Assembly (NCBI GenBank): GCA_016124585.1 | Contig: WGNL01000018.1 | Location: 1 to 64,000 of the forward strand | Origin: Bacteroidota bacterium | Lineage (GTDB): Bacteria; Bacteroidota; Bacteroidia; Chitinophagales; Saprospiraceae | Direction of reading: 5' to 3' | DNA length: 64,000 nucleotides | Part shown: positions 1 through 64,000 of the stretch, piece after piece | How the letters are laid out: the number at the start of each line of letters is the position of its first letter | Numbering within the stretch: the first letter of the stretch is position 1 | Notes under the pieces: generated by a model | What the model was told of the DNA's origin: nothing | What the model saw: only the letters and a program-made list of their open reading frames with translations | Database searches by the model: none | Made by a program: the position numbers and the translations under genes

Positions 1-78
1 ATTGAGGATAAGTCGGTACGAGAGACAATTACTCACATTTGGAATTGGTGTAATAAATTTGAAAAAAAAGAAAACTGA
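1..78 (+). CDS. C-terminal end of an ORF cut by the window edge
   Basis: Frame 1 is open from the first base to a TGA at 76-78 and gives 25 residues ending in a lysine/glutamate-rich tail (KFEKKEN). A large hairpin that could be its terminator follows 10 nt later. The fragment is too short to assign to a family, and chance openness over 25 codons is possible. Confidence 0.3.
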   Translation: MEDKSVRETITHIWNWCNKFEKKEN

Positions 79-88
79 GTCTAACAAT

Positions 89-132
89 GTGTAGCTGGCC
101 ATGCCGCCTAAACGGCGGCACGTCAGCTACAC
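89..132. repeat. Interrupted inverted repeat, possible terminator or element end
   Basis: Outer arms GTGTAGCTG (89-97) and CAGCTACAC (124-132) pair perfectly. Inner arms GCCGCC (103-108) and GGCGGC (114-119) share nearly the same centre. No T-run follows on the plus strand. It could terminate the ORF at 1-78 or be a mobile-element end. Confidence 0.5.
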
Positions 133-199
133 GAAACGTTCTCGGCAACAAAATATAAAAATATAATGTGAAATAATAAAATTTAAACCACAACGAACT

Positions 200-406
200 A
201 TGACCAAAAAATCTAAAACCTCAGCAAAAACCCGTCTGCAAATTGCAGATGAGTACGACATTCATTATCAAACCCTTTGGCGGATGCTCAAAGAAAACAA
301 TATCACCCTGCCAAACGGACGTGTACTTCCTAAAGGGCAAAAGGTAATCTATGAGAAATTCGGATACCCCAAAGGCGTTGAAAGGTTGGATTACGAGGAA
401 ATTTGA
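200..406 (+). CDS. Small hypothetical protein, possible HTH-like
   Basis: A 68-residue basic protein starting at ATG 200. Residues 13-35 (TRLQIADEYDIHYQTLWRML) have the spacing of a helix-turn-helix (IADEYDI-HYQTLWRML), as in small Bacteroidota DNA-binding or excisionase-like proteins. The C-terminal half has no recognisable motif. It stands alone between the hairpin at 89-132 and the metallopeptidase at 558. It may be a small accessory regulator; the HTH reading is inference from pattern only. Confidence 0.5.
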   Translation: MTKKSKTSAKTRLQIADEYDIHYQTLWRMLKENNITLPNGRVLPKGQKVIYEKFGYPKGVERLDYEEI

Positions 407-557
407 TTGATGTACAGCCGAATGTTATGTTTTGTTATGTTTTGGTAGGTTTGGAGAAGCTTTAAGCACATAATTTTGCCCCTAACAAGCCCGGTTGGCC
501 GAAAGTCAGCAAACTTGAACCAACGGGATACACAGTCACCAAAAACAATCGTTTACC

Positions 558-2729
558 ATGAAAAAGGTCTTCAACTCGCTTTTTGTTGCACTTATAGCCT
601 TGCAAATGGCTTTTGCTCAAGCTGATTTGTCAAGTGCAAACTGTGGCAACTACAATGCTTTCCGCACAAGCAGCACCTATTCAAACTTGATGTACTATGC
701 GGATAAAATCTACCCTTCTGGAATCATCAAGCTCAACCTTGCAAAATCGAACGAATATGGTGGGGTTGAAGATTTGTACCCGTTGCTTGGTGTCGAAACG
801 GGAAACACGTTCACACAGGCAATGACAATACCAAGCCGTTTTGACAACGACAAGCAGTATTTTAGGTACCAGCAATTCTACAATGGCATAAAAGTCGAGG
901 GAGGGGGATATACGGTTGCAGCGCTTATGACAGGTGGAGGCCCTGGCGACCCTTGCGCCCAAGCATATATGGTATCTCCGTACATCATTTCCGGCATCAA
1001 CTTGAATGTTTCACCAACCATCAGCAAGAACAATCTGGACAATATCCTGAACAGCGCTGTAATGAAGCCAGGGAGTACATTGACTGATGCTGATGTTCAA
1101 TCAGAACTTGTCATTACCCATAACTTGCTCAGCAATTGTGCGGCAACCCTTATGTGGAAGGCTACTTATTTCAATGGAGGCCCCAAAATAAGCTGGATAA
1201 ATGCCAGTACTGGACAAGTGGCAAAAACCGCAGACGGCAATATTCAAATTAATGCACCCACTGAAATTTATGGTACACAAACGCTTATTGACAACACCGT
1301 AGGCGGCATTACTTCGCTGAGCGCCCCAGATGGGTCAGTTGTTGGATTTGATTTCAGGGGGTTTCCAGATTGTCGATTTAGAACCTCTGGTAATTTTACC
1401 GCTAATTTGATACCTACGACTACTGCTCCAGCTTGGACAACAGCTTTATTTCCAAGCGCCATATATCAGTCCTTTCATGTTGCAACAGCATTAAGGCCTG
1501 CATATCATGGTATCGGGATTGATTTCGGAGTCATAAATGTGGGCTGCCATTGCCCTGAAGCTAATGCCTTTTCTTTGGGTGCTTCCACATTGGCAACTAC
1601 TTTTTTCGTTGTAGGTACAGATGGGGTTAATTCTTTCGGTACATTCGATGCAGTTGGGCACGAGCTTGGCCACACTTACCTTAATGCCTTTTTAGATGCC
1701 ACTACAGTAGGTGGGGGGACTTTGCATGAAGGGATTTCAGATATGCTTGGAACATACGTTGAGTCAGTTGCATCAGGAACTTTAGATTGGGTCATTGGAG
1801 ATGATGTAGCTGCAATTGCTACGGCAGTACACAGGGATCTTCAATTTCCAAATGCAAATTTAGATTGTTTCTCAACAGAATTAACCGCAGCGACTGAAGT
1901 ACATGACAGGTGTGAAGCATTAGGGCATTGGTTTTTTTTAATCTCACAAGGGAATGCCAATATTACCGGGTTAGGAATCAACAAATCCATCCGAATAGTT
2001 TTGGAATCATTGAACCTTATGGCCATGACTGACGACTATCCTCAAATGAGGACAGCTACTTTGGCTTTTGCTGATGATGAATTTGGTCCATGTTCTGTGG
2101 AAGCACTGACGATAAGGAAGGCTTGGAATGCAATTTGTGTTGGCCCCGCAGATTATACAGACTGTTTCACCATTGAAGGCAATCCGGTAGTGTGTGAAGA
2201 AAACAACTATCTGCACCTTTACATAGGTGGCGCACTCAACAATACTGTTTACCGTTGGACTTTTCCAATTGAATGGACAGTCCAAGGAGGGCCTGGAAAC
2301 CCACAAGGTAACATGTATATTGGCACCAATTTCCTCGTGACACATTTCCCGACCTATGATTGGTATCCACGTTATTTTAACATTGAAGTTTACTGCCCAG
2401 CTTTAGGTTCGGAATACACCCAACACAAAAGGGTTACGATTAGGGATTGCGATGGCGACGACCCAACATGCCATGAATTTTACGATTTAGATGGGGGCGG
2501 CACTCCAGACGACAGGTCTATTAGTGGGAACGAGTTATACAATTTACCTGAAAGCATCATAAAAACGTTGAGGGTTTGTGATGTTATGGGTAGAACGCTA
2601 TATACGGGAGAACCGACTTTGTTTGACAGGAGCACGATTTCAAATGAAGGCATCATAATCATTGCTTATTATGATGAATCAGGAAGGCTGGTCAAAACAG
2701 AGAAAAGCGTTTTGATTAGGCGTGAGTAA
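558..2729 (+). CDS. Secreted M4-type (thermolysin-like) metallopeptidase
   Basis: A 723-residue exported protease. Residues 1-20 are a signal peptide ending near AFAQ. The zinc motif HELGH is at residues 368-372. The third ligand Glu391 lies in LHEGISD, equivalent to the NExxSD motif of thermolysin. A downstream EVHD...GHWFFLI segment resembles the catalytic-histidine block. The N-terminal 300 residues would be propeptide. The last ~60 residues (LRVCDVMGRTLYTG ... GRLVKTEKSVLIRRE) resemble a type IX secretion sorting tail. The gene is AT-rich and isolated. Family assignment is firm; substrate is unknown. Confidence 0.82.
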   Translation: MKKVFNSLFVALIALQMAFAQADLSSANCGNYNAFRTSSTYSNLMYYADKIYPSGIIKLNLAKSNEYGGVEDLYPLLGVETGNTFTQAMTIPSRFDNDKQYFRYQQFYNGIKVEGGGYTVAALMTGGGPGDPCAQAYMVSPYIISGINLNVSPTISKNNLDNILNSAVMKPGSTLTDADVQSELVITHNLLSNCAATLMWKATYFNGGPKISWINASTGQVAKTADGNIQINAPTEIYGTQTLIDNTVGGITSLSAPDGSVVGFDFRGFPDCRFRTSGNFTANLIPTTTAPAWTTALFPSAIYQSFHVATALRPAYHGIGIDFGVINVGCHCPEANAFSLGASTLATTFFVVGTDGVNSFGTFDAVGHELGHTYLNAFLDATTVGGGTLHEGISDMLGTYVESVASGTLDWVIGDDVAAIATAVHRDLQFPNANLDCFSTELTAATEVHDRCEALGHWFFLISQGNANITGLGINKSIRIVLESLNLMAMTDDYPQMRTATLAFADDEFGPCSVEALTIRKAWNAICVGPADYTDCFTIEGNPVVCEENNYLHLYIGGALNNTVYRWTFPIEWTVQGGPGNPQGNMYIGTNFLVTHFPTYDWYPRYFNIEVYCPALGSEYTQHKRVTIRDCDGDDPTCHEFYDLDGGGTPDDRSISGNELYNLPESIIKTLRVCDVMGRTLYTGEPTLFDRSTISNEGIIIIAYYDESGRLVKTEKSVLIRRE

Positions 2730-2878
2730 ACAATATGCTATTGTGATTTGCATGAAAACCTAATTTTTACATCAAGGATGTTGAAAAGAAGAAGTGTTTC
2801 ATGCAAATCACTTTCGATATCCATGCAGCGATTTTTCGTGAAAAAACTCATTTAATTTTGATTGCACAATTTTCCACA

Positions 2879-3532
2879 GTGAAACAAATATCCAAAAAAA
2901 AATTCTACTTGGCCATGCTTTTTTGCTTGGGACTTATTTATTGCTCTTCTCAGACTTATATTGGTGTATCACTTGGTCTGGATTATTCTAAAGTCGAGGA
3001 GCAATTTAACGATGTTGGGTTTAGGATACTTGAACCCGGATTCAGTAATAAAAGTATGCTTTTTGGATTGAGAGTTGAGCAATCAATTGGAAATTCTTTT
3101 TTTCTTTCATTGCAAAGCCAGTACAATAAAAAAACGGTAGGTGCAACAGATAGAGGTTTTTTGCCGCTCGATGCACTTGAGTTTAAGTGTATAAAATCTT
3201 CTTTACGCTTCAACTGGGTGCCAATGAATGCTTTAAATTTAGGTATCGGATTGCATAATAATTATATTTCAGAAATCAATAGAGTCGACAATGGCAATGT
3301 ACAGTATAAAATTTCAGGTAAAGTAAAAGAAGTTGGCATTGGATTCTCTATTGGTTATATATTCAAACACTTTTTTCTTGAATTTGATTATGCAAATGGA
3401 TTAGGTATTGTTGGCTCATATGAAAATTCAAAGAGTGTTAAACCAATAGACTCTTTTGGGCTTTCATTGAGCTATATGATTGAAGTTATTAAAAGAAGTA
3501 AGGGGAAAAAAGTTAATTGCCCAAGAATTTGA
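2879..3532 (+). CDS. Outer-membrane beta-barrel-like hypothetical protein
   Basis: An in-frame GTG at 2879 is preferred over the upstream ATG at 2801, because it gives a good signal peptide (VKQISKKKFYLAMLFCLGLIYCSSQ) at the N-terminus. The mature part alternates hydrophobic and polar residues with repeated glycine and aromatic turns (YIGVSLGLDYS, SFGLSLSYMIEV), as in small porin-like barrels of Bacteroidota. It follows the M4 peptidase by 150 bp and is similarly AT-rich. No specific family is recognised. Confidence 0.6.
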   Translation: MKQISKKKFYLAMLFCLGLIYCSSQTYIGVSLGLDYSKVEEQFNDVGFRILEPGFSNKSMLFGLRVEQSIGNSFFLSLQSQYNKKTVGATDRGFLPLDALEFKCIKSSLRFNWVPMNALNLGIGLHNNYISEINRVDNGNVQYKISGKVKEVGIGFSIGYIFKHFFLEFDYANGLGIVGSYENSKSVKPIDSFGLSLSYMIEVIKRSKGKKVNCPRI

Positions 3533-4361
3533 ATCCTGCTTATCACTTCCTTCCCTGCCGAGTGCGGTTGATTCAACTCTCAACTTGATTATCAATTCTG
3601 CTCTACGTTTTTTCTGTGGCTATAACAATAAAAAAAGGCCGTGAATATTCCGTAAATCAAAGGAATTGCTGCATAGGGCTTCTTACCCGTAGTAAACGCA
3701 CGGCATGGGCATCCGTCCGCACCAGCCGCCCCCAGCAAGAGACTATGAAGATATATTTAAGCGAGAAAGCCCACAACGTAGCCCTCCAAACGATGAAATA
3801 AATGCCGAGAACAACGCACTCACGACCATGCCGCCCAAGCCCAACCCACAAGCCCAACGCAGGGCGGCACGGCGGGAGTGCCCACGTTACCACAAAAAAA
3901 TCAAAACACAATCCATAATAGCCGTCATGACCAAACAAACCCTTCAACTTCTATGCCCGCTGGAGCAAGTTGTACTGCGCTAAACTTGCTCAATTCCCCG
4001 CCCTCCACAAAAAAATTTCACCCAACAACAAAAAAATCAACGCAATTTCCGCTTTCACTACACGCAGTAACGCCGCTGCTACACGCAGTAGCACGAGTCA
4101 TACTGCGTGTATTGCGAGTCATACTTGCAGTAGCACTGGCCATACTGCGTGTAGCAGTCGTGCTACTGCAAGAAGTGGAGGTTAAAACACGTCGTAACAC
4201 TTGTGCTACTGCGTGAAACAGTAGCGTTACAGTTGGGCAAAATAAGCGTGTAAGTGGTGTTTTTTTGGCATACAGTTTGCATTTTTTCAAAATACATAAA
4301 CACTAATATGGTTAGTGCTTTATCTCTAAAAATTTAGTTTTTCAACTTAAAATCAAAAATC
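3533..4361. other. 829-bp region without a convincing gene
   Basis: Short ORFs exist in several frames (for example 3705-3983, 3878-4216 and the antisense 4018-4290) but none has a domain, signal peptide or plausible composition, and they overlap one another. The region holds a 21-bp tandem repeat tract (separate entry) and poly-A blocks. It looks like non-coding or decayed accessory DNA. Confidence 0.5.
4061..4172. repeat. 21-bp degenerate tandem repeat tract
   Basis: Units begin at 4061, 4082, 4103, 4124 and 4145, each 21 bp, with consensus near CNYGCAGTAGCACGAGTCATA and a partial sixth copy from 4166. The word CACGCAGTA and its complement TACTGCGTG alternate, so neighbouring units are partly inverted. 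Related words recur at 4203-4226. A 21-bp period equals two helical turns, and seven codons if translated. Confidence 0.75.
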
Positions 4362-4979
4362 ATGGTAATCATTGCTGACCGCTCGTTCCGCAGCCACGCT
4401 GCCACCCCACTTGTGCCTTATTTCAAGACATTGGGCAACAACATCTCCACAAAGCCTGAGTTTGATGCCTTCAAGACGCTGGGCACCGACCTGCTGACCG
4501 CCAACACCGATTTGGAAAGGTACAACGATGCCGTACTGGCCAGAGACCTCCGGGAGCTAGGAAACCGGGATACGTCAAAAGCTGAATCCATCAAGATTGC
4601 CCTCCTCATCTGCGACGAGGTGAACAAGATAGCCAACAACGACCCAGCGGTCTATGACAACGCAGGTCTCCGGTACAAAGAAAAAGCCAGCCTAGACCGC
4701 CCTATCGGCATTACTTCTATCATTAGCGTGAAATTCAATCCGAATACTAGCAGGTTGGACCTTCGGGTACGCAAGGCAGACCGGGCAAAGGGCTACCGCA
4801 TCGACCTGCGCATGCCCAACGGCGATATTATAGAGGAATATGGCACCATTGCCGATACGAAAGGTTCTGTGCCCGCACCCAAAGTGCCGGGCACTTACCG
4901 CTGCCGTGCCGTACCTGTTGATTCTAAAGGAAACTTGGGTGAGCCTTCCGGATGGAGCGTTGATTTTGGGGTGTATTGA
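4362..4979 (+). CDS. Hypothetical protein with C-terminal fibronectin-like segment
   Basis: A 205-residue soluble protein without signal peptide. The N-terminal ~110 residues are predicted helical (KIALLICDEVNKIAN). The C-terminal ~85 residues (SIISVKFNPNTSRLDLRVRKADRAKGY ... GTYRCRAVPVDSKGNLGEPSGWSVDFGVY) look like a fibronectin-III-type beta sandwich. It resembles Bacteroidota proteins that often occur as isolated or multicopy unknowns. An AT-rich leader precedes it and a word-type inverted repeat follows. No function is assigned. Confidence 0.65.
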   Translation: MVIIADRSFRSHAATPLVPYFKTLGNNISTKPEFDAFKTLGTDLLTANTDLERYNDAVLARDLRELGNRDTSKAESIKIALLICDEVNKIANNDPAVYDNAGLRYKEKASLDRPIGITSIISVKFNPNTSRLDLRVRKADRAKGYRIDLRMPNGDIIEEYGTIADTKGSVPAPKVPGTYRCRAVPVDSKGNLGEPSGWSVDFGVY

Positions 4980-4987
4980 GGAAGGTG

Positions 4988-5100
4988 TGAAGGATTGAAG
5001 GAGAGAAGGATTGAAGGAGAGAATATGCCCCAATCCTTCAATCCTCTAATCCTTTTTTAAATTCAATCCTTCTCCCCTCCAATCCTCCAATCCTTTCCAT
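4988..5100. repeat. Word-type intergenic inverted repeat
   Basis: The left arm iterates AAGGATTGAAGGAGAG. The right arm iterates the complement words (CAATCCTTCAATCC, CTCCAATCC). It lies between the convergent ends of the 4362 gene and hflX, so it probably acts as a bidirectional terminator or mRNA-stabilising hairpin. Confidence 0.65.
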
Positions 5101-5104
5101 TCCT

Positions 5105-6319
5105 TTACCAATTCCTCACCTCATGCGGATACCGGATCTGGTACTCCCGCTTCACCATCGTCACCATCATCTCCCGAAGTTGGTCAATGCCCTCCCGGTT
5201 GGCGGCGGAAATGAAAATGCATTCGTGGCCGTACTGGTTTCTGAGGTTGGAAAGTAGCTCCCGTTCAATTTCCTTCTTGACGCCGCTGTCCAGCAGGTCG
5301 TCGAAGTTTTTCTCCCGGTAGAGGTCGAATTTATTGAAAACCATCAAGGTAGGTTTGCCGATGGCGTTGAGTTCCGTCAGCGTTTCGTTCACGGAGGCGA
5401 TATGGTCTTCGTAATGCGGGTGGCCCACGTCCACGACGTGCAGCAGGATGTCGCTCTCCCGCACCTCGTCCAGCGTGGATTTGAAGCTCTCCACGAGGTG
5501 GTGCGGCAGCTTGCGGATGAAACCAACGGTATCGGAAAGCAGGAAGGGCACGCTGTCGAGCACGACCTTGCGCACCGTCGTGTCCAGCGTGGCGAAGAGT
5601 TTGTTTTCAGCAAACACCTCCGATTTGCTCAGCACGTTCATCAGCGTGCTCTTGCCGACGTTGGTGTAGCCTACCAACGATACCCGAATGAGTTCGCCAC
5701 GGGTTTTCCGCTGCGTGGTGGCCTGCTTGTCAATTTTTTCAAGCTGTTTTTTCAGGATGGAAATTTTGTCCCGCACGATGCGTCGGTCGGTCTCGATTTC
5801 CTTTTCGCCAGGCCCCCGCATCCCGATACCGCCCCGTTGGCGCTCCAAGTGTGTCCAGAGGCCACGAAGGCGAGGGAGCAGGTATTGGAGTTGCGCCAAT
5901 TCAACCTGAGTTTTGGCTTGGGCAGTCTGCGCCCTGCGGGCAAAAATGTCGAGGATGAGCGAGCTGCGGTCCACGATTTTCACCTTCAGCTCCGCCTCCA
6001 GCGAGGAGACCTGTTTGCCGCTGAGGTCATCGTCGAAAATGACCATGTTCACGTTCTCGTGGTTGTCGATGTATTTTTTGATTTCCTCGACCTTGCCGCT
6101 GCCGATGAAGGTGCGGGCATTGGGCGTCGGCAGCCGCTGGATGTACCGTTTTACGCTCTCTGCCCCAGCGGTGAGCGCCAGGAATTCCAGTTCGTTCAGG
6201 TATTCCGTCACCTGTTCTTCGGTCTGCATGCCATGCACCAAACCGACTAGTATGGCATATTCTGTTTCTTCCTTGAGGCCGCTTGCTTGCTTGCTGCTTA
6301 CGTTGAAGTCTTTTTGCAT
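5105..6319 (-). CDS. hflX: GTPase HflX
   Basis: A 404-residue ribosome-associated GTPase that rescues or splits stalled 50S/70S ribosomes. The N-terminal HflX domain holds the Gly-rich block RGGIGMRGPGE (162-172) and is followed by a helical linker. The G domain shows G1 GYTNVGKST (217-225), G3 DTVGF (263-267) and G4 NKFD (329-332). The start at 6319 (MQKDFNVSS) is chosen because an upstream in-frame ATG at 6388 would translate the adjacent inverted repeat. It probably has its own transcription unit. The EnvC-like gene upstream is separated only by a word-type repeat. Confidence 0.93.
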   Translation of the reverse strand: MQKDFNVSSKQASGLKEETEYAILVGLVHGMQTEEQVTEYLNELEFLALTAGAESVKRYIQRLPTPNARTFIGSGKVEEIKKYIDNHENVNMVIFDDDLSGKQVSSLEAELKVKIVDRSSLILDIFARRAQTAQAKTQVELAQLQYLLPRLRGLWTHLERQRGGIGMRGPGEKEIETDRRIVRDKISILKKQLEKIDKQATTQRKTRGELIRVSLVGYTNVGKSTLMNVLSKSEVFAENKLFATLDTTVRKVVLDSVPFLLSDTVGFIRKLPHHLVESFKSTLDEVRESDILLHVVDVGHPHYEDHIASVNETLTELNAIGKPTLMVFNKFDLYREKNFDDLLDSGVKKEIERELLSNLRNQYGHECIFISAANREGIDQLREMMVTMVKREYQIRYPHEVRNW

Positions 6320-6320
6320 A

Positions 6321-6410
6321 AAAAGGATTGAAGGATTGAGGGGTTGAAGGATTTGAGGATGCGAGGATTTGACATCTTGACGGCTCAAATCCTCAAATCT
6401 TCAAATCCTC
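6321..6410. repeat. Word-type intergenic inverted repeat
   Basis: The left arm (6321-6371) iterates AGGATTGA/GGATTTGAGG. The right arm (6384-6410) carries TCAAATCCTCAAATCTTCAA. It sits between the EnvC-like gene and hflX, both on the minus strand, and overlaps the EnvC stop codon by about 2 nt. Confidence 0.65.
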
Positions 6411-7680
6411 ACTTCCCTACCCAATCCTGGGGGTTTAACCTTGTTTTTTCTTTCCAGATTTCAAAATGCACAGAGGCATTGTTGGTTTTCGGGTCGGTGC
6501 TCACCTTGCCGAGGGACTGCTTGATGGCCACTTTATCGCCTTTTTTCACCGTCACTTCCTCTAGGTTGGAGTAAACGGTGTAGTAGCTCCCGTGCTGCAA
6601 AATCACCATGTAGTCGAAGCCGGGGATGTACTGCGTGCCCACCACCGTGCCCTCGAAAATGGCACGAACTGACGAGCCGTTGTCTGTCTGAATATCAATG
6701 CCGTTGTTCACGATTTGGATATTCGGGATGGTTGGGTGCGGCTGCCGCCCGAAGTAGCCCGTGATGACGCCGTTCTTCACGGGCCAAGGCAGCGAGCCTT
6801 TGTTGTTTTGAAAATCCTTCGAAATGCTCGCCACTTCTGGCGTAGCAGTTGGCACTGCGGGGGCTTTTCCCGAAGATGAATTTGCCCCTGACGAAGACGA
6901 AGCTACCGCAGCAGCGGCAGCCGAACGCTCTTCCCGGCGGATCCGTTCCATCTCCTCCCGGATTACTTTTTCGATGGCGTTGTTCAACTTGGCAGCAGCC
7001 GCTTGCTTGGCATCCAGGTCATGTGCTAATCGGGATTCATCGCCTTTGAGCGTTTCGAGCAGTCGGTTCTTGGCCTCCATTTCCAAGGTCAGCATTTGCG
7101 AATGCCGCTTTTCGGCACCGAGCAGGCTTTCCTTTTCCCGCTTGCGGTCTTCCAGGGTCTTTATTTTGCTGAGCAACATCTGCTGGGTATCCAAAATCAG
7201 CCGACCCTGCTTTTGTCGGTAGCGGTCGTATTGCCGGAGGTACTGCCAGCGCCGGAACGCATCATTGAAACTCTTTGCAGACAAAATAAAAAGCCATTTG
7301 CTGTGCAGGAGTTTCTGACGGTAGGCGTGCCGGGCAATGCGGGTGTATTCGGCTTTGAGTCGCTCCGTGTCGTCGTTCAGGGCGAGTACCACGGTAGCGG
7401 TGCGCTCCACATTTTCAAGTAGGTAGGCCATCTCTGCCTGCAAGGTCTCCACGAGTTGTTGGCGCTTGCTGATTTGTTTCTGGAGCGTCACGAAGCGGGA
7501 GAGGGTAGCCGCCTTGTCCTCCTTGGTCTGCTTGAGCAGGCTGGAGGTTTGCTCAATGTCTTTGAGGAGTTTTTTCCGCTTGTCCTCCAGTTCCTTTCGG
7601 CTTTGCTGCGCAATGCCCGTACCCATTGCGAAGCAAAAGGCAATCAGCAACAGCAGTATTTTTTTTTGTGAATGGGCCAT
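6409..7680 (-). CDS. EnvC-like murein hydrolase activator (degenerate M23)
   Basis: A 423-residue exported protein. Residues 1-24 are a signal peptide (ending GTGIAQQ). Residues ~25-250 form a long coiled coil rich in K/E/R/Q. An Ala/Ser/Pro linker then leads to a C-terminal LytM (M23) domain from about 295. The zinc positions of active LytM are missing: NGIDI replaces HxGxD and SVHFEIW replaces HLHFE. This is the EnvC/NlpD pattern of an amidase activator rather than an enzyme. It shares strand and probably operon with the DUF4292 lipoprotein upstream. Confidence 0.85.
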   Translation of the reverse strand: MAHSQKKILLLLIAFCFAMGTGIAQQSRKELEDKRKKLLKDIEQTSSLLKQTKEDKAATLSRFVTLQKQISKRQQLVETLQAEMAYLLENVERTATVVLALNDDTERLKAEYTRIARHAYRQKLLHSKWLFILSAKSFNDAFRRWQYLRQYDRYRQKQGRLILDTQQMLLSKIKTLEDRKREKESLLGAEKRHSQMLTLEMEAKNRLLETLKGDESRLAHDLDAKQAAAAKLNNAIEKVIREEMERIRREERSAAAAAVASSSSGANSSSGKAPAVPTATPEVASISKDFQNNKGSLPWPVKNGVITGYFGRQPHPTIPNIQIVNNGIDIQTDNGSSVRAIFEGTVVGTQYIPGFDYMVILQHGSYYTVYSNLEEVTVKKGDKVAIKQSLGKVSTDPKTNNASVHFEIWKEKTRLNPQDWVGK

Positions 7681-7688
7681 TTTTCTAA

Positions 7689-7742
7689 ATGGTAAATGAT
7701 GAATGATAAATGGTGAGTCTGGCCTGATTTACCATTTACCAT
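7689..7742. repeat. Word-type intergenic inverted repeat
   Basis: AATGGTAAATGATGAATGAT and a further AAATGGT copy are followed after a short loop by ACCATTTACCATT. It separates the DUF4292 and EnvC-like genes, both on the minus strand. Confidence 0.6.
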
Positions 7743-7747
7743 TAATT

Positions 7748-8521
7748 TCAATCCGTCATCTTATACCCGCTCGGTACTTCGAATTTCATCTCCACGGGCT
7801 TGTTGATTTCCACTTTCGAGAACTCGATTTGCACTTTGAGCTGGCCGAGGTCGGTGCTTTTCAAATTAAAGCTACGAACATACGAAAAATGCTGTTTGCC
7901 ATCCAATTCCCTGAAATCGGAGTAGTAGGCATCCACCGTCCGCTTGTTCCGAAAATCGTCCACGAGGAAGTGGCGGAGGAACAAATCGGGGTTGCTGAGC
8001 CAGTAGGTGGCGTTCAGGTTTTCGGTTTTTTGCGACAGCGTGTACTGTGTGGAGTCCACGCCCGCTGTGGTTTCTTTGGAGAAAAAAACGGGGTTGCCGA
8101 ACAGCATCGCCTGTAGTCCCTGAAAGCCGAAAGGAAGGTTGTATTCCTTCTGCGCCCAGGCGAAAGGCTTGGCCGTGTACTCGCCGTTCAGTCGGTCAAT
8201 GACGAAAATGCTGTCCGGTGTAAGCAGCACCCGTGCCCCTTCGATGCTGAATTTCTTGAACTGCATCCAGATGGCGCTGTCCTTGTGCATGCGGATCGTG
8301 CCGCTGAAGCTCTGGCCGTCGTACTCGTCGCTGTAGGAGATTTTCGCCTTGGCATCCACCCACTCGGCGTTCACGGAGTTTTCGAGGAGGCCCTTCATCA
8401 GCAGTTTTTCGCTCTTGGGTTTGAGGCTGGTGCCTTGTGCCTTGCGGCCTGCCTTGCAGGAGGAGAAAGCCAGTAGCGCCACCAAGGGAACGGACAGCAG
8501 GAGATAGTTTGTAGATTTCAA
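7748..8521 (-). CDS. DUF4292 lipoprotein
   Basis: A 257-residue envelope lipoprotein with a lipobox at LAFSSC (Cys22). The body matches the DUF4292 family (ENSVNAEWVDAKAKISY, FSGTIRMHKDSAIWMQFKKF, and a late VQIEFSKVEINKPVEMKFEVPSGY), a LolA/LolB-like fold common in Bacteroidota and usually next to an EnvC-like M23 protein, as here. It probably helps lipoprotein or outer-membrane handling; the exact role is unknown. It is the first gene of a minus-strand pair. Confidence 0.8.
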   Translation of the reverse strand: MKSTNYLLLSVPLVALLAFSSCKAGRKAQGTSLKPKSEKLLMKGLLENSVNAEWVDAKAKISYSDEYDGQSFSGTIRMHKDSAIWMQFKKFSIEGARVLLTPDSIFVIDRLNGEYTAKPFAWAQKEYNLPFGFQGLQAMLFGNPVFFSKETTAGVDSTQYTLSQKTENLNATYWLSNPDLFLRHFLVDDFRNKRTVDAYYSDFRELDGKQHFSYVRSFNLKSTDLGQLKVQIEFSKVEINKPVEMKFEVPSGYKMTD

Positions 8522-8542
8522 TGTACAGGTGATTTTCTTCGT

Positions 8543-8705
8543 AAGGAACGATGAAATAGTAAGTTCGACTTTTTAGGTATGCTATTTTTTGCTCAGGCAA
8601 GGCGGTCGAAGCCTTTCATAGCAGCGCTACGGAAGGCTTCGACCAACGCAGCATGAGTGAAAAAGAGCCGCATAAAATGGTGAAATTATTATTTCATCGT
8701 TCCTT
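8543..8705. repeat. 163-bp single-centre palindromic element
   Basis: Outer arms 8543-8562 and 8686-8705 are complementary at 19 of 20 positions (AAGGAACGATGAAATAGTAA). Inner arms GGTCGAAGCCT (8604-8614) and AGGCTTCGACC (8634-8644) are perfect. Both pairs centre on 8624, next to a small AGCGCT core. It is non-coding and could fold as one long hairpin; the form resembles a MITE or other dispersed palindromic element. Confidence 0.75.
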
Positions 8706-8852
8706 GAACGCAAAGTTAAGCCGTTTGGGTGTGCTGCAAGCTTTTGATGATTTTTTTAGTAAAAACAAGCCTTTTCATAGAATTCCAATTTCCATTCATT
8801 GAGCGCTCAACCCTTTTCGTAGAAAAATGTTAGTCAAGGCTTTAGGGGCAAA

Positions 8853-8860
8853 TACCTTTG
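8853..8860 (+). promoter_or_regulatory. Bacteroidota -7 element (TACCTTTG)
   Basis: A match to TAnnTTTG 70 bp upstream of the TonB receptor start. No clear -33 TTG was found at the usual distance. Confidence 0.45.
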
Positions 8861-8930
8861 CCGCCCATCTAACGTTTGCCTCAAAACCAATACCCGATTT
8901 GTAAACCTAATCACCATTTTTTCACCCGAC

Positions 8931-11288
8931 ATGATTTCTAAAAAACTCATCACGCTGGCGGTTGCCATTTGCGCCACCAGTATGCTTTTTGCGCAGCAAA
9001 CAGCGAAAATCACCGTTAGCGGCGTCATCAAGGACGACGACAACGGCGAGACCCTTATCGGCGCCAGCATCTACGAACCGAAGAATGCCATCGGCGCCAC
9101 TTCCAACGAGTACGGTTTTTACTCGCTCACCCTGCCGCAGGGCAACGACTCGGTTTCCGTCGAGTACAGTTTCGTGGGCTTTCAGCCAAAAACCATCCGT
9201 ATTTCCCTGAAAAGCGATGTGAAAATGAACGTGCGCCTCGGTACGGGCATCGAGCTGCAAGTAGTGGAAGTGAAGGCCAATTCCTACCAGGAATCCATCC
9301 GCTCCACGGAAATGAGCGTCGAGGAAATCACGACAAAGGAGGTCAAAGTGATACCTGCGCTGCTCGGCGAATCGGATATTTTGAAGGTCATCCAACTCAA
9401 GCCGGGCATCCCGTCCGGCTCGGAGGGCACGACCGGCTTGTACGTGCGGGGCGGCGGCGGCGACCAGAACCTCATCGTGCTGGACGAGGCGGTGGTTTAC
9501 AATGCTAGCCACTTGTTCGGCTTTTTCAGCACCTTCAACACCGATGCGGTGAAAGACCTCAAACTCTACAAAGGCGGCTTTCCGGCACAGTACGGTGGGC
9601 GGCTTTCCTCGGTCATTGACGTGCGGATGAAGGACGGGAATAATCAGCGCTTCGCAGGTACAGGCGGCATCGGACTCATCAGTTCCCGATTGACTTTGGA
9701 AGGCCCAATTCAGAAGGAAAAATCGTCGTTCATCGTGAGCGGACGGCGCACCTACGCCGATATTTTTACCCGCCAAATCAACAAGGCAAACGCCGACAAG
9801 GAAGACTACAACCCCATCCCTGACTACTATTTTTATGACCTCAACACGAAGGTGAATTTTGACCTGAGCGAAAAGGACAGGCTATACCTCAGCGGCTATT
9901 TCGGGCGGGATGTGTTTGCTTTCGACGGCGATTTTTTCAATTTCAATTTTAGTTGGGGAAACAAGACGGGGACTGCCCGCTGGAACCATGTTTTCAACCC
10001 AAAACTCTTCCACAACCTGACTTTCACCTTCTCCGATTATGATTACAATATCGAAACCAAGGTGACAGGCTTCAGTTTCAAAATCGGCTCCGACGTGCAG
10101 GACGCCAACCTGAAATCCGATTTTTACTACAACCTCAACGACCGCCACACCTTCCGCTTCGGCGGCAACGTGACGCACCACAGCTTCGGTGTGGGCCGAC
10201 TCAAGGCTGGCAGCGATGACGGCAAGGTGACGTTCTCCGGCGGCAACGACTTCACGGCCTACTCGATGGCAATTTATTTTGGTGATGAAATGAGCATCGG
10301 CAATCATGTGAAACTGAACGCTGGCTTGCGTTTTTCTGGCTTCGCCAATGAGAAATTCTACGTGGGCATCGAGCCTCGTGCGGCGGCGGTTTATAACGTG
10401 AACACCGATCTTTCCTTCAAAGCCAGTTACGCCCGGATGTACCAGTACCAACACTTGGTTTCCACCTCCGGCATCTCGCTCCCGACGGATATTTGGTACC
10501 CCAGCACCGAACAAATCAAGCCGCAGCGCAGCGATCAAATTGCCATCGGCGTGGAGAAACTTTTGGGAAAACAGTACCTCGTCACCAATGAATACTACGT
10601 GAAATGGCTCCGCAATCAAGTGGATTTTGTGGATGGCGCACAGCTTTTCGCCAATGACAACTTGGAGAATGAATTCGCCATCGGCAAAGGCTACGGCTAC
10701 GGCATGGAACTCGGCATCGAGAAACAGGAGGGCGACTTGCGTGGCTGGGTCGGCTACACTTTGGCGCTGGTGAAACGTGGCGATTTCGTTCCGATTGACG
10801 ACACCAAGGTTTTCGCTGGTGGTGACAGTTATTTCTTCCCCCGCTACGACCGTCGCCACGACTTTTCGCTGGTGCTGATGTACGACGTTGGCAAGCGTTG
10901 GACCTTCAGCGGAACGGCCATCTACGGCAGCGGCGACCGGACTTGGATGCCCGTCGGAAGGTTTGCTTTTCAGGATGTGTACGGCGGGAATTTCCAACCC
11001 GTCACACCGGTTTACGGCGAACGAAATGCCTTCCGATTGCCCTACTTTTTCCGTTCCGATTTTGGGGTGACCTACAAGATGTTCCCGAAATGGGGCGAGA
11101 GCGACCTGAACCTCAGTTTCTACAATGTGACGAACCGCCGCAACGCCTTTTTCCTTTACATCGAACCGCAGTACGCCGATGGCGTGAAACCGGAAAAAGA
11201 CCCGTTTGCCATTCCGACCGGACTGGCGGCGAAGCAAGTGTCGCTTTTTCCGATTATCGGGTCGTTGACTTGGAATTTCAAGTTTTGA
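8931..11288 (+). CDS. TonB-dependent receptor with carboxypeptidase-regulatory-like domain
   Basis: A 785-residue outer-membrane receptor. The signal peptide ends near LFAQQ (residue 23). A carboxypeptidase-D-regulatory-like beta sandwich occupies ~25-105 (KITVSGVIKDDDNGETLIGASIY). A plug domain at ~115-235 includes LYVRGGGGDQNLIVLDEAVVY and GGFPAQYGGRLSSVIDVR, followed by a 22-strand-type barrel that ends in an aromatic residue (TWNFKF). It is followed 68 bp later by a DUF4249 lipoprotein, the usual partner of this receptor subclass. The ligand cannot be told from sequence; iron, peptide or another nutrient are possible. Confidence 0.9.
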   Translation: MISKKLITLAVAICATSMLFAQQTAKITVSGVIKDDDNGETLIGASIYEPKNAIGATSNEYGFYSLTLPQGNDSVSVEYSFVGFQPKTIRISLKSDVKMNVRLGTGIELQVVEVKANSYQESIRSTEMSVEEITTKEVKVIPALLGESDILKVIQLKPGIPSGSEGTTGLYVRGGGGDQNLIVLDEAVVYNASHLFGFFSTFNTDAVKDLKLYKGGFPAQYGGRLSSVIDVRMKDGNNQRFAGTGGIGLISSRLTLEGPIQKEKSSFIVSGRRTYADIFTRQINKANADKEDYNPIPDYYFYDLNTKVNFDLSEKDRLYLSGYFGRDVFAFDGDFFNFNFSWGNKTGTARWNHVFNPKLFHNLTFTFSDYDYNIETKVTGFSFKIGSDVQDANLKSDFYYNLNDRHTFRFGGNVTHHSFGVGRLKAGSDDGKVTFSGGNDFTAYSMAIYFGDEMSIGNHVKLNAGLRFSGFANEKFYVGIEPRAAAVYNVNTDLSFKASYARMYQYQHLVSTSGISLPTDIWYPSTEQIKPQRSDQIAIGVEKLLGKQYLVTNEYYVKWLRNQVDFVDGAQLFANDNLENEFAIGKGYGYGMELGIEKQEGDLRGWVGYTLALVKRGDFVPIDDTKVFAGGDSYFFPRYDRRHDFSLVLMYDVGKRWTFSGTAIYGSGDRTWMPVGRFAFQDVYGGNFQPVTPVYGERNAFRLPYFFRSDFGVTYKMFPKWGESDLNLSFYNVTNRRNAFFLYIEPQYADGVKPEKDPFAIPTGLAAKQVSLFPIIGSLTWNFKF

Positions 11289-11356
11289 CGTAACACGGAC
11301 TGCCAGTCCGTGCTTTCTCAACTTCCATCAACTTAAATACTGACAATCAATTTTTT

Positions 11357-12250
11357 ATGAAAAATATTTTTCTAAAATCAAAAATATCCAACCAGCTTGG
11401 CTGGCCTTTCACCGTGCTATTTTTTGCACCCTTTTTCTTTACTGCCTGCGGCAATCTGGAAAAAGACATCTCCCTTGACCTCCCCGTGTACGAGCCGCAG
11501 TACGTAGTGGAATGTTACCTGGAGCCGGGGCAGCCGTTCAGCCTGTTGCTGACGAAAAGCACGCCTTATTTCGAGCCGTTTCCCGATGACTTGTTGAATT
11601 TTGTGAACAATATCGTTGTGGACAGTGCCGAGGTGACCATTACCCACGATGGCGTTGACTACGTGCTGGCCAATGCACCAACCCTCAACCCAACTACCTT
11701 TAAGCTTTACAATTACACCAACCCGACGCTGGTGCCGATGGAATTTGACCACGATTTTTCCTTGAAAATTATCACGCCGGACGGCAAGCTCATCACGGCG
11801 ACCACTCGCATCCTGCCCGTCGTGCCGATTGACAGTGTAGTCGTGGAATTTGATGAAGAAAAAGATACCCTCGCCCGCTGCCTCACCTACATCTCCGACG
11901 ACCCTTCCACGGTGGATTATTATCGGAGAATGATTCATCAGAATTCACTGATTGATTCCATTCCCCAGCAGGATTTCACCACCAACGACGACTATGTGGA
12001 TGACCGCACCATCGTCTTCGGCACGGGCTACGATTTCAAGGAGGGCGACACGATTTACAACACGATTTTCCATATCGAACGGGCGTATTTCGACTTCTGG
12101 AACAGCACTTTCAATTCCATCAATTCCAACGGAAACCCCTTCGGCCAGCCGAGCAGTATAATCTCGAATGTCCGTTCAGCCGACGATAGTGCGATTGGGA
12201 TTTTCACCGGCTTGAGTTATTATCGGGTGATGACGATTGTGAAAAAATAG
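11357..12250 (+). CDS. DUF4249 lipoprotein, partner of the TonB receptor
   Basis: A 297-residue lipoprotein; the hydrophobic leader ends in FFTAC with the lipidated Cys at residue 31. The next segment (VYEPQYVVECYLEPGQPFSLLLTKSTPY) is characteristic of DUF4249, beta-rich surface proteins encoded directly after CarboxypepD-reg TonB receptors. It is likely co-transcribed with the receptor at 8931 and acts at the outer membrane, perhaps capping the receptor in a SusD-like way. That role is inference. Confidence 0.82.
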   Translation: MKNIFLKSKISNQLGWPFTVLFFAPFFFTACGNLEKDISLDLPVYEPQYVVECYLEPGQPFSLLLTKSTPYFEPFPDDLLNFVNNIVVDSAEVTITHDGVDYVLANAPTLNPTTFKLYNYTNPTLVPMEFDHDFSLKIITPDGKLITATTRILPVVPIDSVVVEFDEEKDTLARCLTYISDDPSTVDYYRRMIHQNSLIDSIPQQDFTTNDDYVDDRTIVFGTGYDFKEGDTIYNTIFHIERAYFDFWNSTFNSINSNGNPFGQPSSIISNVRSADDSAIGIFTGLSYYRVMTIVKK

Positions 12251-12326
12251 ACTTTAGACAAGAGGCATTAGACTTTAGAAAGTAACTGAAAATCAGCTAC
12301 TTATCCAAAGTCTAATGTCTAAAATC
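12251..12326. repeat. Word-type intergenic inverted repeat
   Basis: AGACTTTAGACAAG plus a second ATTAGACTTTAG face CAAAGTCTAATGTCTAAAAT across a short spacer. It lies between the convergent DUF4249 and M23 genes and probably terminates both. Confidence 0.6.
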
Positions 12327-12328
12327 TG

Positions 12329-12868
12329 TTAGATTGGCATGAACGGAAGTGGATCCATGGATTTACCAGCTTGGTCGATTACTTCAAAATGTAGGTGCGG
12401 GGGGCCGCCAGCGGCGTTGCCAGTATTTCCGACGGTGCCGAGGATGTCGCCAATTTTAACCTTCTGACCTTCTTTCACGAGTTGCTTGTCCAAGTGGGCG
12501 TAGTAGAAAGTTCGGGTCTCCTCCGAATTGATGACCCAGACCTGCTTGCCGCCGTTGCCTTTTTCCACGACTCGTTTCACTTGGCCGTTGCAAACAGAGA
12601 GTATCGTCGTGCCTTTGGGCGCACCTATGTCAATGCCTTCATGTTTGCGAGTGCCGCCCCCACGTTCGTCGCCGAAGTAGCTGATGATGTTTTTGCTGGA
12701 TTGGCCAGAAACTGGAAAGACGGAAAATTTGCCTGCTTTGGAATAGGTTTTCAGCGGTTTGGCCTCTGGATTTGCACGGGAAGGGTTGCGGATTTCCTTT
12801 CGTTGCAACTCGGCGCAGGTCATAAAAAGGCAAGCCAGTAAAAGCAGTCCAAAATGATGTTTCTTCAT
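12329..12868 (-). CDS. M23 family peptidoglycan endopeptidase lipoprotein
   Basis: A 179-residue lipoprotein with leader MKKHHFGLLLLACLFMTC (Cys18). The LytM domain is complete: HEGID supplies His76 and Asp80, and PHLHFE supplies His158 and His160, so zinc-dependent cleavage of peptidoglycan cross-links is expected, unlike the EnvC-like protein at 6409. The domain starts with ISYFGDERGGG and includes the usual GNTGNA turn. It is a monocistronic minus-strand gene between the DUF4249 repeat and the cbb3 locus. Confidence 0.88.
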   Translation of the reverse strand: MKKHHFGLLLLACLFMTCAELQRKEIRNPSRANPEAKPLKTYSKAGKFSVFPVSGQSSKNIISYFGDERGGGTRKHEGIDIGAPKGTTILSVCNGQVKRVVEKGNGGKQVWVINSEETRTFYYAHLDKQLVKEGQKVKIGDILGTVGNTGNAAGGPPHLHFEVIDQAGKSMDPLPFMPI

Positions 12869-12985
12869 GTGCTAATTCTTTTCGGCCCTTGGGTCGGGCA
12901 AGGAATAAACGCCATGAAACCGCTTTCAGATGTGCAGGGTTGCTCTGGAAGGTGATAAAATTTGTTAAATTTTTAATGGAAGGAT

Positions 12986-13684
12986 TCAGTGGCACATGGG
13001 CGCATCGCCCATTTTCGCCCAAAAAAAGAAGTCGCCGGGCACGTGGAAATTCAGCCCTCGGAAGATGAAAAGCACCGCAAAAAAGACGAGAAATGCGGGG
13101 TAAGCCTTGCGCAGCGCCGTCCGGAATTTAATGCCAGCAAAGTTGCCAGCCAGCCCTGTGGCCAGCATCAATGGCAAAGTGCCCAGGCCAAACAGCGCCA
13201 TGTACGCCATACCCGAACCAATGCCGCCCGTGCTGAGCGCACCCACCACTGCCATGTAAACCAATCCGCAAGGTAGCAGGCCGTTCAGTAGCCCTATGAA
13301 AAAAGCGGCATTCACGCCTGTGTCCTTCAGAAGGCGACCAAGGCGGGATTTCAGGTTGAAAACCAGTTGGTTCAGCCCAGGTAATTGCAGCAGTTTGGCT
13401 TCCACATTGATGGAAAAAAGGGCTATGACCAAAAGTAAAACGCCTAAGCCAATGGACATAAACTGCTGAAAGCCAGCCAACTGTAATCCTCTCCCCACCA
13501 CGCCGATAAGTGCCCCTAGCAGGCTGTACGTTAACGTCCTGCCCAGGTTGTACCGCAACGCATTGGCTATCAACTGCGATTTGCCCCCACCCGCATTCGG
13601 CAACGCACAGGCAATCGGGCCGCACATGCCGACGCAGTGCAAGCTTCCGAAAAGTCCGATGGTGAAGGCGGTCCAGAGAAACAT
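12986..13684 (-). CDS. TauE/SafE-like membrane protein of the cbb3 locus
   Basis: A 232-residue polytopic membrane protein with about six hydrophobic segments. It begins MFLWTAFTIGLFGSLHCVGMCGPIACALP; the CVGMC motif and GLLPCGLVYMAVVGAL in the second half are typical of the SafE/DsbD-like family found at the end of cco operons and linked to copper or thiol delivery for oxidase assembly. The start at 13684 is used because the upstream in-frame ATG (13753) lies in the inverted repeat. It is the last gene of the minus-strand cbb3 cluster, immediately after ccoI. Confidence 0.82.
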   Translation of the reverse strand: MFLWTAFTIGLFGSLHCVGMCGPIACALPNAGGGKSQLIANALRYNLGRTLTYSLLGALIGVVGRGLQLAGFQQFMSIGLGVLLLVIALFSINVEAKLLQLPGLNQLVFNLKSRLGRLLKDTGVNAAFFIGLLNGLLPCGLVYMAVVGALSTGGIGSGMAYMALFGLGTLPLMLATGLAGNFAGIKFRTALRKAYPAFLVFFAVLFIFRGLNFHVPGDFFFWAKMGDAPMCH

Positions 13685-13689
13685 GGCAA

Positions 13690-16284
13690 TTAGATATTGG
13701 GTATTGGGTACTGGGTATTTGCCGCTTTTGAATACCCAATACCCAATACCCATTTTCCTAAAATAGTCGTAGATGCCATGCCGAAGCCAACAATAGTCAG
13801 TGAACTGAGCGGCATCAAAATGGCAGCAATGACAGGCGACATCAGCCCTTGTGTGGCAAACCAGAGGCCGACCAGATTATATAGCGCTGCAAGTACCCAA
13901 GCGGCATACACGAGGTTGATGCTTTGCTTCGCAAAATCCAGAAATTCAGGCAGTTGTGCGAATTTTTTGGCGTCCAGCACGGCGTCGCAGGCGGGGGTGA
14001 AATTGTTCACATCCTCCGCCACGACGATGCCGACGTTGGCTTGGCGGAGCGCCCCGGCGTCGTTCAGGCCATCGCCGAGCAGGAGCACGGTCTCCCCTTC
14101 AGCTTGTTGGTTTTTGATAAAATTGAGCTTGTCCTTTGGGCTTTGGTTGAATTGGGTTGAATTAGTTGAATTTGGGAATTGATCAGTGGCAAATTTCGGC
14201 AGCAAGTACTCTTTTTCCCGTTCGTTGTCACCGGAGAGGAGGAAGGTTTTTCCCCAAGTTTTGAAGTAATCCACGACGTGCCAAGCAGCGCTGCGATACT
14301 GGTTGCGAAGCACCCAACCGCCTTTGGTCACGCCGTTTATTTCGAGGTAAACGGTAGCGTCAGCAGGGGCATTTTTCATAAAGAAAACAAATGCGGCTGA
14401 ACCGATGCGGACATGGTTTTCGCCAAATTTACCCTCAATGCCTTTTCCAGTATATTCTTGAAAATCAGTAAGTTCGGTTGAAGTTGCTAGTCCCTGACTG
14501 CCCCCGACCTTGGTCGGGGCCAACTGCCAACCGCCAACTGCAATTTGCCGACTAATCGGATGCGAAGAATTCCCCGCCAGCGCCTTCACCCACCACAATT
14601 CCTCCTCGCTAAGTTGCTCGCCAATGTATTCCAAATTGCCCTGTCCGCCCGCCTCGGTCAGTGTCCCCGTTTTATCGAAAACAACCGCCGTGATTTTGCG
14701 GAGCGCCTCCACCACATTCGTGTTTTTGAGGTAAAAACCGTGGCGGGCAAGGATGCGGACGGTGTTCCCGAGTGTGAAGGGTACGTTGAGCGCAGCGGCA
14801 CAGGGGCAGGCGATGATGAGTACCGCCGTGAAGGCGTTGAAGGCAATCCGGGTATCAATCCGTAGCCAGTAGGCTAGCGTTCCGAATGCGATGGTGAGGA
14901 TGATGAGGGTGAAATATTTGCTCACCCTATTCGCCAGTTGGCTGGTGCCCACTAGTTTTTCCTGTTGAAAAGCATCCTCGTTCCAAAGCTGGGTGAGGTA
15001 GCTCTGGTTCACTTTTTTGGTCAAAATCAGCTCGATGGTATCGCCGAAGTGGCGGCCCCCGGCGTAGATTTTTTCGCCAGCTTGGCGCATCACAGGTTCG
15101 GCTTCGCCCGTCACGAAGCTGTAGTCGAGCTTCGCAATGCCCTTTTTCAAAATGCCATCGGCAGGCACGAGTTCGCCGTTGCGGAGCAGGATGCGGTCGC
15201 CAGCCTCCAGTTTGTTTACCGAAACACTCTCAGTTTGCAGTTCGCCAGGGGGCAGTGGGCAGTCATTGCCTGCGTTCCCGTCCTCGACTGCCAACTGCCC
15301 ATTGGTGAACTGGCGAACTAAACGTGTCGCTGCAATCGGAAAATACGATTTGTAATCCCGGTCGAAGGAAATGCGGTGATAGGTCATCTGCTGGAACCAT
15401 TTTCCCACCAAAAGAAAAAAGACCAGCCCGGCCAGGCTGTCCATGTAGCCAGCCCCTTGGCTGCTGATGATTTCGAAGGCACTTCGGAAAAACAGCACGA
15501 GGATGCCCAGCGCCAGCGGCACGTCAATGCTGAGCTGGCGGGTACGGATGCTGGCCCAAGCGGAGCTGATGTAATCCCGCCCGCTGTAAAATGCCACAGG
15601 GATAGCCAGTGCGATGTTCAGCCAACCGAACACGTTGCGGAAGTACAGCTCCGACTCCTGCAAGCCGAGGTATTCTGGAAAACTGAGCAGCATGATGTTG
15701 CCGAAGGCAAAACCTGCCACGCCCAACTGATAAATCAGCCTGCGGCTCACAGGCTTGCGGGCGCTGCCCTCCAAAGTGCCGAGGTTGAGGTCGGGCGGGT
15801 AGCCAATGCTGGCAAGCAGTTCAGCGACTTTGCGCAGCGAAGTAGCGTTATGGTCGAAAGTGACGGTGGCTTCCCGCTTGAGGAAATTGACCTTCGTGGC
15901 GAGTATGGCGGGAGAGAGGCGGTGCAGGTTTTCGAGGAGCCAGATGCAGGAGGCGCAGTGGATTTGGGGCAGGTGCAGCGTCAGTTTGGACTGCTTCTCG
16001 TCTTTGAAAGTGAGCACTTTTTCGGCGGCTTCGGGGTCGTCGAGCCAAGTGTATTCGGCCTGCTTGCGGCCTTTCAGGCTGAGGCCAGCGTTTTTATCAA
16101 TCTTGTAAAAGTCGCTAAGGTTGCTGGTGTTCAGGATTTCATAGACCGTCTTGCAGCCTTCACAGCAGAAGTTTTTTTCGGCGAAAAGGATGCGCTCGTC
16201 CCGGCACTCATCACCGCAGTGGGCGCAGGTGACTTTGGCCGTGGTAAGCGGCTTGAGTTCTTCAATGTTGGCAGTGATGGTCAT
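13690..16284 (-). CDS. ccoI: Copper-translocating P1B-type ATPase CcoI
   Basis: An 864-residue P-type ATPase supplying copper for cbb3 oxidase. The N-terminal Cys cluster C20-x2-C23-x3-C27 ... C40-C41-x2-C44 is typical of the FixI/CcoI type. An HMA-like domain carries CASC (Cys110, Cys113). The transmembrane CPC motif (IIACPCAAAL), the phosphorylation motif DKTGT, SHP (GNSSHPISR) and GDGLNDAGAL are all present. The C-terminus reads into an inverted repeat, so the true end may have been extended recently. It is flanked by ccoH upstream and the SafE-like gene downstream. Confidence 0.93.
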   Translation of the reverse strand: MTITANIEELKPLTTAKVTCAHCGDECRDERILFAEKNFCCEGCKTVYEILNTSNLSDFYKIDKNAGLSLKGRKQAEYTWLDDPEAAEKVLTFKDEKQSKLTLHLPQIHCASCIWLLENLHRLSPAILATKVNFLKREATVTFDHNATSLRKVAELLASIGYPPDLNLGTLEGSARKPVSRRLIYQLGVAGFAFGNIMLLSFPEYLGLQESELYFRNVFGWLNIALAIPVAFYSGRDYISSAWASIRTRQLSIDVPLALGILVLFFRSAFEIISSQGAGYMDSLAGLVFFLLVGKWFQQMTYHRISFDRDYKSYFPIAATRLVRQFTNGQLAVEDGNAGNDCPLPPGELQTESVSVNKLEAGDRILLRNGELVPADGILKKGIAKLDYSFVTGEAEPVMRQAGEKIYAGGRHFGDTIELILTKKVNQSYLTQLWNEDAFQQEKLVGTSQLANRVSKYFTLIILTIAFGTLAYWLRIDTRIAFNAFTAVLIIACPCAAALNVPFTLGNTVRILARHGFYLKNTNVVEALRKITAVVFDKTGTLTEAGGQGNLEYIGEQLSEEELWWVKALAGNSSHPISRQIAVGGWQLAPTKVGGSQGLATSTELTDFQEYTGKGIEGKFGENHVRIGSAAFVFFMKNAPADATVYLEINGVTKGGWVLRNQYRSAAWHVVDYFKTWGKTFLLSGDNEREKEYLLPKFATDQFPNSTNSTQFNQSPKDKLNFIKNQQAEGETVLLLGDGLNDAGALRQANVGIVVAEDVNNFTPACDAVLDAKKFAQLPEFLDFAKQSINLVYAAWVLAALYNLVGLWFATQGLMSPVIAAILMPLSSLTIVGFGMASTTILGKWVLGIGYSKAANTQYPIPNI
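13695..13752. repeat. Word-type inverted repeat at the ccoI 3' end
   Basis: Left arm 13695-13718 (TATTGGGTATTGGGTACTGG) pairs with right arm 13731-13752 (AATACCCAATACCCAATACC) across a 12-nt loop. It overlaps the last codons of ccoI, adding residues such as GIGYSKAANTQYPIPNI to the ORF. Confidence 0.7.
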
Positions 16285-16308
16285 TTTTCTTGGTTGATAA
16301 TCAGTGAT

Positions 16309-16743
16309 TTACAAAATCACAACCTGCTCTTTGTAAAATTCTTTACCCCCAGCCTGCCAGTCCACCTTGACCGTCCAGCGGCCAGGGGTGAGTTGAGTGG
16401 TGGGCACGAGCTGGTTGCCGTTGGCATCGGCAGCTATTTTTACCGAAAAATCCTTGCCCTTGTCGTCGGCCCGGTAGAATAGGATGTCACCGCTGGGCTG
16501 TTGGATTCCCTTCGGAAAAACGAGCTGCACGCCCTCCCCGACTTTGCCGATGGTCAGGTCGGTGGAGAGTGATTTGCTATTTTCCAGCTTTTCGTATTGC
16601 TTTTGGTAAGCGAGGTCTTTTGCATAATAATCCTCGACTACCAAATCATGGTCAAAGCTTTTTGATTTGACCACAAAGCCTACCATGGTGGCAGCAAATG
16701 CGATGTAAAAAATGGCGATGGATTTACCCCAGTTGAGTTTCAT
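16309..16743 (-). CDS. ccoH: FixH/CcoH assembly protein
   Basis: A 144-residue protein anchored by one N-terminal TM segment (SIAIFYIAFAATMVGFVV), with a periplasmic beta domain (GRWTVKVDWQAGGKEFYKEQVVIL) typical of FixH. The YYAKDLAYQKQYEKLEN segment after the anchor is the family signature. It is needed for cbb3 oxidase assembly. It lies 24 bp upstream of ccoI in the same orientation, with a word-type repeat separating it from ccoG. Confidence 0.87.
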   Translation of the reverse strand: MKLNWGKSIAIFYIAFAATMVGFVVKSKSFDHDLVVEDYYAKDLAYQKQYEKLENSKSLSTDLTIGKVGEGVQLVFPKGIQQPSGDILFYRADDKGKDFSVKIAADANGNQLVPTTQLTPGRWTVKVDWQAGGKEFYKEQVVIL

Positions 16744-16748
16744 TTTTC

Positions 16749-16838
16749 AAGGATTAGAGGATTGAATGAGAGAAGGATTGAAGGGCAAAGGGCATTAACC
16801 CTATTCAATCCTTCAATTCTTCTCTCATTCAATCCTTA
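16749..16838. repeat. Word-type intergenic inverted repeat
   Basis: The left arm (16749-16785) iterates AAGGATT/AGAGGATTGAATGAGAG. The right arm (16804-16838) holds CAATCCTTCAATTCTTCTC and TCATTCAATCCTT. It lies between ccoG and ccoH and touches the ccoG stop. Confidence 0.65.
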
Positions 16839-18326
16839 TTTTACCGGCCCCAGGAAGTTCGTCTTCGTTTCATCCACCAACTTCCCTTCCGACCAGACTT
16901 CGATTTTCAATTCCGTTTTTCGGCTTTCCAATTTTTCTTTCGGCATTTCGATGAACATCACGCCTTTCAACATCCCCTCTTTCGGTACGTTGCTGGAAGC
17001 TTCGCCGACCAGTTTGATGCGACCTTCGGGTGCTCCCACCAGCCTAAACTCAATTTTCGGGATGTCTTTCGAGGTTTTGTTGACGACCTCGTAATTGTAA
17101 AGATTGCTCAAGTAGTCGCCCTCCACCTTCTGATAGAGCTGGCCGGGGGTGCGCAGGATGACCGTTTCCACATCTGATCGGGTGGCGAAAAGGAACGCTT
17201 GCAAGGCAATCAATGCCACCAAAACGCCCGTGTACGCCCAAACCCTCGTGGTAAAAATTTTGCGCTTTGTACCTGGTTGGTGTCCTTCTTTGATGCCGTT
17301 GTCGCTGTCGTAGCGGATTAGGCCCTTCGGGCGGTTCACTTTTTCCATGATGCTGTCACAGGCATCAATGCAGGCGGTGCAGTTCACACATTCGAGCTGA
17401 GTACCGTTGCGGATGTCAATGCCCGTTGGGCAAACATGGACGCAGAGCTTGCAGTCAATGCAGTCGCCTTTTACGGCAATTGGCTGTTGGCTGTTGGCTG
17501 TTGGCTGGGTCGAAGCCAATGGCAAGTCGCTAACTGCCAACTGTGATTTCTGAATTTTTCCTCGTGGCTCTCCCCTGACGTAATCGTAGTGGACAACGAT
17601 GCTATCCGGCACGAGCAGCACACCTTGGAGGCGACCGTAGGGGCAAACGGCGATGCAGACCTGCTCCCGCATGTAGCTGAAAACGAAGAAGAAAATTCCT
17701 GAGAAAACAAGCAGTGCAATGAAGCCGCCGAGGTGTTGGCCCACGGGTTCAGTGGCGATTTTGATGACCTCGTCGGAGCCGATGATGTACATCAAAAACG
17801 TGTTGGCGATGAGCAGGGAAATGGCGTAGAAAATGGCGTATTTGCTCACCCTTTTCAGGATTTTCTCGCCTGTCCAAGGTGCGGCGGCCAGTTTGCGCTG
17901 CTGGCCAGCATCACCGTCAATCCAGTATTCTATTTTACGGAAAACCATTTCCATGAAAATGGTCTGAGGGCAGATCCAGCCGCAGAAGAGCCGTCCGAAA
18001 ACCACCGTGAACAGCACCACGAAGAGCATGAACGTCACCATTGCCAAGGCAAAAAGGTGCATGTCCTGTGGAGTGAATACAATGCTGAAGATGATGAACT
18101 TCCGCTCCAGCACATTGAACAAAAGTATCGGCTCGCCATTTACCCGGAGGAAGGGCATGCCAAAAAGTAAAGCCAACAAAGCAAAACTTACCCAAGTCCG
18201 TGCATTGTAAAACCAACCAGACGGCTTTTTCGGGTACATCCATACCCGCTTGCCCTTCTTGTCCACCGTGGCGAGGTGGTCCCGGTACTCTTCCGTGTCT
18301 TGATATAATTCGTCTATGATATTCAT
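16836..18326 (-). CDS. ccoG: Cytochrome c oxidase accessory protein CcoG
   Basis: A 496-residue polyferredoxin-like membrane protein (FixG/RdxA), thought to reduce Cu(II) for cbb3 assembly. Several TM segments occur in the first 230 residues, with CGWICPQTIFMEMVFRKIEYW and CIAVCPYGRLQGVLLVPDS. A 2x[4Fe-4S] ferredoxin domain follows (CIDCKLCVHVCP and CVNCTACIDAC), then a further TM near residue 370 and a C-terminal Ig-like domain. It sits in canonical position between ccoP and ccoH. Confidence 0.95.
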   Translation of the reverse strand: MNIIDELYQDTEEYRDHLATVDKKGKRVWMYPKKPSGWFYNARTWVSFALLALLFGMPFLRVNGEPILLFNVLERKFIIFSIVFTPQDMHLFALAMVTFMLFVVLFTVVFGRLFCGWICPQTIFMEMVFRKIEYWIDGDAGQQRKLAAAPWTGEKILKRVSKYAIFYAISLLIANTFLMYIIGSDEVIKIATEPVGQHLGGFIALLVFSGIFFFVFSYMREQVCIAVCPYGRLQGVLLVPDSIVVHYDYVRGEPRGKIQKSQLAVSDLPLASTQPTANSQQPIAVKGDCIDCKLCVHVCPTGIDIRNGTQLECVNCTACIDACDSIMEKVNRPKGLIRYDSDNGIKEGHQPGTKRKIFTTRVWAYTGVLVALIALQAFLFATRSDVETVILRTPGQLYQKVEGDYLSNLYNYEVVNKTSKDIPKIEFRLVGAPEGRIKLVGEASSNVPKEGMLKGVMFIEMPKEKLESRKTELKIEVWSEGKLVDETKTNFLGPVK

Positions 18327-18517
18327 TTCAAAAAATGCTGAAACCCGAATGATGGGTTGTTAAACCTAACTTTTCACTTTCCAGAAACGTCATCCAAAAC
18401 CAGCCTCGGTAGGTGATATTGGATGTCATTTGATGAAAATTCTTTCCCTACAAAATTCAAAAGCAGGTCTTTCGCATTGCGTAACAGAAGTCACATAAGA
18501 CACTGACTGTCAGGATT

Positions 18518-19474
18518 TTATTTCCCAGTTGCAGTGGTGTCAGCAGCAGCGGGTGTCGCAACCGCCGTGGTATCAGTGACGGCAGCCTCATCAGGGTTGT
18601 AAATCGTGCCCTGTGGCGCTTTTGGGTTCGGTGGGTTGGTGCCCCGGAGCGTCAGGAGGAAGCTCGCCACCCGCTGGATGTCGCTGGCCCTGAGCTGCTC
18701 GCCCCAAGCAATCATGCCCTTGTCGGGTACGCCGTTGGTGATGGTGTGGAACACGTTTTTGATGCCGCCACCGTGTAGCCAGTAATCGTCGGTCATATTT
18801 GGCCCGACGCCACCTTCACCTTTTTGACCGTGGCAGGAGGCGCAGTTTGCTGAGAAAATGGAGGCTCCCATCGAGATTTCCTGTGGGTCGGTGAGGGCAA
18901 CCACGTTGTTTTCATCCACCGCATCTGCCACGGTGGCGAGGTAGGCGTTCACTTCGGCCTTGGCCACTTTCATGTCATTTTCGTATTCCTCCCGTGGGGA
19001 TTTTCCGATGTCGCTCAAGTGAAATGCGAACAGATAAATGACCGCAAATACGATGCTGAGGTAAAACATGCCCAACCACCAAGGTGGGAGCTTGTTGTCA
19101 AGTTCCCGGATGCCGTCGTAGTCGTGGCCGAGGTCAATGTCAGCCTCTTGCGCAACTGGCACGGCCTGCGTCATGGACTTGTAGAATTTGCTCCACCAGC
19201 TTTGTTCTGGTTGACGGTAGGATTCCACGACCTCTTCAATGCCTTTCTCCCGAAGCATCTGGATTTCCTGCATTTTTACTACAGAGGAAAATAACTGAGC
19301 CACCGCCAACAGCGCCCCGACGATGACTACGGCAGCCACTGTCATAGTGATGACGCCAATGGTATTTGCCCAAAAATCTTGGTTGACGGGTGCGGCCGGT
19401 GCTTGCGCCCAAGTAGCCAGCGGTAGCAAAATCGAAGCGGCCAGTAAAATTGGCCGTTGGTATTTATTTTTCAT
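18518..19474 (-). CDS. ccoP: cbb3 oxidase subunit CcoP (single haem c)
   Basis: A 318-residue membrane cytochrome. The leader and TM1 are at ~8-62. A FixP N-terminal-like TM segment is near 132-153 (PPWWLGMFYLSIVFAVIYLF). One c-type haem site lies at CASCH (Cys211, Cys214, His215), with a likely axial Met in PDKGMIAWG. Most proteobacterial CcoP have two CxxCH sites; only one is present here. The Ala/Thr-rich tail is low-complexity. It delivers electrons to the CcoNO fusion encoded just upstream. Confidence 0.9.
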   Translation of the reverse strand: MKNKYQRPILLAASILLPLATWAQAPAAPVNQDFWANTIGVITMTVAAVVIVGALLAVAQLFSSVVKMQEIQMLREKGIEEVVESYRQPEQSWWSKFYKSMTQAVPVAQEADIDLGHDYDGIRELDNKLPPWWLGMFYLSIVFAVIYLFAFHLSDIGKSPREEYENDMKVAKAEVNAYLATVADAVDENNVVALTDPQEISMGASIFSANCASCHGQKGEGGVGPNMTDDYWLHGGGIKNVFHTITNGVPDKGMIAWGEQLRASDIQRVASFLLTLRGTNPPNPKAPQGTIYNPDEAAVTDTTAVATPAAADTTATGK

Positions 19475-19496
19475 AAAACGTTGGTTTTGAACTTTT

Positions 19497-19600
19497 TAAG
19501 TTATTGGGCGATTGAGTTATTGCGTTATTGAGGAATTGTGAAATTGACAGACTAACAATGAATCCCACAATTACCTAATCACCCAGTAACTCAATACCGC
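19497..19600. repeat. Word-type intergenic inverted repeat
   Basis: AGTTATTGGGCGATTGAGTT and following TTATTG words face CACAATTACCTAATCACCC and AGTAACTCAATA. It lies between ccoQ and ccoP. Confidence 0.5.
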
Positions 19601-19602
19601 AC

Positions 19603-19761
19603 TCAGTCGTCCAGCGGCAATCGGGACACCTTATCCACGTAATCCTTTTTCCTCGTAATTACCCAGACTGTGCTGAACAGGAAAATGGCGAAAAACAGCA
19701 CCAGTGCCAACATGGCCATCCAGTTGATGTCGCCTGCGCTTTGAAGAATGTATTTGAACAT
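19603..19761 (-). CDS. ccoQ: CcoQ-like small cbb3 subunit
   Basis: A 52-residue protein: ATG at 19761, stop at 19603-19605. One TM helix (NWMAMLALVLFFAIFLFSTVW) is followed by a basic/acidic tail (ITRKKDYVDKVSRLPLDD), as in CcoQ/FixQ. It lies between ccoNO and ccoP, the canonical position. CcoQ stabilises CcoP binding to the CcoNO core. Confidence 0.85.
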   Translation of the reverse strand: MFKYILQSAGDINWMAMLALVLFFAIFLFSTVWVITRKKDYVDKVSRLPLDD

Positions 19762-19767
19762 GATTTT

Positions 19768-19845
19768 TTAATTGAAAATGGAGAATTGAAAATTGAAAAT
19801 GAAAACCTGATGGCAGTCCATCTTCAATTTTTAATTATTGGTTAC
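19768..19845. repeat. Word-type intergenic inverted repeat
   Basis: AATTGAAAATGGAGAATTG and two more GAAAAT words face CTTCAATTTTTAATTATTGG near the ccoNO stop. It is the weakest member of the word-type set. Confidence 0.4.
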
Positions 19846-21991
19846 CTGCCTGATCCTGCACTGTAATATCCACGCCGAGACGTTGGAGGTAGGCGATGAT
19901 GGCTATGATTTCCTTTTTATCAGCGTCTTCTGGCAACCCCAAATCAGGCTTTTCTTCATTTATTCGTTTTACAATTCCAGCAGCCTGTTTCGCAAGGTCT
20001 TCATTTGCAGTTAGCTCATAATCTGAATCATAAGGAGTACCTAGTTGACGAAGTACTTTGATTTTAGCTGCCGTAGTAGAAGTGTCAAGGTCGTTTTTTG
20101 TCAACCATGAGTATGCCGGCATAATAGAACCTGGAGAAATACTCCTTGGGTCATACAAGTGTGCATAGTGCCAAGAGTCTGCTTTTTTCAGCTTGCCCAC
20201 GCCTTCTCTTGCGAGGTCTGGTCCGGTGCGCTTGCTGCCCCAGAGGAACGGGCGGTCGTAGATGAACTCGCCGCTTTTTGAGTACTCTCCGTAGCGCTCG
20301 GTCTCGAAGCGGAACGGACGAACCATCTGTGAGTGGCAGCCCACGCATCCTTCCCTGACGAAAAGGTCACGGCCCTGCAATTCAAGTGGCGTGTAAGGAT
20401 GCACACTGGCGATTTTCGGAACGTTATCGTCCACCCACCACATTGGGAAAAGCTCAACCATTCCACCGATGAGCACGACTATCAGGCTACCGATGAGCAT
20501 TTGCACAGGTTTGCGCTCAATCCAGCGGTGCCAGTGTTCCTTGCCTTCGGCAACGTGCTTGGTAGGCAAGGCTGGAGCTTCAGCCAGTTCGTTGGCTATC
20601 AATCGGCCACTGCTGACCGTTTTTATCAAATTGTAAATCCCAACCACAACACCGGAAATGAAAAGCGCTCCACCTACCGCACGGATGGCGTACATCGGAA
20701 TGATTTGCGTTACCGTCTCCAAGAAGTTAGGGTAAACCAGGAATCCGTCTGGTGTGAATGCCCGCCACATCAGGTTCTGCGTGATACCTGACCAGTACAT
20801 CGGGATGGCGTAGAAGATGATACCCAATGTGCCCAGCCAGAAGTGTACGTTGGCCAGTTTTACAGAGTGAAGTTTTGTGTCAAAAATGCGTGGCAACAGC
20901 CAATACATCACTCCAAATGTGAGCATCCCGTTCCAACCCAAAGCGCCCACGTGTACGTGGCCGATCGTCCAGTCGGAGTAGTGCGTGATAGCGTTGAAGG
21001 ATTTGATGGACATCATCGGGCCTTCAAAAGTGGACATTCCATAAGCGGTCACAGCCACCACCATAAATTTCAGGATGGGGTCTTCCCGCACCCGGTCCCA
21101 AGCACCACGTAGGGTGAGCAGACCGTTGAGCATGCCACCCCAGGATGGGGCGATGAGCATCAGCGAGAACACCATGCCCAGTGACTGCGCCCAGTCAGGT
21201 AGCGAGGTGTAGAGCAAGTGATGCGGCCCAGCCCAGATGTAGATGAAAATCAGTGCCCAAAAGTGGACGATGGACAACCGATAGCTGAACACAGGACGGT
21301 TGGCTGCCTTCGGCAAAAAATAGTACATCAGGCCGAGGTAAGGCGTGGTGAGGAAGAATGCCACGGCGTTGTGACCGTACCACCATTGCACCAATGCCTC
21401 CTGCACTCCAGCGAAAATACCGTAACTGTGCAGCCCAGAAGTTGGGATTTCAAGGTTGCGAACGATGTGCAGCACGGCGACCGTGATCCAAGTAGCGATG
21501 TAAAACCAGACGGCCACGTAGAGGTGTTCCTCCCGCCTTTTGATAATCGTACCGAACATATTGATACCAAAAACCACCCAAACCAACGTGATGGCGAGGT
21601 CAATCGGCCAAGTCAACTCGGCATACTCGCCGCTGGTGGTGTAGCCGAGCGGCAAAGTGAGCGCTGCGCTAACGATGATGAGTTGCCAGCCCCAAAAGTG
21701 GATATTGCTCAACATATCGCTGAACATGCGGGCCTTCATCAGCCGCTGGAGCGAGTAGTAAACGCCCATGAAAATACCGTTGCCCACGAAAGCGAAGATG
21801 ACGGCGTTGGTGTGCAGTGGACGGATGCGCCCGAAGGTCAGCCAAGGCTTTTCAAGGTTGAGTGCGGGAAACACGAGTTCCAGGGCTACCCACAAACCGA
21901 CCAACATGCCCACAAGCCCCCAAAGCATGGTGGCATAGGCAAATTTTTTGACGATGGCGTTGTCGTAATGAAATTGTTCTACCTGTGTCAT
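19835..21991 (-). CDS. ccoNO: Fused cbb3 oxidase subunits I and II (CcoNO)
   Basis: A 718-residue fusion. Residues ~1-480 are CcoN, with 12 TM segments and haem/copper ligands in HTNAVIFAF, WWYGHNAVAFFL, GPHHLLYTSLPDW and HYSDWTIGHVHVGALGW. Residues ~500-710 are CcoO, with one TM (MLIGSLIVVLIGGMVELFPMWW) and a haem c site CVGCHSQ, then MVRPFRFETERYGEYS and axial Met in GSIMPAYSW. N/O fusion is common in Bacteroidota. It is the catalytic core of the high-affinity terminal oxidase and is probably co-transcribed with ccoS upstream. Confidence 0.95.
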   Translation of the reverse strand: MTQVEQFHYDNAIVKKFAYATMLWGLVGMLVGLWVALELVFPALNLEKPWLTFGRIRPLHTNAVIFAFVGNGIFMGVYYSLQRLMKARMFSDMLSNIHFWGWQLIIVSAALTLPLGYTTSGEYAELTWPIDLAITLVWVVFGINMFGTIIKRREEHLYVAVWFYIATWITVAVLHIVRNLEIPTSGLHSYGIFAGVQEALVQWWYGHNAVAFFLTTPYLGLMYYFLPKAANRPVFSYRLSIVHFWALIFIYIWAGPHHLLYTSLPDWAQSLGMVFSLMLIAPSWGGMLNGLLTLRGAWDRVREDPILKFMVVAVTAYGMSTFEGPMMSIKSFNAITHYSDWTIGHVHVGALGWNGMLTFGVMYWLLPRIFDTKLHSVKLANVHFWLGTLGIIFYAIPMYWSGITQNLMWRAFTPDGFLVYPNFLETVTQIIPMYAIRAVGGALFISGVVVGIYNLIKTVSSGRLIANELAEAPALPTKHVAEGKEHWHRWIERKPVQMLIGSLIVVLIGGMVELFPMWWVDDNVPKIASVHPYTPLELQGRDLFVREGCVGCHSQMVRPFRFETERYGEYSKSGEFIYDRPFLWGSKRTGPDLAREGVGKLKKADSWHYAHLYDPRSISPGSIMPAYSWLTKNDLDTSTTAAKIKVLRQLGTPYDSDYELTANEDLAKQAAGIVKRINEEKPDLGLPEDADKKEIIAIIAYLQRLGVDITVQDQAGNQ

Positions 21992-22080
21992 AAACGAGTT
22001 TCAAGTTATGAGTTTCAAGTTGCGAGTTGGGCGCATTGCTGTGCTCAACTAAGTATGCTTTGCTTCCAAATGCTCCGTTT

Positions 22081-22260
22081 TCAGGAGGTGATGGGTTGTT
22101 CTTCGGAGGTTTTTTTCACGGTGGCATCATCGAAAAGTATCCTCACGGAAGGGGTGTACTCGTCTTCATACTGGCCATCCCGCACTGCCCAGAAAAAGGA
22201 AATGAGAAAGCCCAGTGCAAGCACCAAGCTGACCGCAATTAGTAGGAAGATGATTTTCAT
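22081..22260 (-). CDS. ccoS: Oxidase maturation protein CcoS
   Basis: A 59-residue single-pass protein starting at ATG 22260. It consists of a TM helix (MKIIFLLIAVSLVLALGFLISFFWAVRDGQYED) followed by the acidic DGQYED motif typical of CcoS/FixS, which is required for cofactor insertion into cbb3. An upstream in-frame ATG at 22395 would add 45 residues unlike the family and overlaps predicted regulatory sites. It is the first gene of the minus-strand cco cluster. Confidence 0.9.
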   Translation of the reverse strand: MKIIFLLIAVSLVLALGFLISFFWAVRDGQYEDEYTPSVRILFDDATVKKTSEEQPITS

Positions 22261-22351
22261 GTGAGAAGTATTTTTTGATGTTTTCAGCCCTCGAATCGGT
22301 GTTTTTCTAAAAAAAAGCCACCTGTATTCTGCTTTTATTCTGAAATCGGCT

Positions 22352-22359
22352 GCAAGGTA
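22352..22359 (-). promoter_or_regulatory. Weak -7 element for ccoS
   Basis: The minus strand reads TACCTTGC, matching TAnnTTTG at 4 of 6 fixed positions. It lies 29.5 bp from the centre of the palindrome at 22383-22394, the same spacing as other island promoters, and ~95 bp upstream of the ccoS ATG. Confidence 0.4.
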
Positions 22360-22382
22360 GAAGCACTCAAAAAGTTGGTGAT

Positions 22383-22416
22383 TGACGTTTATCACGTGGT
22401 TTAGTGACTTTTGTCA
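22383..22416. promoter_or_regulatory. Tandem CRP/FNR-type operators
   Basis: TGACGTTTATCA (22383-22394) and TGACTTTTGTCA (22405-22416), centres exactly 22 bp apart. The right site is 30.5 bp upstream of the plus-strand -7 element at 22441. The left site is 29.5 bp from the weak minus-strand element of ccoS. A single pair could therefore serve both directions. Confidence 0.7.
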
Positions 22417-22440
22417 TGGTAGGCTGGCGAATCGGTGGTT

Positions 22441-22448
22441 TATCTTTG
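22441..22448 (+). promoter_or_regulatory. -7 element (TATCTTTG) of the candidate sRNA
   Basis: A perfect TAnnTTTG match. With a start near 22454 the palindrome at 22405-22416 is centred near -43. No ORF lies between this promoter and the terminator at 22495-22540. Confidence 0.6.
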
Positions 22449-22453
22449 CCACT

Positions 22454-22540
22454 GTATTAAACAGGGTTTTTTGGTCACATAGGTTAGTTTTCGAAAACCC
22501 GTCACTTCCGATACGTCGGCGTGACGGGTTTCCTTTTTTT
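22454..22540 (+). ncRNA. Candidate ~87-nt small RNA under a CRP/FNR-type promoter
   Basis: Bounded by the promoter at 22441 and an intrinsic terminator ending at 22540. The start is estimated from the -7 element. A small 5' hairpin (CTGT-ATTAA-ACAG, 22452-22464) and the strong terminator hairpin are visible, with a U-rich single strand between. No plus-strand gene upstream needs this terminator. The next gene (22658) has its own operator and -7 element. A leader/attenuator of that gene is the main alternative. Confidence 0.5.
22495..22540 (+). terminator. Intrinsic terminator
   Basis: AAACCCGTCAC (22495-22505) pairs perfectly with GTGACGGGTTT (22521-22531). An inner CCGA/TCGG stem closes a TACG loop. 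A run of seven T follows (22534-22540). Confidence 0.85.
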
Positions 22541-22578
22541 ACCCAAAAAATACGCCGTGTAAAATCAGTTAACGGTGG

Positions 22579-22621
22579 TGACATCCGTCAATGGACAGGG
22601 CTGAGCAGGGGGCTATCTTTG
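22579..22621 (+). promoter_or_regulatory. CRP/FNR-type operator and -7 element for the 22658 gene
   Basis: TGACATCCGTCA (22579-22590) is centred 29.5 bp upstream of TATCTTTG (22614-22621). Both elements are perfect matches to their consensus. The start codon is 37 bp downstream. Confidence 0.7.
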
Positions 22622-22657
22622 AACCTGTTTTAGTCCACGATTTAAAAAAGTATAGAA

Positions 22658-23020
22658 ATGGTAGTCATGAAAATCACAGATGTCCGCCTTTTGAAGGAGG
22701 TTCAGAAGGAGTTCAGGGCGCAGTTTCCATTTTTGGAAATGCTTTTTTATAAAAGCGATAATTTACAGCCAGTTAATTCCACCTTGGCGTCAAGCCTCCA
22801 AATCAGCGACCTTCGGAACAATGGCAGCAATGGCCTGTTAATTTTGAACGGGAATATCACCTGCGCCGCCATGGAACAGACGATGGCGGAGATATTTGGC
22901 CTGACAGTCAGCGTGGCCAACCGCTGGAATGTGCCGTGCAGCCCCAGGCACCGAGGCAAGCCGCTAGGTGAACTGAACTACAAAGCCATGCACATGGCCG
23001 AAGACGTCGTTTTCGTGTAG
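22658..23020 (+). CDS. Hypothetical protein next to usp
   Basis: A 120-residue soluble protein; an internal ATG at 22667 (MKITDVRLLKEV) is an alternative start. No family is recognised. It has an N-terminal amphipathic helix (VRLLKEVQKEFRAQFPFLEMLFY) and a conserved-looking C-terminal block (MAEIFGLTVSVANRWNVPCS) with PRHRGKPLGELN after it. No signal peptide or TM segment is present. It is 44 bp upstream of a Usp gene, probably in the same transcript, and has the clearest CRP/FNR-type promoter in the window, so it likely acts in the low-oxygen/stress response. Confidence 0.7.
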   Translation: MVVMKITDVRLLKEVQKEFRAQFPFLEMLFYKSDNLQPVNSTLASSLQISDLRNNGSNGLLILNGNITCAAMEQTMAEIFGLTVSVANRWNVPCSPRHRGKPLGELNYKAMHMAEDVVFV

Positions 23021-23064
23021 CCTAAAACCACTCATTTCGAATACATCACAATCACCTTTCCATT

Positions 23065-23874
23065 ATGAAAAAAATACTCTTCCCCACCGACTTCTCCGAA
23101 ACCGCCGCCAATGCTTTCCGCTACGCCATTGAACTGGCCAAGGCCGTGGATGCCAAAATCGACGTGCTGAACGTGTACAACCTGCCCGTCATTGACGCCA
23201 CCAACCTACCCGCTGGCTATGTGGAGCAGATGTTGGAGGAAAAACGGGTGCTTGTGCAGGGCAAGCTGGAAACTTTCGCTGCTGCCGAACCCGATGCTCC
23301 GCTCGGTGAGTTGATTCCGCTCTACGGCATTTTCATCCCAGAAGAAATCAGGGATTTGGTGAAGGAGGGCCATTACGACATGGTAGTGATGGGAACCCGT
23401 GGTGAGCACAACCCCCTCGAAAAAACCTTGGGCAGCATTACCACTTACACCATGATGAATGCTGCCTGCCCCGTGCTGGCTGTACCGGAAGATGCCGCTT
23501 GGCAGGACATTGATTACACAGCTTTTGCCACCGATTTTCTACCGCACGAGCAGCAAGCCGTTGCCCAGCTCATGGAGTTTGCGAAGAAGGTTTCCTCGGA
23601 AGTTTATTTTGTACATGTGGAGACAAAGCCGAATATCGGCACGATGCAGGACTACGTCACGCTGGCGGATTACCCCTACAAATTCACCGATTTTGCCATC
23701 GTGAATAGCCCTACCGTGATGGAGGGCTTGGATAGTTTTATCAAGGAAAAGCATATTGACCTGCTGGCGCTTTACATCCCCAAGCGGCGGCTTTGGGAGC
23801 GGTTATTCCACAGCAGTTTTACGAAGAAAATGGCGTTCCACTCGAAAACGCCACTGCTGGTTTTTCATGAATAA
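23065..23874 (+). CDS. Universal stress protein, tandem UspA domains
   Basis: A 269-residue cytosolic protein. The first Usp domain (MKKILFPTDFSETAANAFRY) spans ~1-145 and ends in the nucleotide-binding signature MGTRGEHNPLEKTLGSITTY. The second domain (~150-269) is more diverged. ATP-type Usp proteins bind ATP via G-x2-G-x9-G(S/T), which is only partly retained here. It is probably co-transcribed with the 120-residue protein under the operator at 22579. A relative is encoded at 33313. Confidence 0.88.
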   Translation: MKKILFPTDFSETAANAFRYAIELAKAVDAKIDVLNVYNLPVIDATNLPAGYVEQMLEEKRVLVQGKLETFAAAEPDAPLGELIPLYGIFIPEEIRDLVKEGHYDMVVMGTRGEHNPLEKTLGSITTYTMMNAACPVLAVPEDAAWQDIDYTAFATDFLPHEQQAVAQLMEFAKKVSSEVYFVHVETKPNIGTMQDYVTLADYPYKFTDFAIVNSPTVMEGLDSFIKEKHIDLLALYIPKRRLWERLFHSSFTKKMAFHSKTPLLVFHE

Positions 23875-23880
23875 AATTGG

Positions 23881-23918
23881 GCCATTGGTCATTGTTTCTC
23901 TGCCTAATGACCAATGGC
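23881..23918. repeat. Perfect 13-bp inverted repeat
   Basis: GCCATTGGTCATT (23881-23893) pairs with AATGACCAATGGC (23906-23918). It lies between convergent usp and VIT genes and is a likely bidirectional terminator without a T-run. Confidence 0.65.
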
Positions 23919-23940
23919 TTCCAGATAATTGACGCCGCTT

Positions 23941-24627
23941 TCAGGTGAACATCCCTTCCAGCACATTCCCTGCGAAATAGGCTAGCAAAGCCGCACCGCT
24001 GCCGAGGCCAAACGTCTCCAATGCGCCCTTCCAAAGTGGTTGTTCACCAACGTAGCTTTTGAGCAACCCGATACCGATGAAAGCAAAAGCCGTCATCAGG
24101 CCAGAAGCAAAGAATAGGTCCTGATTCAGCTTCGTAAAAAAATCCATGAGGTAAATCACCATCGGGACAAGGCCTACTAAGTTGAAAGCGGCAAAAGTTA
24201 CCAGTGCTTTTGAAAATGGAGAACGGACGCCGGGAGTCATGTTTAGCTCATCCTTCATCATGGTATCTACCCAGATGTCTTTATTGGCGGTGATGGCTTT
24301 CACTACTGTCTCCAGCGTTGCTCCACGAAGTCCTTTTTTGAAAAAAATCTGTCGGATTTCCTCTCGGCCTTCTGTTGGGTTTTGTTCCACTTCAAGGTAT
24401 TCAAGCCGCCTGTATTTTTCATAGGTGTGATTTTCGGAGTTGTTGGCGAGGTAGCTCCCGACGCTCATCGAAAAGCCATCGGCGACTAAGTTTGCGAAGC
24501 CAAGGATGATGACCACCGAACTATCCAGCCCGGCCCCTGCTGCCCCAGCCACCACAGCAAAAGTGGTCACGATACCATCCATGCCGCCGTAAACAAATTC
24601 AGCAAGATAATCTTGTAGTTTCATCAT
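23941..24627 (-). CDS. VIT1/CCC1-type divalent metal transporter
   Basis: A 228-residue membrane protein starting at ATG 24627 (a TTG at 24639 is possible). The first TM block [18 protein letters not shown] and [19 protein letters not shown] match the Fe/Mn transporters VIT1/CCC1. A cytoplasmic metal-binding loop with Glu-rich helices follows ([22 protein letters not shown]), then three TM segments. It may sequester or export iron or manganese during stress. It is co-oriented with the CBS gene 72 bp upstream. Confidence 0.85.
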
Positions 24628-24698
24628 TGAGCTTGGCAATTTTCAGCCTCAAAAGTTTTGTGCGAATGCATCAGAGCCTGACTAACAACCGACCAATG

Positions 24699-25154
24699 TC
24701 AAACTGCCGAACTTAAAAGGGCTGGCTCCATGAATGCGAAGTTCAACATATCGAAGGTGGTTAAGATGCCAACCAGTTTCCGCTGGCGGTCTACCACAGG
24801 AATGGCATGGAAGAGGTTTTCCCGAAAATATCCAGCGGCCACATCTACCGAATCCTCTGGCTGAAGACTTGCCACCTGCTTTGTCATCACCTCCCCCACT
24901 AGCAGTGAGCGCAGGATGGCCTGGTTGTATGCTTGATTTTTTTCCGTTTTGAAAAGCGTGAAGCCATGTAGGGTTTTCAGGTAATCCCCCTTACTGATTA
25001 TTCCGACAACATGGCTTTCATTGTCGATGACGGGGACGTGGTGAATATTGTGGGTTGCAAACAGCTCGTCCACCTGCTCCATGGAATCATCAGGGTGCAG
25101 AAAGAATACATCACGGGTCATGATGTTAGCGATGGAAGTGGTTCTGTCAAACAT
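24699..25154 (-). CDS. CBS-pair domain protein
   Basis: A 151-residue protein consisting almost entirely of two CBS domains (IMTRDVFFLHPDDSMEQVDELF ... HVVGIISKGDYLKT and VMTKQVASLQPEDSVDVAAGYF ... LVGILTTFDMLNF). CBS pairs bind adenosyl ligands (AMP, ATP, NAD) as energy sensors. It is one of three similar proteins in the island (25215, 32782), which suggests paralogous expansion. No effector domain is attached. The gene is probably in an operon with the VIT gene. Confidence 0.88.
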   Translation of the reverse strand: MFDRTTSIANIMTRDVFFLHPDDSMEQVDELFATHNIHHVPVIDNESHVVGIISKGDYLKTLHGFTLFKTEKNQAYNQAILRSLLVGEVMTKQVASLQPEDSVDVAAGYFRENLFHAIPVVDRQRKLVGILTTFDMLNFAFMEPALLSSAV

Positions 25155-25171
25155 GATTGGTGATTTTAGAA

Positions 25172-25209
25172 GTTTGCAAATCGCTGCTCGAAATCAGCGA
25201 TTTGCAAAC
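25172..25209. repeat. Perfect 15-bp inverted repeat
   Basis: GTTTGCAAATCGCTG (25172-25186) and CAGCGATTTGCAAAC (25195-25209) with an 8-nt loop. It lies between two minus-strand CBS genes: a stabilising or terminating hairpin, or a dyad operator. Confidence 0.7.
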
Positions 25210-25214
25210 CTGTT

Positions 25215-25676
25215 TTAACCTTCTTCATAGTTCTCAAGCTCTAATTGTTCTCCGACGGGAGAAGAAAAGCTATAGGCCAGTAGGTCGTGTGCAGTGACAA
25301 TACCGACCAGTTGGCCGTCGTCCACGATGGGTAACGCATGGAATTTGTTGGCGAGGAAAATGTCCGCTGCCAGCCCAATGCTGTCGTCGGGGTTGAGCTG
25401 TAAAGGATACTTGGTCATGATATCCTCAGCCAATAGGTGTTGGAACCGGGATCTTGTTTTATCGGCCCTCGTGGCTTCCACAGACAGTACATAGGCCACC
25501 TTGAAAAAATCCTCTCGACTGATGATGCCGACCAACTCACCTCCCGTCCCAGTGACGGGCACGTGGTGGAAACTGTTGCGGGAAAAAAGTTCCCGGACTT
25601 GGCCTAGGTTAGAGCTTGGCTGCACGGTGACCGGATTCGTGGTCATAATTTCTTGTACGGTGATATTCGGGTTCAT
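25215..25676 (-). CDS. CBS-pair domain protein
   Basis: A 153-residue CBS-pair protein starting at MNPNITVQEIMTTNP (ATG 25676). The longer ORF would translate the terminator of the upstream hsp20 gene. CBS1 is at ~8-65 (NSFHHVPVTGTGGELVGIISREDF) and CBS2 at ~90-145 (NKFHALPIVDDGQLVGIVTAHDLLAY). The acidic tail (ELENYEEG) resembles that of the protein at 32782. It probably senses adenylate energy charge; its partner is unknown. It sits between hsp20 and a second CBS gene. Confidence 0.88.
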   Translation of the reverse strand: MNPNITVQEIMTTNPVTVQPSSNLGQVRELFSRNSFHHVPVTGTGGELVGIISREDFFKVAYVLSVEATRADKTRSRFQHLLAEDIMTKYPLQLNPDDSIGLAADIFLANKFHALPIVDDGQLVGIVTAHDLLAYSFSSPVGEQLELENYEEG

Positions 25677-25717
25677 TTGTAATGTATTTAAAGGTGTATG
25701 AAAAATGTGTTTGGCGT

Positions 25718-25755
25718 AAAAAAAAACCGGAAGCCACCTTGCGGCCGGCCTCCGG
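25718..25755 (-). terminator. Intrinsic terminator of hsp20
   Basis: On the minus strand a CCGGAGGCC/GGCTTCCGG stem (25727-25755, one mismatch) is followed by nine T (25718-25726). It lies 44 bp downstream of the hsp20 stop. Confidence 0.8.
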
Positions 25756-25798
25756 GATACACCTCTCACATTGAAGAATGAGTTTTTGTGCCCAGTGG

Positions 25799-26254
25799 TC
25801 AAGAAACTTTGACCACTTTGGCCGGTTCTTCTTTAGCAACCTTGACTTTTGGCACTTCAATTTTCAAAATGCCGTCCGCATAGTTTGCCTTGATATGATC
25901 TGCTTTAACATTTTCTGGTAGCCAGAACGATCGGCTGAAAGCTTGATAGTTGAATTCCTTACGTGTGTAATTTTCTTCTTTTTCCTCTTTCTCAGCCTTG
26001 GTTTCCGCACTGATGCACAGGTGTCCTTCCTTTACCTCTACTTTGAAGTCATCCTTTTTCATGCCCGGTGCAGCTACCTCAAGCTTGTAGGCTTCCTTCG
26101 TTTCTCTGACATTGACCGAGGGCGTCGTCATTTCCATTGAAGGCAACCACCTTTTGTCAAAAAAGTCGTCGTCTTTAAAAAAATTCGTAGCCCATTCCGG
26201 CATGTTCAGCATAGGAAGCAATTCGTTTCGATTTTTCCATTTGACGATTGACAT
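25799..26254 (-). CDS. Hsp20/alpha-crystallin small heat shock protein
   Basis: A 151-residue ATP-independent holdase. The alpha-crystallin domain (~48-140) starts TPSVNVRETKEAYKLEVAAPGMKKDDFKVEV and carries FSRSFWLPENVKADHIKANYADGILKIEVPK with the A-x-x-x-n-G-v-L signature. The IPV-like tail is replaced by VKVAKEEPAKVVKVS. It has two upstream CRP/FNR-type sites, so it is probably expressed in the low-oxygen/stress response rather than only by heat. Confidence 0.9.
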   Translation of the reverse strand: MSIVKWKNRNELLPMLNMPEWATNFFKDDDFFDKRWLPSMEMTTPSVNVRETKEAYKLEVAAPGMKKDDFKVEVKEGHLCISAETKAEKEEKEENYTRKEFNYQAFSRSFWLPENVKADHIKANYADGILKIEVPKVKVAKEEPAKVVKVS

Positions 26255-26498
26255 AATATACCTCCTTTTTGATTCAGGCTCTGAAAATGGGCAAACGGAC
26301 AGAACGCCAAGTTATTCAAAGCGGTCTTGGGGATAGAGTCATTCAGGATAAATGACTTAGCTGATGTCTATTCGCCCATCACCATAACCTCATTTTAAGT
26401 GCTTACAATTATGTTCCAAAGTTAGATGCGATGATGTTGTTGCTAAATGACTTCCATCAACCAACTAGCTGACTTATGTCAAATGCCTTGATTCAATC
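26255..26498. other. 244-bp spacer between hsp20 genes
   Basis: A non-coding region holding the promoter and tandem operators of the 25799 gene (separate entry). The upstream hsp20 ends at 26499. Confidence 0.5.
26417..26481 (-). promoter_or_regulatory. Promoter and tandem CRP/FNR-type operators of hsp20
   Basis: The minus strand reads TAACTTTG at 26424-26417, a perfect -7 element. TGACTTCCATCA (26448-26459) is centred exactly 29.5 bp upstream of it. A second site, TGACTTATGTCA (26470-26481), is centred exactly 22 bp further upstream. Both the spacing and the tandem distance repeat those at 22383-22448. Confidence 0.7.
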
Positions 26499-26945
26499 TC
26501 ACTCAACCTTGACATGGTGTGGCTTTTTATCTTCTGCTGTAGCTGTGCCAGAAAAACTGATTTGCAACAGGCCGTTTTCACACCTGGCCTCAATATGCTC
26601 AGCACTCAGTTCATCAGACAGCCTGAATTTGCGCTCAAATGCATCCATTGAAAACTCCTCTATGATACTTTCTGTCATCATCGTTTTGACTTTGCCTGGT
26701 TTGTTGCCCTTCACGGTCAGGTAGTTTCCTTTGATTTTGACTTCAAGTTCCTCCTTTGTGAATCCAGGTACGGAAATATCCAGCATAAATTTTTTGTCGT
26801 GTTTGGAAACATTGGCTGGCGGCATCGCATGCCAAGGGATGTCAAATGATGAGCGTCCGAGAAAGTGGCTAGAGTCAACTAGGGGGCTGTAACTATCACC
26901 CATCCAGTCGAATACATAGCTTCTAAGATTTGGTCTCCATCTCAT
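26499..26945 (-). CDS. Hsp20/alpha-crystallin small heat shock protein
   Basis: A 148-residue second small heat shock protein. The crystallin domain includes ANVSKHDKKFMLDISVPGFTKEELEVKI and the signature RKFRLSDELSAEHIEARCENGLLQISF. It ends with AEDKKPHHVKVE, like many Bacteroidota Hsp20 proteins. It is diverged from the copy at 25799, so the two may hetero-oligomerise. It has its own upstream region with degenerate CRP/FNR-type sites. Confidence 0.9.
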   Translation of the reverse strand: MRWRPNLRSYVFDWMGDSYSPLVDSSHFLGRSSFDIPWHAMPPANVSKHDKKFMLDISVPGFTKEELEVKIKGNYLTVKGNKPGKVKTMMTESIIEEFSMDAFERKFRLSDELSAEHIEARCENGLLQISFSGTATAEDKKPHHVKVE

Positions 26946-27017
26946 GACTAAAGTTTTTGAGTTTCAGCCTCCGACGCTTAGTTTTTTTTGGAAATTCCGC
27001 ACCGGATTTTTTTGCTA

Positions 27018-27104
27018 GAAACATAGTTATTTAATGCCCTAAAGCTGCGGGAATTGGATTCTGGGAGCATTAGTATCTGTCACTAGATGCATTGATTTTA
27101 GTCA
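27018..27104 (-). promoter_or_regulatory. Possible degenerate operator pair upstream of hsp20
   Basis: TGATTTTAGTCA (27093-27104) and a half-site-only copy TAGTATCTGTCA (27071-27082) are again 22 bp apart. Candidate minus-strand -7 elements are weak: CAGCTTTA (27047-27040, at 29.5 bp) and TATGTTTC (27025-27018, at 51.5 bp). Confidence 0.35.
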
Positions 27105-27123
27105 TCAAATTAATTCGAATGCG

Positions 27124-27173
27124 CTAAAAATAGCTTGCCCGCTACCCTACAAATCTGGGATAGCGGGCAAGCC
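27124..27173 (-). terminator. Intrinsic terminator of thioredoxin
   Basis: A GCTTGCCCGCTA/TAGCGGGCAAGC stem (27133-27172) with flanking CCC/GGG pairs is followed on the minus strand by ATTTTTAG (27131-27124). It lies 20 bp after the trx stop. Confidence 0.8.
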
Positions 27174-27193
27174 ATTTTGTTCCAAAAACAAAA

Positions 27194-27499
27194 CTAGGCG
27201 TGCTGCTCCAGAACGCCTTTCAGTTGTGGCCCGGATATCATGCCTACATGCCGCCAGGTTTCCTTTCCCTTTTTGAACAGGACAAAAGTGGGCACACCCT
27301 GAATACCCATGCTGCCTGCAAAAGCCTGATTCCTGTCAATATCAACTTTGACAATAGTGGCCTTTTCGCCCAATTGCTTTTTCACATCTTCTAATACAGG
27401 CGCCATCATGCGGCAGGGACCGCACCAGCTGGCTGTGAAATCAATTAGCACGGGTTTTTCACCAGCCAAAAGTTCTTTGAAACTCACTTTATTTTCCAT
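27194..27499 (-). CDS. trxA: Thioredoxin
   Basis: A 101-residue thioredoxin starting at ATG 27499 (an upstream GTG/ATG extension is not family-like). The active site is WCGPC (Cys26, Cys29), with the cis-Pro loop QGVPTFVLF. The protein reduces cytosolic disulfides. It stands inside the stress island with its own terminator downstream, and a candidate small RNA or leader upstream on the same strand. Confidence 0.9.
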   Translation of the reverse strand: MENKVSFKELLAGEKPVLIDFTASWCGPCRMMAPVLEDVKKQLGEKATIVKVDIDRNQAFAGSMGIQGVPTFVLFKKGKETWRHVGMISGPQLKGVLEQHA

Positions 27500-27589
27500 G
27501 ATTTTGATTGTTTGTAAGACATAAGTTAGCGCCAATTATGCAAATTAATTATTAGAATATCCTGATTTAATCAGCAAATAATTGGCAGT

Positions 27590-27615
27590 AAAAAAGAGCG
27601 TCAAGAAGACGCTCT
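27590..27615 (-). terminator. Intrinsic terminator
   Basis: On the minus strand AGAGCGTC pairs with GACGCTCT (27595-27615, 5-nt loop), followed by six T (27595-27590). Confidence 0.8.
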
Positions 27616-27661
27616 AACAATATTTAATCACCCGAAATATGAATCATTTCATATTAATCAC
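27590..27661 (-). ncRNA. Candidate ~70-nt small RNA upstream of trxA
   Basis: Reading on the minus strand, a start near 27661 would follow the weak promoter at 27666-27673. A first hairpin AATATGAA-ATGA-TTCATATT comes next, then an AGAGCGTC/GACGCTCT terminator hairpin with six T. No minus-strand ORF precedes it. It could instead be an attenuating leader of trxA, whose start codon is ~90 nt downstream. Confidence 0.35.
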
Positions 27662-27665
27662 ACAA

Positions 27666-27708
27666 CAAAAAAACACCCGATTTAAGCATTAGTTGGTGAC
27701 TTAACTCA
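27666..27708 (-). promoter_or_regulatory. Weak CRP/FNR-type operator with -7 element
   Basis: TGACTTAACTCA (27697-27708) has one mismatch in the right half-site. It is centred 29.5 bp upstream of the minus-strand TTTTTTTG (27673-27666), which has one mismatch to TAnnTTTG. The spacing agrees with the stronger promoters. Confidence 0.35.
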
Positions 27709-27802
27709 CTTATTCTCATGATGTTGCTCACTATTTATTATATAGTATATCGTACATTTTTGTTTTGATGAACTATGATTTTTAAACCTAAATAAAATAG
27801 TT

Positions 27803-28414
27803 ATGACACTACATGAAGAATTAATGGATATTGGCAAAGAACACCTCATCCAAATGAAAGTGCTATTGGATGAGTTGCAAGTACAGATGGCATTGGGTAA
27901 GGCCGAGGCCAAGGACATTTTTGACCGGGAAAGGAAGAACTTCCTGAATTTCGTTTCCGAAGAAAAAAGTGTTTTGCGCAAAACTGGCCAAGTTGCAAAC
28001 AGCCACCGAGCTTTGCTGATGCAAAAATTCGATGCATTTGATGCTCGACTAGCTAGGCCAATTGCCAAAAACAAGCGCCAGTACGAGCTGCGAAAACGAG
28101 AAAACCTACATGCTATCTACGAGCTGGAACTGGCCATGAAAGAAGCATATGGCGATGTAGGCATGTCACTTCAGGTAAAGCTTGATGCATTCCTTGACAA
28201 ATTGGACACTTTCCGAATCAAGTTGGCGCTGGGCGATTTTGAGACAGAAATTGAAATGGAAGCCTTGAAATCAGAATTAGTAGGTGCCGTGGGCGATATT
28301 CTGGAACGGCTGAAAAAAGAAGGTGGTGCCGAGGAAAAAATCAACGCCTTTTCCCATGAGGTTTCCAGTTCATTTGAACACATGAAGAAAGCGTTTTCCA
28401 ATTTGCTGTCTTAG
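27803..28414 (+). CDS. Helical (coiled-coil) hypothetical protein
   Basis: A 203-residue soluble, almost wholly alpha-helical protein rich in K/E/L (IQMKVLLDELQVQMALGKAEAKDIFDRERK). No signal peptide, TM segment or cysteine motif is seen. No family is recognised; the composition is like small coiled-coil stress or apolipoprotein-like proteins. It precedes the AarF kinase by 70 bp, separated by a word-type inverted repeat, and lies in the stress island, so a stress role is likely but unproven. Confidence 0.7.
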   Translation: MTLHEELMDIGKEHLIQMKVLLDELQVQMALGKAEAKDIFDRERKNFLNFVSEEKSVLRKTGQVANSHRALLMQKFDAFDARLARPIAKNKRQYELRKRENLHAIYELELAMKEAYGDVGMSLQVKLDAFLDKLDTFRIKLALGDFETEIEMEALKSELVGAVGDILERLKKEGGAEEKINAFSHEVSSSFEHMKKAFSNLLS

Positions 28415-28465
28415 TATTTGGGCATTGGGTGATTGACAAACCCCATCAATCACCCAATACCTCAA
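28414..28465. repeat. Word-type intergenic inverted repeat
   Basis: AGTATTTGGGCATTGGGTGA (from 28413) and ATTGA face CATCAATCACCCAATACCTC. It lies between two plus-strand genes. Confidence 0.6.
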
Positions 28466-28484
28466 TTTTCAAAACTCAGCACAC

Positions 28485-30167
28485 ATGGTTGCCACAAAAG
28501 CACATAAGCCCAGCCTCATCAGCCGCTATGAAAAAGTCATTGGCATAATGATCAAGTATGGTTTTGCCGACGTGGTCACCCACCCGCCTTTTAGCCGTTT
28601 TTTCCCTAAATGGAAACGATTGGTTCCGAAGCACGATGGACAACCCGTCACCGAATTTACCCGCTACGAAAGGATGAGAATGGTCTGCGAAGAACTTGGC
28701 ACTACTTTCATCAAGTTTGCACAAATTGCCAGCAACCGCCCAGACCTTTTGCCGGAGGAACTGATAGAGGAACTAGAAAAATTTCAAGATCAGGCACGGA
28801 CAGTACCTACTGAAAATATCAGAAAAACACTAGAACTGGAGCTTGGCGAAAAACTTAAAATATCATTTGAAGATATTGATTATCAACCTATTGCATCTGC
28901 TTCAATGGCACAGGTGCATCGGGCTACACTCCTAGGCGGACAGCAAGTAGTGCTCAAAGTGCAGCGCCCTGGTATTGCCGACACGGTGGCTTTGGATATC
29001 CGAATTCTTAAAAGCTTGGCTCGGCTACTGGAGCATCGCTTCCCCCAATTTGATGCGTACCAACCGATGGAACTGGTGAAAATGTTTGAAACTAGCATTC
29101 AAAAAGAGCTTGATTTTACATTGGAAGCGGCCAACATTAGGCGTTTCGGGGAGCAGTTCAAGGGGAATCCAGACATCTATATTCCAACAGTTTATCCAGA
29201 ATTTAGTACAGAAAAATTGCTTTGCATGGAGTATATCGATGGCCTGAAATGCACCAATCTGCCAGCCCTCGGTGAAATCGGCATGACGGGCCCAGAACTG
29301 GCGCTCAAGGGCATCAACCTTTATTTTGAGCAAGTATTTGACCACGGCTTTTTTCATGCCGATCCTCACCCCGGCAATATTTTCGTGCTACCTGATAAGC
29401 GGGTTTGTTTCATTGACTACGGCATGATGGGTACGGTGATGGAAGGTGACCGTGAACTGCTGGCTGACCTCTTGCTGGCCGTTCATGACCGGGATGTGGA
29501 TGGGCTGAAGACAGCGTTGCTCCGTTTTTCTTGGGATGCATCCAAGATTGACCTTGCCAGCCTGGAGTACGATATTGGTGAGTTTTTTCAAAACTATTCG
29601 AATATCGGCCTAGCAGAAATTGACTCGAATGAGGTAATGGCCGCCCTCAATTCATTGTTTTTTGATTATAAAATCAGGGTGCCTTCCAATCTGCTATTAC
29701 TCCTGAAGGCCCTCGTCATCATTGAGGGGGTTGGCCTCATGCTCGACCCAAAATACAATATCATCGAGAACATACACCCGTTTGTAGTGCGGCTTTTACG
29801 AAGAAAATATAGCCCCGCTAAACTGTCGAAAAAAATGAGCAAAACCCTTGGTGGCCTCACCAAATTGGCGGCCTCATTGCCAGAAGATATGGAGGATATT
29901 ATCGGAAAAATGAAACAGGGAAAACTGCACATTGAGTTCGAACACAAAGGCTTGGGGCCACTTGACAATGCGCTGGATGTAGCTTCAAAACGAATTTCGT
30001 TCGCTGTTGTGCTGGGATCGCTCATCCTCGGTTCATCTCTGCTCGTCATTGCCGATGTACCACCGCATATCAAAAATGTGCCTGCGCTGGGGGTATTCGG
30101 TTTTGTGATTGCAGGAGTGTTCGGTTTACGCTGGTTGGTTTCAATTTGGAAGCAGGGGAAATTTTAG
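28485..30167 (+). CDS. AarF/UbiB/ABC1 family kinase-like protein
   Basis: A 560-residue atypical kinase. The N-terminal family motif is LGTTFIKFAQIASNRPDLLPEE, in which the usual KxGQ is KFAQ. The A-rich loop ASASMAQVH, the ATP-binding lysine in VVLKVQRPG, the catalytic loop FFHADPHPGN and the metal-binding FIDYGMMG follow. Two C-terminal TM helices (VVLGSLILGSSLLVIAD, LGVFGFVIAGVFGLRWL) anchor it. Members assist ubiquinone/menaquinone biosynthesis or lipid handling; with the neighbouring cbb3 oxidase a quinone role is plausible. Confidence 0.87.
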   Translation: MVATKAHKPSLISRYEKVIGIMIKYGFADVVTHPPFSRFFPKWKRLVPKHDGQPVTEFTRYERMRMVCEELGTTFIKFAQIASNRPDLLPEELIEELEKFQDQARTVPTENIRKTLELELGEKLKISFEDIDYQPIASASMAQVHRATLLGGQQVVLKVQRPGIADTVALDIRILKSLARLLEHRFPQFDAYQPMELVKMFETSIQKELDFTLEAANIRRFGEQFKGNPDIYIPTVYPEFSTEKLLCMEYIDGLKCTNLPALGEIGMTGPELALKGINLYFEQVFDHGFFHADPHPGNIFVLPDKRVCFIDYGMMGTVMEGDRELLADLLLAVHDRDVDGLKTALLRFSWDASKIDLASLEYDIGEFFQNYSNIGLAEIDSNEVMAALNSLFFDYKIRVPSNLLLLLKALVIIEGVGLMLDPKYNIIENIHPFVVRLLRRKYSPAKLSKKMSKTLGGLTKLAASLPEDMEDIIGKMKQGKLHIEFEHKGLGPLDNALDVASKRISFAVVLGSLILGSSLLVIADVPPHIKNVPALGVFGFVIAGVFGLRWLVSIWKQGKF

Positions 30168-30212
30168 AACAGAAAAGCCTTAGCAATAAAGTATAAGAAT
30201 CGCCTAAATACA

Positions 30213-31262
30213 TCAAGTCGGCAGACCCTCTAATTTCTTTTGGTTCAAAACTCGAATAGCACCGTCTTTGATTTCAATAAGTCCATCATCCTTGAACTCG
30301 GTGAGTGTGCGAATGACACTCTCCTTCGCAGTACCTACGATGTGCGCCAAGTCTTCCCGCAGGATTTGTATATCCTGTTTTCCTTCTTTCGAATAGCGGT
30401 CGTGGAGCAGCAGCACAGCCTCAGCCACTCGCTTGCGCACGGAATTGTAGGCGAGTTGCAGCAATTGTGCCTCCTTTTCAGACACGTTGTCAGCCAGCAT
30501 TTTGATGAGGCGGCTAGCTACGTCCCGGTTAGCATAAAGCAGTTTCAGGAAGTCATCTTTTGGAATGAGACTAACAGACGTGTCTTCGAGGGCGGCTGCG
30601 GAGAAGCTGTACTGCTCGCTTTTGATGAGGGCTGTGTAGCCGATGAACTCACCAGCGTTGCGGATATTGATGATATATTCCTTGCCGATGTCATTGGTCT
30701 TGTAGATTTTGACCTGCCCCTTGCTGATGAAGTACATATAACGTGGCGTGTCACCCTCCTCGAACAGCACATCCCGTTTTTTGTACTCCTTGGTGCGCTT
30801 GTCCACGGAGAGTTTTTTCAAATCCTCATAACCTTTCGCCTCGTTGATGAAACTAATAAGGCCCTCTTCCGTGCGGTTGAACTTGCGCAAGCGCTCACTT
30901 TTTTTCAAGCGTGTTTCCACTACGGAAAGAAGTTCATCTTTGTAAAAAGGCTTCGTCACATAATCGTCGGCACCAAGGTTCATGCCCCTACGGAAATCTT
31001 CTTTTTCGGTTTTGGCAGTGAGGAAAACGAAGGGAATATCTGAGGTATCTGGTCGGTGGCTGAGGATGTTTAGTACGCCGAATCCGTCCAATTTGGGCAT
31101 CATCACGTCGCAGAGCACGAGGTCAGGGTGCTCTTTAGTGGCCAGTTCCACGCCAACGGTGCCATCTTCGGCAGCCAGCACCTGATAGCCAGATATTTCC
31201 AATATTTCCTGAAGGTTTTCACGTACCTCCAGATTGTCCTCGATGACCAGAATCTTTTTCAT
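30213..31262 (-). CDS. Response regulator with cNMP-binding and Crp-type HTH output
   Basis: A 349-residue hybrid regulator. The REC domain (1-120) has acidic residues ED (8-9), phospho-acceptor Asp52 (CDVMMP) and Lys in VTKPF. The cNMP-binding-like domain (~150-265) contains EEGDTPRYMYFISKGQVKIY and GEFIGYTALI but lacks the full cAMP RxS signature. The Crp HTH has recognition helix TAKESVIRTL; compared with E. coli CRP SRETVGR it keeps the Glu and final Arg. It is co-oriented 11 bp after the histidine kinase. It is the best candidate to bind the TGAC-N4-RTCA sites of this island. Confidence 0.9.
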   Translation of the reverse strand: MKKILVIEDNLEVRENLQEILEISGYQVLAAEDGTVGVELATKEHPDLVLCDVMMPKLDGFGVLNILSHRPDTSDIPFVFLTAKTEKEDFRRGMNLGADDYVTKPFYKDELLSVVETRLKKSERLRKFNRTEEGLISFINEAKGYEDLKKLSVDKRTKEYKKRDVLFEEGDTPRYMYFISKGQVKIYKTNDIGKEYIINIRNAGEFIGYTALIKSEQYSFSAAALEDTSVSLIPKDDFLKLLYANRDVASRLIKMLADNVSEKEAQLLQLAYNSVRKRVAEAVLLLHDRYSKEGKQDIQILREDLAHIVGTAKESVIRTLTEFKDDGLIEIKDGAIRVLNQKKLEGLPT

Positions 31263-31273
31263 AATGTCTTGAT

Positions 31274-32611
31274 TTAGCCTTGGGTGAGTGGGATATTTAT
31301 CCTAAAAACTGTGCCTTGGCTGGGTTTGCTGGTGAAAGAAATATCGCCGTCCATGAGGCCGAGATATTGTTTCACAATGTTCAAACCTAAGCCTGTTCCC
31401 TGTATATTTTCGACGTTGTTAGCCCGGAAAAACCGCTCGAACATGTGCGGCTGATCCTCTTCCGGGATGCCAATGCCTTGGTCTTCTACCTCAATGTGCA
31501 GCATTTGATCCACTACCCGCAGGCGGCAGAAAATGGGCTTCCCTGCTTCGGAATACTTGCTTGCGTTGGATACCAAATTATAAATGATGTTTTTCAAAAT
31601 CTGCTTGTCCAGTAGTACTTCCACCTCGCAGTTTTCGTGTTCCTGAATGATTTTTTGACCGGGCTTCAGCAGGCCGAGCATCTCATCCTCCACTTCATTG
31701 CAGAAATCTTGGAGCGTAAAATAGATGGCCTGTTTTTGCACCTTGTTTTCCTCTAGTTTACTGAGTGAAAGGAAATCATTGAGGATACTAGTGAGGGTTC
31801 CTACAGCGGTTTTTATCCGTTGTAAATGTTTACTTCTTTTCTCCTGATGCTCGGCGCCCCCAGTGTAGGCCTCCGCCAAATCTGCCGATGAGAGCACAGT
31901 GCTCAGCGGGGTGCGAAACTCGTGTGAAGCCATGCTCACGAAGCGGGACTTTAGCTCGTTGAGCTGTTTTTCCTTTTCAAGCGCCTTGCGCAATTCCACT
32001 TCGCTTTTGCGGAGCGCTGCCTCTGCCGCCCGGCGCTCTTCGGCTTCACGCTCCAGTTGCTGGTTCATACCAAGCAGGCGGTTCACGGCTTCCGAAAGTT
32101 CCTCGGTACGTAGGGTTACTTTCTGTTCAAGGCGCTCGTTTTGCAATTCGAGGTCTTCGTTCAATTGCCTGATTTCAGCCTCTGCTTGCTTCATGGCTGT
32201 TAGGTCTTGGATGATGCCGGTAAAAATGCGCCGGTCGTCCAACATGGTCTCGCTGACTGCTAAACGTAAGGGCATTTCACTGCCATCTTTTCGGCGTCCG
32301 ACCACTTCCCGACCAATGCCGATGATGCGAGGCTGGCGGGTTTCCAAGTAGCGGCTGATGTAACCGTCGTGGTTTTGTCTATCTGGTGTTGACATGAGCA
32401 TCGAGATATTGTTGCCCAAAACTTCTGAAGTCTTGTAGCCGAAAAGTCGCTCCGCTGCAGGGTTCATCCGCTCAACGATGCCCTGGTCGTTGATGGTGAA
32501 AATGGCGTCAATGGCTGTATTGAAGATCGCTTCCAAGTACGCCGCCATATCAGCCGTGCTTTGATTTGGCAAAATATCCTTCAATGTGGTGGTTTTTTCG
32601 ACAATAACCAT
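31274..32611 (-). CDS. PAS-domain sensor histidine kinase
   Basis: A 445-residue soluble kinase without TM segments. A PAS domain (~22-140, AAYLEAIFNTAIDAIFTINDQG ... ILGIIQDLTAM-like PAC) is FixL-like in sequence style (GIVERMNPAAERLFGYKTSEVLG ... MPLRLAVSE). A coiled coil (~140-225) leads to HisKA with SHEFRTPL and an ATPase domain with N box (NLVSNASKYS), DQGIGIPEED and GTGLGLNIVKQ. The cytosolic PAS suggests haem/oxygen or redox sensing. It is in an operon with the REC-CRP regulator. Confidence 0.9.
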   Translation of the reverse strand: MVIVEKTTTLKDILPNQSTADMAAYLEAIFNTAIDAIFTINDQGIVERMNPAAERLFGYKTSEVLGNNISMLMSTPDRQNHDGYISRYLETRQPRIIGIGREVVGRRKDGSEMPLRLAVSETMLDDRRIFTGIIQDLTAMKQAEAEIRQLNEDLELQNERLEQKVTLRTEELSEAVNRLLGMNQQLEREAEERRAAEAALRKSEVELRKALEKEKQLNELKSRFVSMASHEFRTPLSTVLSSADLAEAYTGGAEHQEKRSKHLQRIKTAVGTLTSILNDFLSLSKLEENKVQKQAIYFTLQDFCNEVEDEMLGLLKPGQKIIQEHENCEVEVLLDKQILKNIIYNLVSNASKYSEAGKPIFCRLRVVDQMLHIEVEDQGIGIPEEDQPHMFERFFRANNVENIQGTGLGLNIVKQYLGLMDGDISFTSKPSQGTVFRINIPLTQG

Positions 32612-32707
32612 TGATTTTCAACGAGTTATCACCTACCAGACTGTTAAACGCTGCAAAGTACCGAAGAAGCGCCGTCCGTCCAAATGCGGTTTATCACAAA
32701 ATTTGGG

Positions 32708-32750
32708 TGACAAAAGTCATCGCGCTCCGTTGCCACTCACCGGAACTTTG
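32708..32750 (+). promoter_or_regulatory. CRP/FNR-type operator and -7 element for the CBS-usp operon
   Basis: TGACAAAAGTCA (32708-32719), a perfect palindromic consensus, is centred 29.5 bp upstream of GAACTTTG (32743-32750), which has one mismatch to TAnnTTTG. The CBS start is 31 bp downstream. It lies in the divergent spacer with the kinase gene, so autoregulation is possible. Confidence 0.65.
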
Positions 32751-32781
32751 CCCCGAAAGATAACCAATCACAGGGCTCACA

Positions 32782-33297
32782 ATGAAATTGAATTTTGAAG
32801 AAAACTCGAAACCATTGCGGAGCAAAAAAAAGAATGAAGTTATGAACGTCTTAGCACCAATCTCAACGATCATGACCGCCAAGCTGCACACCGTCAACCC
32901 AGAGGACAGTTTGATGATGGTCAAAGAAATTTTTGACAACCACAAAATCCACCACATCCCCGTTGTGCGGTACAAGCACATTGAGGGAATTGTGAGCAAA
33001 ACGGACTTCCTACACTTTCTGCGGGCGTTCAAGAGCAACGAGATGGACAAGTTCATCGACGAAACCCGTCTTCGCTCCTGGAAGGCTGAGGAAATCATGA
33101 CCAAGGGCCTTGCCAAAGTGGAAAGCACTGACCCCATCCGCACGGCATTGGAGGTGTTTCTGGTGAACAGATTCCACGCCATACCCGTTGTAGACAATGA
33201 TGAATTAGTGGGTATCGTGACCACTTTCGACATTATTCGGGCCATCGAAGATGAACCAATTCCGCTCGAAAATTATAAGAAAGCAAAGGCCGTTTAA
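32782..33297 (+). CDS. CBS-pair domain protein
   Basis: A 171-residue CBS-pair protein; an internal ATG at 32842 (MNVLAPISTIMTAKL) is an equally good start and matches the length of the paralogues. CBS1 (~24-85) contains HKIHHIPVVRYKHIEGIVSKTDFLHF. CBS2 (~105-165) contains NRFHAIPVVDNDELVGIVTTFDIIRA. The acidic tail is ENYKKAKAV. It is the third CBS paralogue in the island, in an operon with usp 15 bp downstream and under the operator at 32708. Confidence 0.87.
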   Translation: MKLNFEENSKPLRSKKKNEVMNVLAPISTIMTAKLHTVNPEDSLMMVKEIFDNHKIHHIPVVRYKHIEGIVSKTDFLHFLRAFKSNEMDKFIDETRLRSWKAEEIMTKGLAKVESTDPIRTALEVFLVNRFHAIPVVDNDELVGIVTTFDIIRAIEDEPIPLENYKKAKAV

Positions 33298-33312
33298 ACC
33301 CATTCAGTTCGT

Positions 33313-34425
33313 ATGACCACACTTCAAGTCCTTGGTATTGACGGGAGCATCCAGACCCGACAGCTCCGAGCCAATCTAGTAGAGGCGCTCGCATCGCTGG
33401 GTATGAAGGCATTCGTGGAAAACGTGTCGGGGATGGAGCAACTGATGAAGTACCGCATCAATGGCATACCTGCTTTGGTGGTGGACGGTACAGTGGTGCT
33501 GCAAAAAATAGTGCCACCTACCGAGGACTTGAAGATTTTGCTTAATGCCTTTGCAGAAGGGGCTTTCAAACAATTTGCTATGAAAAAGATTCTTGTTCCC
33601 ACCGACTTTTCGAAAGCTGCCAAAGATGCTTTCCGTTTTGCCCTCGACCTCGCTGAACTGCAAGAAGGCAAGGTTAAGACCGTACATGTTTACCACCCAG
33701 AATTCGATCCGGAGAGCAATTGGCTGAACAATAGTTTTATGGATGGCATGGGCTATGCCAAAGAACGGCTTGACAATTTCGTAAAAGATGAGTTGAACGC
33801 CGCAGCAGGAACCGGGGATGTTGCCACGGCCGTAGCGGTAGAAAAGGAGGTAATAACAGGATTTGCCGTAGATGAAATTTTGGAATGTTCCCGAAGAAAG
33901 GATGTTGAACTGATGGTGATGGGTAGTACTGGCGAGCGGGGCTTTTTGGAAAAACTGTTTGGCAGTGTGTCCACCAATGTCACTCAACGCGCTGAATGCC
34001 CGGTGATGCTGGTACCAGAAGGCGTAAAGTTCCGGGGCTTCAAGCACATCATGTACGCCAGCAATTATGAGGCTGCCGAGCAGCCAACTCTTCACAAATT
34101 GTTGGACGTGGCCAATTCATTTCATTCTGACATCCATTTCGTGCATGTGTCTGAGGAGGGGGATTCCAAAAACTATGATGAAATCGAGAGCCGATTGTTC
34201 AATGTTCTTTTTAAAGGAAACGAACCTACGTTCGCCTTCAACATGGCCAATATCGAAGGTCATTCAGTAGTGGATGGCCTGAACGATTACGCTATCAAGC
34301 ACAACATCGACCTCGTGGTGATGGTATCTCCTCACCGCAATTTCTGGGAACAACTCTTTCACAAAAGCGTGACAAAAGCGATGGTGCTGAACACCAAGCT
34401 TCCAATCTTGGTACTGCACGGGTGA
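33313..34425 (+). CDS. Thioredoxin_3-like domain fused to tandem UspA domains
   Basis: A 370-residue fusion. Residues 1-80 (TTLQVLGIDGSIQTRQLRANLVEAL ... INGIPALVVDGTVVLQ) match the Thioredoxin_3 redox-disulfide fold, but the usual CxxC is replaced by GIDGSIQ, so it is probably not redox-active. Residues ~90-240 form a complete Usp domain (MKKILVPTDFSKAAKDAF ... MVMGSTGERGFLEKLFGSVS with G-x2-G-x9-G-S). The rest is a second Usp domain. Met90 (33580) could be an internal start, but the frame is open throughout. It is co-transcribed with the CBS gene. Confidence 0.85.
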   Translation: MTTLQVLGIDGSIQTRQLRANLVEALASLGMKAFVENVSGMEQLMKYRINGIPALVVDGTVVLQKIVPPTEDLKILLNAFAEGAFKQFAMKKILVPTDFSKAAKDAFRFALDLAELQEGKVKTVHVYHPEFDPESNWLNNSFMDGMGYAKERLDNFVKDELNAAAGTGDVATAVAVEKEVITGFAVDEILECSRRKDVELMVMGSTGERGFLEKLFGSVSTNVTQRAECPVMLVPEGVKFRGFKHIMYASNYEAAEQPTLHKLLDVANSFHSDIHFVHVSEEGDSKNYDEIESRLFNVLFKGNEPTFAFNMANIEGHSVVDGLNDYAIKHNIDLVVMVSPHRNFWEQLFHKSVTKAMVLNTKLPILVLHG

Positions 34426-34429
34426 TTTA

Positions 34430-34464
34430 AGGTATGGAGGTATTGCTTAGATACCTCCATACCT
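34430..34464. repeat. Perfect 14-bp inverted repeat
   Basis: AGGTATGGAGGTAT (34430-34443) pairs with ATACCTCCATACCT (34451-34464). It lies between convergent usp and TlpA-like genes and probably terminates both. Confidence 0.7.
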
Positions 34465-35005
34465 ATTTTGAAGCTTCCCCCACCAATTGCTCCAATTCCT
34501 CATAATTAGCCATCTCGCCTGATTTTACCACTCTTTTTTCTTTTTTGTAAATCAACGTGAAGGGAATGGCGCCGTCCCACTCGGTGCTTACTTTGTCAAT
34601 CCAACTGTTGTAATCCAAATCGCCGAGTGCCACCACGTATTTTTCCAACCTCCGCTCTGCAACGAACGGTATGAGCTTTTTTTGGATGTCCTTCGGAAAA
34701 TCCATGCTCACCAACAGCACTTTCACAGGCTTGTCTGCTACAGCAGGAATCAGTTTTTCATAAAAAATTGGCAACTCCGCCACACAAGGCTTGCACCAAG
34801 TTGCCCAAAAATTGATGACATAGGTCGTATCGTTCGAAAAGTGAAGCAAAGGCTCAAACTCGCTGAAACCCATGTAAACCGGAAAAGGGATGGAGTCCTG
34901 GGTCGCCGATGTTCCTTCAGCAGGAATAGTGCCCACAGTATCTGGCGATTTTGCGGAGCAGCCAAAAAATACCGCTGCGAGTGCTAGTTGAATAATGATT
35001 TTCAT
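34463..35005 (-). CDS. TlpA-like thiol:disulfide oxidoreductase lipoprotein
   Basis: A 180-residue lipoprotein (lipobox VFFGC, Cys16) with a periplasm-facing thioredoxin-fold domain. The active site is WCKPC (Cys71, Cys74) in YVINFWATWCKPCVAELP, followed by the conserved cis-Pro-region segment GAIPFTLIYKK. This is the TlpA/ResA class, which reduces apocytochrome or CuA site cysteines, so a role in cytochrome maturation is plausible but no ccm/res gene is adjacent. It is a single minus-strand gene. Confidence 0.83.
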   Translation of the reverse strand: MKIIIQLALAAVFFGCSAKSPDTVGTIPAEGTSATQDSIPFPVYMGFSEFEPLLHFSNDTTYVINFWATWCKPCVAELPIFYEKLIPAVADKPVKVLLVSMDFPKDIQKKLIPFVAERRLEKYVVALGDLDYNSWIDKVSTEWDGAIPFTLIYKKEKRVVKSGEMANYEELEQLVGEASK

Positions 35006-35081
35006 GCGAAATGATTTGTAGGCAAAAATCGTGGAAAATAAAGGAGGGTGTTAGTTTTCCTAGAAATATCTCCGGCTGCCT

Positions 35082-35870
35082 TCACTTGTTTTGCTCGGCA
35101 ATTCTATTGGTCAGTTCCACAAAAGCTGGAACGCTGAGTACCTCTGGCCGTTGGGTAAAAAAAGCATCTTCCAAGGCTTCCGGTTTTTCTTCAAAAAACG
35201 GTTTGAGCGTATTGCGAAGCATCTTCCTACGCTGGCTGAAGGCCTGTTTCACCACTTTGCGGAACAGCACCTCATCACAACCTATTGCCGTTTCTTTCCG
35301 AACCAATCTAATGACGCCTGACTGCACTTTCGGTGGTGGGTTGAAATTGCCGGGAGCTACCGAGAACAGGTATTTCCCATCGTAAAAAGCTTGGGTGAGC
35401 ACACTGATGACGCCATAGTCCTTGCCGCCAGGCGTAGCAATTATGCGCTGTGCCATCTCCTTTTGAAACATACCCACCAGTTGCGGAACAATTGGCCGGT
35501 ACGCTACCATTTTGAAGACGATCTGCGAAGAAATATTGTAGGGAAAATTGCCGATGATGTAAAACGGTTGGCTGCCACCCGCACCATCGGGGAATACGGC
35601 ACCTAGGTCGAGTTTTAGGAAATCTTGTGAAATTACTTTTCCATGCAACGTGGGGTAATGGGCATGGAGGTAGTCTACCATGTCCGTGTCAGCTTCCACA
35701 CATTTCAAATTGAAGTCCTTTTCCAACAGGTACTTGGTAAGCATGGCTTGGCCTGGCCCCACTTCCAAAACATTAGCAGGCCCGCCGTCCAAGATAAGTG
35801 AATCGGCGATGCGCTGGGCAATGGACTCGTTGGTGAGGAAGTGCTGTCCGAAGGATTTTTTGGCTCGCAT
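35082..35870 (-). CDS. rsmA: 16S rRNA dimethyladenosine transferase RsmA/KsgA
   Basis: A 262-residue SAM-dependent enzyme that dimethylates A1518 and A1519 in 16S rRNA. Motifs: N-terminal KKSFGQHFLTNE, SAM motif I LEVGPGQAMLTKYLL, motif IV NFPYNISSQIVFKM (NLPY-type with Phe) and the C-terminal helical part FSQRRKMLRNTLKP. Normal family length. It is monocistronic, divergent from pdxA. Confidence 0.95.
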   Translation of the reverse strand: MRAKKSFGQHFLTNESIAQRIADSLILDGGPANVLEVGPGQAMLTKYLLEKDFNLKCVEADTDMVDYLHAHYPTLHGKVISQDFLKLDLGAVFPDGAGGSQPFYIIGNFPYNISSQIVFKMVAYRPIVPQLVGMFQKEMAQRIIATPGGKDYGVISVLTQAFYDGKYLFSVAPGNFNPPPKVQSGVIRLVRKETAIGCDEVLFRKVVKQAFSQRRKMLRNTLKPFFEEKPEALEDAFFTQRPEVLSVPAFVELTNRIAEQNK

Positions 35871-36083
35871 AGGTGAAATGACTAATTTTGGCGTTTCCCG
35901 GGCCGGAAAGATACCTCTTTTAAGGAATGAGGGGCGAGCAATGAGGAATGATAGTGCGCTAAATTATTGATAACCAATTTTTTAGGCTAAAATATTTTTC
36001 AACTCAAATATGCCGGGGAACTCTACAAACCGTTGACGGAAGCTGTTTGCAAAGCCGCTCCTCGACTATAAATTTCATAAAAA

Positions 36084-37208
36084 GTGCAACAAGAAAAAGA
36101 ATACAACGAGCAAACGGAAGCCCGCAACGAGCAACCCTACGTGAAAAGCACCAAACCCGTGCTCGGCATCACCGCTGGTGACATCAACGGTATTGGATTG
36201 GAAGTGATTTTGAAAGCGCTATCCCATCGCAGGATACTCAACCAATGTGTCCCAGTAATTTACGCCTCCTCCAAAGCCGTTTCTTACCACAAAAACATCG
36301 TCCAATTGGACGATTTGACCTTCGTTGGACAGCGCAGCGCTGAGCGGCTGGCCCATGACAAAATCAACGTGGTAAATGTCTGGAACGACAACGTGAACAT
36401 CACACTCGGCAAGCCAACGGATATTGGAGGAACTTTTGCGCAGCAAAGCCTTGAAGCTGCCGTGAGCGACCTCAAGTCGGGCCTGATCGATGCCCTCGTT
36501 ACTGCGCCCATCCACAAAAAATCTATGCAGTTGGCAGGGTTCGAGCATGTAGGCCACACGGAGTACATTACCCAAGAATTCAATGCCGCCGACAGCCTGA
36601 TGTTGCTGGCCGCCGACCGGCTGCGGGTGGGCCTGGCCACGGCGCACATGCCGCTTAAGGATGTTTCGAATTCCATCACCAAGGAGCAGCTTATCAGCAA
36701 GCTCCGTATTTTCAGTGAAGCACTACGTATAGATTTTGGCTTCGAGCGGCCCAATATCGCCGTGCTCGGCTTAAACCCACACGCAGGAGAGGAAGGAATG
36801 TTAGGCGACGAGGAAGAAAAAGTCATCCGGCCAGCCATTGTGGAGTGCAAAAAGAACGGGATGATGGCCTATGGCCCCTTTCCCGCCGATGGCTTTTTCG
36901 GATCTGGCCAATTCAACAAATTCGATGGCATCTTGGCCATGTACCACGACCAAGGCTTGATTCCGTTCAAAGCACTGACTTTTGGCAGTGGCGTGAACTA
37001 CACGGCAGGGCTCCCCATCATCCGCACTTCGCCCGACCACGGCACGGCCTTCGATTTGGCAGGTAAAAATGAGGCCGACTCTTCGTCTTTCCTCCATGCC
37101 ATGTTCATGGCCCTGGATGTACATCGAAACCGAAAGGAATACAATGAACTTAAGCGGAATGCCGTGCGCAAGGTAGAGGTGGAAATGGAGGCCGAAGAAG
37201 GCAATTGA
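36084..37208 (+). CDS. pdxA: 4-hydroxythreonine-4-phosphate dehydrogenase PdxA
   Basis: A 374-residue enzyme of pyridoxal 5'-phosphate synthesis (DXP-dependent route). Start is GTG 36084; the family homology begins at KPVLGITAGDINGIGLEVILKAL, ~24 residues in. Characteristic motifs include LVTAPIHKKSMQLAGF, GHTEYITQEF, GLNPHAGEEG and AMYHDQGLIPFKAL with GVNYTAGLPIIRTSPDHGTAFDLAG. It is likely independent of the nucleoid-protein gene downstream, separated by an inverted repeat. Confidence 0.95.
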   Translation: MQQEKEYNEQTEARNEQPYVKSTKPVLGITAGDINGIGLEVILKALSHRRILNQCVPVIYASSKAVSYHKNIVQLDDLTFVGQRSAERLAHDKINVVNVWNDNVNITLGKPTDIGGTFAQQSLEAAVSDLKSGLIDALVTAPIHKKSMQLAGFEHVGHTEYITQEFNAADSLMLLAADRLRVGLATAHMPLKDVSNSITKEQLISKLRIFSEALRIDFGFERPNIAVLGLNPHAGEEGMLGDEEEKVIRPAIVECKKNGMMAYGPFPADGFFGSGQFNKFDGILAMYHDQGLIPFKALTFGSGVNYTAGLPIIRTSPDHGTAFDLAGKNEADSSSFLHAMFMALDVHRNRKEYNELKRNAVRKVEVEMEAEEGN

Positions 37209-37274
37209 TTCTTGGGTTGATAAGGTTGATGGATTGCCACTGAGCTTATCAACTTCATCAACCTTAATCAACCA
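37209..37274. repeat. Word-type intergenic inverted repeat
   Basis: TGGGTTGATAAGGTTGATGG faces CTTATCAACTTCATCAACC and TTAATCAACC. It lies between two plus-strand genes. Confidence 0.6.
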
Positions 37275-37280
37275 AACAAA

Positions 37281-38333
37281 ATGCTTGAACATTCACTTAG
37301 CAAGATTGAAATCGTATCGGCCCACTACACTGGCAACAAAGCCAATGGGCAAGAGCCACAATTTTCGGAGCACCCGCTCGATGTGAGCAATGACGAGCTT
37401 CGCAATTTGCTCCAACAATATTTCCTCGACTCCTTCGAGGGCAATGAATTCTTCCATTTCGATTTCTCCAATGGTGACCTTTCACTGAATCCGGTCTGCC
37501 ATTTTGCGAAGCAGATTTTCGAAGACCAATCGGCATTTCATCAGCACAGTGTGGACATCGCCCGGCACCTGCACGAGCAGACCAACCACCCCAAAATCAA
37601 ATCCGGCGATTTGTACGTGGCCTACATAACAGGCATTGTCTTGGACGATGAAGTACTCGACGCCATCGGGCTTTTCAAGTCGGAGAACAAGCAGCCATTT
37701 TTGAAACTGCTGGCGCAAAACGGTGATTTCCAGTTGATTAGCGAGGACGGCACAGCGGTGGATAAGCTCGACAAGGGCTGCCTCATTTTCAATTCCAATG
37801 CTGAGGCTGGCTATCGGGTCTGCATCGTGGACAAGTCGAACCGAGCCTTCGAGGCACAGTACTGGCGGGATTTTTTCCTCAATGTGCAGCCACTCGCCAA
37901 CGACTATTTCCATACCACGCACTACATCAAAATGGCAAAAGACTTTGTGGTGAACAAGCTCGACGACAATTTCGCTGTGAGCAAGGCCGAGAAGATTGAC
38001 TACCTGAACAAGTCGCTGAACTATTTCAAGGAAAACGACACGCTGGTGGAAGAGGAATTCGCCAAAATCGTGTTTGAAGATGAGGAGAAGCAGTCGGCTT
38101 TTGCGCAGCACAAAAACGCCTACCAAACGCAGCACAACCTACCCGAATTCGAGGATAATTTCAGCATCTCCACTGCCTCCGTGAAGAAGCAGGAGCGGGT
38201 CATGCGTTCTGTCCTAAAGTTGGATAAGAATTTCCATATCTACATCCACGGCAATCAAGAGCTTATTGAGCGGGGCTTTGATGAGGAGAAGGGGAAGAAG
38301 TTTTACAAGGTGTATTTCGAGGAGGAGAGTTGA
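37281..38333 (+). CDS. Nucleoid-associated protein, NdpA/YejK family
   Basis: A 350-residue cytosolic protein matching the 37-kDa nucleoid-associated family (NdpA/YejK): FDFSNGDLSLNPVCHFAKQIFED near residue 65, HLHEQTNHPKIKSGDLYVAYI near 95, a beta-rich middle and a helical C-terminal half. YejK binds DNA in the nucleoid; the exact role is poorly known. It ends 80 bp before the 44-bp repeat array. Moderate similarity, so the family assignment is confident but function is inherited from the family. Confidence 0.82.
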   Translation: MLEHSLSKIEIVSAHYTGNKANGQEPQFSEHPLDVSNDELRNLLQQYFLDSFEGNEFFHFDFSNGDLSLNPVCHFAKQIFEDQSAFHQHSVDIARHLHEQTNHPKIKSGDLYVAYITGIVLDDEVLDAIGLFKSENKQPFLKLLAQNGDFQLISEDGTAVDKLDKGCLIFNSNAEAGYRVCIVDKSNRAFEAQYWRDFFLNVQPLANDYFHTTHYIKMAKDFVVNKLDDNFAVSKAEKIDYLNKSLNYFKENDTLVEEEFAKIVFEDEEKQSAFAQHKNAYQTQHNLPEFEDNFSISTASVKKQERVMRSVLKLDKNFHIYIHGNQELIERGFDEEKGKKFYKVYFEEES

Positions 38334-38718
38334 AAAATCATGCCTTACGGCCGTTCACTTCCTTTATTAAACCAATACAAAATTAGCGCTCATTTTTCAA
38401 AAAATCAGAAAAGCCAGAAATCCGAGTCTTAACCCTCGAAATCGACGTCCACTAACCCAGCCAGCGGAGTCCACCACCCAGAAATCCGGGTCCAGGGACT
38501 CGGATTTTGACGTCCACCCACCCGGAAATCCGGGTCCAATAACTCCGATTTTCGAGTCCTTCCACCCAGAAATCGGGGTCTAGGGACTCGGATTTCGACG
38601 TCCACCTACTCGGAAATCGGGGTTAACTGACTCGAAAGGGGCGGTAATTTTAGTGACAAAATTTCACAAAGCACTGATAAACAGATTTTTATAAAAAACA
38701 GCTACTTGAAAAGGTCTT
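38334..38718. other. 385-bp convergent spacer
   Basis: Lies between the NdpA-like and hmgA stops. It is largely filled by the 44-bp repeat array (38415-38640). No ORF was seen. Confidence 0.6.
38415..38640. repeat. 44-bp tandem array with internal dyads
   Basis: Units start at 38479, 38523, 38567 and 38611, exactly 44 bp apart, with a diverged copy at 38415 and a 20-bp insertion after it. Each unit begins CRGAAATCSGGGTC. It then has a central GGGACTCGGATTT-type segment and ends GACGTCCACCYACC. AAATCCGRGTC and GACTCGGATTT within a unit are complementary, so every unit can form an 11-bp hairpin. The whole unit is repeated and divergent, unlike CRISPR. Confidence 0.8.
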
Positions 38719-39876
38719 TCAAGAAGGCAACCAACTCCGATAATACTCTCCGTCTTCAATCCCCGCCGCATATTCCGTCATCTTCAGCGGCCGGAAAGTA
38801 TCCACCATCACCGCCAGTTCATGCGTCTCTTTGGCTCCAATGCTCTTTTCCACCGTGCCGAGGTGCGGCCCGTGTGGGATGCCGCCGGGATGCAGCGTGA
38901 TTTGGCCCCGCTCCACGCTCTTGCGGCTCATGAAATCGCCGTCCACGTAGTAGAGCACCTCGTCACTGTCAATGTTTGAGTGGTTGTAGGGCGCTGGGAT
39001 GGAAAGTGGGTGGTAATCGTAAAGCCGAGGCACAAAGCTACAAACGACAAACCCTCTCGTCTCAAAGGTCTGGTGGATGGGCGGCGGCATGTGTAGGCGA
39101 CCCGTTATCGGCTCGAAATTATGGATGCTGAAAGCGTAAGGATAGAGGTAACCATCCCATCCCACCACGTCGAAGGGGTGGTTGAGGTAGTGATAGGGAT
39201 AAATCTGGTCTTGCTTTTTGATGTAAAACAGGAAGTCGCCCTGCTCATCATGCGTTTCCAGTTGCATCGGCTTGCGGATGTCCCGCTCGCAGAAAGGCGA
39301 GTGTTCCAACAGTTGGCCATAGTTGTTGCGGTAGCGCTTCGGTGTGGTGATGGGGCTGGTACTTTCGACGATGAAAAGACGGTTGTTTTCGTCGTTGAAA
39401 GTGAACTGGTAGGTCGTGCCACGAGGCACTACGAGGTAATCGCCGTAGCTGAAATCAAGGTTCCCGTACATCGTACGGAGCGTACCCGTGCCTTCATGGA
39501 TGAAAATCACCTCGTCCGCATCAGCGTTTTTATAAAAATAATCCGACATGCTCTTGCGGGGGGCAGCCAGCGTGATGCGGCATTCGTCGTTGACGAGCAC
39601 GGGTTTGCGGCTGCGTAGGTAGTCGTCTTCGGGTGCTATTTTGAAGCCCTTGAGGCTGCGGTGCTTGAGTTGTTTGTCGGAAACTAATTTTGGTGCAACG
39701 CTGTAAGGCTCACCCACCTGTACGATTTGGGTTGGCGGGTGCGTATGGTAGAGCAGGGAATAGACATCACTGAAACCTTCCGTGGAAAAAAGCTCCTCGG
39801 CATAGAGACTGCCGTCGGGCTTGCGGAACTGGGTATGGCGCTTAGGGGGAATTTGTCCAAGTTGATGGTAATGCAT
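38719..39876 (-). CDS. hmgA: Homogentisate 1,2-dioxygenase
   Basis: A 385-residue cupin-type Fe(II) dioxygenase that opens homogentisate to maleylacetoacetate in tyrosine/phenylalanine degradation. The start at 39876 (MHYHQLGQIPPKRHTQF) is family-like. Key blocks: FIHEGTGTLRTMYGNLDFSYGDYLVVPRGTTYQF, NHPFDVVGWDGYLYPYAFSIHNFEP, PPIHQTFETRGFVVCSFVPR, and GQITLHPGGIPHGPHLGTVE with iron-ligand histidines. No other catabolic gene is adjacent. Confidence 0.93.
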   Translation of the reverse strand: MHYHQLGQIPPKRHTQFRKPDGSLYAEELFSTEGFSDVYSLLYHTHPPTQIVQVGEPYSVAPKLVSDKQLKHRSLKGFKIAPEDDYLRSRKPVLVNDECRITLAAPRKSMSDYFYKNADADEVIFIHEGTGTLRTMYGNLDFSYGDYLVVPRGTTYQFTFNDENNRLFIVESTSPITTPKRYRNNYGQLLEHSPFCERDIRKPMQLETHDEQGDFLFYIKKQDQIYPYHYLNHPFDVVGWDGYLYPYAFSIHNFEPITGRLHMPPPIHQTFETRGFVVCSFVPRLYDYHPLSIPAPYNHSNIDSDEVLYYVDGDFMSRKSVERGQITLHPGGIPHGPHLGTVEKSIGAKETHELAVMVDTFRPLKMTEYAAGIEDGEYYRSWLPS

Positions 39877-39900
39877 GGTTAGGCAGATTGTTGAAAATGA

Positions 39901-39972
39901 AAAAGGCTCAAGAGGTTTGCGCAGCACAAACTTAAGTGTTTTCCGCTGCGAAGATATAACCTCCTGAGCCTT
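39901..39972 (-). terminator. Terminator hairpin of ctp
   Basis: AAGGCTCAAGAGGTT (39903-39917) pairs with AACCTCCTGAGCCTT (39958-39972), with one mismatch; a smaller hairpin is in the loop. On the minus strand it is followed by TTTTTCATTTTC. It lies 23 bp after the ctp stop. Confidence 0.65.
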
Positions 39973-39994
39973 CTGGCTTCCTTGGTGATATAAA

Positions 39995-41635
39995 TCAACC
40001 TTTCAGCATCGAGTCGTACTTAGCCCGGTCGCCGAACAATTTCAGCGCCTCTTTGATTTCCATGTCATTGCGCAAGCCAATTTTCACACGGCCTTTTTCA
40101 TAAAAAGCCCTGCTCACGATTTCTTTTTCAATCATATCGGTGATAAGTTCCTTGTGCTTCTCGATGTCCACTTTTTTGGCGGCGTTGATTTTTGACTCCA
40201 AGGTCTGAATGTCAGTCATGGAGAGGTATCCATCCTCTTTTGATTTTTCTTTCATGTCCTTCAACAGCTTTTCCGTCTCGGTATCGAAATCATAGTTCTC
40301 TTTGTTCAAAAACTGGATGAAATCGTCCCAAGCTGTGAAGTGAAAATCTTCCAGCGATTTCACTTCTGGGTTTTTAAGCACCCACTGGTTCACGTAGTTG
40401 AACACCACATATTTGTCTTCCAAAGTTTGGAGGATATTGCTACCAGCATCGTAATCCAGCACGAGGTCAGGCTTCACGCCACCACCATCGAGCACCGCAC
40501 GACCGCTGCGGGTCTTGAAAGGAGCACGCTTCGATTCTGGAATGTCCACTGGTTCGCCGTTCTGGTATTCCACGGCTTGGATGCAGCGGCCGCTGGGGAT
40601 GTAGTACTTAGCAGTAGTCATTTTCACCTTGGCGTTATAGCCAATGTCACGGGTGTTTTGCACGAGACCCTTGCCGTAGCTGCGCTGACCGAGCAACACG
40701 CCCCGGTCGAGGTCTTGAATAGTACCGGACACGATTTCGGAAGCGGATGCTGAGCCTTTGTTGATTAAAACGATGAGCGGCACTTCTGTATCTACAGGTG
40801 GATTAAGGGTGCGGAAGCTGCGGTCCCAGTCCTTCACTTTCCCCTTGGTGGTCACCACGAGTTCATCTTTTGGGATAAAAACATTGCAGAGATTCACCGC
40901 TTCGGCCAGCAAACCACCGCCATTGTTGCGAAGGTCAAGGATGACGCCTTTCAGTTTCGGCTGTTCCACCTTCAAGTCTTGTAGCGCTTTGGCCACGTTG
41001 GCACCAGCTTCACGGGTAAACGTGGTGAGGGCAATGTAGCCAACATCTTCCGATACCATGCCGGAGTAGGGCACGTTCGATACCTCCACCTCATCACGCA
41101 CCAGCGTTATTTTCAGGTTTTTGGCTTCGCCAAGTCGGCTGATGGTCAGCTCTACCTCTGTTCCAGGGTAGCCTTTCAGCACCGCACTGATTTCGTCGGT
41201 GGTTTTGCCCTTTGTGTCTTTGCCATCAATCGCCACGATTTTATCGCCCGCCTTGAGGCCCGCTTTCTGGGCAGGCGCATCCTTGTAGGGTGCGACCACA
41301 GTTGGCAGGTCGTCAATTAGGCGGATGTCCGCACCGATGCCGTTGTATTTTCCTTCGGTAATGAAGCGGTATCCTTCGATTTGCGTCTCGGAAATATAAT
41401 TGGTGTACGGGTCGAGGCTGTTCATCATGGCATCAATACCCGTCTTCATGAGGGTGGACGGGTCAATCTCGTCCACGTAGTAAGTGTTCACCTCCTTGTA
41501 GAGGTTGGTGAAAATCTCGATGTTTTTGGCAATTTCAAAATAGTTGCCATTTTCAATGACCGTAGTGGCCACCCCTGTGAAAAGTAGCGTTCCGATGGCC
41601 ATAAATTTGGCGGTACGGGATTTTAGTAACTTCAT
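39995..41635 (-). CDS. S41 C-terminal processing peptidase (Ctp)
   Basis: A 546-residue exported protease with an N-terminal anchor (FMAIGTLLFTGVATTVI). A PDZ domain (~95-180, GIGADIRLIDDLPTVVAPYKDAPAQKAGLKAGDKIVAIDG) precedes the S41 catalytic domain, with LRNNGGGLL, the catalytic serine in NKGSASASEIVSG and the lysine in SYGKGLVQ. A long helical C-terminal extension follows (~400-546). Cleaves C-termini of envelope proteins. A single gene. Confidence 0.93.
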   Translation of the reverse strand: MKLLKSRTAKFMAIGTLLFTGVATTVIENGNYFEIAKNIEIFTNLYKEVNTYYVDEIDPSTLMKTGIDAMMNSLDPYTNYISETQIEGYRFITEGKYNGIGADIRLIDDLPTVVAPYKDAPAQKAGLKAGDKIVAIDGKDTKGKTTDEISAVLKGYPGTEVELTISRLGEAKNLKITLVRDEVEVSNVPYSGMVSEDVGYIALTTFTREAGANVAKALQDLKVEQPKLKGVILDLRNNGGGLLAEAVNLCNVFIPKDELVVTTKGKVKDWDRSFRTLNPPVDTEVPLIVLINKGSASASEIVSGTIQDLDRGVLLGQRSYGKGLVQNTRDIGYNAKVKMTTAKYYIPSGRCIQAVEYQNGEPVDIPESKRAPFKTRSGRAVLDGGGVKPDLVLDYDAGSNILQTLEDKYVVFNYVNQWVLKNPEVKSLEDFHFTAWDDFIQFLNKENYDFDTETEKLLKDMKEKSKEDGYLSMTDIQTLESKINAAKKVDIEKHKELITDMIEKEIVSRAFYEKGRVKIGLRNDMEIKEALKLFGDRAKYDSMLKG

Positions 41636-41673
41636 TTTATTTATTTTGAAAGACTGTTTTTAAAGTAAAATGG

Positions 41674-42633
41674 TCAAAGACCAAGCCGTTCCCCTTCACT
41701 TGCAAGGCCGAAACCCTGCTTCCAAACGCTCTGTGCTGCTTCACTGTTTCCCTGCATCACTGGATTTGTATGGTTAAAGTGAATGAAACGGATTTTTGCA
41801 CGCTCCATTGCAGGCAACTGCCCAAATCTCGCAAGACTTTCTTCGATGAACGGGTGCGGGATTTCCGACATGTCCCTGCCGGGGATTTCCCCATTTTTGA
41901 AAAAAGTGCCGTCCAACAATGCAAAATTTACCTCACCAACCTGTTTATTGATGTCCCTGTCCCAGCGTTCCCATTTGTCAATGTCTGGGATGAAAAGCAG
42001 CGACTTGCTCGGCCCTTCGATTTTGAAGCCAACCGTCTCCGAAAACTCATCCCGATGGGGTACTCGCATCAGTGTAATCTTCAAGCGTTCGTTCAAAACC
42101 ACCGTGGAATCCGCTTGTAAATTGCGAATTTCGATATTTTTCAAAGAAACCAATTGGCTCCAAGGGCCATTTTCGACCAAAAAATCAACCATTCGGGGCA
42201 TTGCGTAAACGGGGACAGCATTTGCCCCAATTGCTTCTCTTCCCAAATACATCAGCCCCGTGTAGTGGCCAATATGGGCATGGGTAAGAAAAATGCCTGC
42301 CAAGTTCAATTCTTTGCCGGGCAGGATGTGCTTCGCAATATGCTGTTGCTCCGCAAAATCTGGGGTCGCATCCACCAGCCAATACTGCTCGCTCAGCGGG
42401 TCAATCACAGCAATGCAAGAGACCATGCGACGAAATTGGGGTTGCTCCCAAGCCGGTTTGCAGCAAGATTTATCACAATCAGCCTGCGGGTAGCCTGCAT
42501 CCTGCGCAATGCCAAGCACAACGACGAACGGGCTTTCCGCTTCGCAAAAACCGCTGGAAGTAGTGGAAGGCAGGGGTAAGCAGGCAAGTAAGACTTGAAG
42601 AATTTTCAGGTAAAATGACATCGTCAAAGGCAT
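41674..42633 (-). CDS. PqqB-like metallo-beta-lactamase-fold hydrolase
   Basis: A 319-residue MBL-fold protein. ATG 42633 is preferred over TTG 42642; ATG 42621 (MSFYLKILQVLL) gives a cleaner signal peptide. Motifs: FVVVLGIAQDAGYPQADC, a DKSCC cysteine cluster, LTHAHIGHYTGLMYLGREA (variant HxHxxH with H-x-H-IGH), and HFNHTNPVMQ near the C-terminus. PqqB-like proteins outside pqq operons have unknown substrates; the exported form suggests an envelope role. Confidence 0.8.
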   Translation of the reverse strand: MPLTMSFYLKILQVLLACLPLPSTTSSGFCEAESPFVVVLGIAQDAGYPQADCDKSCCKPAWEQPQFRRMVSCIAVIDPLSEQYWLVDATPDFAEQQHIAKHILPGKELNLAGIFLTHAHIGHYTGLMYLGREAIGANAVPVYAMPRMVDFLVENGPWSQLVSLKNIEIRNLQADSTVVLNERLKITLMRVPHRDEFSETVGFKIEGPSKSLLFIPDIDKWERWDRDINKQVGEVNFALLDGTFFKNGEIPGRDMSEIPHPFIEESLARFGQLPAMERAKIRFIHFNHTNPVMQGNSEAAQSVWKQGFGLASEGERLGL

Positions 42634-42704
42634 ATTGTCCAATCAAAGAAACATAGAATTGTGAATCTTTGAAGCTTCCCACATAAAATTGAGGCGGTGC
42701 TTGC

Positions 42705-42712
42705 TACCTTTG
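42705..42712 (+). promoter_or_regulatory. -7 element (TACCTTTG)
   Basis: A TAnnTTTG match 65 bp upstream of the PAP2 gene; no good -33 element was seen. Confidence 0.4.
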
Positions 42713-42776
42713 CCTGCCTTTGGCGCAGTGATTTTTCAAAAATCACCAACCTCGCCAAACACCAATACGCAGCCGA

Positions 42777-43697
42777 ATGACTTTTGAGCGGTTTCCAAGG
42801 AAAGAGACGACGATAGTGCTGGGCCTTTCAGTAGCCTACCTGCTTTGGACTTCGATGCTGCTGAGCTTGCGCACCGACCATTTTGTTTTCCTTGCCCTTT
42901 GCCTAGGACTCTATTTTGGAAACAGCACGACCCGAAAGGTGCTGCTGGCACTGTTTTTCTTCGCAATCTACTGGTTTATCTACGATTCCATGCGGGCACT
43001 GCCCAATTACATGGTCAATCCTGTACACGTTCAGCAACCCTACGATTTGGAGAAATCGCTGTTTGGATTTCAATACGGTGGCCAACGGGTTACTCCCAAC
43101 GAATTTTTTGCCCAAAACACCAACCCAGTGGCTGATGTGCTTTCCGGCCTGTTCTACCTCTGCTGGGTTCCCGTGCCCTTGGCCTTTGCGTTCTGGCTTT
43201 TTTTCAAGGACAAGCGCATGTTGCTAAACTTCTCCCTCTGTTTCCTGTTGGTAAACATTTTTGGCTTCATCCTGTACTACGCCTACCCGGCAGCAGCGCC
43301 TTGGTACGTGGAATTGCACGGTTTTAAAGAAAATTTCAGCATTCCCGGCAACGAGGCAGGGTTGGCCAACTTTGACCGCATCTTAGGGGTAAACCTGTTT
43401 CACAGCATGTACGCCAAGAACTCCAACGTGTTTGCCGCCATCCCGTCGCTCCATGCGGCGTACCCGTTGATTTCACTGTATTTTGCGGTAAAAATGCGGC
43501 TAAGGCTTGCCAGTTTCGTGTTTTTGGTAATTTTACTCGGAATTTGGTTCTCGGCGGTCTATTCCCGGCATCACTATATCATTGACGTGATGCTGGGTGC
43601 GGCCTGTTCGATAGCGACGATTTTGGTTTTTGAAAAAGTGGTTTTGAAGACGAGGGTGAATGGGTGGTTGGAGCGGTATGCCAAAACAATTGAATAA
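42777..43697 (+). CDS. PAP2/Aur1-like phosphotransferase, probable sphingolipid headgroup enzyme
   Basis: A 306-residue membrane protein with about six TM segments. PAP2 catalytic motifs are AAIPSLHAAYPL (near 220) and YSRHHYIIDVMLG (near 262); the first motif is absent or diverged, as in the Aur1/inositol-phosphorylceramide subgroup. With a complete ceramide operon 2 kb downstream, transfer of a phosphorylated headgroup to ceramide or diacylglycerol is plausible. That specificity is inference from neighbourhood and subgroup-like motif spacing. Confidence 0.8.
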   Translation: MTFERFPRKETTIVLGLSVAYLLWTSMLLSLRTDHFVFLALCLGLYFGNSTTRKVLLALFFFAIYWFIYDSMRALPNYMVNPVHVQQPYDLEKSLFGFQYGGQRVTPNEFFAQNTNPVADVLSGLFYLCWVPVPLAFAFWLFFKDKRMLLNFSLCFLLVNIFGFILYYAYPAAAPWYVELHGFKENFSIPGNEAGLANFDRILGVNLFHSMYAKNSNVFAAIPSLHAAYPLISLYFAVKMRLRLASFVFLVILLGIWFSAVYSRHHYIIDVMLGAACSIATILVFEKVVLKTRVNGWLERYAKTIE

Positions 43698-43731
43698 AAC
43701 GTGAACTATATTTTAACTCCATTTAGATATA

Positions 43732-45860
<2,129 letters not shown>

Positions 45861-45901
45861 TGCCTCCCTTGCGGAGCAACAAAACGAATCAGCATAAAAA
45901 A

Positions 45902-47032
45902 ATGGAAACAAACATCATCGAAGTCAAAGATTGGAAGTGGAAAAAACGCTTCATTGATTTCCCGCACGACCTGTACGCAGGCGACCCGAACTATGTTCCT
46001 GAAATCTATTTAGGCCAAAAGGATTTGCTCAGCGAGAAGAGCAATCCGTTTTTCAAACATGCCAAGGTGCAGTTGTATTTGGCGCTCCGCAATGATAAAA
46101 TCGTGGGCCGCATCGCCGCCATCCGCAATGGCCAGTACATTGATTTTTACGGGAAAAATGCGGGCTTCTTTGGCTTTTTCGATGTGATTGATGATTACGA
46201 AGTAGCGAAATTGCTGCTGGATGCTGCCACCGATTGGCTGAAAAAACAAGGTTTGGACAGCGTCGTCGGTCCTGCCAATTTCAGCACCAACGATACCGCT
46301 GGTTTGCTCGTCGAAGGTTTTGACAGCCCGCCTGTGGTGATGATGACTTACAACCGAGCGTACTACGCTGATTTTTTGGATAAATACGGCTTTCAAAAAC
46401 AGATGGACCTGCTGGCTTACATTGTCCGAAAGGACAATGCCAATTTCAAATCGGTGGAGCTTGCGCAAAAATTAAAGGAACGCTTGGCTACCCGTGGCAT
46501 CACCTTCCGCACGGTGAACATGAAAAAATTCAAACAGGAACTGGTGCAGGTGCGGGATGTTTATAAAGCGGCTTGGGACAAAAACTGGGGCTTTGTGCCG
46601 CCCACTGATGCGGAGTTCGACCACCTTGCCGAAGGCATGAAAATGGTCATCGACCCAGATTTTGCCATACTTGCGGAGCAAAATGGAAAACTAATCGGAT
46701 TTGCGCTGGCTGTACCCGACATCAACGTCATCGCCCGAACCTTGAAAAAAGGAAGGATACTGCCTTTCGGCATTTTCAAATTGCTGCTGGGGAAAAAGAA
46801 CTTGAAAAGGCTGCGCATCATCCTGCTTGGCGTGGAACCTAGTCACAGGCGCATGGGCATCGAGGGCGTTTTTTACGCTACCATCATTACCAAAGGTTTG
46901 GAAAAAGGATATACCGAAGCGGAAGCCTCTTGGATTTTGGACAACAACGAGATGATGAAACGGGGCGTGGAAAGTGTGGGAATGGAAGCCTACAAGCGCT
47001 ACCGGATGTACGAAAAAGCATTGGCTGGATGA
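45902..47032 (+). CDS. GNAT-fold protein, probable bacterial ceramide synthase
   Basis: A 376-residue protein starting at METNIIEVKDWKWKKRFIDFP. The opening HDLYAGDPNYVPEIYLGQKDLLSEKSNPFFKHA is typical of a large GNAT-like subfamily next to spt genes. The C-terminal half has the acyl-CoA-binding stretch LGVEPSHRRMGIEGVFY. In Caulobacter a GNAT-like bCerS acylates the long-chain base, and the same gene order (Spt, GNAT, epimerase) supports that role here. Its stop overlaps the next ATG (ATGA at 47029-47032). Confidence 0.8.
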   Translation: METNIIEVKDWKWKKRFIDFPHDLYAGDPNYVPEIYLGQKDLLSEKSNPFFKHAKVQLYLALRNDKIVGRIAAIRNGQYIDFYGKNAGFFGFFDVIDDYEVAKLLLDAATDWLKKQGLDSVVGPANFSTNDTAGLLVEGFDSPPVVMMTYNRAYYADFLDKYGFQKQMDLLAYIVRKDNANFKSVELAQKLKERLATRGITFRTVNMKKFKQELVQVRDVYKAAWDKNWGFVPPTDAEFDHLAEGMKMVIDPDFAILAEQNGKLIGFALAVPDINVIARTLKKGRILPFGIFKLLLGKKNLKRLRIILLGVEPSHRRMGIEGVFYATIITKGLEKGYTEAEASWILDNNEMMKRGVESVGMEAYKRYRMYEKALAG

Positions 47033-48024
47033 AAAAAATACTCATCACCGGTGCATCAGGTTTTGTGGGCAGCCACCTCGTGGAGGAGGCGCTCCAACGT
47101 GACCTTGAGGTGTACGCAGGCATCCGAAGGTCGAGCAGCAAGGAGTATTTGCAGGACGAACGCATCAATTTTGTGGAGATGAACTTCGAGGACAAAAGCC
47201 AAATGGCCAACCTCATGAAGCGCAAGGAGTTCGACTACGTCATCCACAATGCCGGGGTGGTATCAGCCCCCAAACTTTCCGATTACATGCGGGTGAATTT
47301 TGACTACACGAAAAATTTCGTGGAGGCCATTCAAGCGTCAGGAGAGCCGATTGAGAAATTCACCTACATCAGCAGCGCCGCCAGTTACGGCCCAGTGCCG
47401 AGCAAGGATCTCACTGATTTTTTGAAAGAGGAAGACCCCAAGCACCCTATCAATACCTACGGCAAGGCAAAATTGGCGTCAGAGGAATACCTTGCCAGCC
47501 TGCCTGATTTTCCCTACGTCATCATGCGCCCAACTGGGGTTTACGGCCCACGGGAGAAGGAAATCCTCACTTTTTTCAAACTGGTAAACCGACACGTGGA
47601 AGGCTACATCGGCTTTCGGCGGCAGCACTTGGCTTTTGTTTACATCAAAGACTTGGCTCGTGTGGTGCTGGACGCAACCCTATCAGCAGACGTTTCGAGG
47701 AAAAGCTATTTTGTTTCGGATGGGCGTTACTATTCCCAGCAGGATATTGGCCGGACTGCCAGACAGATTTTGAAAAAAAGAACGCTGCGGTTTCACATCC
47801 CAGTTACACTGATACGCAGCATTGCTTGGGTGATGGAGCAAGTGGGCAAAGCCACTGGCAACTACCCTCCACTCAACCTCGAAAAAGTGCATATACTAGA
47901 AAGCCTTAACTGGAAATGCGACATTGACCCACTCAAAGAAGACCTTAACTTTCAACCTCAGTACGATTTGGAAGATGGCCTTATTGAGACAATGGCTTGG
48001 TACAAAAAAGAAGGTTGGCTCTGA
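47029..48024 (+). CDS. NAD(P)-dependent epimerase/dehydratase, probable ceramide reductase
   Basis: A 331-residue extended short-chain dehydrogenase. The start at 47029 overlaps the GNAT stop; a longer ORF from 46930 is rejected. Rossmann motif TGASGFVGSHLVEEAL is at ~8-23 and the active-site YGKAKLASEEYL near 143 has Tyr-x3-Lys. Caulobacter CerR, a member of this family, reduces 3-keto-ceramide; the operon context supports the same step here. It completes the de novo ceramide pathway with spt and the GNAT gene. Confidence 0.83.
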   Translation: MKKILITGASGFVGSHLVEEALQRDLEVYAGIRRSSSKEYLQDERINFVEMNFEDKSQMANLMKRKEFDYVIHNAGVVSAPKLSDYMRVNFDYTKNFVEAIQASGEPIEKFTYISSAASYGPVPSKDLTDFLKEEDPKHPINTYGKAKLASEEYLASLPDFPYVIMRPTGVYGPREKEILTFFKLVNRHVEGYIGFRRQHLAFVYIKDLARVVLDATLSADVSRKSYFVSDGRYYSQQDIGRTARQILKKRTLRFHIPVTLIRSIAWVMEQVGKATGNYPPLNLEKVHILESLNWKCDIDPLKEDLNFQPQYDLEDGLIETMAWYKKEGWL

Positions 48025-48025
48025 C

Positions 48026-48108
48026 GATTGCGGATTTTTGGCCTGTATCTCATTTCAAGGTTATCCAGTTTCTCCCAATCCGAAATCCGCATTCCCCGAT
48101 CCGCAATT
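48026..48108. repeat. Word-type intergenic inverted repeat
   Basis: GATTGCGGATTTTTGG near 48026 faces CCAATCCGAAATCCGC and CCCCGATCCGCAATTTT near 48078-48109. It lies between convergent genes (CerR-like and the decarboxylase). Confidence 0.6.
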
Positions 48109-49518
48109 TTAAATGTATCCCAGAATCCGCAGCATATCTTCCGGTTTTTGCTCTTCCTTATAGAGTTTATCCACAATATTCCCTTTAGAATCCTTGTAAA
48201 TCAGCACGTGCTTCGGTGACGGGATGAGGCAGTGCTTGATACCGCCGTAGCCGCTGAGTGAATCCTGGTAAGCGCCCGTGTGAAAGAAGCCGAGATACAG
48301 TGGTTCCGTGTCTTTTTTATCAATGGTTGGGAGGTAAACTTGGCTCTCATGCACCTCCGAATTGTAGTAGTCGGAATTGTCGCAGCTTAGCCCACCGATA
48401 TTCACCCGACGGTATTCGTTCTGCCATTTGTTGATGGGGAGCAGGATAAAACGCTCCGCAATGCCCCAACTGTCTGGCATGGTGGTAATGAGCGAATTGT
48501 CAATCATGTACCATACCTCGGCATCGTTTTGTTGCTTTTGGCCAAGCACAGAAAAGATGATGGCACCACTTTCCCCCACCGTGTATTTTCCGAATTCGGT
48601 GAAAATATCCGGTTCCATGATTTCCTCCTCCTGACAGGCTGCAAGGATGAGGTTCACGATTTCACGCACCATGTAGTTGTAGTCAAATTCGAAGCCGAGC
48701 GAGTTGCGGATGGGCATGCCGCCGCCGATATTCAGACCACTGAGCGACGGGCAGACCTTTTTGATTTCGCAGTACATTTTCACTGCTTTTTTCAATTCGC
48801 CCCAGTAGTAGATGCTGTCCTTGATTCCCGTATCCACGAAGAAGTGGAGCATTTTCAACTCGAATTTCGGGTTCTCTGCAATCCGCTCTTTAACATAGCT
48901 GATGACCTCCGATGCACGGATGCCGAGGCGGCTGGTGTAAAATTCGAAGTTTGGTTCCTCGTCCGTAGCCACCCGGATTCCGATATTGACCTTGTTTTTG
49001 ACCTTCACCATTTCTTCGAAAAACTCCAGTTCCATCTTATTGTCGAGCACGGGGATGACGTTTTCGAAGCCTTCGTTGATGAGGCTGCTAATTTTTTCAG
49101 CGTACTCCCTGTTCTTAAATCCATTGTTGACAATGATGGTTTCTTTGTCAATAAATTCCTCTTCAAACAGGCGGCGAACGAGGTCAATGTCGAAAGAACT
49201 AGAAGTTTCCAATTCCACATCGTGTTTCAGAACTTCCTTCACAACGTAGCTGAAATGCGAGCTTTTCGTACAGTAACAGTAGTTGTATTTGCCCCGGTAG
49301 CCACTGGTCTTCATGGCTTTTGTGAAAAGGTTTTTTGCCCGTTTTATCTGGGTTCCGATTTTTGGCAAATAGGTGAGTTTCAGCGGTGTGCCGTATTTTT
49401 TTATCAAATACATGAGCGGAACGCCATTGAATACAAGCTTGCCGTCCTCAATATCGAAGCCTTCCTGCGGGAAGTAGAAAGTCTGGTCAATCAGGTCGAA
49501 ATAACGGTTCTTAATCAT
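48109..49518 (-). CDS. Arginine decarboxylase-like PLP fold-III enzyme
   Basis: A 469-residue fold-III decarboxylase. The PLP lysine is in YCTKSSHFSYVV; further motifs are ETSSSFDIDLVRRLF, IVNNGFK (substrate/PLP loop), HFFVDTGIKD, LNIGGGMPIRNSLGF and EFGKYTVGESGA. The C-terminal block includes YYNSEVHESQVYLPT. Bacteroidota homologues are annotated as biosynthetic arginine decarboxylase making agmatine for polyamines; diaminopimelate decarboxylase is less likely because of length. Single gene. Confidence 0.82.
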   Translation of the reverse strand: MIKNRYFDLIDQTFYFPQEGFDIEDGKLVFNGVPLMYLIKKYGTPLKLTYLPKIGTQIKRAKNLFTKAMKTSGYRGKYNYCYCTKSSHFSYVVKEVLKHDVELETSSSFDIDLVRRLFEEEFIDKETIIVNNGFKNREYAEKISSLINEGFENVIPVLDNKMELEFFEEMVKVKNKVNIGIRVATDEEPNFEFYTSRLGIRASEVISYVKERIAENPKFELKMLHFFVDTGIKDSIYYWGELKKAVKMYCEIKKVCPSLSGLNIGGGMPIRNSLGFEFDYNYMVREIVNLILAACQEEEIMEPDIFTEFGKYTVGESGAIIFSVLGQKQQNDAEVWYMIDNSLITTMPDSWGIAERFILLPINKWQNEYRRVNIGGLSCDNSDYYNSEVHESQVYLPTIDKKDTEPLYLGFFHTGAYQDSLSGYGGIKHCLIPSPKHVLIYKDSKGNIVDKLYKEEQKPEDMLRILGYI

Positions 49519-49697
49519 TTCACAAAAACATTTTACGGTGAAAAAAAGGCGGGCAAAAATAATGGCTTCGCAAGATTTCGAGGGTAAAATATGCAGTTGG
49601 CCTATGAGTTCGACTCATCGCTGGGTAAATGGTCGAAAATTTACACAGAGTTAATAAATTCTAAGGATTTTTAAATACAAATTGTTTTTAAAAAATC

Positions 49698-49705
49698 TAA
49701 ATTTG
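49698..49705 (+). promoter_or_regulatory. -7 element (TAAATTTG)
   Basis: A TAnnTTTG match 47 bp upstream of the SRPBCC-GyrI gene, in very AT-rich DNA. Confidence 0.4.
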
Positions 49706-49751
49706 CAACATTATTTTAAAACATTTTATTTCACCAACTAAAGTTTAAGTC

Positions 49752-50777
49752 ATGAGAATAATCAAACGCATTGGCATTCTACTACTGGCATTGATAGCAT
49801 TGGCACTCATCATTGCTGCTTTCATGCCCAAGCACTTCGCCTACGAGCGCAGTACCAGCATCAACGCACCGAAAGAAGTGGTGTTCAACATCGTGAACGA
49901 CCTGAAATCACAGGAAACTTGGGGGCCTTGGCAAAAGCAAGATCCCACCATCAAAAACACCTACAATGAAGTCGCTTCTGGCGTAGGCCAAAAGACCTCT
50001 TGGACTTCCGAAAAATCTGGCAATGGCTCGCAGTCCATCGTTGAATCCACTCCCTCTTCCAACGTTAAGTACAAGATTGAATTTGAAGGACAAGGCGGCG
50101 GCGATGCCGAATACAAATTGGAAGATGATCAAAATGGCGGCACTGAAGCCACTTGGGCTTTTTCCTACGACGTGGGTTATCCATTCAACTTGATGGCAGC
50201 TATGTGGGGCGGCACCATGAACAAGATGCTCGACGATGGCCTCGCTGGTCTTAAGGAAATGGCTGAAAAAAAAGCTGCAGAGACGCCCGCTACATCAAAG
50301 TATGAAGTAAGGACAATGGATTTTCCCGGCCATGTTTACATAGGCATCCGGGAACAAACCACGCAAGAAGAGGTCATGAAGTCCAGCTTTTTTTCAGATC
50401 GCTTTGGCAAAATCATGACCCTGCTTAAAAAGAGTAAAATAGAGCAAGTGGGCAGCCCATCTGGTGTATATTACATCTGGGACACAGAAAAAAAGACGAC
50501 AGATATGGCTGTGGCAATACCTGTTGGCAGCCAAACAGCTGTAGCCGGGGGTGAAATCAAAACCTTTCAGGTACCTGCATCTAAAGCTGTCGGTGTGGAT
50601 TATTACGGCCCCTACGCTGATTTTGCCGCAGCTCATCAAGCAATTGGCGAATACCTCAAAGCAAATGGGTTGAAAGAAAAAGCACCTGTCATTGAAGAGT
50701 ATGTCACCGATCCGATGACGGAGAAAGACTCGACAAAATGGTTAACCAAAATCATTTATCTGATAGAAAGCAATTGA
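49752..50777 (+). CDS. SRPBCC domain fused to GyrI-like small-molecule-binding domain
   Basis: A 341-residue protein anchored by one N-terminal TM helix (IGILLLALIALALIIAAFMP). Residues ~30-175 form an SRPBCC/START-like fold (YERSTSINAPKEVVFNIVNDLKSQETWGPW). Residues ~190-341 are a GyrI/AraC effector-binding domain (YEVRTMDFPGHVYIGIREQT ... FQVPASKAVGVDYYGPYADFAAAH). Both halves bind small hydrophobic ligands in their families. No DNA-binding part is present, so a ligand-handling or protective role is likely. It ends with a classical terminator. Confidence 0.83.
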   Translation: MRIIKRIGILLLALIALALIIAAFMPKHFAYERSTSINAPKEVVFNIVNDLKSQETWGPWQKQDPTIKNTYNEVASGVGQKTSWTSEKSGNGSQSIVESTPSSNVKYKIEFEGQGGGDAEYKLEDDQNGGTEATWAFSYDVGYPFNLMAAMWGGTMNKMLDDGLAGLKEMAEKKAAETPATSKYEVRTMDFPGHVYIGIREQTTQEEVMKSSFFSDRFGKIMTLLKKSKIEQVGSPSGVYYIWDTEKKTTDMAVAIPVGSQTAVAGGEIKTFQVPASKAVGVDYYGPYADFAAAHQAIGEYLKANGLKEKAPVIEEYVTDPMTEKDSTKWLTKIIYLIESN

Positions 50778-50809
50778 TTTGACCGTTTCTCTCAAGCCAG
50801 TTATGCAAA

Positions 50810-50847
50810 CAAAAGCCTCATCGGAATCCGATGGGGCTTTTGTTTTT
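50810..50847 (+). terminator. Intrinsic terminator
   Basis: CAAAAGCC-t-CATCGGA pairs with TCCGATG-g-GGCTTTTG (50810-50842), followed by five T. Confidence 0.85.
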
Positions 50848-50953
50848 GAAACAGTAAAAATTATAATGGTAGCCTTGAAATTTACCCTCAAATTCCTAAC
50901 TTGGCGTTGCGTTTTTCGACAATAATTCACTAACCATCCAATCTTTTCGAAAC

Positions 50954-51082
50954 ATGTCAACAAAAACTAAAAAGCGGAACGAAGCTATAGACAAAAGGGA
51001 TACGAAGAAGTTTTTCACAGCGGTAGGCATTGCGGTTCTTGTACTCATGGCGTTGATGTTTATTATGTACAAGAGCATGTAA
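50954..51082 (+). CDS. Small single-pass membrane protein
   Basis: A 42-residue ORF (ATG 50954, TAA 51080-51082). A basic N-terminus (MSTKTKKRNEAIDKRDTKKF) is followed by one TM helix (FFTAVGIAVLVLMALMFIMY) and the tail KSM. The amphiphilic layout and good hydrophobic stretch make translation likely. No family is recognised. It lies alone between a terminator and a convergent thioesterase gene. Confidence 0.55.
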   Translation: MSTKTKKRNEAIDKRDTKKFFTAVGIAVLVLMALMFIMYKSM

Positions 51083-51096
51083 TCTGATGTAAAACA

Positions 51097-51645
51097 TCAA
51101 GAATGAACAGGTTGGAAGCCTGAGAATAGGGCCCTAACTTCCGATGCCTCTTCTGGCTTCATGCGGCCGCTGAGTACCAACCGCACCTCCCGGCGGCGTG
51201 CGGCACTTTCATAAAGCTGTTCCTCTTCACTGGTTAGCGGAATAACAGCTGGAACTGGTGTTGGCTTGTGTGTTTCATCTTCTAGGCCAACAAAAGTGAA
51301 GTAAGCATGGTTGCATTTCCGAGGGTTGCCGCCCTTAATATCAGCAGCGAAAACCTCTACATAAATCTCCACGGAAGTATTAAAAGCCCTCGTGACCCTG
51401 GCGTTCAGTGTTACAATGTCGCCTAGGGCGATAGGCTTGTGGAACGAAACATGGTCGACAGAAGCCGTTACAACATGCGCCTCGCAGTGCTTACCTGCAG
51501 AAATACTGGCCACTACATCCATCCAACGCATCAAGTTGCCGCCCATCAGGTTGTGCAGCGGGTTGGTATCGTTGGGCATCACCATTTCCGTCATGGTGGC
51601 AGTAGATTCGCTTACTTTTTTCGGCTTCATTTTATGGGTTGTCAT
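51097..51645 (-). CDS. Acyl-CoA thioesterase, hotdog fold
   Basis: A 182-residue protein; ATG 51645 is preferred over GTG 51654. The hotdog motifs PNDTNPLHNLMGGNLMRWMDVVASISAGKHC and VTASVDHVSFHKPIALGDIVTLNARV match the YciA/BACH-type acyl-CoA hydrolase group with its catalytic Asn/Asp region. It hydrolyses CoA thioesters; chain specificity is unknown. The C-terminal ~40 residues are Arg/Glu-rich. It is near lipB but separated by an unknown gene. Confidence 0.87.
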   Translation of the reverse strand: MTTHKMKPKKVSESTATMTEMVMPNDTNPLHNLMGGNLMRWMDVVASISAGKHCEAHVVTASVDHVSFHKPIALGDIVTLNARVTRAFNTSVEIYVEVFAADIKGGNPRKCNHAYFTFVGLEDETHKPTPVPAVIPLTSEEEQLYESAARRREVRLVLSGRMKPEEASEVRALFSGFQPVHS

Positions 51646-51735
51646 TTTGGTCACTTGCTTTTTATCACCAGTTCATTTTGAGAAAATTGTAACACCCCAT
51701 CTAGCTTCAATGATCAATTAGAATGTAGGAAGCAG

Positions 51736-52143
51736 TTATTTTATCATCACACCTTTGCGGTGCAAAACTGGAATATTGGTAAAATTCTCCTCAGAAATGC
51801 TGCCACGCACAAACACATAGCGTTTGTCGTACATGTAACCGTCATAGGTAAAGCTGACCCAATATTCGTTGGCAATATCGAAGAGTTTAGTCTGGATAGG
51901 TTCAATCAGGTGTGCCTGAAGCGGGCCCACTTCGTTGAAAAAATGTCTCAACACAGTTGTCTTCATCTGTTCACCCTCCAGTTCGCCGTAGCCCCTAGAG
52001 TTGATCAGCACGTTTTCTATCGGATCCTCTTTCAAGTTCAATAGATAAACGTCCCACATTTCGTCCTGCACACCATCTTCCGTTCTTGGTAAAATGGCGA
52101 TGGCCAGTTCTTCCACTTTATATTCTGGAATATCCTTTTTCAT
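51736..52143 (-). CDS. Conserved hypothetical protein
   Basis: A 135-residue soluble protein starting at MKKDIPEYKVEELAIAILPR (ATG 52143); a further ATG at 52179 adds 12 residues. It is a mixed alpha/beta protein with features such as DEMWDVYLLNLKEDPIENVLI, EYWVSFTYDGYMYDKRYVFV and a C-terminal hydrophobic strand. It resembles unnamed Bacteroidota proteins but no family is recognised. It is co-oriented between the thioesterase and lipB. Confidence 0.6.
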   Translation of the reverse strand: MKKDIPEYKVEELAIAILPRTEDGVQDEMWDVYLLNLKEDPIENVLINSRGYGELEGEQMKTTVLRHFFNEVGPLQAHLIEPIQTKLFDIANEYWVSFTYDGYMYDKRYVFVRGSISEENFTNIPVLHRKGVMIK

Positions 52144-52281
52144 GGGCCATGAATCTGGTTGTGCCGAATATATGGTCATGGCTGTTAATTATTGACCAGT
52201 AGTCGTCTTTATAAAATCAACTAATAGTTTCAATTACCAATGACTCATCGGTACGGCAGTTGAAGAAATAGAAAACACTAC

Positions 52282-52998
52282 TTACGCAAATTCAAAGCCG
52301 AAAAGCTCGGCGAAGTGGCGACGCAGTTTTTCCTTAACCTCGTTCTCATCCACAGTATGCCCCAGCTCTTTAGCTAGGGAGGTAACGTCTTTGTCCTTGT
52401 CGTTGATGCCACAGGGTATTATGTGGCGAAAATAACTAAGATCAGTGTTCACATTGAAGGCGAATCCGTGCATTGTAACCCAGCGGCTTAAATGCACACC
52501 GATGGCACAGATTTTTCGCTTCGGTAGCCAGCCTGATTGCGGTAACCAAACACCCGTATATTCCTTAATCCGGTAAGCATCTTGAATGCCATATTCGGCC
52601 AAGGTCAAAATAACGGCCTCTTCCAAGTAACGAACATACCGGTGCACATCCGTGAAAAATTCGTCAAGGTCAAAAATTGGATATCCAACAATTTGGCCTG
52701 GACCATGGTACGTGATGTCACCTCCACGGTTAATTTTGAAGAACTCAATACCGTTCTTTTGGAGGCCGGTTTCGTCCAGCAACAAATTGGCTTCAGCACC
52801 GCTTCGCCCCAACGTCATCACGGGAGGGTGTTCACAAAACAAGAGGTGGTGGTTGATGGGCAGCAGCTCCGCACCTTGGTCTTTCCGGCTACGGTTTTCC
52901 CGTTTTAGGCTGACTGCCTCATCATGGAGCTTCCGTTGCAAGTCCCAAGCTGCTTGGTAGGCAATTTTGCCTAAATCCTTGTAAATGACCTTTTGCAT
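52282..52998 (-). CDS. lipB: Octanoyl-[ACP]:protein N-octanoyltransferase LipB
   Basis: A 238-residue enzyme of lipoic acid synthesis that transfers octanoyl from ACP to lipoyl domains. Motifs: LLFCEHPPVMTLGRSGAEANLL, RGGDITYHGPGQIVGYPIFDL, catalytic Lys in KRKICAIGVHLSRWVTMHGFAFNV, and catalytic Cys in RHIIPCGINDKDKDVTSL. The family is normally ~210-240 residues. No lipA is visible in the window. Confidence 0.95.
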   Translation of the reverse strand: MQKVIYKDLGKIAYQAAWDLQRKLHDEAVSLKRENRSRKDQGAELLPINHHLLFCEHPPVMTLGRSGAEANLLLDETGLQKNGIEFFKINRGGDITYHGPGQIVGYPIFDLDEFFTDVHRYVRYLEEAVILTLAEYGIQDAYRIKEYTGVWLPQSGWLPKRKICAIGVHLSRWVTMHGFAFNVNTDLSYFRHIIPCGINDKDKDVTSLAKELGHTVDENEVKEKLRRHFAELFGFEFA

Positions 52999-53102
52999 AC
53001 ATCAACAGAAAGGATGTTTTTCCCTACCCTTTCTGAAAAGCGGTGCGAAGATAAACATTGCAGCGAAAAAACAAAACGCCATTTGGAAGGGATTTCGCCA
53101 GG

Positions 53103-53837
53103 TTACTTAGGTGTATTAGAATTGTAAATTTCCGTGACAATGGGCTTCAAAACTGCTGTCCATTTGGCATACCCGTCAGCGTTCATGTGCAGTTTATCTT
53201 CTACAAAAAGTGCCGGATCGGGCTCTCCGTTCGCCCCCAAAAGTAAACCACTAATGTCCACATAGCGGAGATTTGGACGATTTTGGGCGAATTGCTCAAC
53301 CATCGAATTGAACTGCTGGAAATTCTTCCACAATGCCCACCGGCTGGGGGATGGCTTGGCTGAAAGTGCCACGACAGTGGCGTTGGGCAGATTTTTCTCC
53401 GTCTCGCCTATAAATTTTTTGAAATTTTGAAAGGCAACTTGCGGTGGCGTATCGCCGGCTATGTCGTTTTCTCCGCAGTAATAAACAATGACATTAGGCT
53501 CGTATTTGTAAACAATGCGCTGGGCGTAGTGAATCACCTCAGGCGTGGTGCTGCCGCCAAATCCCCGGTTAATGACAGGCAGTGGCGCAAAATCTTCAGC
53601 TACGGTGTTCCACATCCTGAAACTCGAACTGCCCACAAAAAGCACCCCGCCCTTCGCTGGCATCTGGGCCTGATCAGCCGCTTCGAACTTCTTTATTTCG
53701 TCCTCAAAACGGTCAATCTGCATAGTATCGCCACGAGTTATCAGTCCAGCATGACTCGATTTTCCCGGTTCGTTTTTGCAACTAAAAAAGATGAGTAGCA
53801 CTAAGGCCAAAACGGCAGAAAAGAGGAAATTTTTCAT
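53103..53837 (-). CDS. SGNH/GDSL hydrolase lipoprotein
   Basis: A 244-residue lipoprotein starting at ATG 53837 (MKNFLFSAVLALVLLIFFSC, Cys20). SGNH blocks: FVGSSSFRMW with the nucleophilic Ser, INRGFGGSTTPEV with the oxyanion Gly, CGENDIAGD with Asn, and DKLHMNADGYAKW with the D-x-x-H pair. Probably an esterase or acetylhydrolase at the cell surface; substrate unknown. It lies 69 bp after the PLP decarboxylase stop, same strand. Confidence 0.88.
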   Translation of the reverse strand: MKNFLFSAVLALVLLIFFSCKNEPGKSSHAGLITRGDTMQIDRFEDEIKKFEAADQAQMPAKGGVLFVGSSSFRMWNTVAEDFAPLPVINRGFGGSTTPEVIHYAQRIVYKYEPNVIVYYCGENDIAGDTPPQVAFQNFKKFIGETEKNLPNATVVALSAKPSPSRWALWKNFQQFNSMVEQFAQNRPNLRYVDISGLLLGANGEPDPALFVEDKLHMNADGYAKWTAVLKPIVTEIYNSNTPK

Positions 53838-53905
53838 GGCATATCTTTTTTTAAAAAAGCAGAAGTCCCTTCTGTCCTTCGATTTTTTCATTACTAAAAG
53901 CCAAA

Positions 53906-55372
53906 TTAGCAATTTTCAAGCTTTTTTACCCCGTTTTTGAAAACCTCCAACAATGTGTCAATTTCCCGCAAGTGCGTACGAAAGCAAAGCACCGCCAACC
54001 TGATCCAAAACACCCCGCCGATATTCGTCGACGATACAAAAATCCGCCCATCGTGCTGCACATGCTCCACCAATTTCCGGTTGAATTCATTCTCATCCGA
54101 ACCGTCACGAGGCACGTAGCGGTAAGTGCAAACAGACAGTTCCGGGTATGGCCCTACCTCAAATCCGAGCCGTTGTATTTCTTCGTAAAAATAGCGGCAG
54201 AGCAAAATCTTCTCCTCCAGCGCCGCTTTAAATGGTTCAATACCAAGCAATTGCAATGGCAACCACATACGAAGCCCTCTGAAGTGCTTTGTCAGCTCAG
54301 GCGAGAGGTCAGCGGGGCTAAGTTCCTCATTGGCGTCGAAAGTGTCCTGCATGTAGTTGGCTCGGTAGTAGTGGCTGGCCATCTGGGCTTGCACATTTTT
54401 TATCAATACCGCCCCCAACCCATAGGCCAAGAAAAGGCCCTTGTGGGGATCGATTGCCACGGAATCCGAGCGCTCAATACCCTTGAACGCTTGCTTCACT
54501 GTCGAACCATCAGGATTCTCCACATCGGCCAGCATAAAAAAACCACCGTAGGCCGCATCCACATGGAACCACATTCCGTGTTCTTCTGCAATATCAGCTA
54601 CAGCGTCCAGTGGGTCAACAGCGCCTGTGTCAGTTGTACCAGCGGAGGCCACCACGAGAAATGGGGTTTTGCCTTCAGCTACATCCTTTGCCACCATTTG
54701 CGCCAACACTTTGGCATCCATTCGGAAGCAGTCGTCCATCGGCACATTGCGCACCACTGCCTCCGCCATCCCTCCAATTCGGATGGCTTTGTGTACGCAG
54801 TGGTGTACCTGCTCGGTCAGGTAAATGACCGATTTCCGCACCTGTTCTGAAGTAATCTGCTTGGAGTCCCGGGCCGTTACGAAGGCTATCAAATTGGCGA
54901 TGGAACCGCCGCTGCTCAGGTTCCCCAGCGCCGTGGCTGGGTAGCCCACCAACTCGCACATCCAACGAATGAGCATGTTTTCAATGCGAACCGCTCCCGG
55001 TCCACCAAAGAAAATACCAGCATAGGAATTCGCCACAGCGGCGAGGTAGTCTCCGAGCGCCGTGGGATAGATGCCACCGCCGGGGATGTAGCCAAGGTGC
55101 CCACCAGAGGCAGGGTTGAGGCCAGCTTCGTGAAGGTTTGTTTTCAAAACACTGAGCACCTGCTCAAGCGGCTTGGGTTGCCCATCCAGCGGAAAATCTA
55201 ACAAGGCAGCAGCAGGGTTTTCCACGGCATGGTACGCCTTCCAGTTTGGCAGGCCATCAATGTATCCGTGGGCATAGCCGTGCACGGCAGCATCCCAGAT
55301 TTCCCGCTGTTCCGGTGTGGGTTCAAGTAGGCGGGAGGTTTCGGCAAGTTGTTCTATTTTATTGCGCAGCAT
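53906..55372 (-). CDS. Group II PLP-dependent amino acid decarboxylase
   Basis: A 488-residue decarboxylase starting at MLRNKIEQLAETSRLLEPT (ATG 55372). AADC-type motifs: GHLGYIPGGGIYPTALGDYLAA, GNLSSGGSIANLIAF, SAGTTDTGAVDPLDAVADI, WFHVDAAYGGF and the PLP lysine in IDPHKGLFLAYGLGA. The family includes aromatic-L-amino acid, tyrosine and diaminobutyrate decarboxylases; substrate cannot be decided. The SGNH gene follows on the same strand. Confidence 0.88.
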   Translation of the reverse strand: MLRNKIEQLAETSRLLEPTPEQREIWDAAVHGYAHGYIDGLPNWKAYHAVENPAAALLDFPLDGQPKPLEQVLSVLKTNLHEAGLNPASGGHLGYIPGGGIYPTALGDYLAAVANSYAGIFFGGPGAVRIENMLIRWMCELVGYPATALGNLSSGGSIANLIAFVTARDSKQITSEQVRKSVIYLTEQVHHCVHKAIRIGGMAEAVVRNVPMDDCFRMDAKVLAQMVAKDVAEGKTPFLVVASAGTTDTGAVDPLDAVADIAEEHGMWFHVDAAYGGFFMLADVENPDGSTVKQAFKGIERSDSVAIDPHKGLFLAYGLGAVLIKNVQAQMASHYYRANYMQDTFDANEELSPADLSPELTKHFRGLRMWLPLQLLGIEPFKAALEEKILLCRYFYEEIQRLGFEVGPYPELSVCTYRYVPRDGSDENEFNRKLVEHVQHDGRIFVSSTNIGGVFWIRLAVLCFRTHLREIDTLLEVFKNGVKKLENC

Positions 55373-55559
55373 GTAAGTTATTTTTGCTCCGCAAAGAAGG
55401 GAAAAAACTCGCACAGCCATACGGATTACAAGCATTGCTTGCACAGCGGCAGTTTAAACTTTTGTCGAATTGCTTGGGTTACAATGTCGGTCTTGTTTGA
55501 TTTAAGTCAAAAATGCCGTTTCTTTACCTCCGATTTTTCAACCAAAATTCAATTCTAAA

Positions 55560-56315
55560 ATGGCAAGAAGAAGCATGTTTTCCTCTGGCAACCCCTTCCT
55601 TAAGGAGGAAGCCTATCGCAACAGCACCAATTCCCCGCTCGATGCTGGTTTTATCACGGCAGGTGAGCGCATGACGGTGCAGGGCGCAGTCAACAAATCG
55701 TTCATTCTTTTTGGGTTGATGTTGCTTACGGCCGTAGCCAGCTACATTTACGCCAATCCAATTTTCCTTTTTGTAGGAGCCATCGGTGGCTTGATAGCTG
55801 TGTTGGTGGCTAGTTTTAAGCCGCACACTTCGGCAACTGCCGCACCGATTTATGCATTGCTCGAAGGGCTTTTTGTTGGCTCCGTAACAGCAGTTTACGG
55901 CGGACTTTACAACGGAATCGTTTTCAATGCCATCACATTGACGATAGGCATCTTGTTTACCATGCTTTTTATTTACAAAACGGGCATCGTGAAAGTGACC
56001 GACAAGCTTCGCACGGGCGTAATAATGGCGACCATGGGCGTATTTTTGGTTTACTTACTAAACTTTGTGCTTCGCTTATTTGGAATGCCGTTGCCTTACC
56101 TACATGAGGGAGGCACCATCGGTATCCTCATCAGCTTGGCTATCATTGGCATTGCTGCTTTCAACTTGCTGCTCGATTTCGACAATTTTGAAAAAGGTGA
56201 ACAGTATGGCGCACCAAGCTACATGGAGTGGTTTTCGGCAATGGGGCTGCTCATCACGCTGGTTTGGCTGTACATCGAAGTACTTCGTTTATTGGCTGTC
56301 ATGAACCGCAAGTAA
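55560..56315 (+). CDS. Bax inhibitor-1/YccA family membrane protein
   Basis: A 251-residue protein with seven TM segments after a ~45-residue cytosolic N-terminus (NPFLKEEAYRNSTNSP). The family signature GYxxGxx-like stretch is ALLEGLFVGSVTAVYGGLYNGIVFNA, and the C-terminal EQYGAPSYMEWFSAMGLLITLVWLYIEVLRLL carries the conserved acidic and Trp residues of the YccA/BI-1 pore. Probably a pH-dependent calcium leak channel. It is divergent from the decarboxylase and ends at a strong terminator. Confidence 0.92.
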   Translation: MARRSMFSSGNPFLKEEAYRNSTNSPLDAGFITAGERMTVQGAVNKSFILFGLMLLTAVASYIYANPIFLFVGAIGGLIAVLVASFKPHTSATAAPIYALLEGLFVGSVTAVYGGLYNGIVFNAITLTIGILFTMLFIYKTGIVKVTDKLRTGVIMATMGVFLVYLLNFVLRLFGMPLPYLHEGGTIGILISLAIIGIAAFNLLLDFDNFEKGEQYGAPSYMEWFSAMGLLITLVWLYIEVLRLLAVMNRK

Positions 56316-56366
56316 GCCGGAGTTCCAGTTCGAGGTTACTCGACAATTTGAGATACTACGTAAGAT

Positions 56367-56406
56367 AAAAGGCACAACTTCGCTTTGAAGTTGTGCCTTT
56401 TATTTT
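56367..56406. terminator. Bidirectional intrinsic terminator
   Basis: AAAAGGCACAACTTC (56367-56381) pairs perfectly with GAAGTTGTGCCTTTT (56387-56401); T-rich on the plus strand and A-flanked for the minus strand. It serves the convergent BI-1 and moeA genes. Confidence 0.9.
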
Positions 56407-56449
56407 GGGAGGATTCAGTTAACGAAAAACCACGGACGAGTAATCCGTG

Positions 56450-57646
56450 TCACCGAAATCGCCAAATTGGGAATGCCTCGCCCGCTTTGAATTCCTGCCT
56501 TTCCAAAGGCAATTCCATAAAAGCATCCGAGTCAACGAGGTTGGCAAGGTCGCCGGAGCCTTGGCCAGTAACGGGCTTGGCGAGTAGCCGCCCATCTGGG
56601 CTGTTTGTCAGTTCCACCTGTAAAAAATAGGTCAGATCAGGCTTGAAAAAATAATCCTCGGCAAGTACGGCGTATTGGTTTTCAATGGGTTGCAAGCCAC
56701 GGCTAGCCCGTAACCATGGTTGAAAGTAGCGGTGTAGGCACATGAACGACGACACGGGATTGCCAGGAAAGGCAAAGATGACCGTGCTGTTTGTGCTCCC
56801 AAACCAGAACGGCTTGCCGGGCCGTTGCGACACTTTGTGGAACCATTTCCGCACACCAATTTTCTCCAGCACTTCCGGCAAATGGTCAAACTTGCCCATC
56901 GAAACACCTCCGCTCATCAGCAGCACGTCGTAGTTTTTTAAGCAATCTCTCAGCGTGGTTTCGATGGCAGTTGGGTCATCGGGTAGATGGAGCAGGTCGG
57001 CATTTAGACCCCAGGTGCCCAGCACGGCAGCCATCACATGCACATTCGATTTTCGGATCTGGTGGGGCAAGGGGGTTTCATGTACCTCCACAAGTTCGTC
57101 ACCAGAGGATAGGATGCAGGCCCGGTGAAGGCCCGATACTCTCACTTCCGTGCAGCCGATAGTTGCCAAAACACCAATCTCTGCTGAACTCAATAGGGCA
57201 CCACGCTCCAAAATCACATCCATTTCCCTTCTGTCACTGCCCCGCCGATGCACATTTTGACGAGCTTCAACACGCTCCGTTTCGACACCTGCGATGCTGT
57301 CATGGATGCTCAAGTCTTCATACCGGATGACGGTGTCCGTGCCTTGCGGCAGCATTGCCCCGGTCATGACTTCAATGCAACATGCTTCATCCTCCAAGGC
57401 CAATTGCGGCGCACCTGCGGCTTGCGTTTTTTCGATAGAAAACTTTCGTTGCCCATTTTCAAAACGCTCAAATTTGATGGCAATGCCATCCATGGAAACC
57501 CTGTCGAAGGGCGGGAAGTCTCGGTCGGCCATAATATCTTCGGCCTGCAGAACGCGTCCTACCGCTTTTTGAAACGGCACCATTTCGTCTGGTACGAACC
57601 GGGAGTTTTCAATAACGATTTGAGTGGCTTCTTCTACGGTAATCAT
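56450..57646 (-). CDS. moeA: Molybdopterin molybdotransferase MoeA
   Basis: A 398-residue enzyme inserting molybdate into adenylylated molybdopterin. The start at 57646 (MITVEEATQIVIENSRFVPDE) is family-like; a longer ORF would read through the inverted repeat. Motifs: LQAEDIMADRDFPPFDRVSMDGIAI, MTGAMLPQGTDTVIRYED, SSGDELVEV and LLMSGGVSMGKFDHLPEVL, ending in GNPVSSFM(C). No other mo-cofactor gene is adjacent in the window. Confidence 0.94.
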   Translation of the reverse strand: MITVEEATQIVIENSRFVPDEMVPFQKAVGRVLQAEDIMADRDFPPFDRVSMDGIAIKFERFENGQRKFSIEKTQAAGAPQLALEDEACCIEVMTGAMLPQGTDTVIRYEDLSIHDSIAGVETERVEARQNVHRRGSDRREMDVILERGALLSSAEIGVLATIGCTEVRVSGLHRACILSSGDELVEVHETPLPHQIRKSNVHVMAAVLGTWGLNADLLHLPDDPTAIETTLRDCLKNYDVLLMSGGVSMGKFDHLPEVLEKIGVRKWFHKVSQRPGKPFWFGSTNSTVIFAFPGNPVSSFMCLHRYFQPWLRASRGLQPIENQYAVLAEDYFFKPDLTYFLQVELTNSPDGRLLAKPVTGQGSGDLANLVDSDAFMELPLERQEFKAGEAFPIWRFR

Positions 57647-57647
57647 T

Positions 57648-57733
57648 TTTTTGAGGATTCGAGGATTCGAGGAGGTGAGGACTTGAGGAGACTCAGTCGA
57701 ATCCTCAAATCTTCGATTTCTCAAATCCTCAAC
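57648..57733. repeat. Word-type intergenic inverted repeat
   Basis: GAGGATTCGAGGATTCGAGG and related GAGGACTTGAGGA words face TCGAATCCTCAAATCTTCG and TCTCAAATCCTCAAC. It lies between the DUF5009 and moeA genes, both on the minus strand. Confidence 0.65.
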
Positions 57734-57735
57734 TT

Positions 57736-58848
57736 CTAAACCCTGATGAAAATCTTCTTTTTGTACAAAACCCAAGCGACGAATGTGTTCACGACCACAT
57801 GCAACAGCGCATTGAAGAACACGGCAGGGTTGTGCCCCATCCAGCCAAAGAAGGTGTCACGTATCCAGCCGTACAGACTACCACCGTCGGCATGAATTTC
57901 ACCCAACACAATTGAAAGCACCTCGTGGCTCACATAGATAGCCAGTGGATTCATGCCGAGCCAGACAAATGGCGTCGTCCAGCCTTTTTTACCCTTGAAA
58001 TCCACTATCCACCAGACGGTGCTGAGGGTGAGCAGTGCCAGACCGCTGTGGTAGAGGACGTAGCTGCTGGTCCAAAGTTTTTTGTTGATGGGGAATGCTT
58101 CGCCCCAAAGCAAACCACCGACCATGAGCAAGAAGCCCACTGCAAAAAGGCCTGACCAACGTGGCAAGTCGTCCTGTTTTTTGCGGAGCCAAGTACCTGC
58201 AAGTATGCCACCGAGACATGTGGCCAGCGAGCTGATGGTACCGAGGATACTCTCTGGGTCGTAGGCCGGATAACCTGCATCAGGTTGACTGGTATGGCCG
58301 TAGAGATGGCCATTTAGCAGCAAACGGTCGAGCCAAGCGCCAAGGTCCTTACCCTCTTCAAGGCTGGGGTAGCCCTGGCCCGGCACAGGGATGGCGGCCA
58401 TGAGCAGCCAGTAGCTGAGTAAGCAAACGATGGCAATCCAGACTTGCTGGCGGGTGGTGGTTTTCATGAAAATCAGCGCCGCAATGCCGTACACGATGCC
58501 GATGCGGGTGAGCACGCCGGGAATGCGCCATGAGGCGAAATTAAACTCAGGTGCGCCATTGAGGAATATCCCGATGCCGACAATCCAAGCGGTGCGAACA
58601 AGGATTTTTCGGTACACATTTTCGCCCGCCTCCTTGCGCTTGGTGAGCGAAAATGTGATGGCAATGCCCACAATGAAAAGGAAGAACGGGAAAACGAGGT
58701 CGGTGGGGGTGCAGCCGTTCCAAGCGGCGTGGACGAGTGGCGAGCCTTCGGGCAGGCCGCCAGCATTGTTGACGAGTACCATGAGGGCCATTGTCAAGCC
58801 CCGAAAGACGTCGAGACTAAGCAGGCGATTGTTGTTGTTGGATTCCAT
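57736..58848 (-). CDS. HGSNAT-like (DUF5009) membrane acyltransferase
   Basis: A 370-residue protein with about ten TM segments. The start SLDVFRGLTMALMVLVNNAGG and FPFFLFIVGIAITFSLTKRK are typical of the heparan-alpha-glucosaminide N-acetyltransferase-like/NagX family. Later blocks include LGMNPLAIYVSHEVLS. Such proteins acetylate sugars across the membrane or support wall-sugar recycling; substrate is unknown. It lies upstream of moeA on the same strand, separated by a word-type repeat. Confidence 0.87.
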   Translation of the reverse strand: MESNNNNRLLSLDVFRGLTMALMVLVNNAGGLPEGSPLVHAAWNGCTPTDLVFPFFLFIVGIAITFSLTKRKEAGENVYRKILVRTAWIVGIGIFLNGAPEFNFASWRIPGVLTRIGIVYGIAALIFMKTTTRQQVWIAIVCLLSYWLLMAAIPVPGQGYPSLEEGKDLGAWLDRLLLNGHLYGHTSQPDAGYPAYDPESILGTISSLATCLGGILAGTWLRKKQDDLPRWSGLFAVGFLLMVGGLLWGEAFPINKKLWTSSYVLYHSGLALLTLSTVWWIVDFKGKKGWTTPFVWLGMNPLAIYVSHEVLSIVLGEIHADGGSLYGWIRDTFFGWMGHNPAVFFNALLHVVVNTFVAWVLYKKKIFIRV

Positions 58849-58936
58849 GTTTGTTTCGTTTTGATTTACGCTGTTTCTGGATTCAAATTGAATCTAAACT
58901 TTCACCTTTGCCCCAATCGCAAATTGCCAATCCCCT

Positions 58937-60622
58937 CTATTGTTTCCCCAACACATAGTACATCTCCATTTCTCCTTTGTTTTTCACAGGCACCTTGCCC
59001 CGTGATTGGCAATTGAACTGGTATTTGACCAATCCATAGGTTGTTTCTGAAATATTCACCCTACCGGGTTCGCACTGCTGTTCCATGCGGGCGGCAATGT
59101 TGACGGTATCACCCCAAATATCATAAGCAAATTTTTTGAAGCCGACTACCCCGGCCACAACGGGTCCAGTGTGGAGCCCAATACGGGCTTCAAAATACGG
59201 CAATCCCTTTCGCATTTTATCCGCTTTATGGTCATCGAGAAATTCTTGCATTTCGAGGGCTGCTTGCACGATGCCAGTGGGGATGGTTTTGTGGTTTACG
59301 AGGCCACTGGCGCAGAGGTAGGCATCACCAATGGTCTTGATTTTTTCGATTTCAGGATGTTGGGAGATGATGTGGTCGAAAGCCCTGAAACATTCGTTAA
59401 GTTCATTAACGAGTGCAGCAGGAGTAAGGCTTTCAGCAATTTGCGTGAAATTTTTAAAGTCGGTAAAAAGCACCGTGGCTTCTGGGAACTGTTGGGCTGT
59501 GGCCGAACCTTTTTCCTTTAGTTCCTTGGCCACTTCCACAGGCATTATATTGTAAAGCAACTCGTCAGAGCGCTGCCGTTCTTCTTCAATAACTTTGTTT
59601 TGCTTAGAAAGCAGGTTGGAGGATTTCTTTTTATTCAGATACCGGAGGTAAAAGGCGATGGAAAGTAAAATTGTAAACAATGCCGCTGCTGCCAGGAGGT
59701 AAATCAGGTACTTGCCCCGAGACTGTGCCAACTCAGCGTTTTCGAGCGCAAGGTTCGTTTGCATGAGGTTGAGGGAGTCCAGTTTTTGACGGGTTTCCAG
59801 CGAATCCACAAGGCGGCGGCTCACCTCTGCAAGATAAAGTGCCTTTGCCCGCTCCGTGGATACTGCCTTGATTTTTTCTTCTTTCTTCGAAATCTCCTCT
59901 TCCACCATTTGTTTTTCCGACTCCAATTCCCGTTGGCGCTCGGTGAGTAGGGTCTTGTCCTCTTTCAGCACATCCCGCTCCGTGGAAATATGCTCCCGTT
60001 CCTTGATGACCACACCAATCTCACCTTCCAACCGCTTTTTTTCCATTTGCAATTGGTTCATGTCTTGTTCCAACTGGGTCTTCTCCCGTTCCAATTGATT
60101 TTTTTCCCGCTCCAACATCGTTCGTTGTACATCGTACTGAGCTTGCATCTCACTTATGCTTTTCCCGCCTTTCTTGCTGAAATAATCAAATGCCTCTTGC
60201 ACGACCTTAAGCGCCTTGCGTTCATCGTGATTTTTAGAGGCGAGGCGGCTTCGTTCATCCACAGTTTGGATAATGAGGTTAGCATCGTTGGCATCCATGG
60301 CAAATTTGGTAGCGGTGCCAAGCCAGATATCTTGGTTGCGGTCGTCGCGGGTACGGGCGTAGGCCCTAGCCACGAGGTAGGAGGCCTCGGCACTCATGCC
60401 GCTGTTTTTGAGCTCTAAGGCTTTTTGATGGGCAGCCTTCGCATATTCGATGGACTTCTTGGCGTCCTTCTTCAACCACTCGGTACCAAGCTGGTAGTTA
60501 AGCGTCATTTTCTCCTTGGCAGTGCTGGCTTGGCTAAGCTGCTTTTCCAATTCCTCAATGCTCTGGGCGGAGGCAATTTTTGATAAAAAAACAAGGCATA
60601 TTAAAAGGGCAAATCTGGTCAT
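58937..60622 (-). CDS. Membrane-anchored class III adenylate/guanylate cyclase
   Basis: A 561-residue protein starting at MTRFALLICLVFLSKIASAQS (ATG 60622), a signal peptide. Residues ~20-150 form helical TPR-like repeats, ~155-300 a long coiled coil (EREKNQLEREKTQLEQDMNQ), and a TM helix lies at ~310-332 (YLIYLLAAAALFTILLSIAFYLRYL). The C-terminal class III cyclase domain (~370-555) has metal Asp residues in FTDFKNF and IGDAYLC, and GPVVAGVVGFKKFAYDIWGDTVNIAARME. Upstream is a TGAC-type palindrome. Confidence 0.9.
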   Translation of the reverse strand: MTRFALLICLVFLSKIASAQSIEELEKQLSQASTAKEKMTLNYQLGTEWLKKDAKKSIEYAKAAHQKALELKNSGMSAEASYLVARAYARTRDDRNQDIWLGTATKFAMDANDANLIIQTVDERSRLASKNHDERKALKVVQEAFDYFSKKGGKSISEMQAQYDVQRTMLEREKNQLEREKTQLEQDMNQLQMEKKRLEGEIGVVIKEREHISTERDVLKEDKTLLTERQRELESEKQMVEEEISKKEEKIKAVSTERAKALYLAEVSRRLVDSLETRQKLDSLNLMQTNLALENAELAQSRGKYLIYLLAAAALFTILLSIAFYLRYLNKKKSSNLLSKQNKVIEEERQRSDELLYNIMPVEVAKELKEKGSATAQQFPEATVLFTDFKNFTQIAESLTPAALVNELNECFRAFDHIISQHPEIEKIKTIGDAYLCASGLVNHKTIPTGIVQAALEMQEFLDDHKADKMRKGLPYFEARIGLHTGPVVAGVVGFKKFAYDIWGDTVNIAARMEQQCEPGRVNISETTYGLVKYQFNCQSRGKVPVKNKGEMEMYYVLGKQ

Positions 60623-61095
60623 CAATGAGTGGAAATTGAGTGAAAACAAAAATATAATGGGGCGCAAATATGGCCAAATAAGCCAATCAACCGAGTGTTT
60701 TGGCGGAGTGGCTGACTTTTATCAGCCACACAAAAAACAAATAAACGACAAGTGACTGGTATGTTCGCACGTTTGCCCAAAATAACTTGACACAAAAAAT
60801 GGCACTGAAAAACTGGCTTTGATTATTTCAAAACCACAAAAAAATTTTTTTTAGTAAACCTTATTTAATAGGTTCACGGCTCAAATTTTCAATAACATCT
60901 TTTGTCGTTTGTTGCCAGTTGTTCTTTTTTCCCAACCAAATTGAACCAAAAACGAACAACCAACAGCGAGAAGACCAACGAAGGCGGCGGGCGGTAGGCA
61001 GTGTGCAGTCTGTATTTGCGACAAATAATTGATTTTCAAGGGTTTGTACAAAAACACTGAACGGTGGTTGCTCCCAAAGCACCAACAAAAGCGTT
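60623..61095. other. 473-bp divergent spacer
   Basis: Between the cyclase and the EF-G-like gene. It contains the palindrome at 60711-60726; the rest is AT-rich with poly-A runs and no ORF of interest. Confidence 0.5.
60711..60726. promoter_or_regulatory. CRP/FNR-type palindrome upstream of the cyclase
   Basis: TGACTTTTATCA (60713-60724) extended by flanking GC/GC into a 16-bp dyad. Neither strand has a TAnnTTTG element at the 29.5-bp spacing seen elsewhere; it could be a repressor site or a chance match. Confidence 0.4.
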
Positions 61096-63225
61096 ATGAC
61101 CTACGACACCAGTAACATCCGTAATGTCGTTATGCTGGGTCACCCCGGCAGCGGAAAAACGACTTTGGCAGAAACCATGCTCTTCGAGTCCGGCGGCATC
61201 AGCCGCCGGGGTACCGTGCAGGAGCAAAACACCGTTTCTGATTACACCGACCTTGAGCACGAGCGCGGCAATTCCATCTTCTCCACCCTGATGCACGACG
61301 ATTGGCGAGGCAACAAGATCAACGTGCTGGACACCCCTGGTTCTGATGATTTCGTGGGCGAGGTTGTCGCTTCGCTAAAAGTGGCTTCCACCGGCCTGAT
61401 GGTACTCAACGCCAAAAGCGGTGTAGAAGTAGGCACTGAACTGCTTTGGGAGTATGTTGAAAATTTTCACGCCCCTTGTCTTTTTATCGTCAACCAAATA
61501 GACCACGAAAAATCCGATTATGAAGCCACAGTGGAGCAGGCTCGGGCACGATTTGGGAACAAAGTGCTGCCGCTTCAATACCCTATGAACCCAGGTAATG
61601 GCTTCAACTCCATCATTGATGCACTGCGAATGGTCATGTATGTATTTCCGGCAGATGGTGGAAAACCAGAAAAAAAACCAATACCAGATTCTGAAAAAAA
61701 CCGGGCAGACGAAATGCACCGGGCCATCGTGGAGGCTGCTGCTGAGAATGATGAAACCTTGATGGAACGCTACTTTGAACAGGGTGAACTTTCGGAGGAA
61801 GACCTGACAGCAGGCTTGAAAATGGCCATTGCAAACCGCACCGTTTATCCACTATTCTGCTGCTCTGCAATCAACAACATGGGCAGCGGGCGCATCATGG
61901 GCTTCATCAATGATATCTGCCCATCGCCCGCCGAGCGTTCTGCTGTAAAATTGGAAGATGGTTCTGAATTGAAAATGGACCCAAAGGGAGACACTACCAT
62001 TTTTATCTTCAAAACCCACCACGAACCACGTGTAGGTATCATTTCCTATTTCAAGGTTTTCTCCGGCGTGCTTCATACAGGCGACGAGCTAGTGAACGCT
62101 GACAACCGCACGGTGGAACGCTTTGGTCAACTATACTTAGCCAACGGCAAAACCCGGGAAGCCGCCAATGAATTGAAAGCGGGGGACCTTGGTTGTACCG
62201 TCAAGCTCAAAAATTCGCATACCAACCAAACGCTGAACAAAAAAGGCGTTGATCGCAAAATAGACCCGATTCATTTCCCCAATTCTCGAATCGAAGTAGC
62301 TGTACAACCACCTAGCAAGAACGACATGGAGAAACTGATGAAGGCGCTTCACGCAATTTCAGAAGAAGATCCAACCCTGAAAGTCATCCAATCCGCCACG
62401 TTGAAGCAGACCATCCTTGAAGGCCAAGGCCAGCTTCACCTTGACCTTGTGAAGCACCGAATCGAACAAGAATATGGAGTGGGCATGGAATTTATCAAGC
62501 CAAAAATCCCGTACCGGGAAACGATTACGAAGGAGTCGAACGAGGTCTACCGCCATAAAAAACAAACAGGTGGCGCAGGGCAGTTTGCTGAGGTACACAT
62601 GCGCATTGAACCCTACCACGACGGTATGTCCGACCCACATGGACTCACTGTTCGAAACAAAGATGTTGAATCGTTGCCTTGGGGTGGCGAGCTAGCATTC
62701 TACTGGTGCATCGTAGGTGGCTCAATTGACAGTCGTTTTTCGAGTGCCATAAAGAAGGGTGTGCTGCAAAAAATGGAAGAAGGGCCACTTACTGGTTCCA
62801 ATTGCCAAGATATTCGGGTTAGTATTTACGATGGCAAAATGCACCCGGTGGATTCGAATGACATGGCATTCATGACGGCAAGCATTCAAGCCTTCCGGGC
62901 CAATTTTGAGAAGGCTGCCGCGCAAATCATGGAACCGATTTACGACGTTGAGATCCTTTGCGACGGCGAAGTGATGGGCGATGTGATGGGCGACCTGCAA
63001 ACCCGCCGGGCAATCATCATGGGCATGGATGCTGATGGGCATTACCAGAAAATTATGGCTCGAATTCCGCTGGCAGAAATGTACCAGTATTCTTCCACAC
63101 TTCGGGCTATTTCGCAAGGAAAGGCTAAGTTTAGCCGGGCGTTCGCTGAGTATGCGCCTGTGCCAAACGATATCCAGCAGCGCCTCATTGCGGAGCACAA
63201 GGCCACACTACAAGAAGAAGATTAA
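61096..63225 (+). CDS. Elongation factor G-like GTPase
   Basis: A 709-residue translation-factor-like GTPase. G1 GHPGSGKTTL (~15-24), G3 DTPGSDDF, G4 NQIDHEK, followed by EF-G domains II-V (PYRETITKESNEVYRHKKQTGGAGQFAEV in domain IV and GDVMGDLQTRRAIIMGMDADGHYQ in domain V). Bacteroidota commonly carry this second EF-G (FusA2-like) beside the canonical fusA. The exact function (stress, ribosome recycling or accessory translocation) is unresolved. Confidence 0.92.
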   Translation: MTYDTSNIRNVVMLGHPGSGKTTLAETMLFESGGISRRGTVQEQNTVSDYTDLEHERGNSIFSTLMHDDWRGNKINVLDTPGSDDFVGEVVASLKVASTGLMVLNAKSGVEVGTELLWEYVENFHAPCLFIVNQIDHEKSDYEATVEQARARFGNKVLPLQYPMNPGNGFNSIIDALRMVMYVFPADGGKPEKKPIPDSEKNRADEMHRAIVEAAAENDETLMERYFEQGELSEEDLTAGLKMAIANRTVYPLFCCSAINNMGSGRIMGFINDICPSPAERSAVKLEDGSELKMDPKGDTTIFIFKTHHEPRVGIISYFKVFSGVLHTGDELVNADNRTVERFGQLYLANGKTREAANELKAGDLGCTVKLKNSHTNQTLNKKGVDRKIDPIHFPNSRIEVAVQPPSKNDMEKLMKALHAISEEDPTLKVIQSATLKQTILEGQGQLHLDLVKHRIEQEYGVGMEFIKPKIPYRETITKESNEVYRHKKQTGGAGQFAEVHMRIEPYHDGMSDPHGLTVRNKDVESLPWGGELAFYWCIVGGSIDSRFSSAIKKGVLQKMEEGPLTGSNCQDIRVSIYDGKMHPVDSNDMAFMTASIQAFRANFEKAAAQIMEPIYDVEILCDGEVMGDVMGDLQTRRAIIMGMDADGHYQKIMARIPLAEMYQYSSTLRAISQGKAKFSRAFAEYAPVPNDIQQRLIAEHKATLQEED

Positions 63226-63306
63226 ACGTGTTCTGGTTTTAAAGAACTTTAGGTTTCAGCAGCACTGCTTTTTGAAACTTGAAGTTCTGGGCCAGAAACC
63301 AAAAAG

Positions 63307-63343
63307 AAAAGCCCTTGCGGAAATTCCGTCAAGGGCTTTTTTT
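63307..63343. terminator. Bidirectional intrinsic terminator shared by EF-G-like gene and tRNA-Gln
   Basis: AAAAGCCCTTGCGG pairs with CCGTCAAGGGCTTTT (one bulge), followed by TTT on the plus strand; the minus strand gives TTTTCTTTTT after the stem. It lies 81 bp after the EF-G-like stop and 1 bp from the tRNA 3' end. Confidence 0.85.
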
Positions 63344-63344
63344 G

Positions 63345-63415
63345 TTGGCCTACAAGGATTCGAACCTCGACAGGCAGAACCAAAATCTGATGTGCTACCG
63401 TTACACCATAGGCCA
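63345..63415 (-). tRNA. tRNA-Gln (anticodon TTG)
   Basis: Minus strand. The acceptor stem TGGCCTA pairs with TAGGCCA (63409-63415 and 63346-63352), discriminator A at 63345. The anticodon loop TTTTGGT (63385-63379) has anticodon TTG at 63383-63381. The T arm carries GGTTCGAATCC. D-loop residues GGTA are present. CCA is not encoded. Confidence 0.95.
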
Positions 63416-63514
63416 AACTCAGTGCCTTTTTTCAAAAGCGTGGCAAAGGTATAACGTTTTTGTAATTTTATAAAGTTCTCGTTTGAAAAAATTTTCTTTA
63501 GCAGCAATCCTAAT

Positions 63515-63868
63515 CTATTTTACCTCCCTCTTAAGTGCCTCCAATACTTGGGGCAAATTGGCATTCAAGGTGTCAACGAGACTTGGGGCAAGCTGAATGT
63601 CGGTCTTGTATTTTGTGATTCGCTCCAACTCCTTGTTCGCATTCGTCATGTCATCATTGCCAACAAAAGCCAAAGTGGACTTCATTTTATGGCTTACCCG
63701 AGTCAATTCATCCCAGTTTTCAGCTTGGCAAAGCTCCTGAATCTTGCCCATTTCTTCAGGAAGTTCCTCCAAGAGCATAGCCAGCATGGTTTGTATCATC
63801 TCGTCGTCGTTATCTGCCATAAGGCGCAGATAGTCTAGGTTGATATGGGTAGTAGATGTAGCTTGCAT
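63515..63868 (-). CDS. Hpt (histidine phosphotransfer) domain protein
   Basis: A 117-residue single-domain Hpt protein. Phospho-acceptor His60 lies in VSHKMKSTLAFVGN; the four-helix bundle is predicted throughout. It relays phosphate between a hybrid kinase and a response regulator. The regulator encoded immediately upstream (its stop is 3 bp before this ATG) is the likely partner, in the same operon. Confidence 0.9.
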   Translation of the reverse strand: MQATSTTHINLDYLRLMADNDDEMIQTMLAMLLEELPEEMGKIQELCQAENWDELTRVSHKMKSTLAFVGNDDMTNANKELERITKYKTDIQLAPSLVDTLNANLPQVLEALKREVK

Positions 63869-63871
63869 GTT

Positions 63872-64000
63872 TTACAGATGTTTGACGTACTTCGAAATTT
63901 TTTGAAAAAGGTCATCTGGTTCAAAAGGTTTAAGCACGAAATCATCCATGCCGTATTCTTTGTATTTCCCATCCTTAGCCACATGTGCATGGGCAGTCAT
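63872..64000 (-). CDS. Response regulator receiver domain, C-terminal fragment
   Basis: Open to the window edge. The 42 visible residues (MTAHAHVAKDGKYKEYGMDD then FVLKPFEPDDLFQKISKYVKHL) match the end of a REC domain, with the switch Thr/Ala in MTAHA and the conserved Lys-Pro in VLKPF. The gene continues beyond 64000; it may be a stand-alone REC or the C-terminus of a hybrid kinase. It is 3 bp upstream of the Hpt gene. Confidence 0.85.
   Translation of the reverse strand: MTAHAHVAKDGKYKEYGMDDFVLKPFEPDDLFQKISKYVKHL

Follow-up and report, generated by a model that had tools for sequence, protein, structure and literature searches.

A dyad operator at fixed promoter spacing in a Saprospiraceae genome and its probable reader, a receiver-CRP fusion protein

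Similar TGA/TCA dyads stand in front of respiration and stress genes in the 64,000-nt stretch of DNA analysed here (the window). The initial annotation proposed that one CRP/FNR-type regulator activates ccoS, the 22658-usp unit, hsp20 and the CBS-usp operon through these sites, which raises the question of how widely the operator is used and which protein reads it. Our favoured answer, which we hold with good but not full confidence, is that they form a respiration and stress operator, widespread in the class, which is read in this genome by a receiver-CRP fusion protein encoded at 30213-31262.

The six strong TGAC-N4-RTCA dyads at 22383, 22405, 22579, 26448, 26470 and 32708 were all found again. 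TGACNNNNRTCA had 15 strand-matches in the window, compared with a mean of 3.56 in 100 shuffles, the largest of which gave 13. The distances claimed between the dyad centre and the first base of the TAnnTTTG box were reproduced at 22579 (29.5 bp; TATCTTTG lies 23 bp past the dyad), at 26448 on the minus strand (29.5 bp; TAACTTTG 23 bp away) and at 22405 (30.5 bp; TATCTTTG at 24 bp), and so were the exact 22-bp distances within the pairs 22383/22405 and 26448/26470. At 32708 the spacing was right, with GAACTTTG at 23 bp, but this box has 5 of the 6 consensus letters instead of the full TAnnTTTG. Among the weaker sites that had been listed, the dyad TGACTTAACTCA (27697..27708, minus strand), which faces a thioredoxin-like gene, has TTTTTTTG at 23 bp; at 27071/27093 no box reaching 5/6 lies 22-24 bp away. 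The window has four TGAYN4RTCA dyads whose box scores 5/6 or more at that distance, and 300 Markov simulations of it gave 0.15 on average and never more than 2; pairs of dyads 22-23 bp apart numbered two in the window and averaged 0 in the simulations. The available text of PMC9723704 places the Bacteroidota -7 box at -12 to -5, so the dyad centre would lie at -41.5.

The first pair, TGACGTTTATCA (22383..22394) and, 22 bp from it, TGACTTTTGTCA (22405..22416), has the cbb3 oxidase operon on one flank and a terminator-ended RNA candidate on the other. ccoS had been named among the targets, but the plus-strand promoter at 22405 enters a terminator-ended non-coding stretch; ccoS, on the minus strand, faces the 22383 dyad, which would be at -41.5 for its promoter. 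The possible ccoS -7 box TACCTTGC (22352..22359, minus strand, gap 23) is of the TAnnTTGY type and fits TAnnTTTG in 4 of 6 letters only; congener G508 has a counterpart of the 22383 dyad with the identical box and gap. The presumed operon, all on the minus strand, begins with ccoS (22081..22260; TIGR00847 above cut-off) and continues with a ccoNO fusion (19835..21991; NF011053 and TIGR00780 above cut-offs), ccoP (18518..19474; a TIGR00782 match under the cut-off), ccoG (16836..18326; TIGR02745 above cut-off) and a heavy-metal P-type ATPase (13690..16284; Pfam match, TIGR01494 above cut-off, heavy-metal models below theirs) that is CcoI-like by position only.

For the plus-strand promoter, 22405 is the proximal and 22383 the distal site, and the -7 box TATCTTTG (22441..22448) follows at gap 24; G508 has TACATTTG at the same gap. 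The candidate small RNA behind it (22453..22540, plus strand, about 88 nt) was delimited by folding, with a hairpin and T run at its end and a start placed from the box. In G508, 50 consecutive nucleotides of it are identical within a 73%-identical alignment. Rfam gave three matches in 22000-33400, all under their gathering scores and none at the candidate, and the strict composite pattern was found in only 3 of 386 genomes of the order. When 22000-23100 was compared by blastn with 49 loci of the Saprospiraceae set, few of which reach ccoS, the ccoS part alone was matched (4 loci) and the RNA candidate was not seen. A GTTTTCGAA-like word also follows an operator in L041, L161, L163 and L167, where it does not resemble an RNA gene.

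The other strong sites face stress genes. Dyad TGACATCCGTCA (22579..22590, plus strand; TGACATTCATCA with TAATTTTG at gap 23 in G508) and box TATCTTTG (22614..22621) precede a small plus-strand protein (22658..23020) without Pfam or NCBIfam match at E<=0.001, and then a universal stress protein (23065..23874, plus strand; PF00582). ORFs resembling the small protein were noticed by eye downstream of tandem sites in L087 and L092. The tandem dyads TGACTTCCATCA / TGACTTATGTCA (26448..26481, minus strand) with box TAACTTTG (26417..26424) lie upstream of hsp20 (25799..26254, minus strand; PF00011), which is followed by two CBS-domain genes (25215-25802 and 24699-25154; PF00571) and then by 23941-24639. 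L141 and G508 each have a similar 22-bp pair with a box at gap 23; by eye, the L141 pair also stands in front of hsp20. Dyad TGACAAAAGTCA (32708..32719, plus strand) with box GAACTTTG (32743..32750) separates the minus-strand kinase-regulator genes from the plus-strand genes of a CBS-domain protein (32782..33297; PF00571) and a thioredoxin-fold plus Usp protein (33313..34425; PF13192, PF00582). Eight loci have a regulator with 80% identity or more, and seven of them keep this dyad and its aligned box; L146 lacks them.

The same arrangement was enriched outside the window. Genome-wide, TGACNNNNRTCA-N22-25-TANNTTTG had six matches, two of them in the window, and the reversed-pattern control had none. 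According to hand-typed tables for 295 genomes of the class, the dyad-box pattern occurred 275 times against 36 for the reversed pattern, and 22-bp dyad pairs occurred 385 times, in 139 genomes, against 1. The code is more than "local". The gap was exactly 23 bp in 37 of 100 dyad-box pairs (also a hand-typed table; 10-40 bp search) from 48 genomes, namely every third fusion-bearing one, a set that replaced 45 genomes mostly picked by site counts. Similarly, of 52 pairs of neighbouring dyads no more than 60 bp apart, 37 had a distance of exactly 22 bp and 8 of 23 bp; 20 control stretches contained no such pair. We conclude that the dyads are real and that their fixed distance to the box is far beyond chance, both in the window and genome-wide. 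A one-mismatch site in L017 falls within an ORF. The L005 site may be a chance or metabolic one; nitrite reductase, our first guess for the gene downstream, was ruled out by a Pfam match to the alpha-amylase fold.

The protein encoded at 30213..31262 (minus strand) consists of a receiver (aa 4-115; PF00072, as in response regulators), a cNMP-binding fold (158-242) and an HTH_Crp_2 domain (278-345) with recognition helix GTAKESVIRTLTEF. PF00027, PF13545 and PF00325, all above cut-offs, place it in the CRP/FNR superfamily, and loose patterns for the receiver residues (Asp, Lys, acidic pocket) were positive in 36 of 39 relatives. It contains one cysteine in total and neither a Cys-x2-Cys motif nor the N-terminal cysteine cluster of FNR. 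The likely regulator is thus no classical CRP/FNR; it joins a receiver to a CRP/FNR-type DNA-binding module, and its gene lies within the annotated interval. It seems unusual in having a signalling-relay domain where related regulators carry an oxygen-sensing iron-sulphur part. Among the 60 best of 268 sequences matched in the PDB, no chain covered both the receiver and CRP parts. By eye, the cAMP-binding motif of CRP seems absent from the beta-roll.

Strong fusion matches (E below 1e-60) were present in 143 of the 295 class genomes, this one included. Across 40 regulator neighbourhoods (784 kb), we scanned 256 tetramer palindromes with 13 spacers, and among those with an expectation over 3, TGAC-N4-GTCA had the highest z (29 versus 5.1 expected). 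In a pairwise comparison within 18 genomes, again from hand-typed tables, it occurred 17 times near the regulator (2.1 expected) versus twice in control stretches of the same genomes (2.2 expected). Of the 29 dyads, 14 were accompanied at gap 22-25 by a box scoring 5/6 or better, 13 of them at 23; the strict dyad was present in only 20 of the 40 neighbourhoods. These neighbourhoods contained ccoNO in 13, ccoP in 14 and ccoG in 15 cases, with tandem sites upstream of ccoNO in five.

A kinase-like ORF was found in 38 of the 40 neighbourhoods, directly adjacent on the same strand in 36 (one cut by a contig end). Here it is a histidine kinase with a FixL-like PAS domain (31274..32611, minus strand; Pfam), the partner of the regulator. 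Its PAS aligned with FixL chains (E 2e-31) and has Arg in the column of the FixL His that serves as haem ligand. Haem-based oxygen sensing as in FixL proper is thus ruled out for the kinase in this genome. In 30 adjacent kinases with this PAS signature (49 loci) the column held K 18, R 9, Q 2 and S 1 times and never His; in a wider set, His stood there in 4 of 31 alignable kinases, with FixL-like context only in L110. Autoregulation of the kinase-regulator genes is weakly supported here, and the nearest conserved kinase box sets the 32708 dyad near -65 (by eye, in the alignment with seven loci).

The operator code is not confined to fusion-bearing genomes: those lacking the fusion had 76 single dyad-box sites versus 13 in the control (hand-typed tables). 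The 22-bp pair was present in 41 genomes without a strong fusion match, and 33 of these encode a stand-alone FNR-like relative whose recognition helix is very similar. Cys-x2-Cys-x8-Cys occurred in 25 of 27 ORFs of this sister protein (recovered from 30 loci) versus 0 of 67 fusions; helix or Cys patterns had served to choose some members of these sets. From hand-typed tables, the mean number of 22-bp pairs per genome was 3.48 with fusion and FNR (n=46), 1.59 with the fusion only (n=97), 0.87 with FNR only (n=69) and 0.13 with neither (n=83); within 15 families, likewise counted from such tables, 40 of 63 genomes with the fusion were pair-bearing versus 5 of 31 with neither (permutation p 1.5e-4). 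In the same tables and by the pattern used, 45 of the 143 fusion-bearing genomes have no pair, and 8 of the 83 genomes with neither protein have one. Two kinds of sensor seem to use this one operator, its reader in many other Bacteroidia apparently being the sister protein that carries FNR-type cysteines. A classical Fe-S FNR was rejected as the local regulator, as this genome has no FNR match at E<=1e-48.

Since the code is shared, the assignment to the fusion in this genome is based on the missing FNR and on the helix comparison. The operator could be real but bound here by another CRP/FNR-family protein, with the fusion merely linked to the cbb3 region; the genome does encode seven HTH_Crp_2 proteins, and genomes without the fusion have the code too. 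We consider this unlikely. The other six have different recognition helices by eye, fall outside the fusion plus FNR group in a quick tree (97% SH-aLRT) and do not reach the FNR cut-off, and in other genomes the dyads cluster around the fusion gene. It is somewhat less probable still that the fusion uses the dyads as repressor or roadblock sites instead of class II activator sites. CRP/FNR proteins can repress, and a -41.5 position by itself is no proof of activation, but the geometry is tight over many sites, and low oxygen is the usual inducer of cbb3 oxidase and similar targets. Such induction of cbb3 in F. psychrophilum is described in the available text of PMC9723704. Chance or promoter composition is a very improbable source of the similarity: TGA/TCA words are common in AT-rich intergenic DNA, and strict pairs at free spacing were barely above the reversed control (24 versus 20 places), so that only the concentration at 22 bp speaks for pairs, but the counts peak sharply at a gap of 23 bp and a pair distance of 22 bp, and after the reversed-pattern controls (36 versus 275, 1 versus 385) this explanation is hard to hold. 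The sequence evidence speaks well for a single regulator shared by ccoS, 22658-usp, hsp20 and the CBS-usp operon.

If the fusion is the reader, a low-oxygen or redox cue would act on the PAS kinase, leading to phosphorylation of the receiver. The CRP-type part would then bind TGAY-N4-RTCA at -41.5 as a dimer and activate like class II CRP/FNR. Many promoters have a second dimer site centred at about -63.5, which is 22 bp farther upstream and, after roughly two turns, on the same helical face; occupying it should make the response stronger or sharper. The pair is symmetric and can therefore serve divergent promoters, for example those of cbb3 on one side and the putative RNA on the other. In the window, the predicted targets are ccoS-NO-P-G with the ATPase, 22658-usp, hsp20-CBS-CBS, CBS-usp and the RNA; the kinase-regulator genes may also belong to them. 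Outside it, the candidates are genes for a DUF983 protein and a rhodanese, both close to their sites, and feoB (~340 bp from its site) and a peroxiredoxin gene (~420 bp), which are farther away. Between the fusion and its Cys-type sister, the input would have been exchanged and the output code kept constant.

The proposed system resembles several known ones. It shares with the [4Fe-4S] protein FNR the CRP fold, the TGA-N6-TCA dyad and the class II position, and FNR targets include cbb3 oxidase and FeoB, as in the proposed regulon; unlike FNR, the fusion has a receiver and no cysteine motif, and its sites are often 22-bp tandems. The FixL-FixJ-FixK cascade of rhizobia likewise joins a PAS kinase, a receiver and a CRP/FNR output with cbb3 oxidase targets, but the FixL-like kinase here has no haem-ligand His, and with receiver and FixK-like output in one protein no FixJ-to-fixK transcription step is needed. 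FnrS of enterobacteria is a small RNA downstream of an FNR-type promoter, as the candidate at 22453..22540 would be; the candidate differs in having no Rfam match over the gathering score and in the rarity of the composite pattern within the order. HcpR of delta-proteobacteria has the same dyad core, TTGACnnnnGTCAA, but an hcp-centred regulon, and its HcpR2 branch, including Bacteroides, has another motif, GTAACnnnnGTTAC (both from the available text of PMC1274295).

Taken more broadly, the data give about even chances to an old Bacteroidia code of -41.5/-63.5 dyads for which FNR and its receiver-fused, Cys-free sister were swapped, controlling cbb3, stress genes, an FnrS-like RNA and sometimes the kinase-regulator genes. 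With such a sensor exchange, the iron-sulphur FNR would sense oxygen directly in some lineages, and in others the fusion would take its input from PAS kinases that differ between genomes. Pairing at 22 bp would point to a two-dimer activation complex, for which no CRP/FNR precedent was found in the literature covered, and raises the question of why the paired sites stay 22 bp apart. In the available text of a wastewater-community study, the Saprospiraceae CRP/FNR homolog examined there is hypothesised to be MalR-like and carbon-sensing (PMC8510549). Our analysis yields an operator code that can be tested, a proposed regulator and a model of sensor exchange for apparent low-oxygen control in a widespread bacterial class, together with a candidate low-oxygen small RNA beyond enterobacteria. 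The FNR/fusion pair offers a way to ask how a transcription factor swaps its input with its sites unchanged.

All six strong dyads (TGAC-N4-RTCA-type palindromes) reported in the initial annotation were present at the places claimed. Their proposed spacing to the Bacteroidota -7 element TAnnTTTG was also confirmed: the distance from dyad centre to the first base of a TAnnTTTG-like box was 29.5 bp at 22579, 26448 and 32708 (a gap of 23 bp between dyad and box; the box at 32743 matches in 5/6 letters), and the gap was 24 bp at 22405. The window held 4 dyad-plus-box sites and 2 tandem pairs (two dyads about 22 bp apart), versus 0.15 sites expected (maximum 2) and no pairs in 300 simulated windows. 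Across the whole genome (6.63 Mb), the pattern that the annotation had proposed to scan for gave 6 matches (2 inside the window) versus 0 for the reversed control; a scan at gap 23 that tolerated one mismatch gave 11 and 1. The closest relatives of this genome that carry a name belong to the Saprospiraceae. At 27673-27708 on the minus strand, an imperfect dyad, TGACTTAACTCA, which has TTTTTTTG at a gap of 23 bp, faces the thioredoxin-like gene at 27194-27535.

The product of the gene at 30213-31262 (minus strand), inside the dyad interval, joins in this order a receiver domain, a cNMP-binding fold and a Crp-type HTH (hereafter the fusion); the gene adjoins a PAS histidine kinase gene at 31274-32611. 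Fusion matches at E<=1e-40 were found in 156 of 295 class genomes. In 143 of these the match was strong (below 1e-60), covering nearly the whole protein in most of the matches listed; the remaining 13 were weak, and the 6 searched again were stand-alone proteins without the receiver. We then scanned 40 neighbourhoods (10.7-20 kb round the fusion gene, from strong genomes picked for family spread and contig size) with 256 tetramer palindromes at 13 spacers, considering combinations with an expectation over 3. TGAC-N4-GTCA had the top z-score (29 versus 5.1 expected) and was present in 20 of the 40 neighbourhoods. In a pairwise comparison of 18 genomes, it occurred 17 times in neighbourhoods versus 2 in control stretches (expected 2.1 and 2.2). 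A -7-like box stood at gap 22-25 in 14 of the 29 neighbourhood dyads, 13 of them at gap 23. In the window's genome, a search at E<=1e-48 gave no match to FNR, the stand-alone FNR-like sister protein, and by eye the other six CRP-family proteins have different recognition helices, so the fusion is the best candidate reader of the dyads there.

The geometry extended across the class. With the gap left free over 10-40 bp in every third fusion-bearing genome (48 genomes), gap 23 accounted for 37 of 100 matches, gaps 22 and 24 for 9 apiece, and the other 28 distances together for 45. Dyads with a box at 22-24 bp numbered 275 versus 36 for the reversed control in the 295 genomes; the counts were 192 versus 21 in the 143 genomes with a strong fusion match and 76 versus 13 in the 139 without any. 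As the sigma-A box TAnnTTTG of Flavobacterium psychrophilum spans -12 to -5 (PMC9723704), the dyad centre would lie at -41.5, the class II position.

Dyads were often paired. Loose dyads with a neighbour no more than 60 bp away gave 52 cases (29 from the 40 neighbourhoods and 23 from a further 49 loci, some closely related to each other); the spacing was exactly 22 bp in 37 and 23 bp in 8, and no such neighbours occurred in 20 control stretches (400 kb). The loose 22-bp pair occurred 385 times in 139 of the 295 genomes versus once for the reversed pattern. Strict dyads with free spacing gave 24 places versus 20 reversed (one genome contributed 7 of these 20 and another 5), numbers which say little by themselves; 14 of the 24 were exactly 22 bp apart, every one in a genome with a strong or weak fusion match. 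In the neighbourhood set, 32 of 37 22-bp pairs had, in one or both directions, a box of 5/6 or better at 22-24 bp, giving 34 site-orientations, 33 at gap 23. At G273:C104:100536-100652 the dyad recurs in a short array with a period of about 21 bp, which differs from the usual pair.

The 22-bp pair also occurs in some genomes without the fusion. FNR had a relative in 115 of 295 class genomes (E<=1e-48), including 33 of the 41 with a pair but without a strong fusion match. Genomes with both fusion and FNR averaged 3.48 pairs (n=46), those with only the fusion 1.59 (n=97), those with only FNR 0.87 (n=69) and those lacking both 0.13 (n=83). Within 15 families holding both fusion-bearing and neither-type genomes, a comparison that limits phylogenetic bias, the pair was found in 40/63 versus 5/31 genomes (permutation p 1.5e-4). 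In ten loci (L221-L230), the stand-alone protein was 38-41% identical to the CRP part of the fusion, with a helix like REDIANIVGTATETxIRLLSEF in the 9 of 10 loci whose ORF sequence was obtained. Cys-x2-Cys-x8-Cys is the motif expected of iron-sulphur FNR. It was present in 25 of 27 FNR ORFs, recovered from 30 loci by a filter using helix and Cys patterns, and in 0 of 67 fusions picked from 89 loci by receiver and helix patterns; the FNR cysteine check covered these 27 ORFs and L221-L230. A tree with long outgroup branches was built by a quick method from 39 fusions, 27 FNRs and six further CRP-family proteins, the others of the window's genome. In it, fusions and FNRs each grouped on one side of a branch, with supports of 71 (low) and 94, and jointly stood apart from the other six (support 97). 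This unrooted tree would fit a single fusion event.

Some sites were retained in relatives. Of the 8 loci with a regulator at least 80% identical, 7 carry TGACAAAAGTCA and, at gap 23, the box AACTTTG between the kinase and the CBS gene; in L146 it was absent there, and more distant loci mostly had no box in that position. In an alignment of the window with those 7 loci, selected for having the site, invariance exceeded the searched letters (GGTGACAAAAGTCATCG; AACTTTGCC, then CGAAAGA) and much of the flanking sequence varied. L141 and the congener G508 both retain a pair spaced by 22 bp whose box lies at gap 23, in L141 before an hsp20-like start (by eye). G508 seems to be the same genome as L147, so G508 and L147 are not independent. 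The ccoS box TACCTTGC (22352-22359) lies 23 bp from the 22383 dyad, and G508 has this box 23 bp from the corresponding dyad. It is a variant form of the promoter with unchanged spacing to the dyad, and fits TAnnTTGY, a type reported for F. psychrophilum (PMC9723704).

Near the fusion we found the cbb3 oxidase genes ccoNO (13/40 neighbourhoods), ccoP (14/40) and ccoG (15/40), and two types of Usp matches (16/40 and 11/40). Tandem sites lay upstream of ccoNO in 5 of the 40, and also of P-type ATPase, Usp, CBS, hemerythrin-type and kinase/regulator genes (several named by eye). Among the matches listed in the class scan, 20 pairs remote from the fusion gene were taken; 15 had a box of 5/6 or better on one or both sides. 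By eye, the ORFs 3' of these pairs included ccoNO-like (3), ATPase-like (1) and Usp-like (2) starts. Elsewhere in the window's own genome, single sites stood shortly upstream of a DUF983 and a rhodanese gene, about 340 bp before feoB and about 420 bp before a peroxiredoxin gene (distances judged by eye). The small protein at 22658-23020 has no Pfam or NCBIfam match; similar ORFs stand 3' of tandem operators in L087 and L092 (by eye), and L107 has a match of 27% identity close to the fusion. This protein is perhaps a conserved, uncharacterised member of the regulon. The near-tandem operator of L002 (G000:C19:71384-71427, minus), with dyads spaced by 23 bp and the box at gap 24, stands before a small membrane-like ORF starting MKLFELNFAQMLIRYYVMMMVIIIAG; this ORF, possibly a small regulated protein, is followed by a terminator-like hairpin.

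Transcription from the promoter at 22441 would enter a stretch that closes, upstream of the 22658 gene, with a strong hairpin and a run of T, a predicted small RNA of about 88 nt (22453-22540) in a region with no accepted Rfam match. Its G508 counterpart has 50 consecutive identical nt within a 73% identical overall alignment, a hairpin altered in sequence and kept in strength, and a promoter whose dyads are spaced by 23 bp and whose box lies at gap 24. L179 and L180 carry another terminator-ended stretch 3' of a tandem operator, sharing the word GTTTTCGAA; G660 has the same sequence as L179. Since the strict composite pattern matched only 3 of 386 order genomes, the candidate RNA may be young or fast-diverging.

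Our literature search, which covered open-licence PMC, found neither a receiver-CRP regulon nor a 22-bp tandem operator described in Bacteroidota. For the proposed fusion regulon, we infer the signal, the phosphorylation and the direction of control. The partner kinases vary between genomes, and those of L091, L102 and L113 start receiver-like (by eye), as if the sensor module were freely exchanged. G015, G037, G045, G128 and others have 3 or 4 fusion matches within one genome, which suggests that parallel two-component pathways may act on one operator type.
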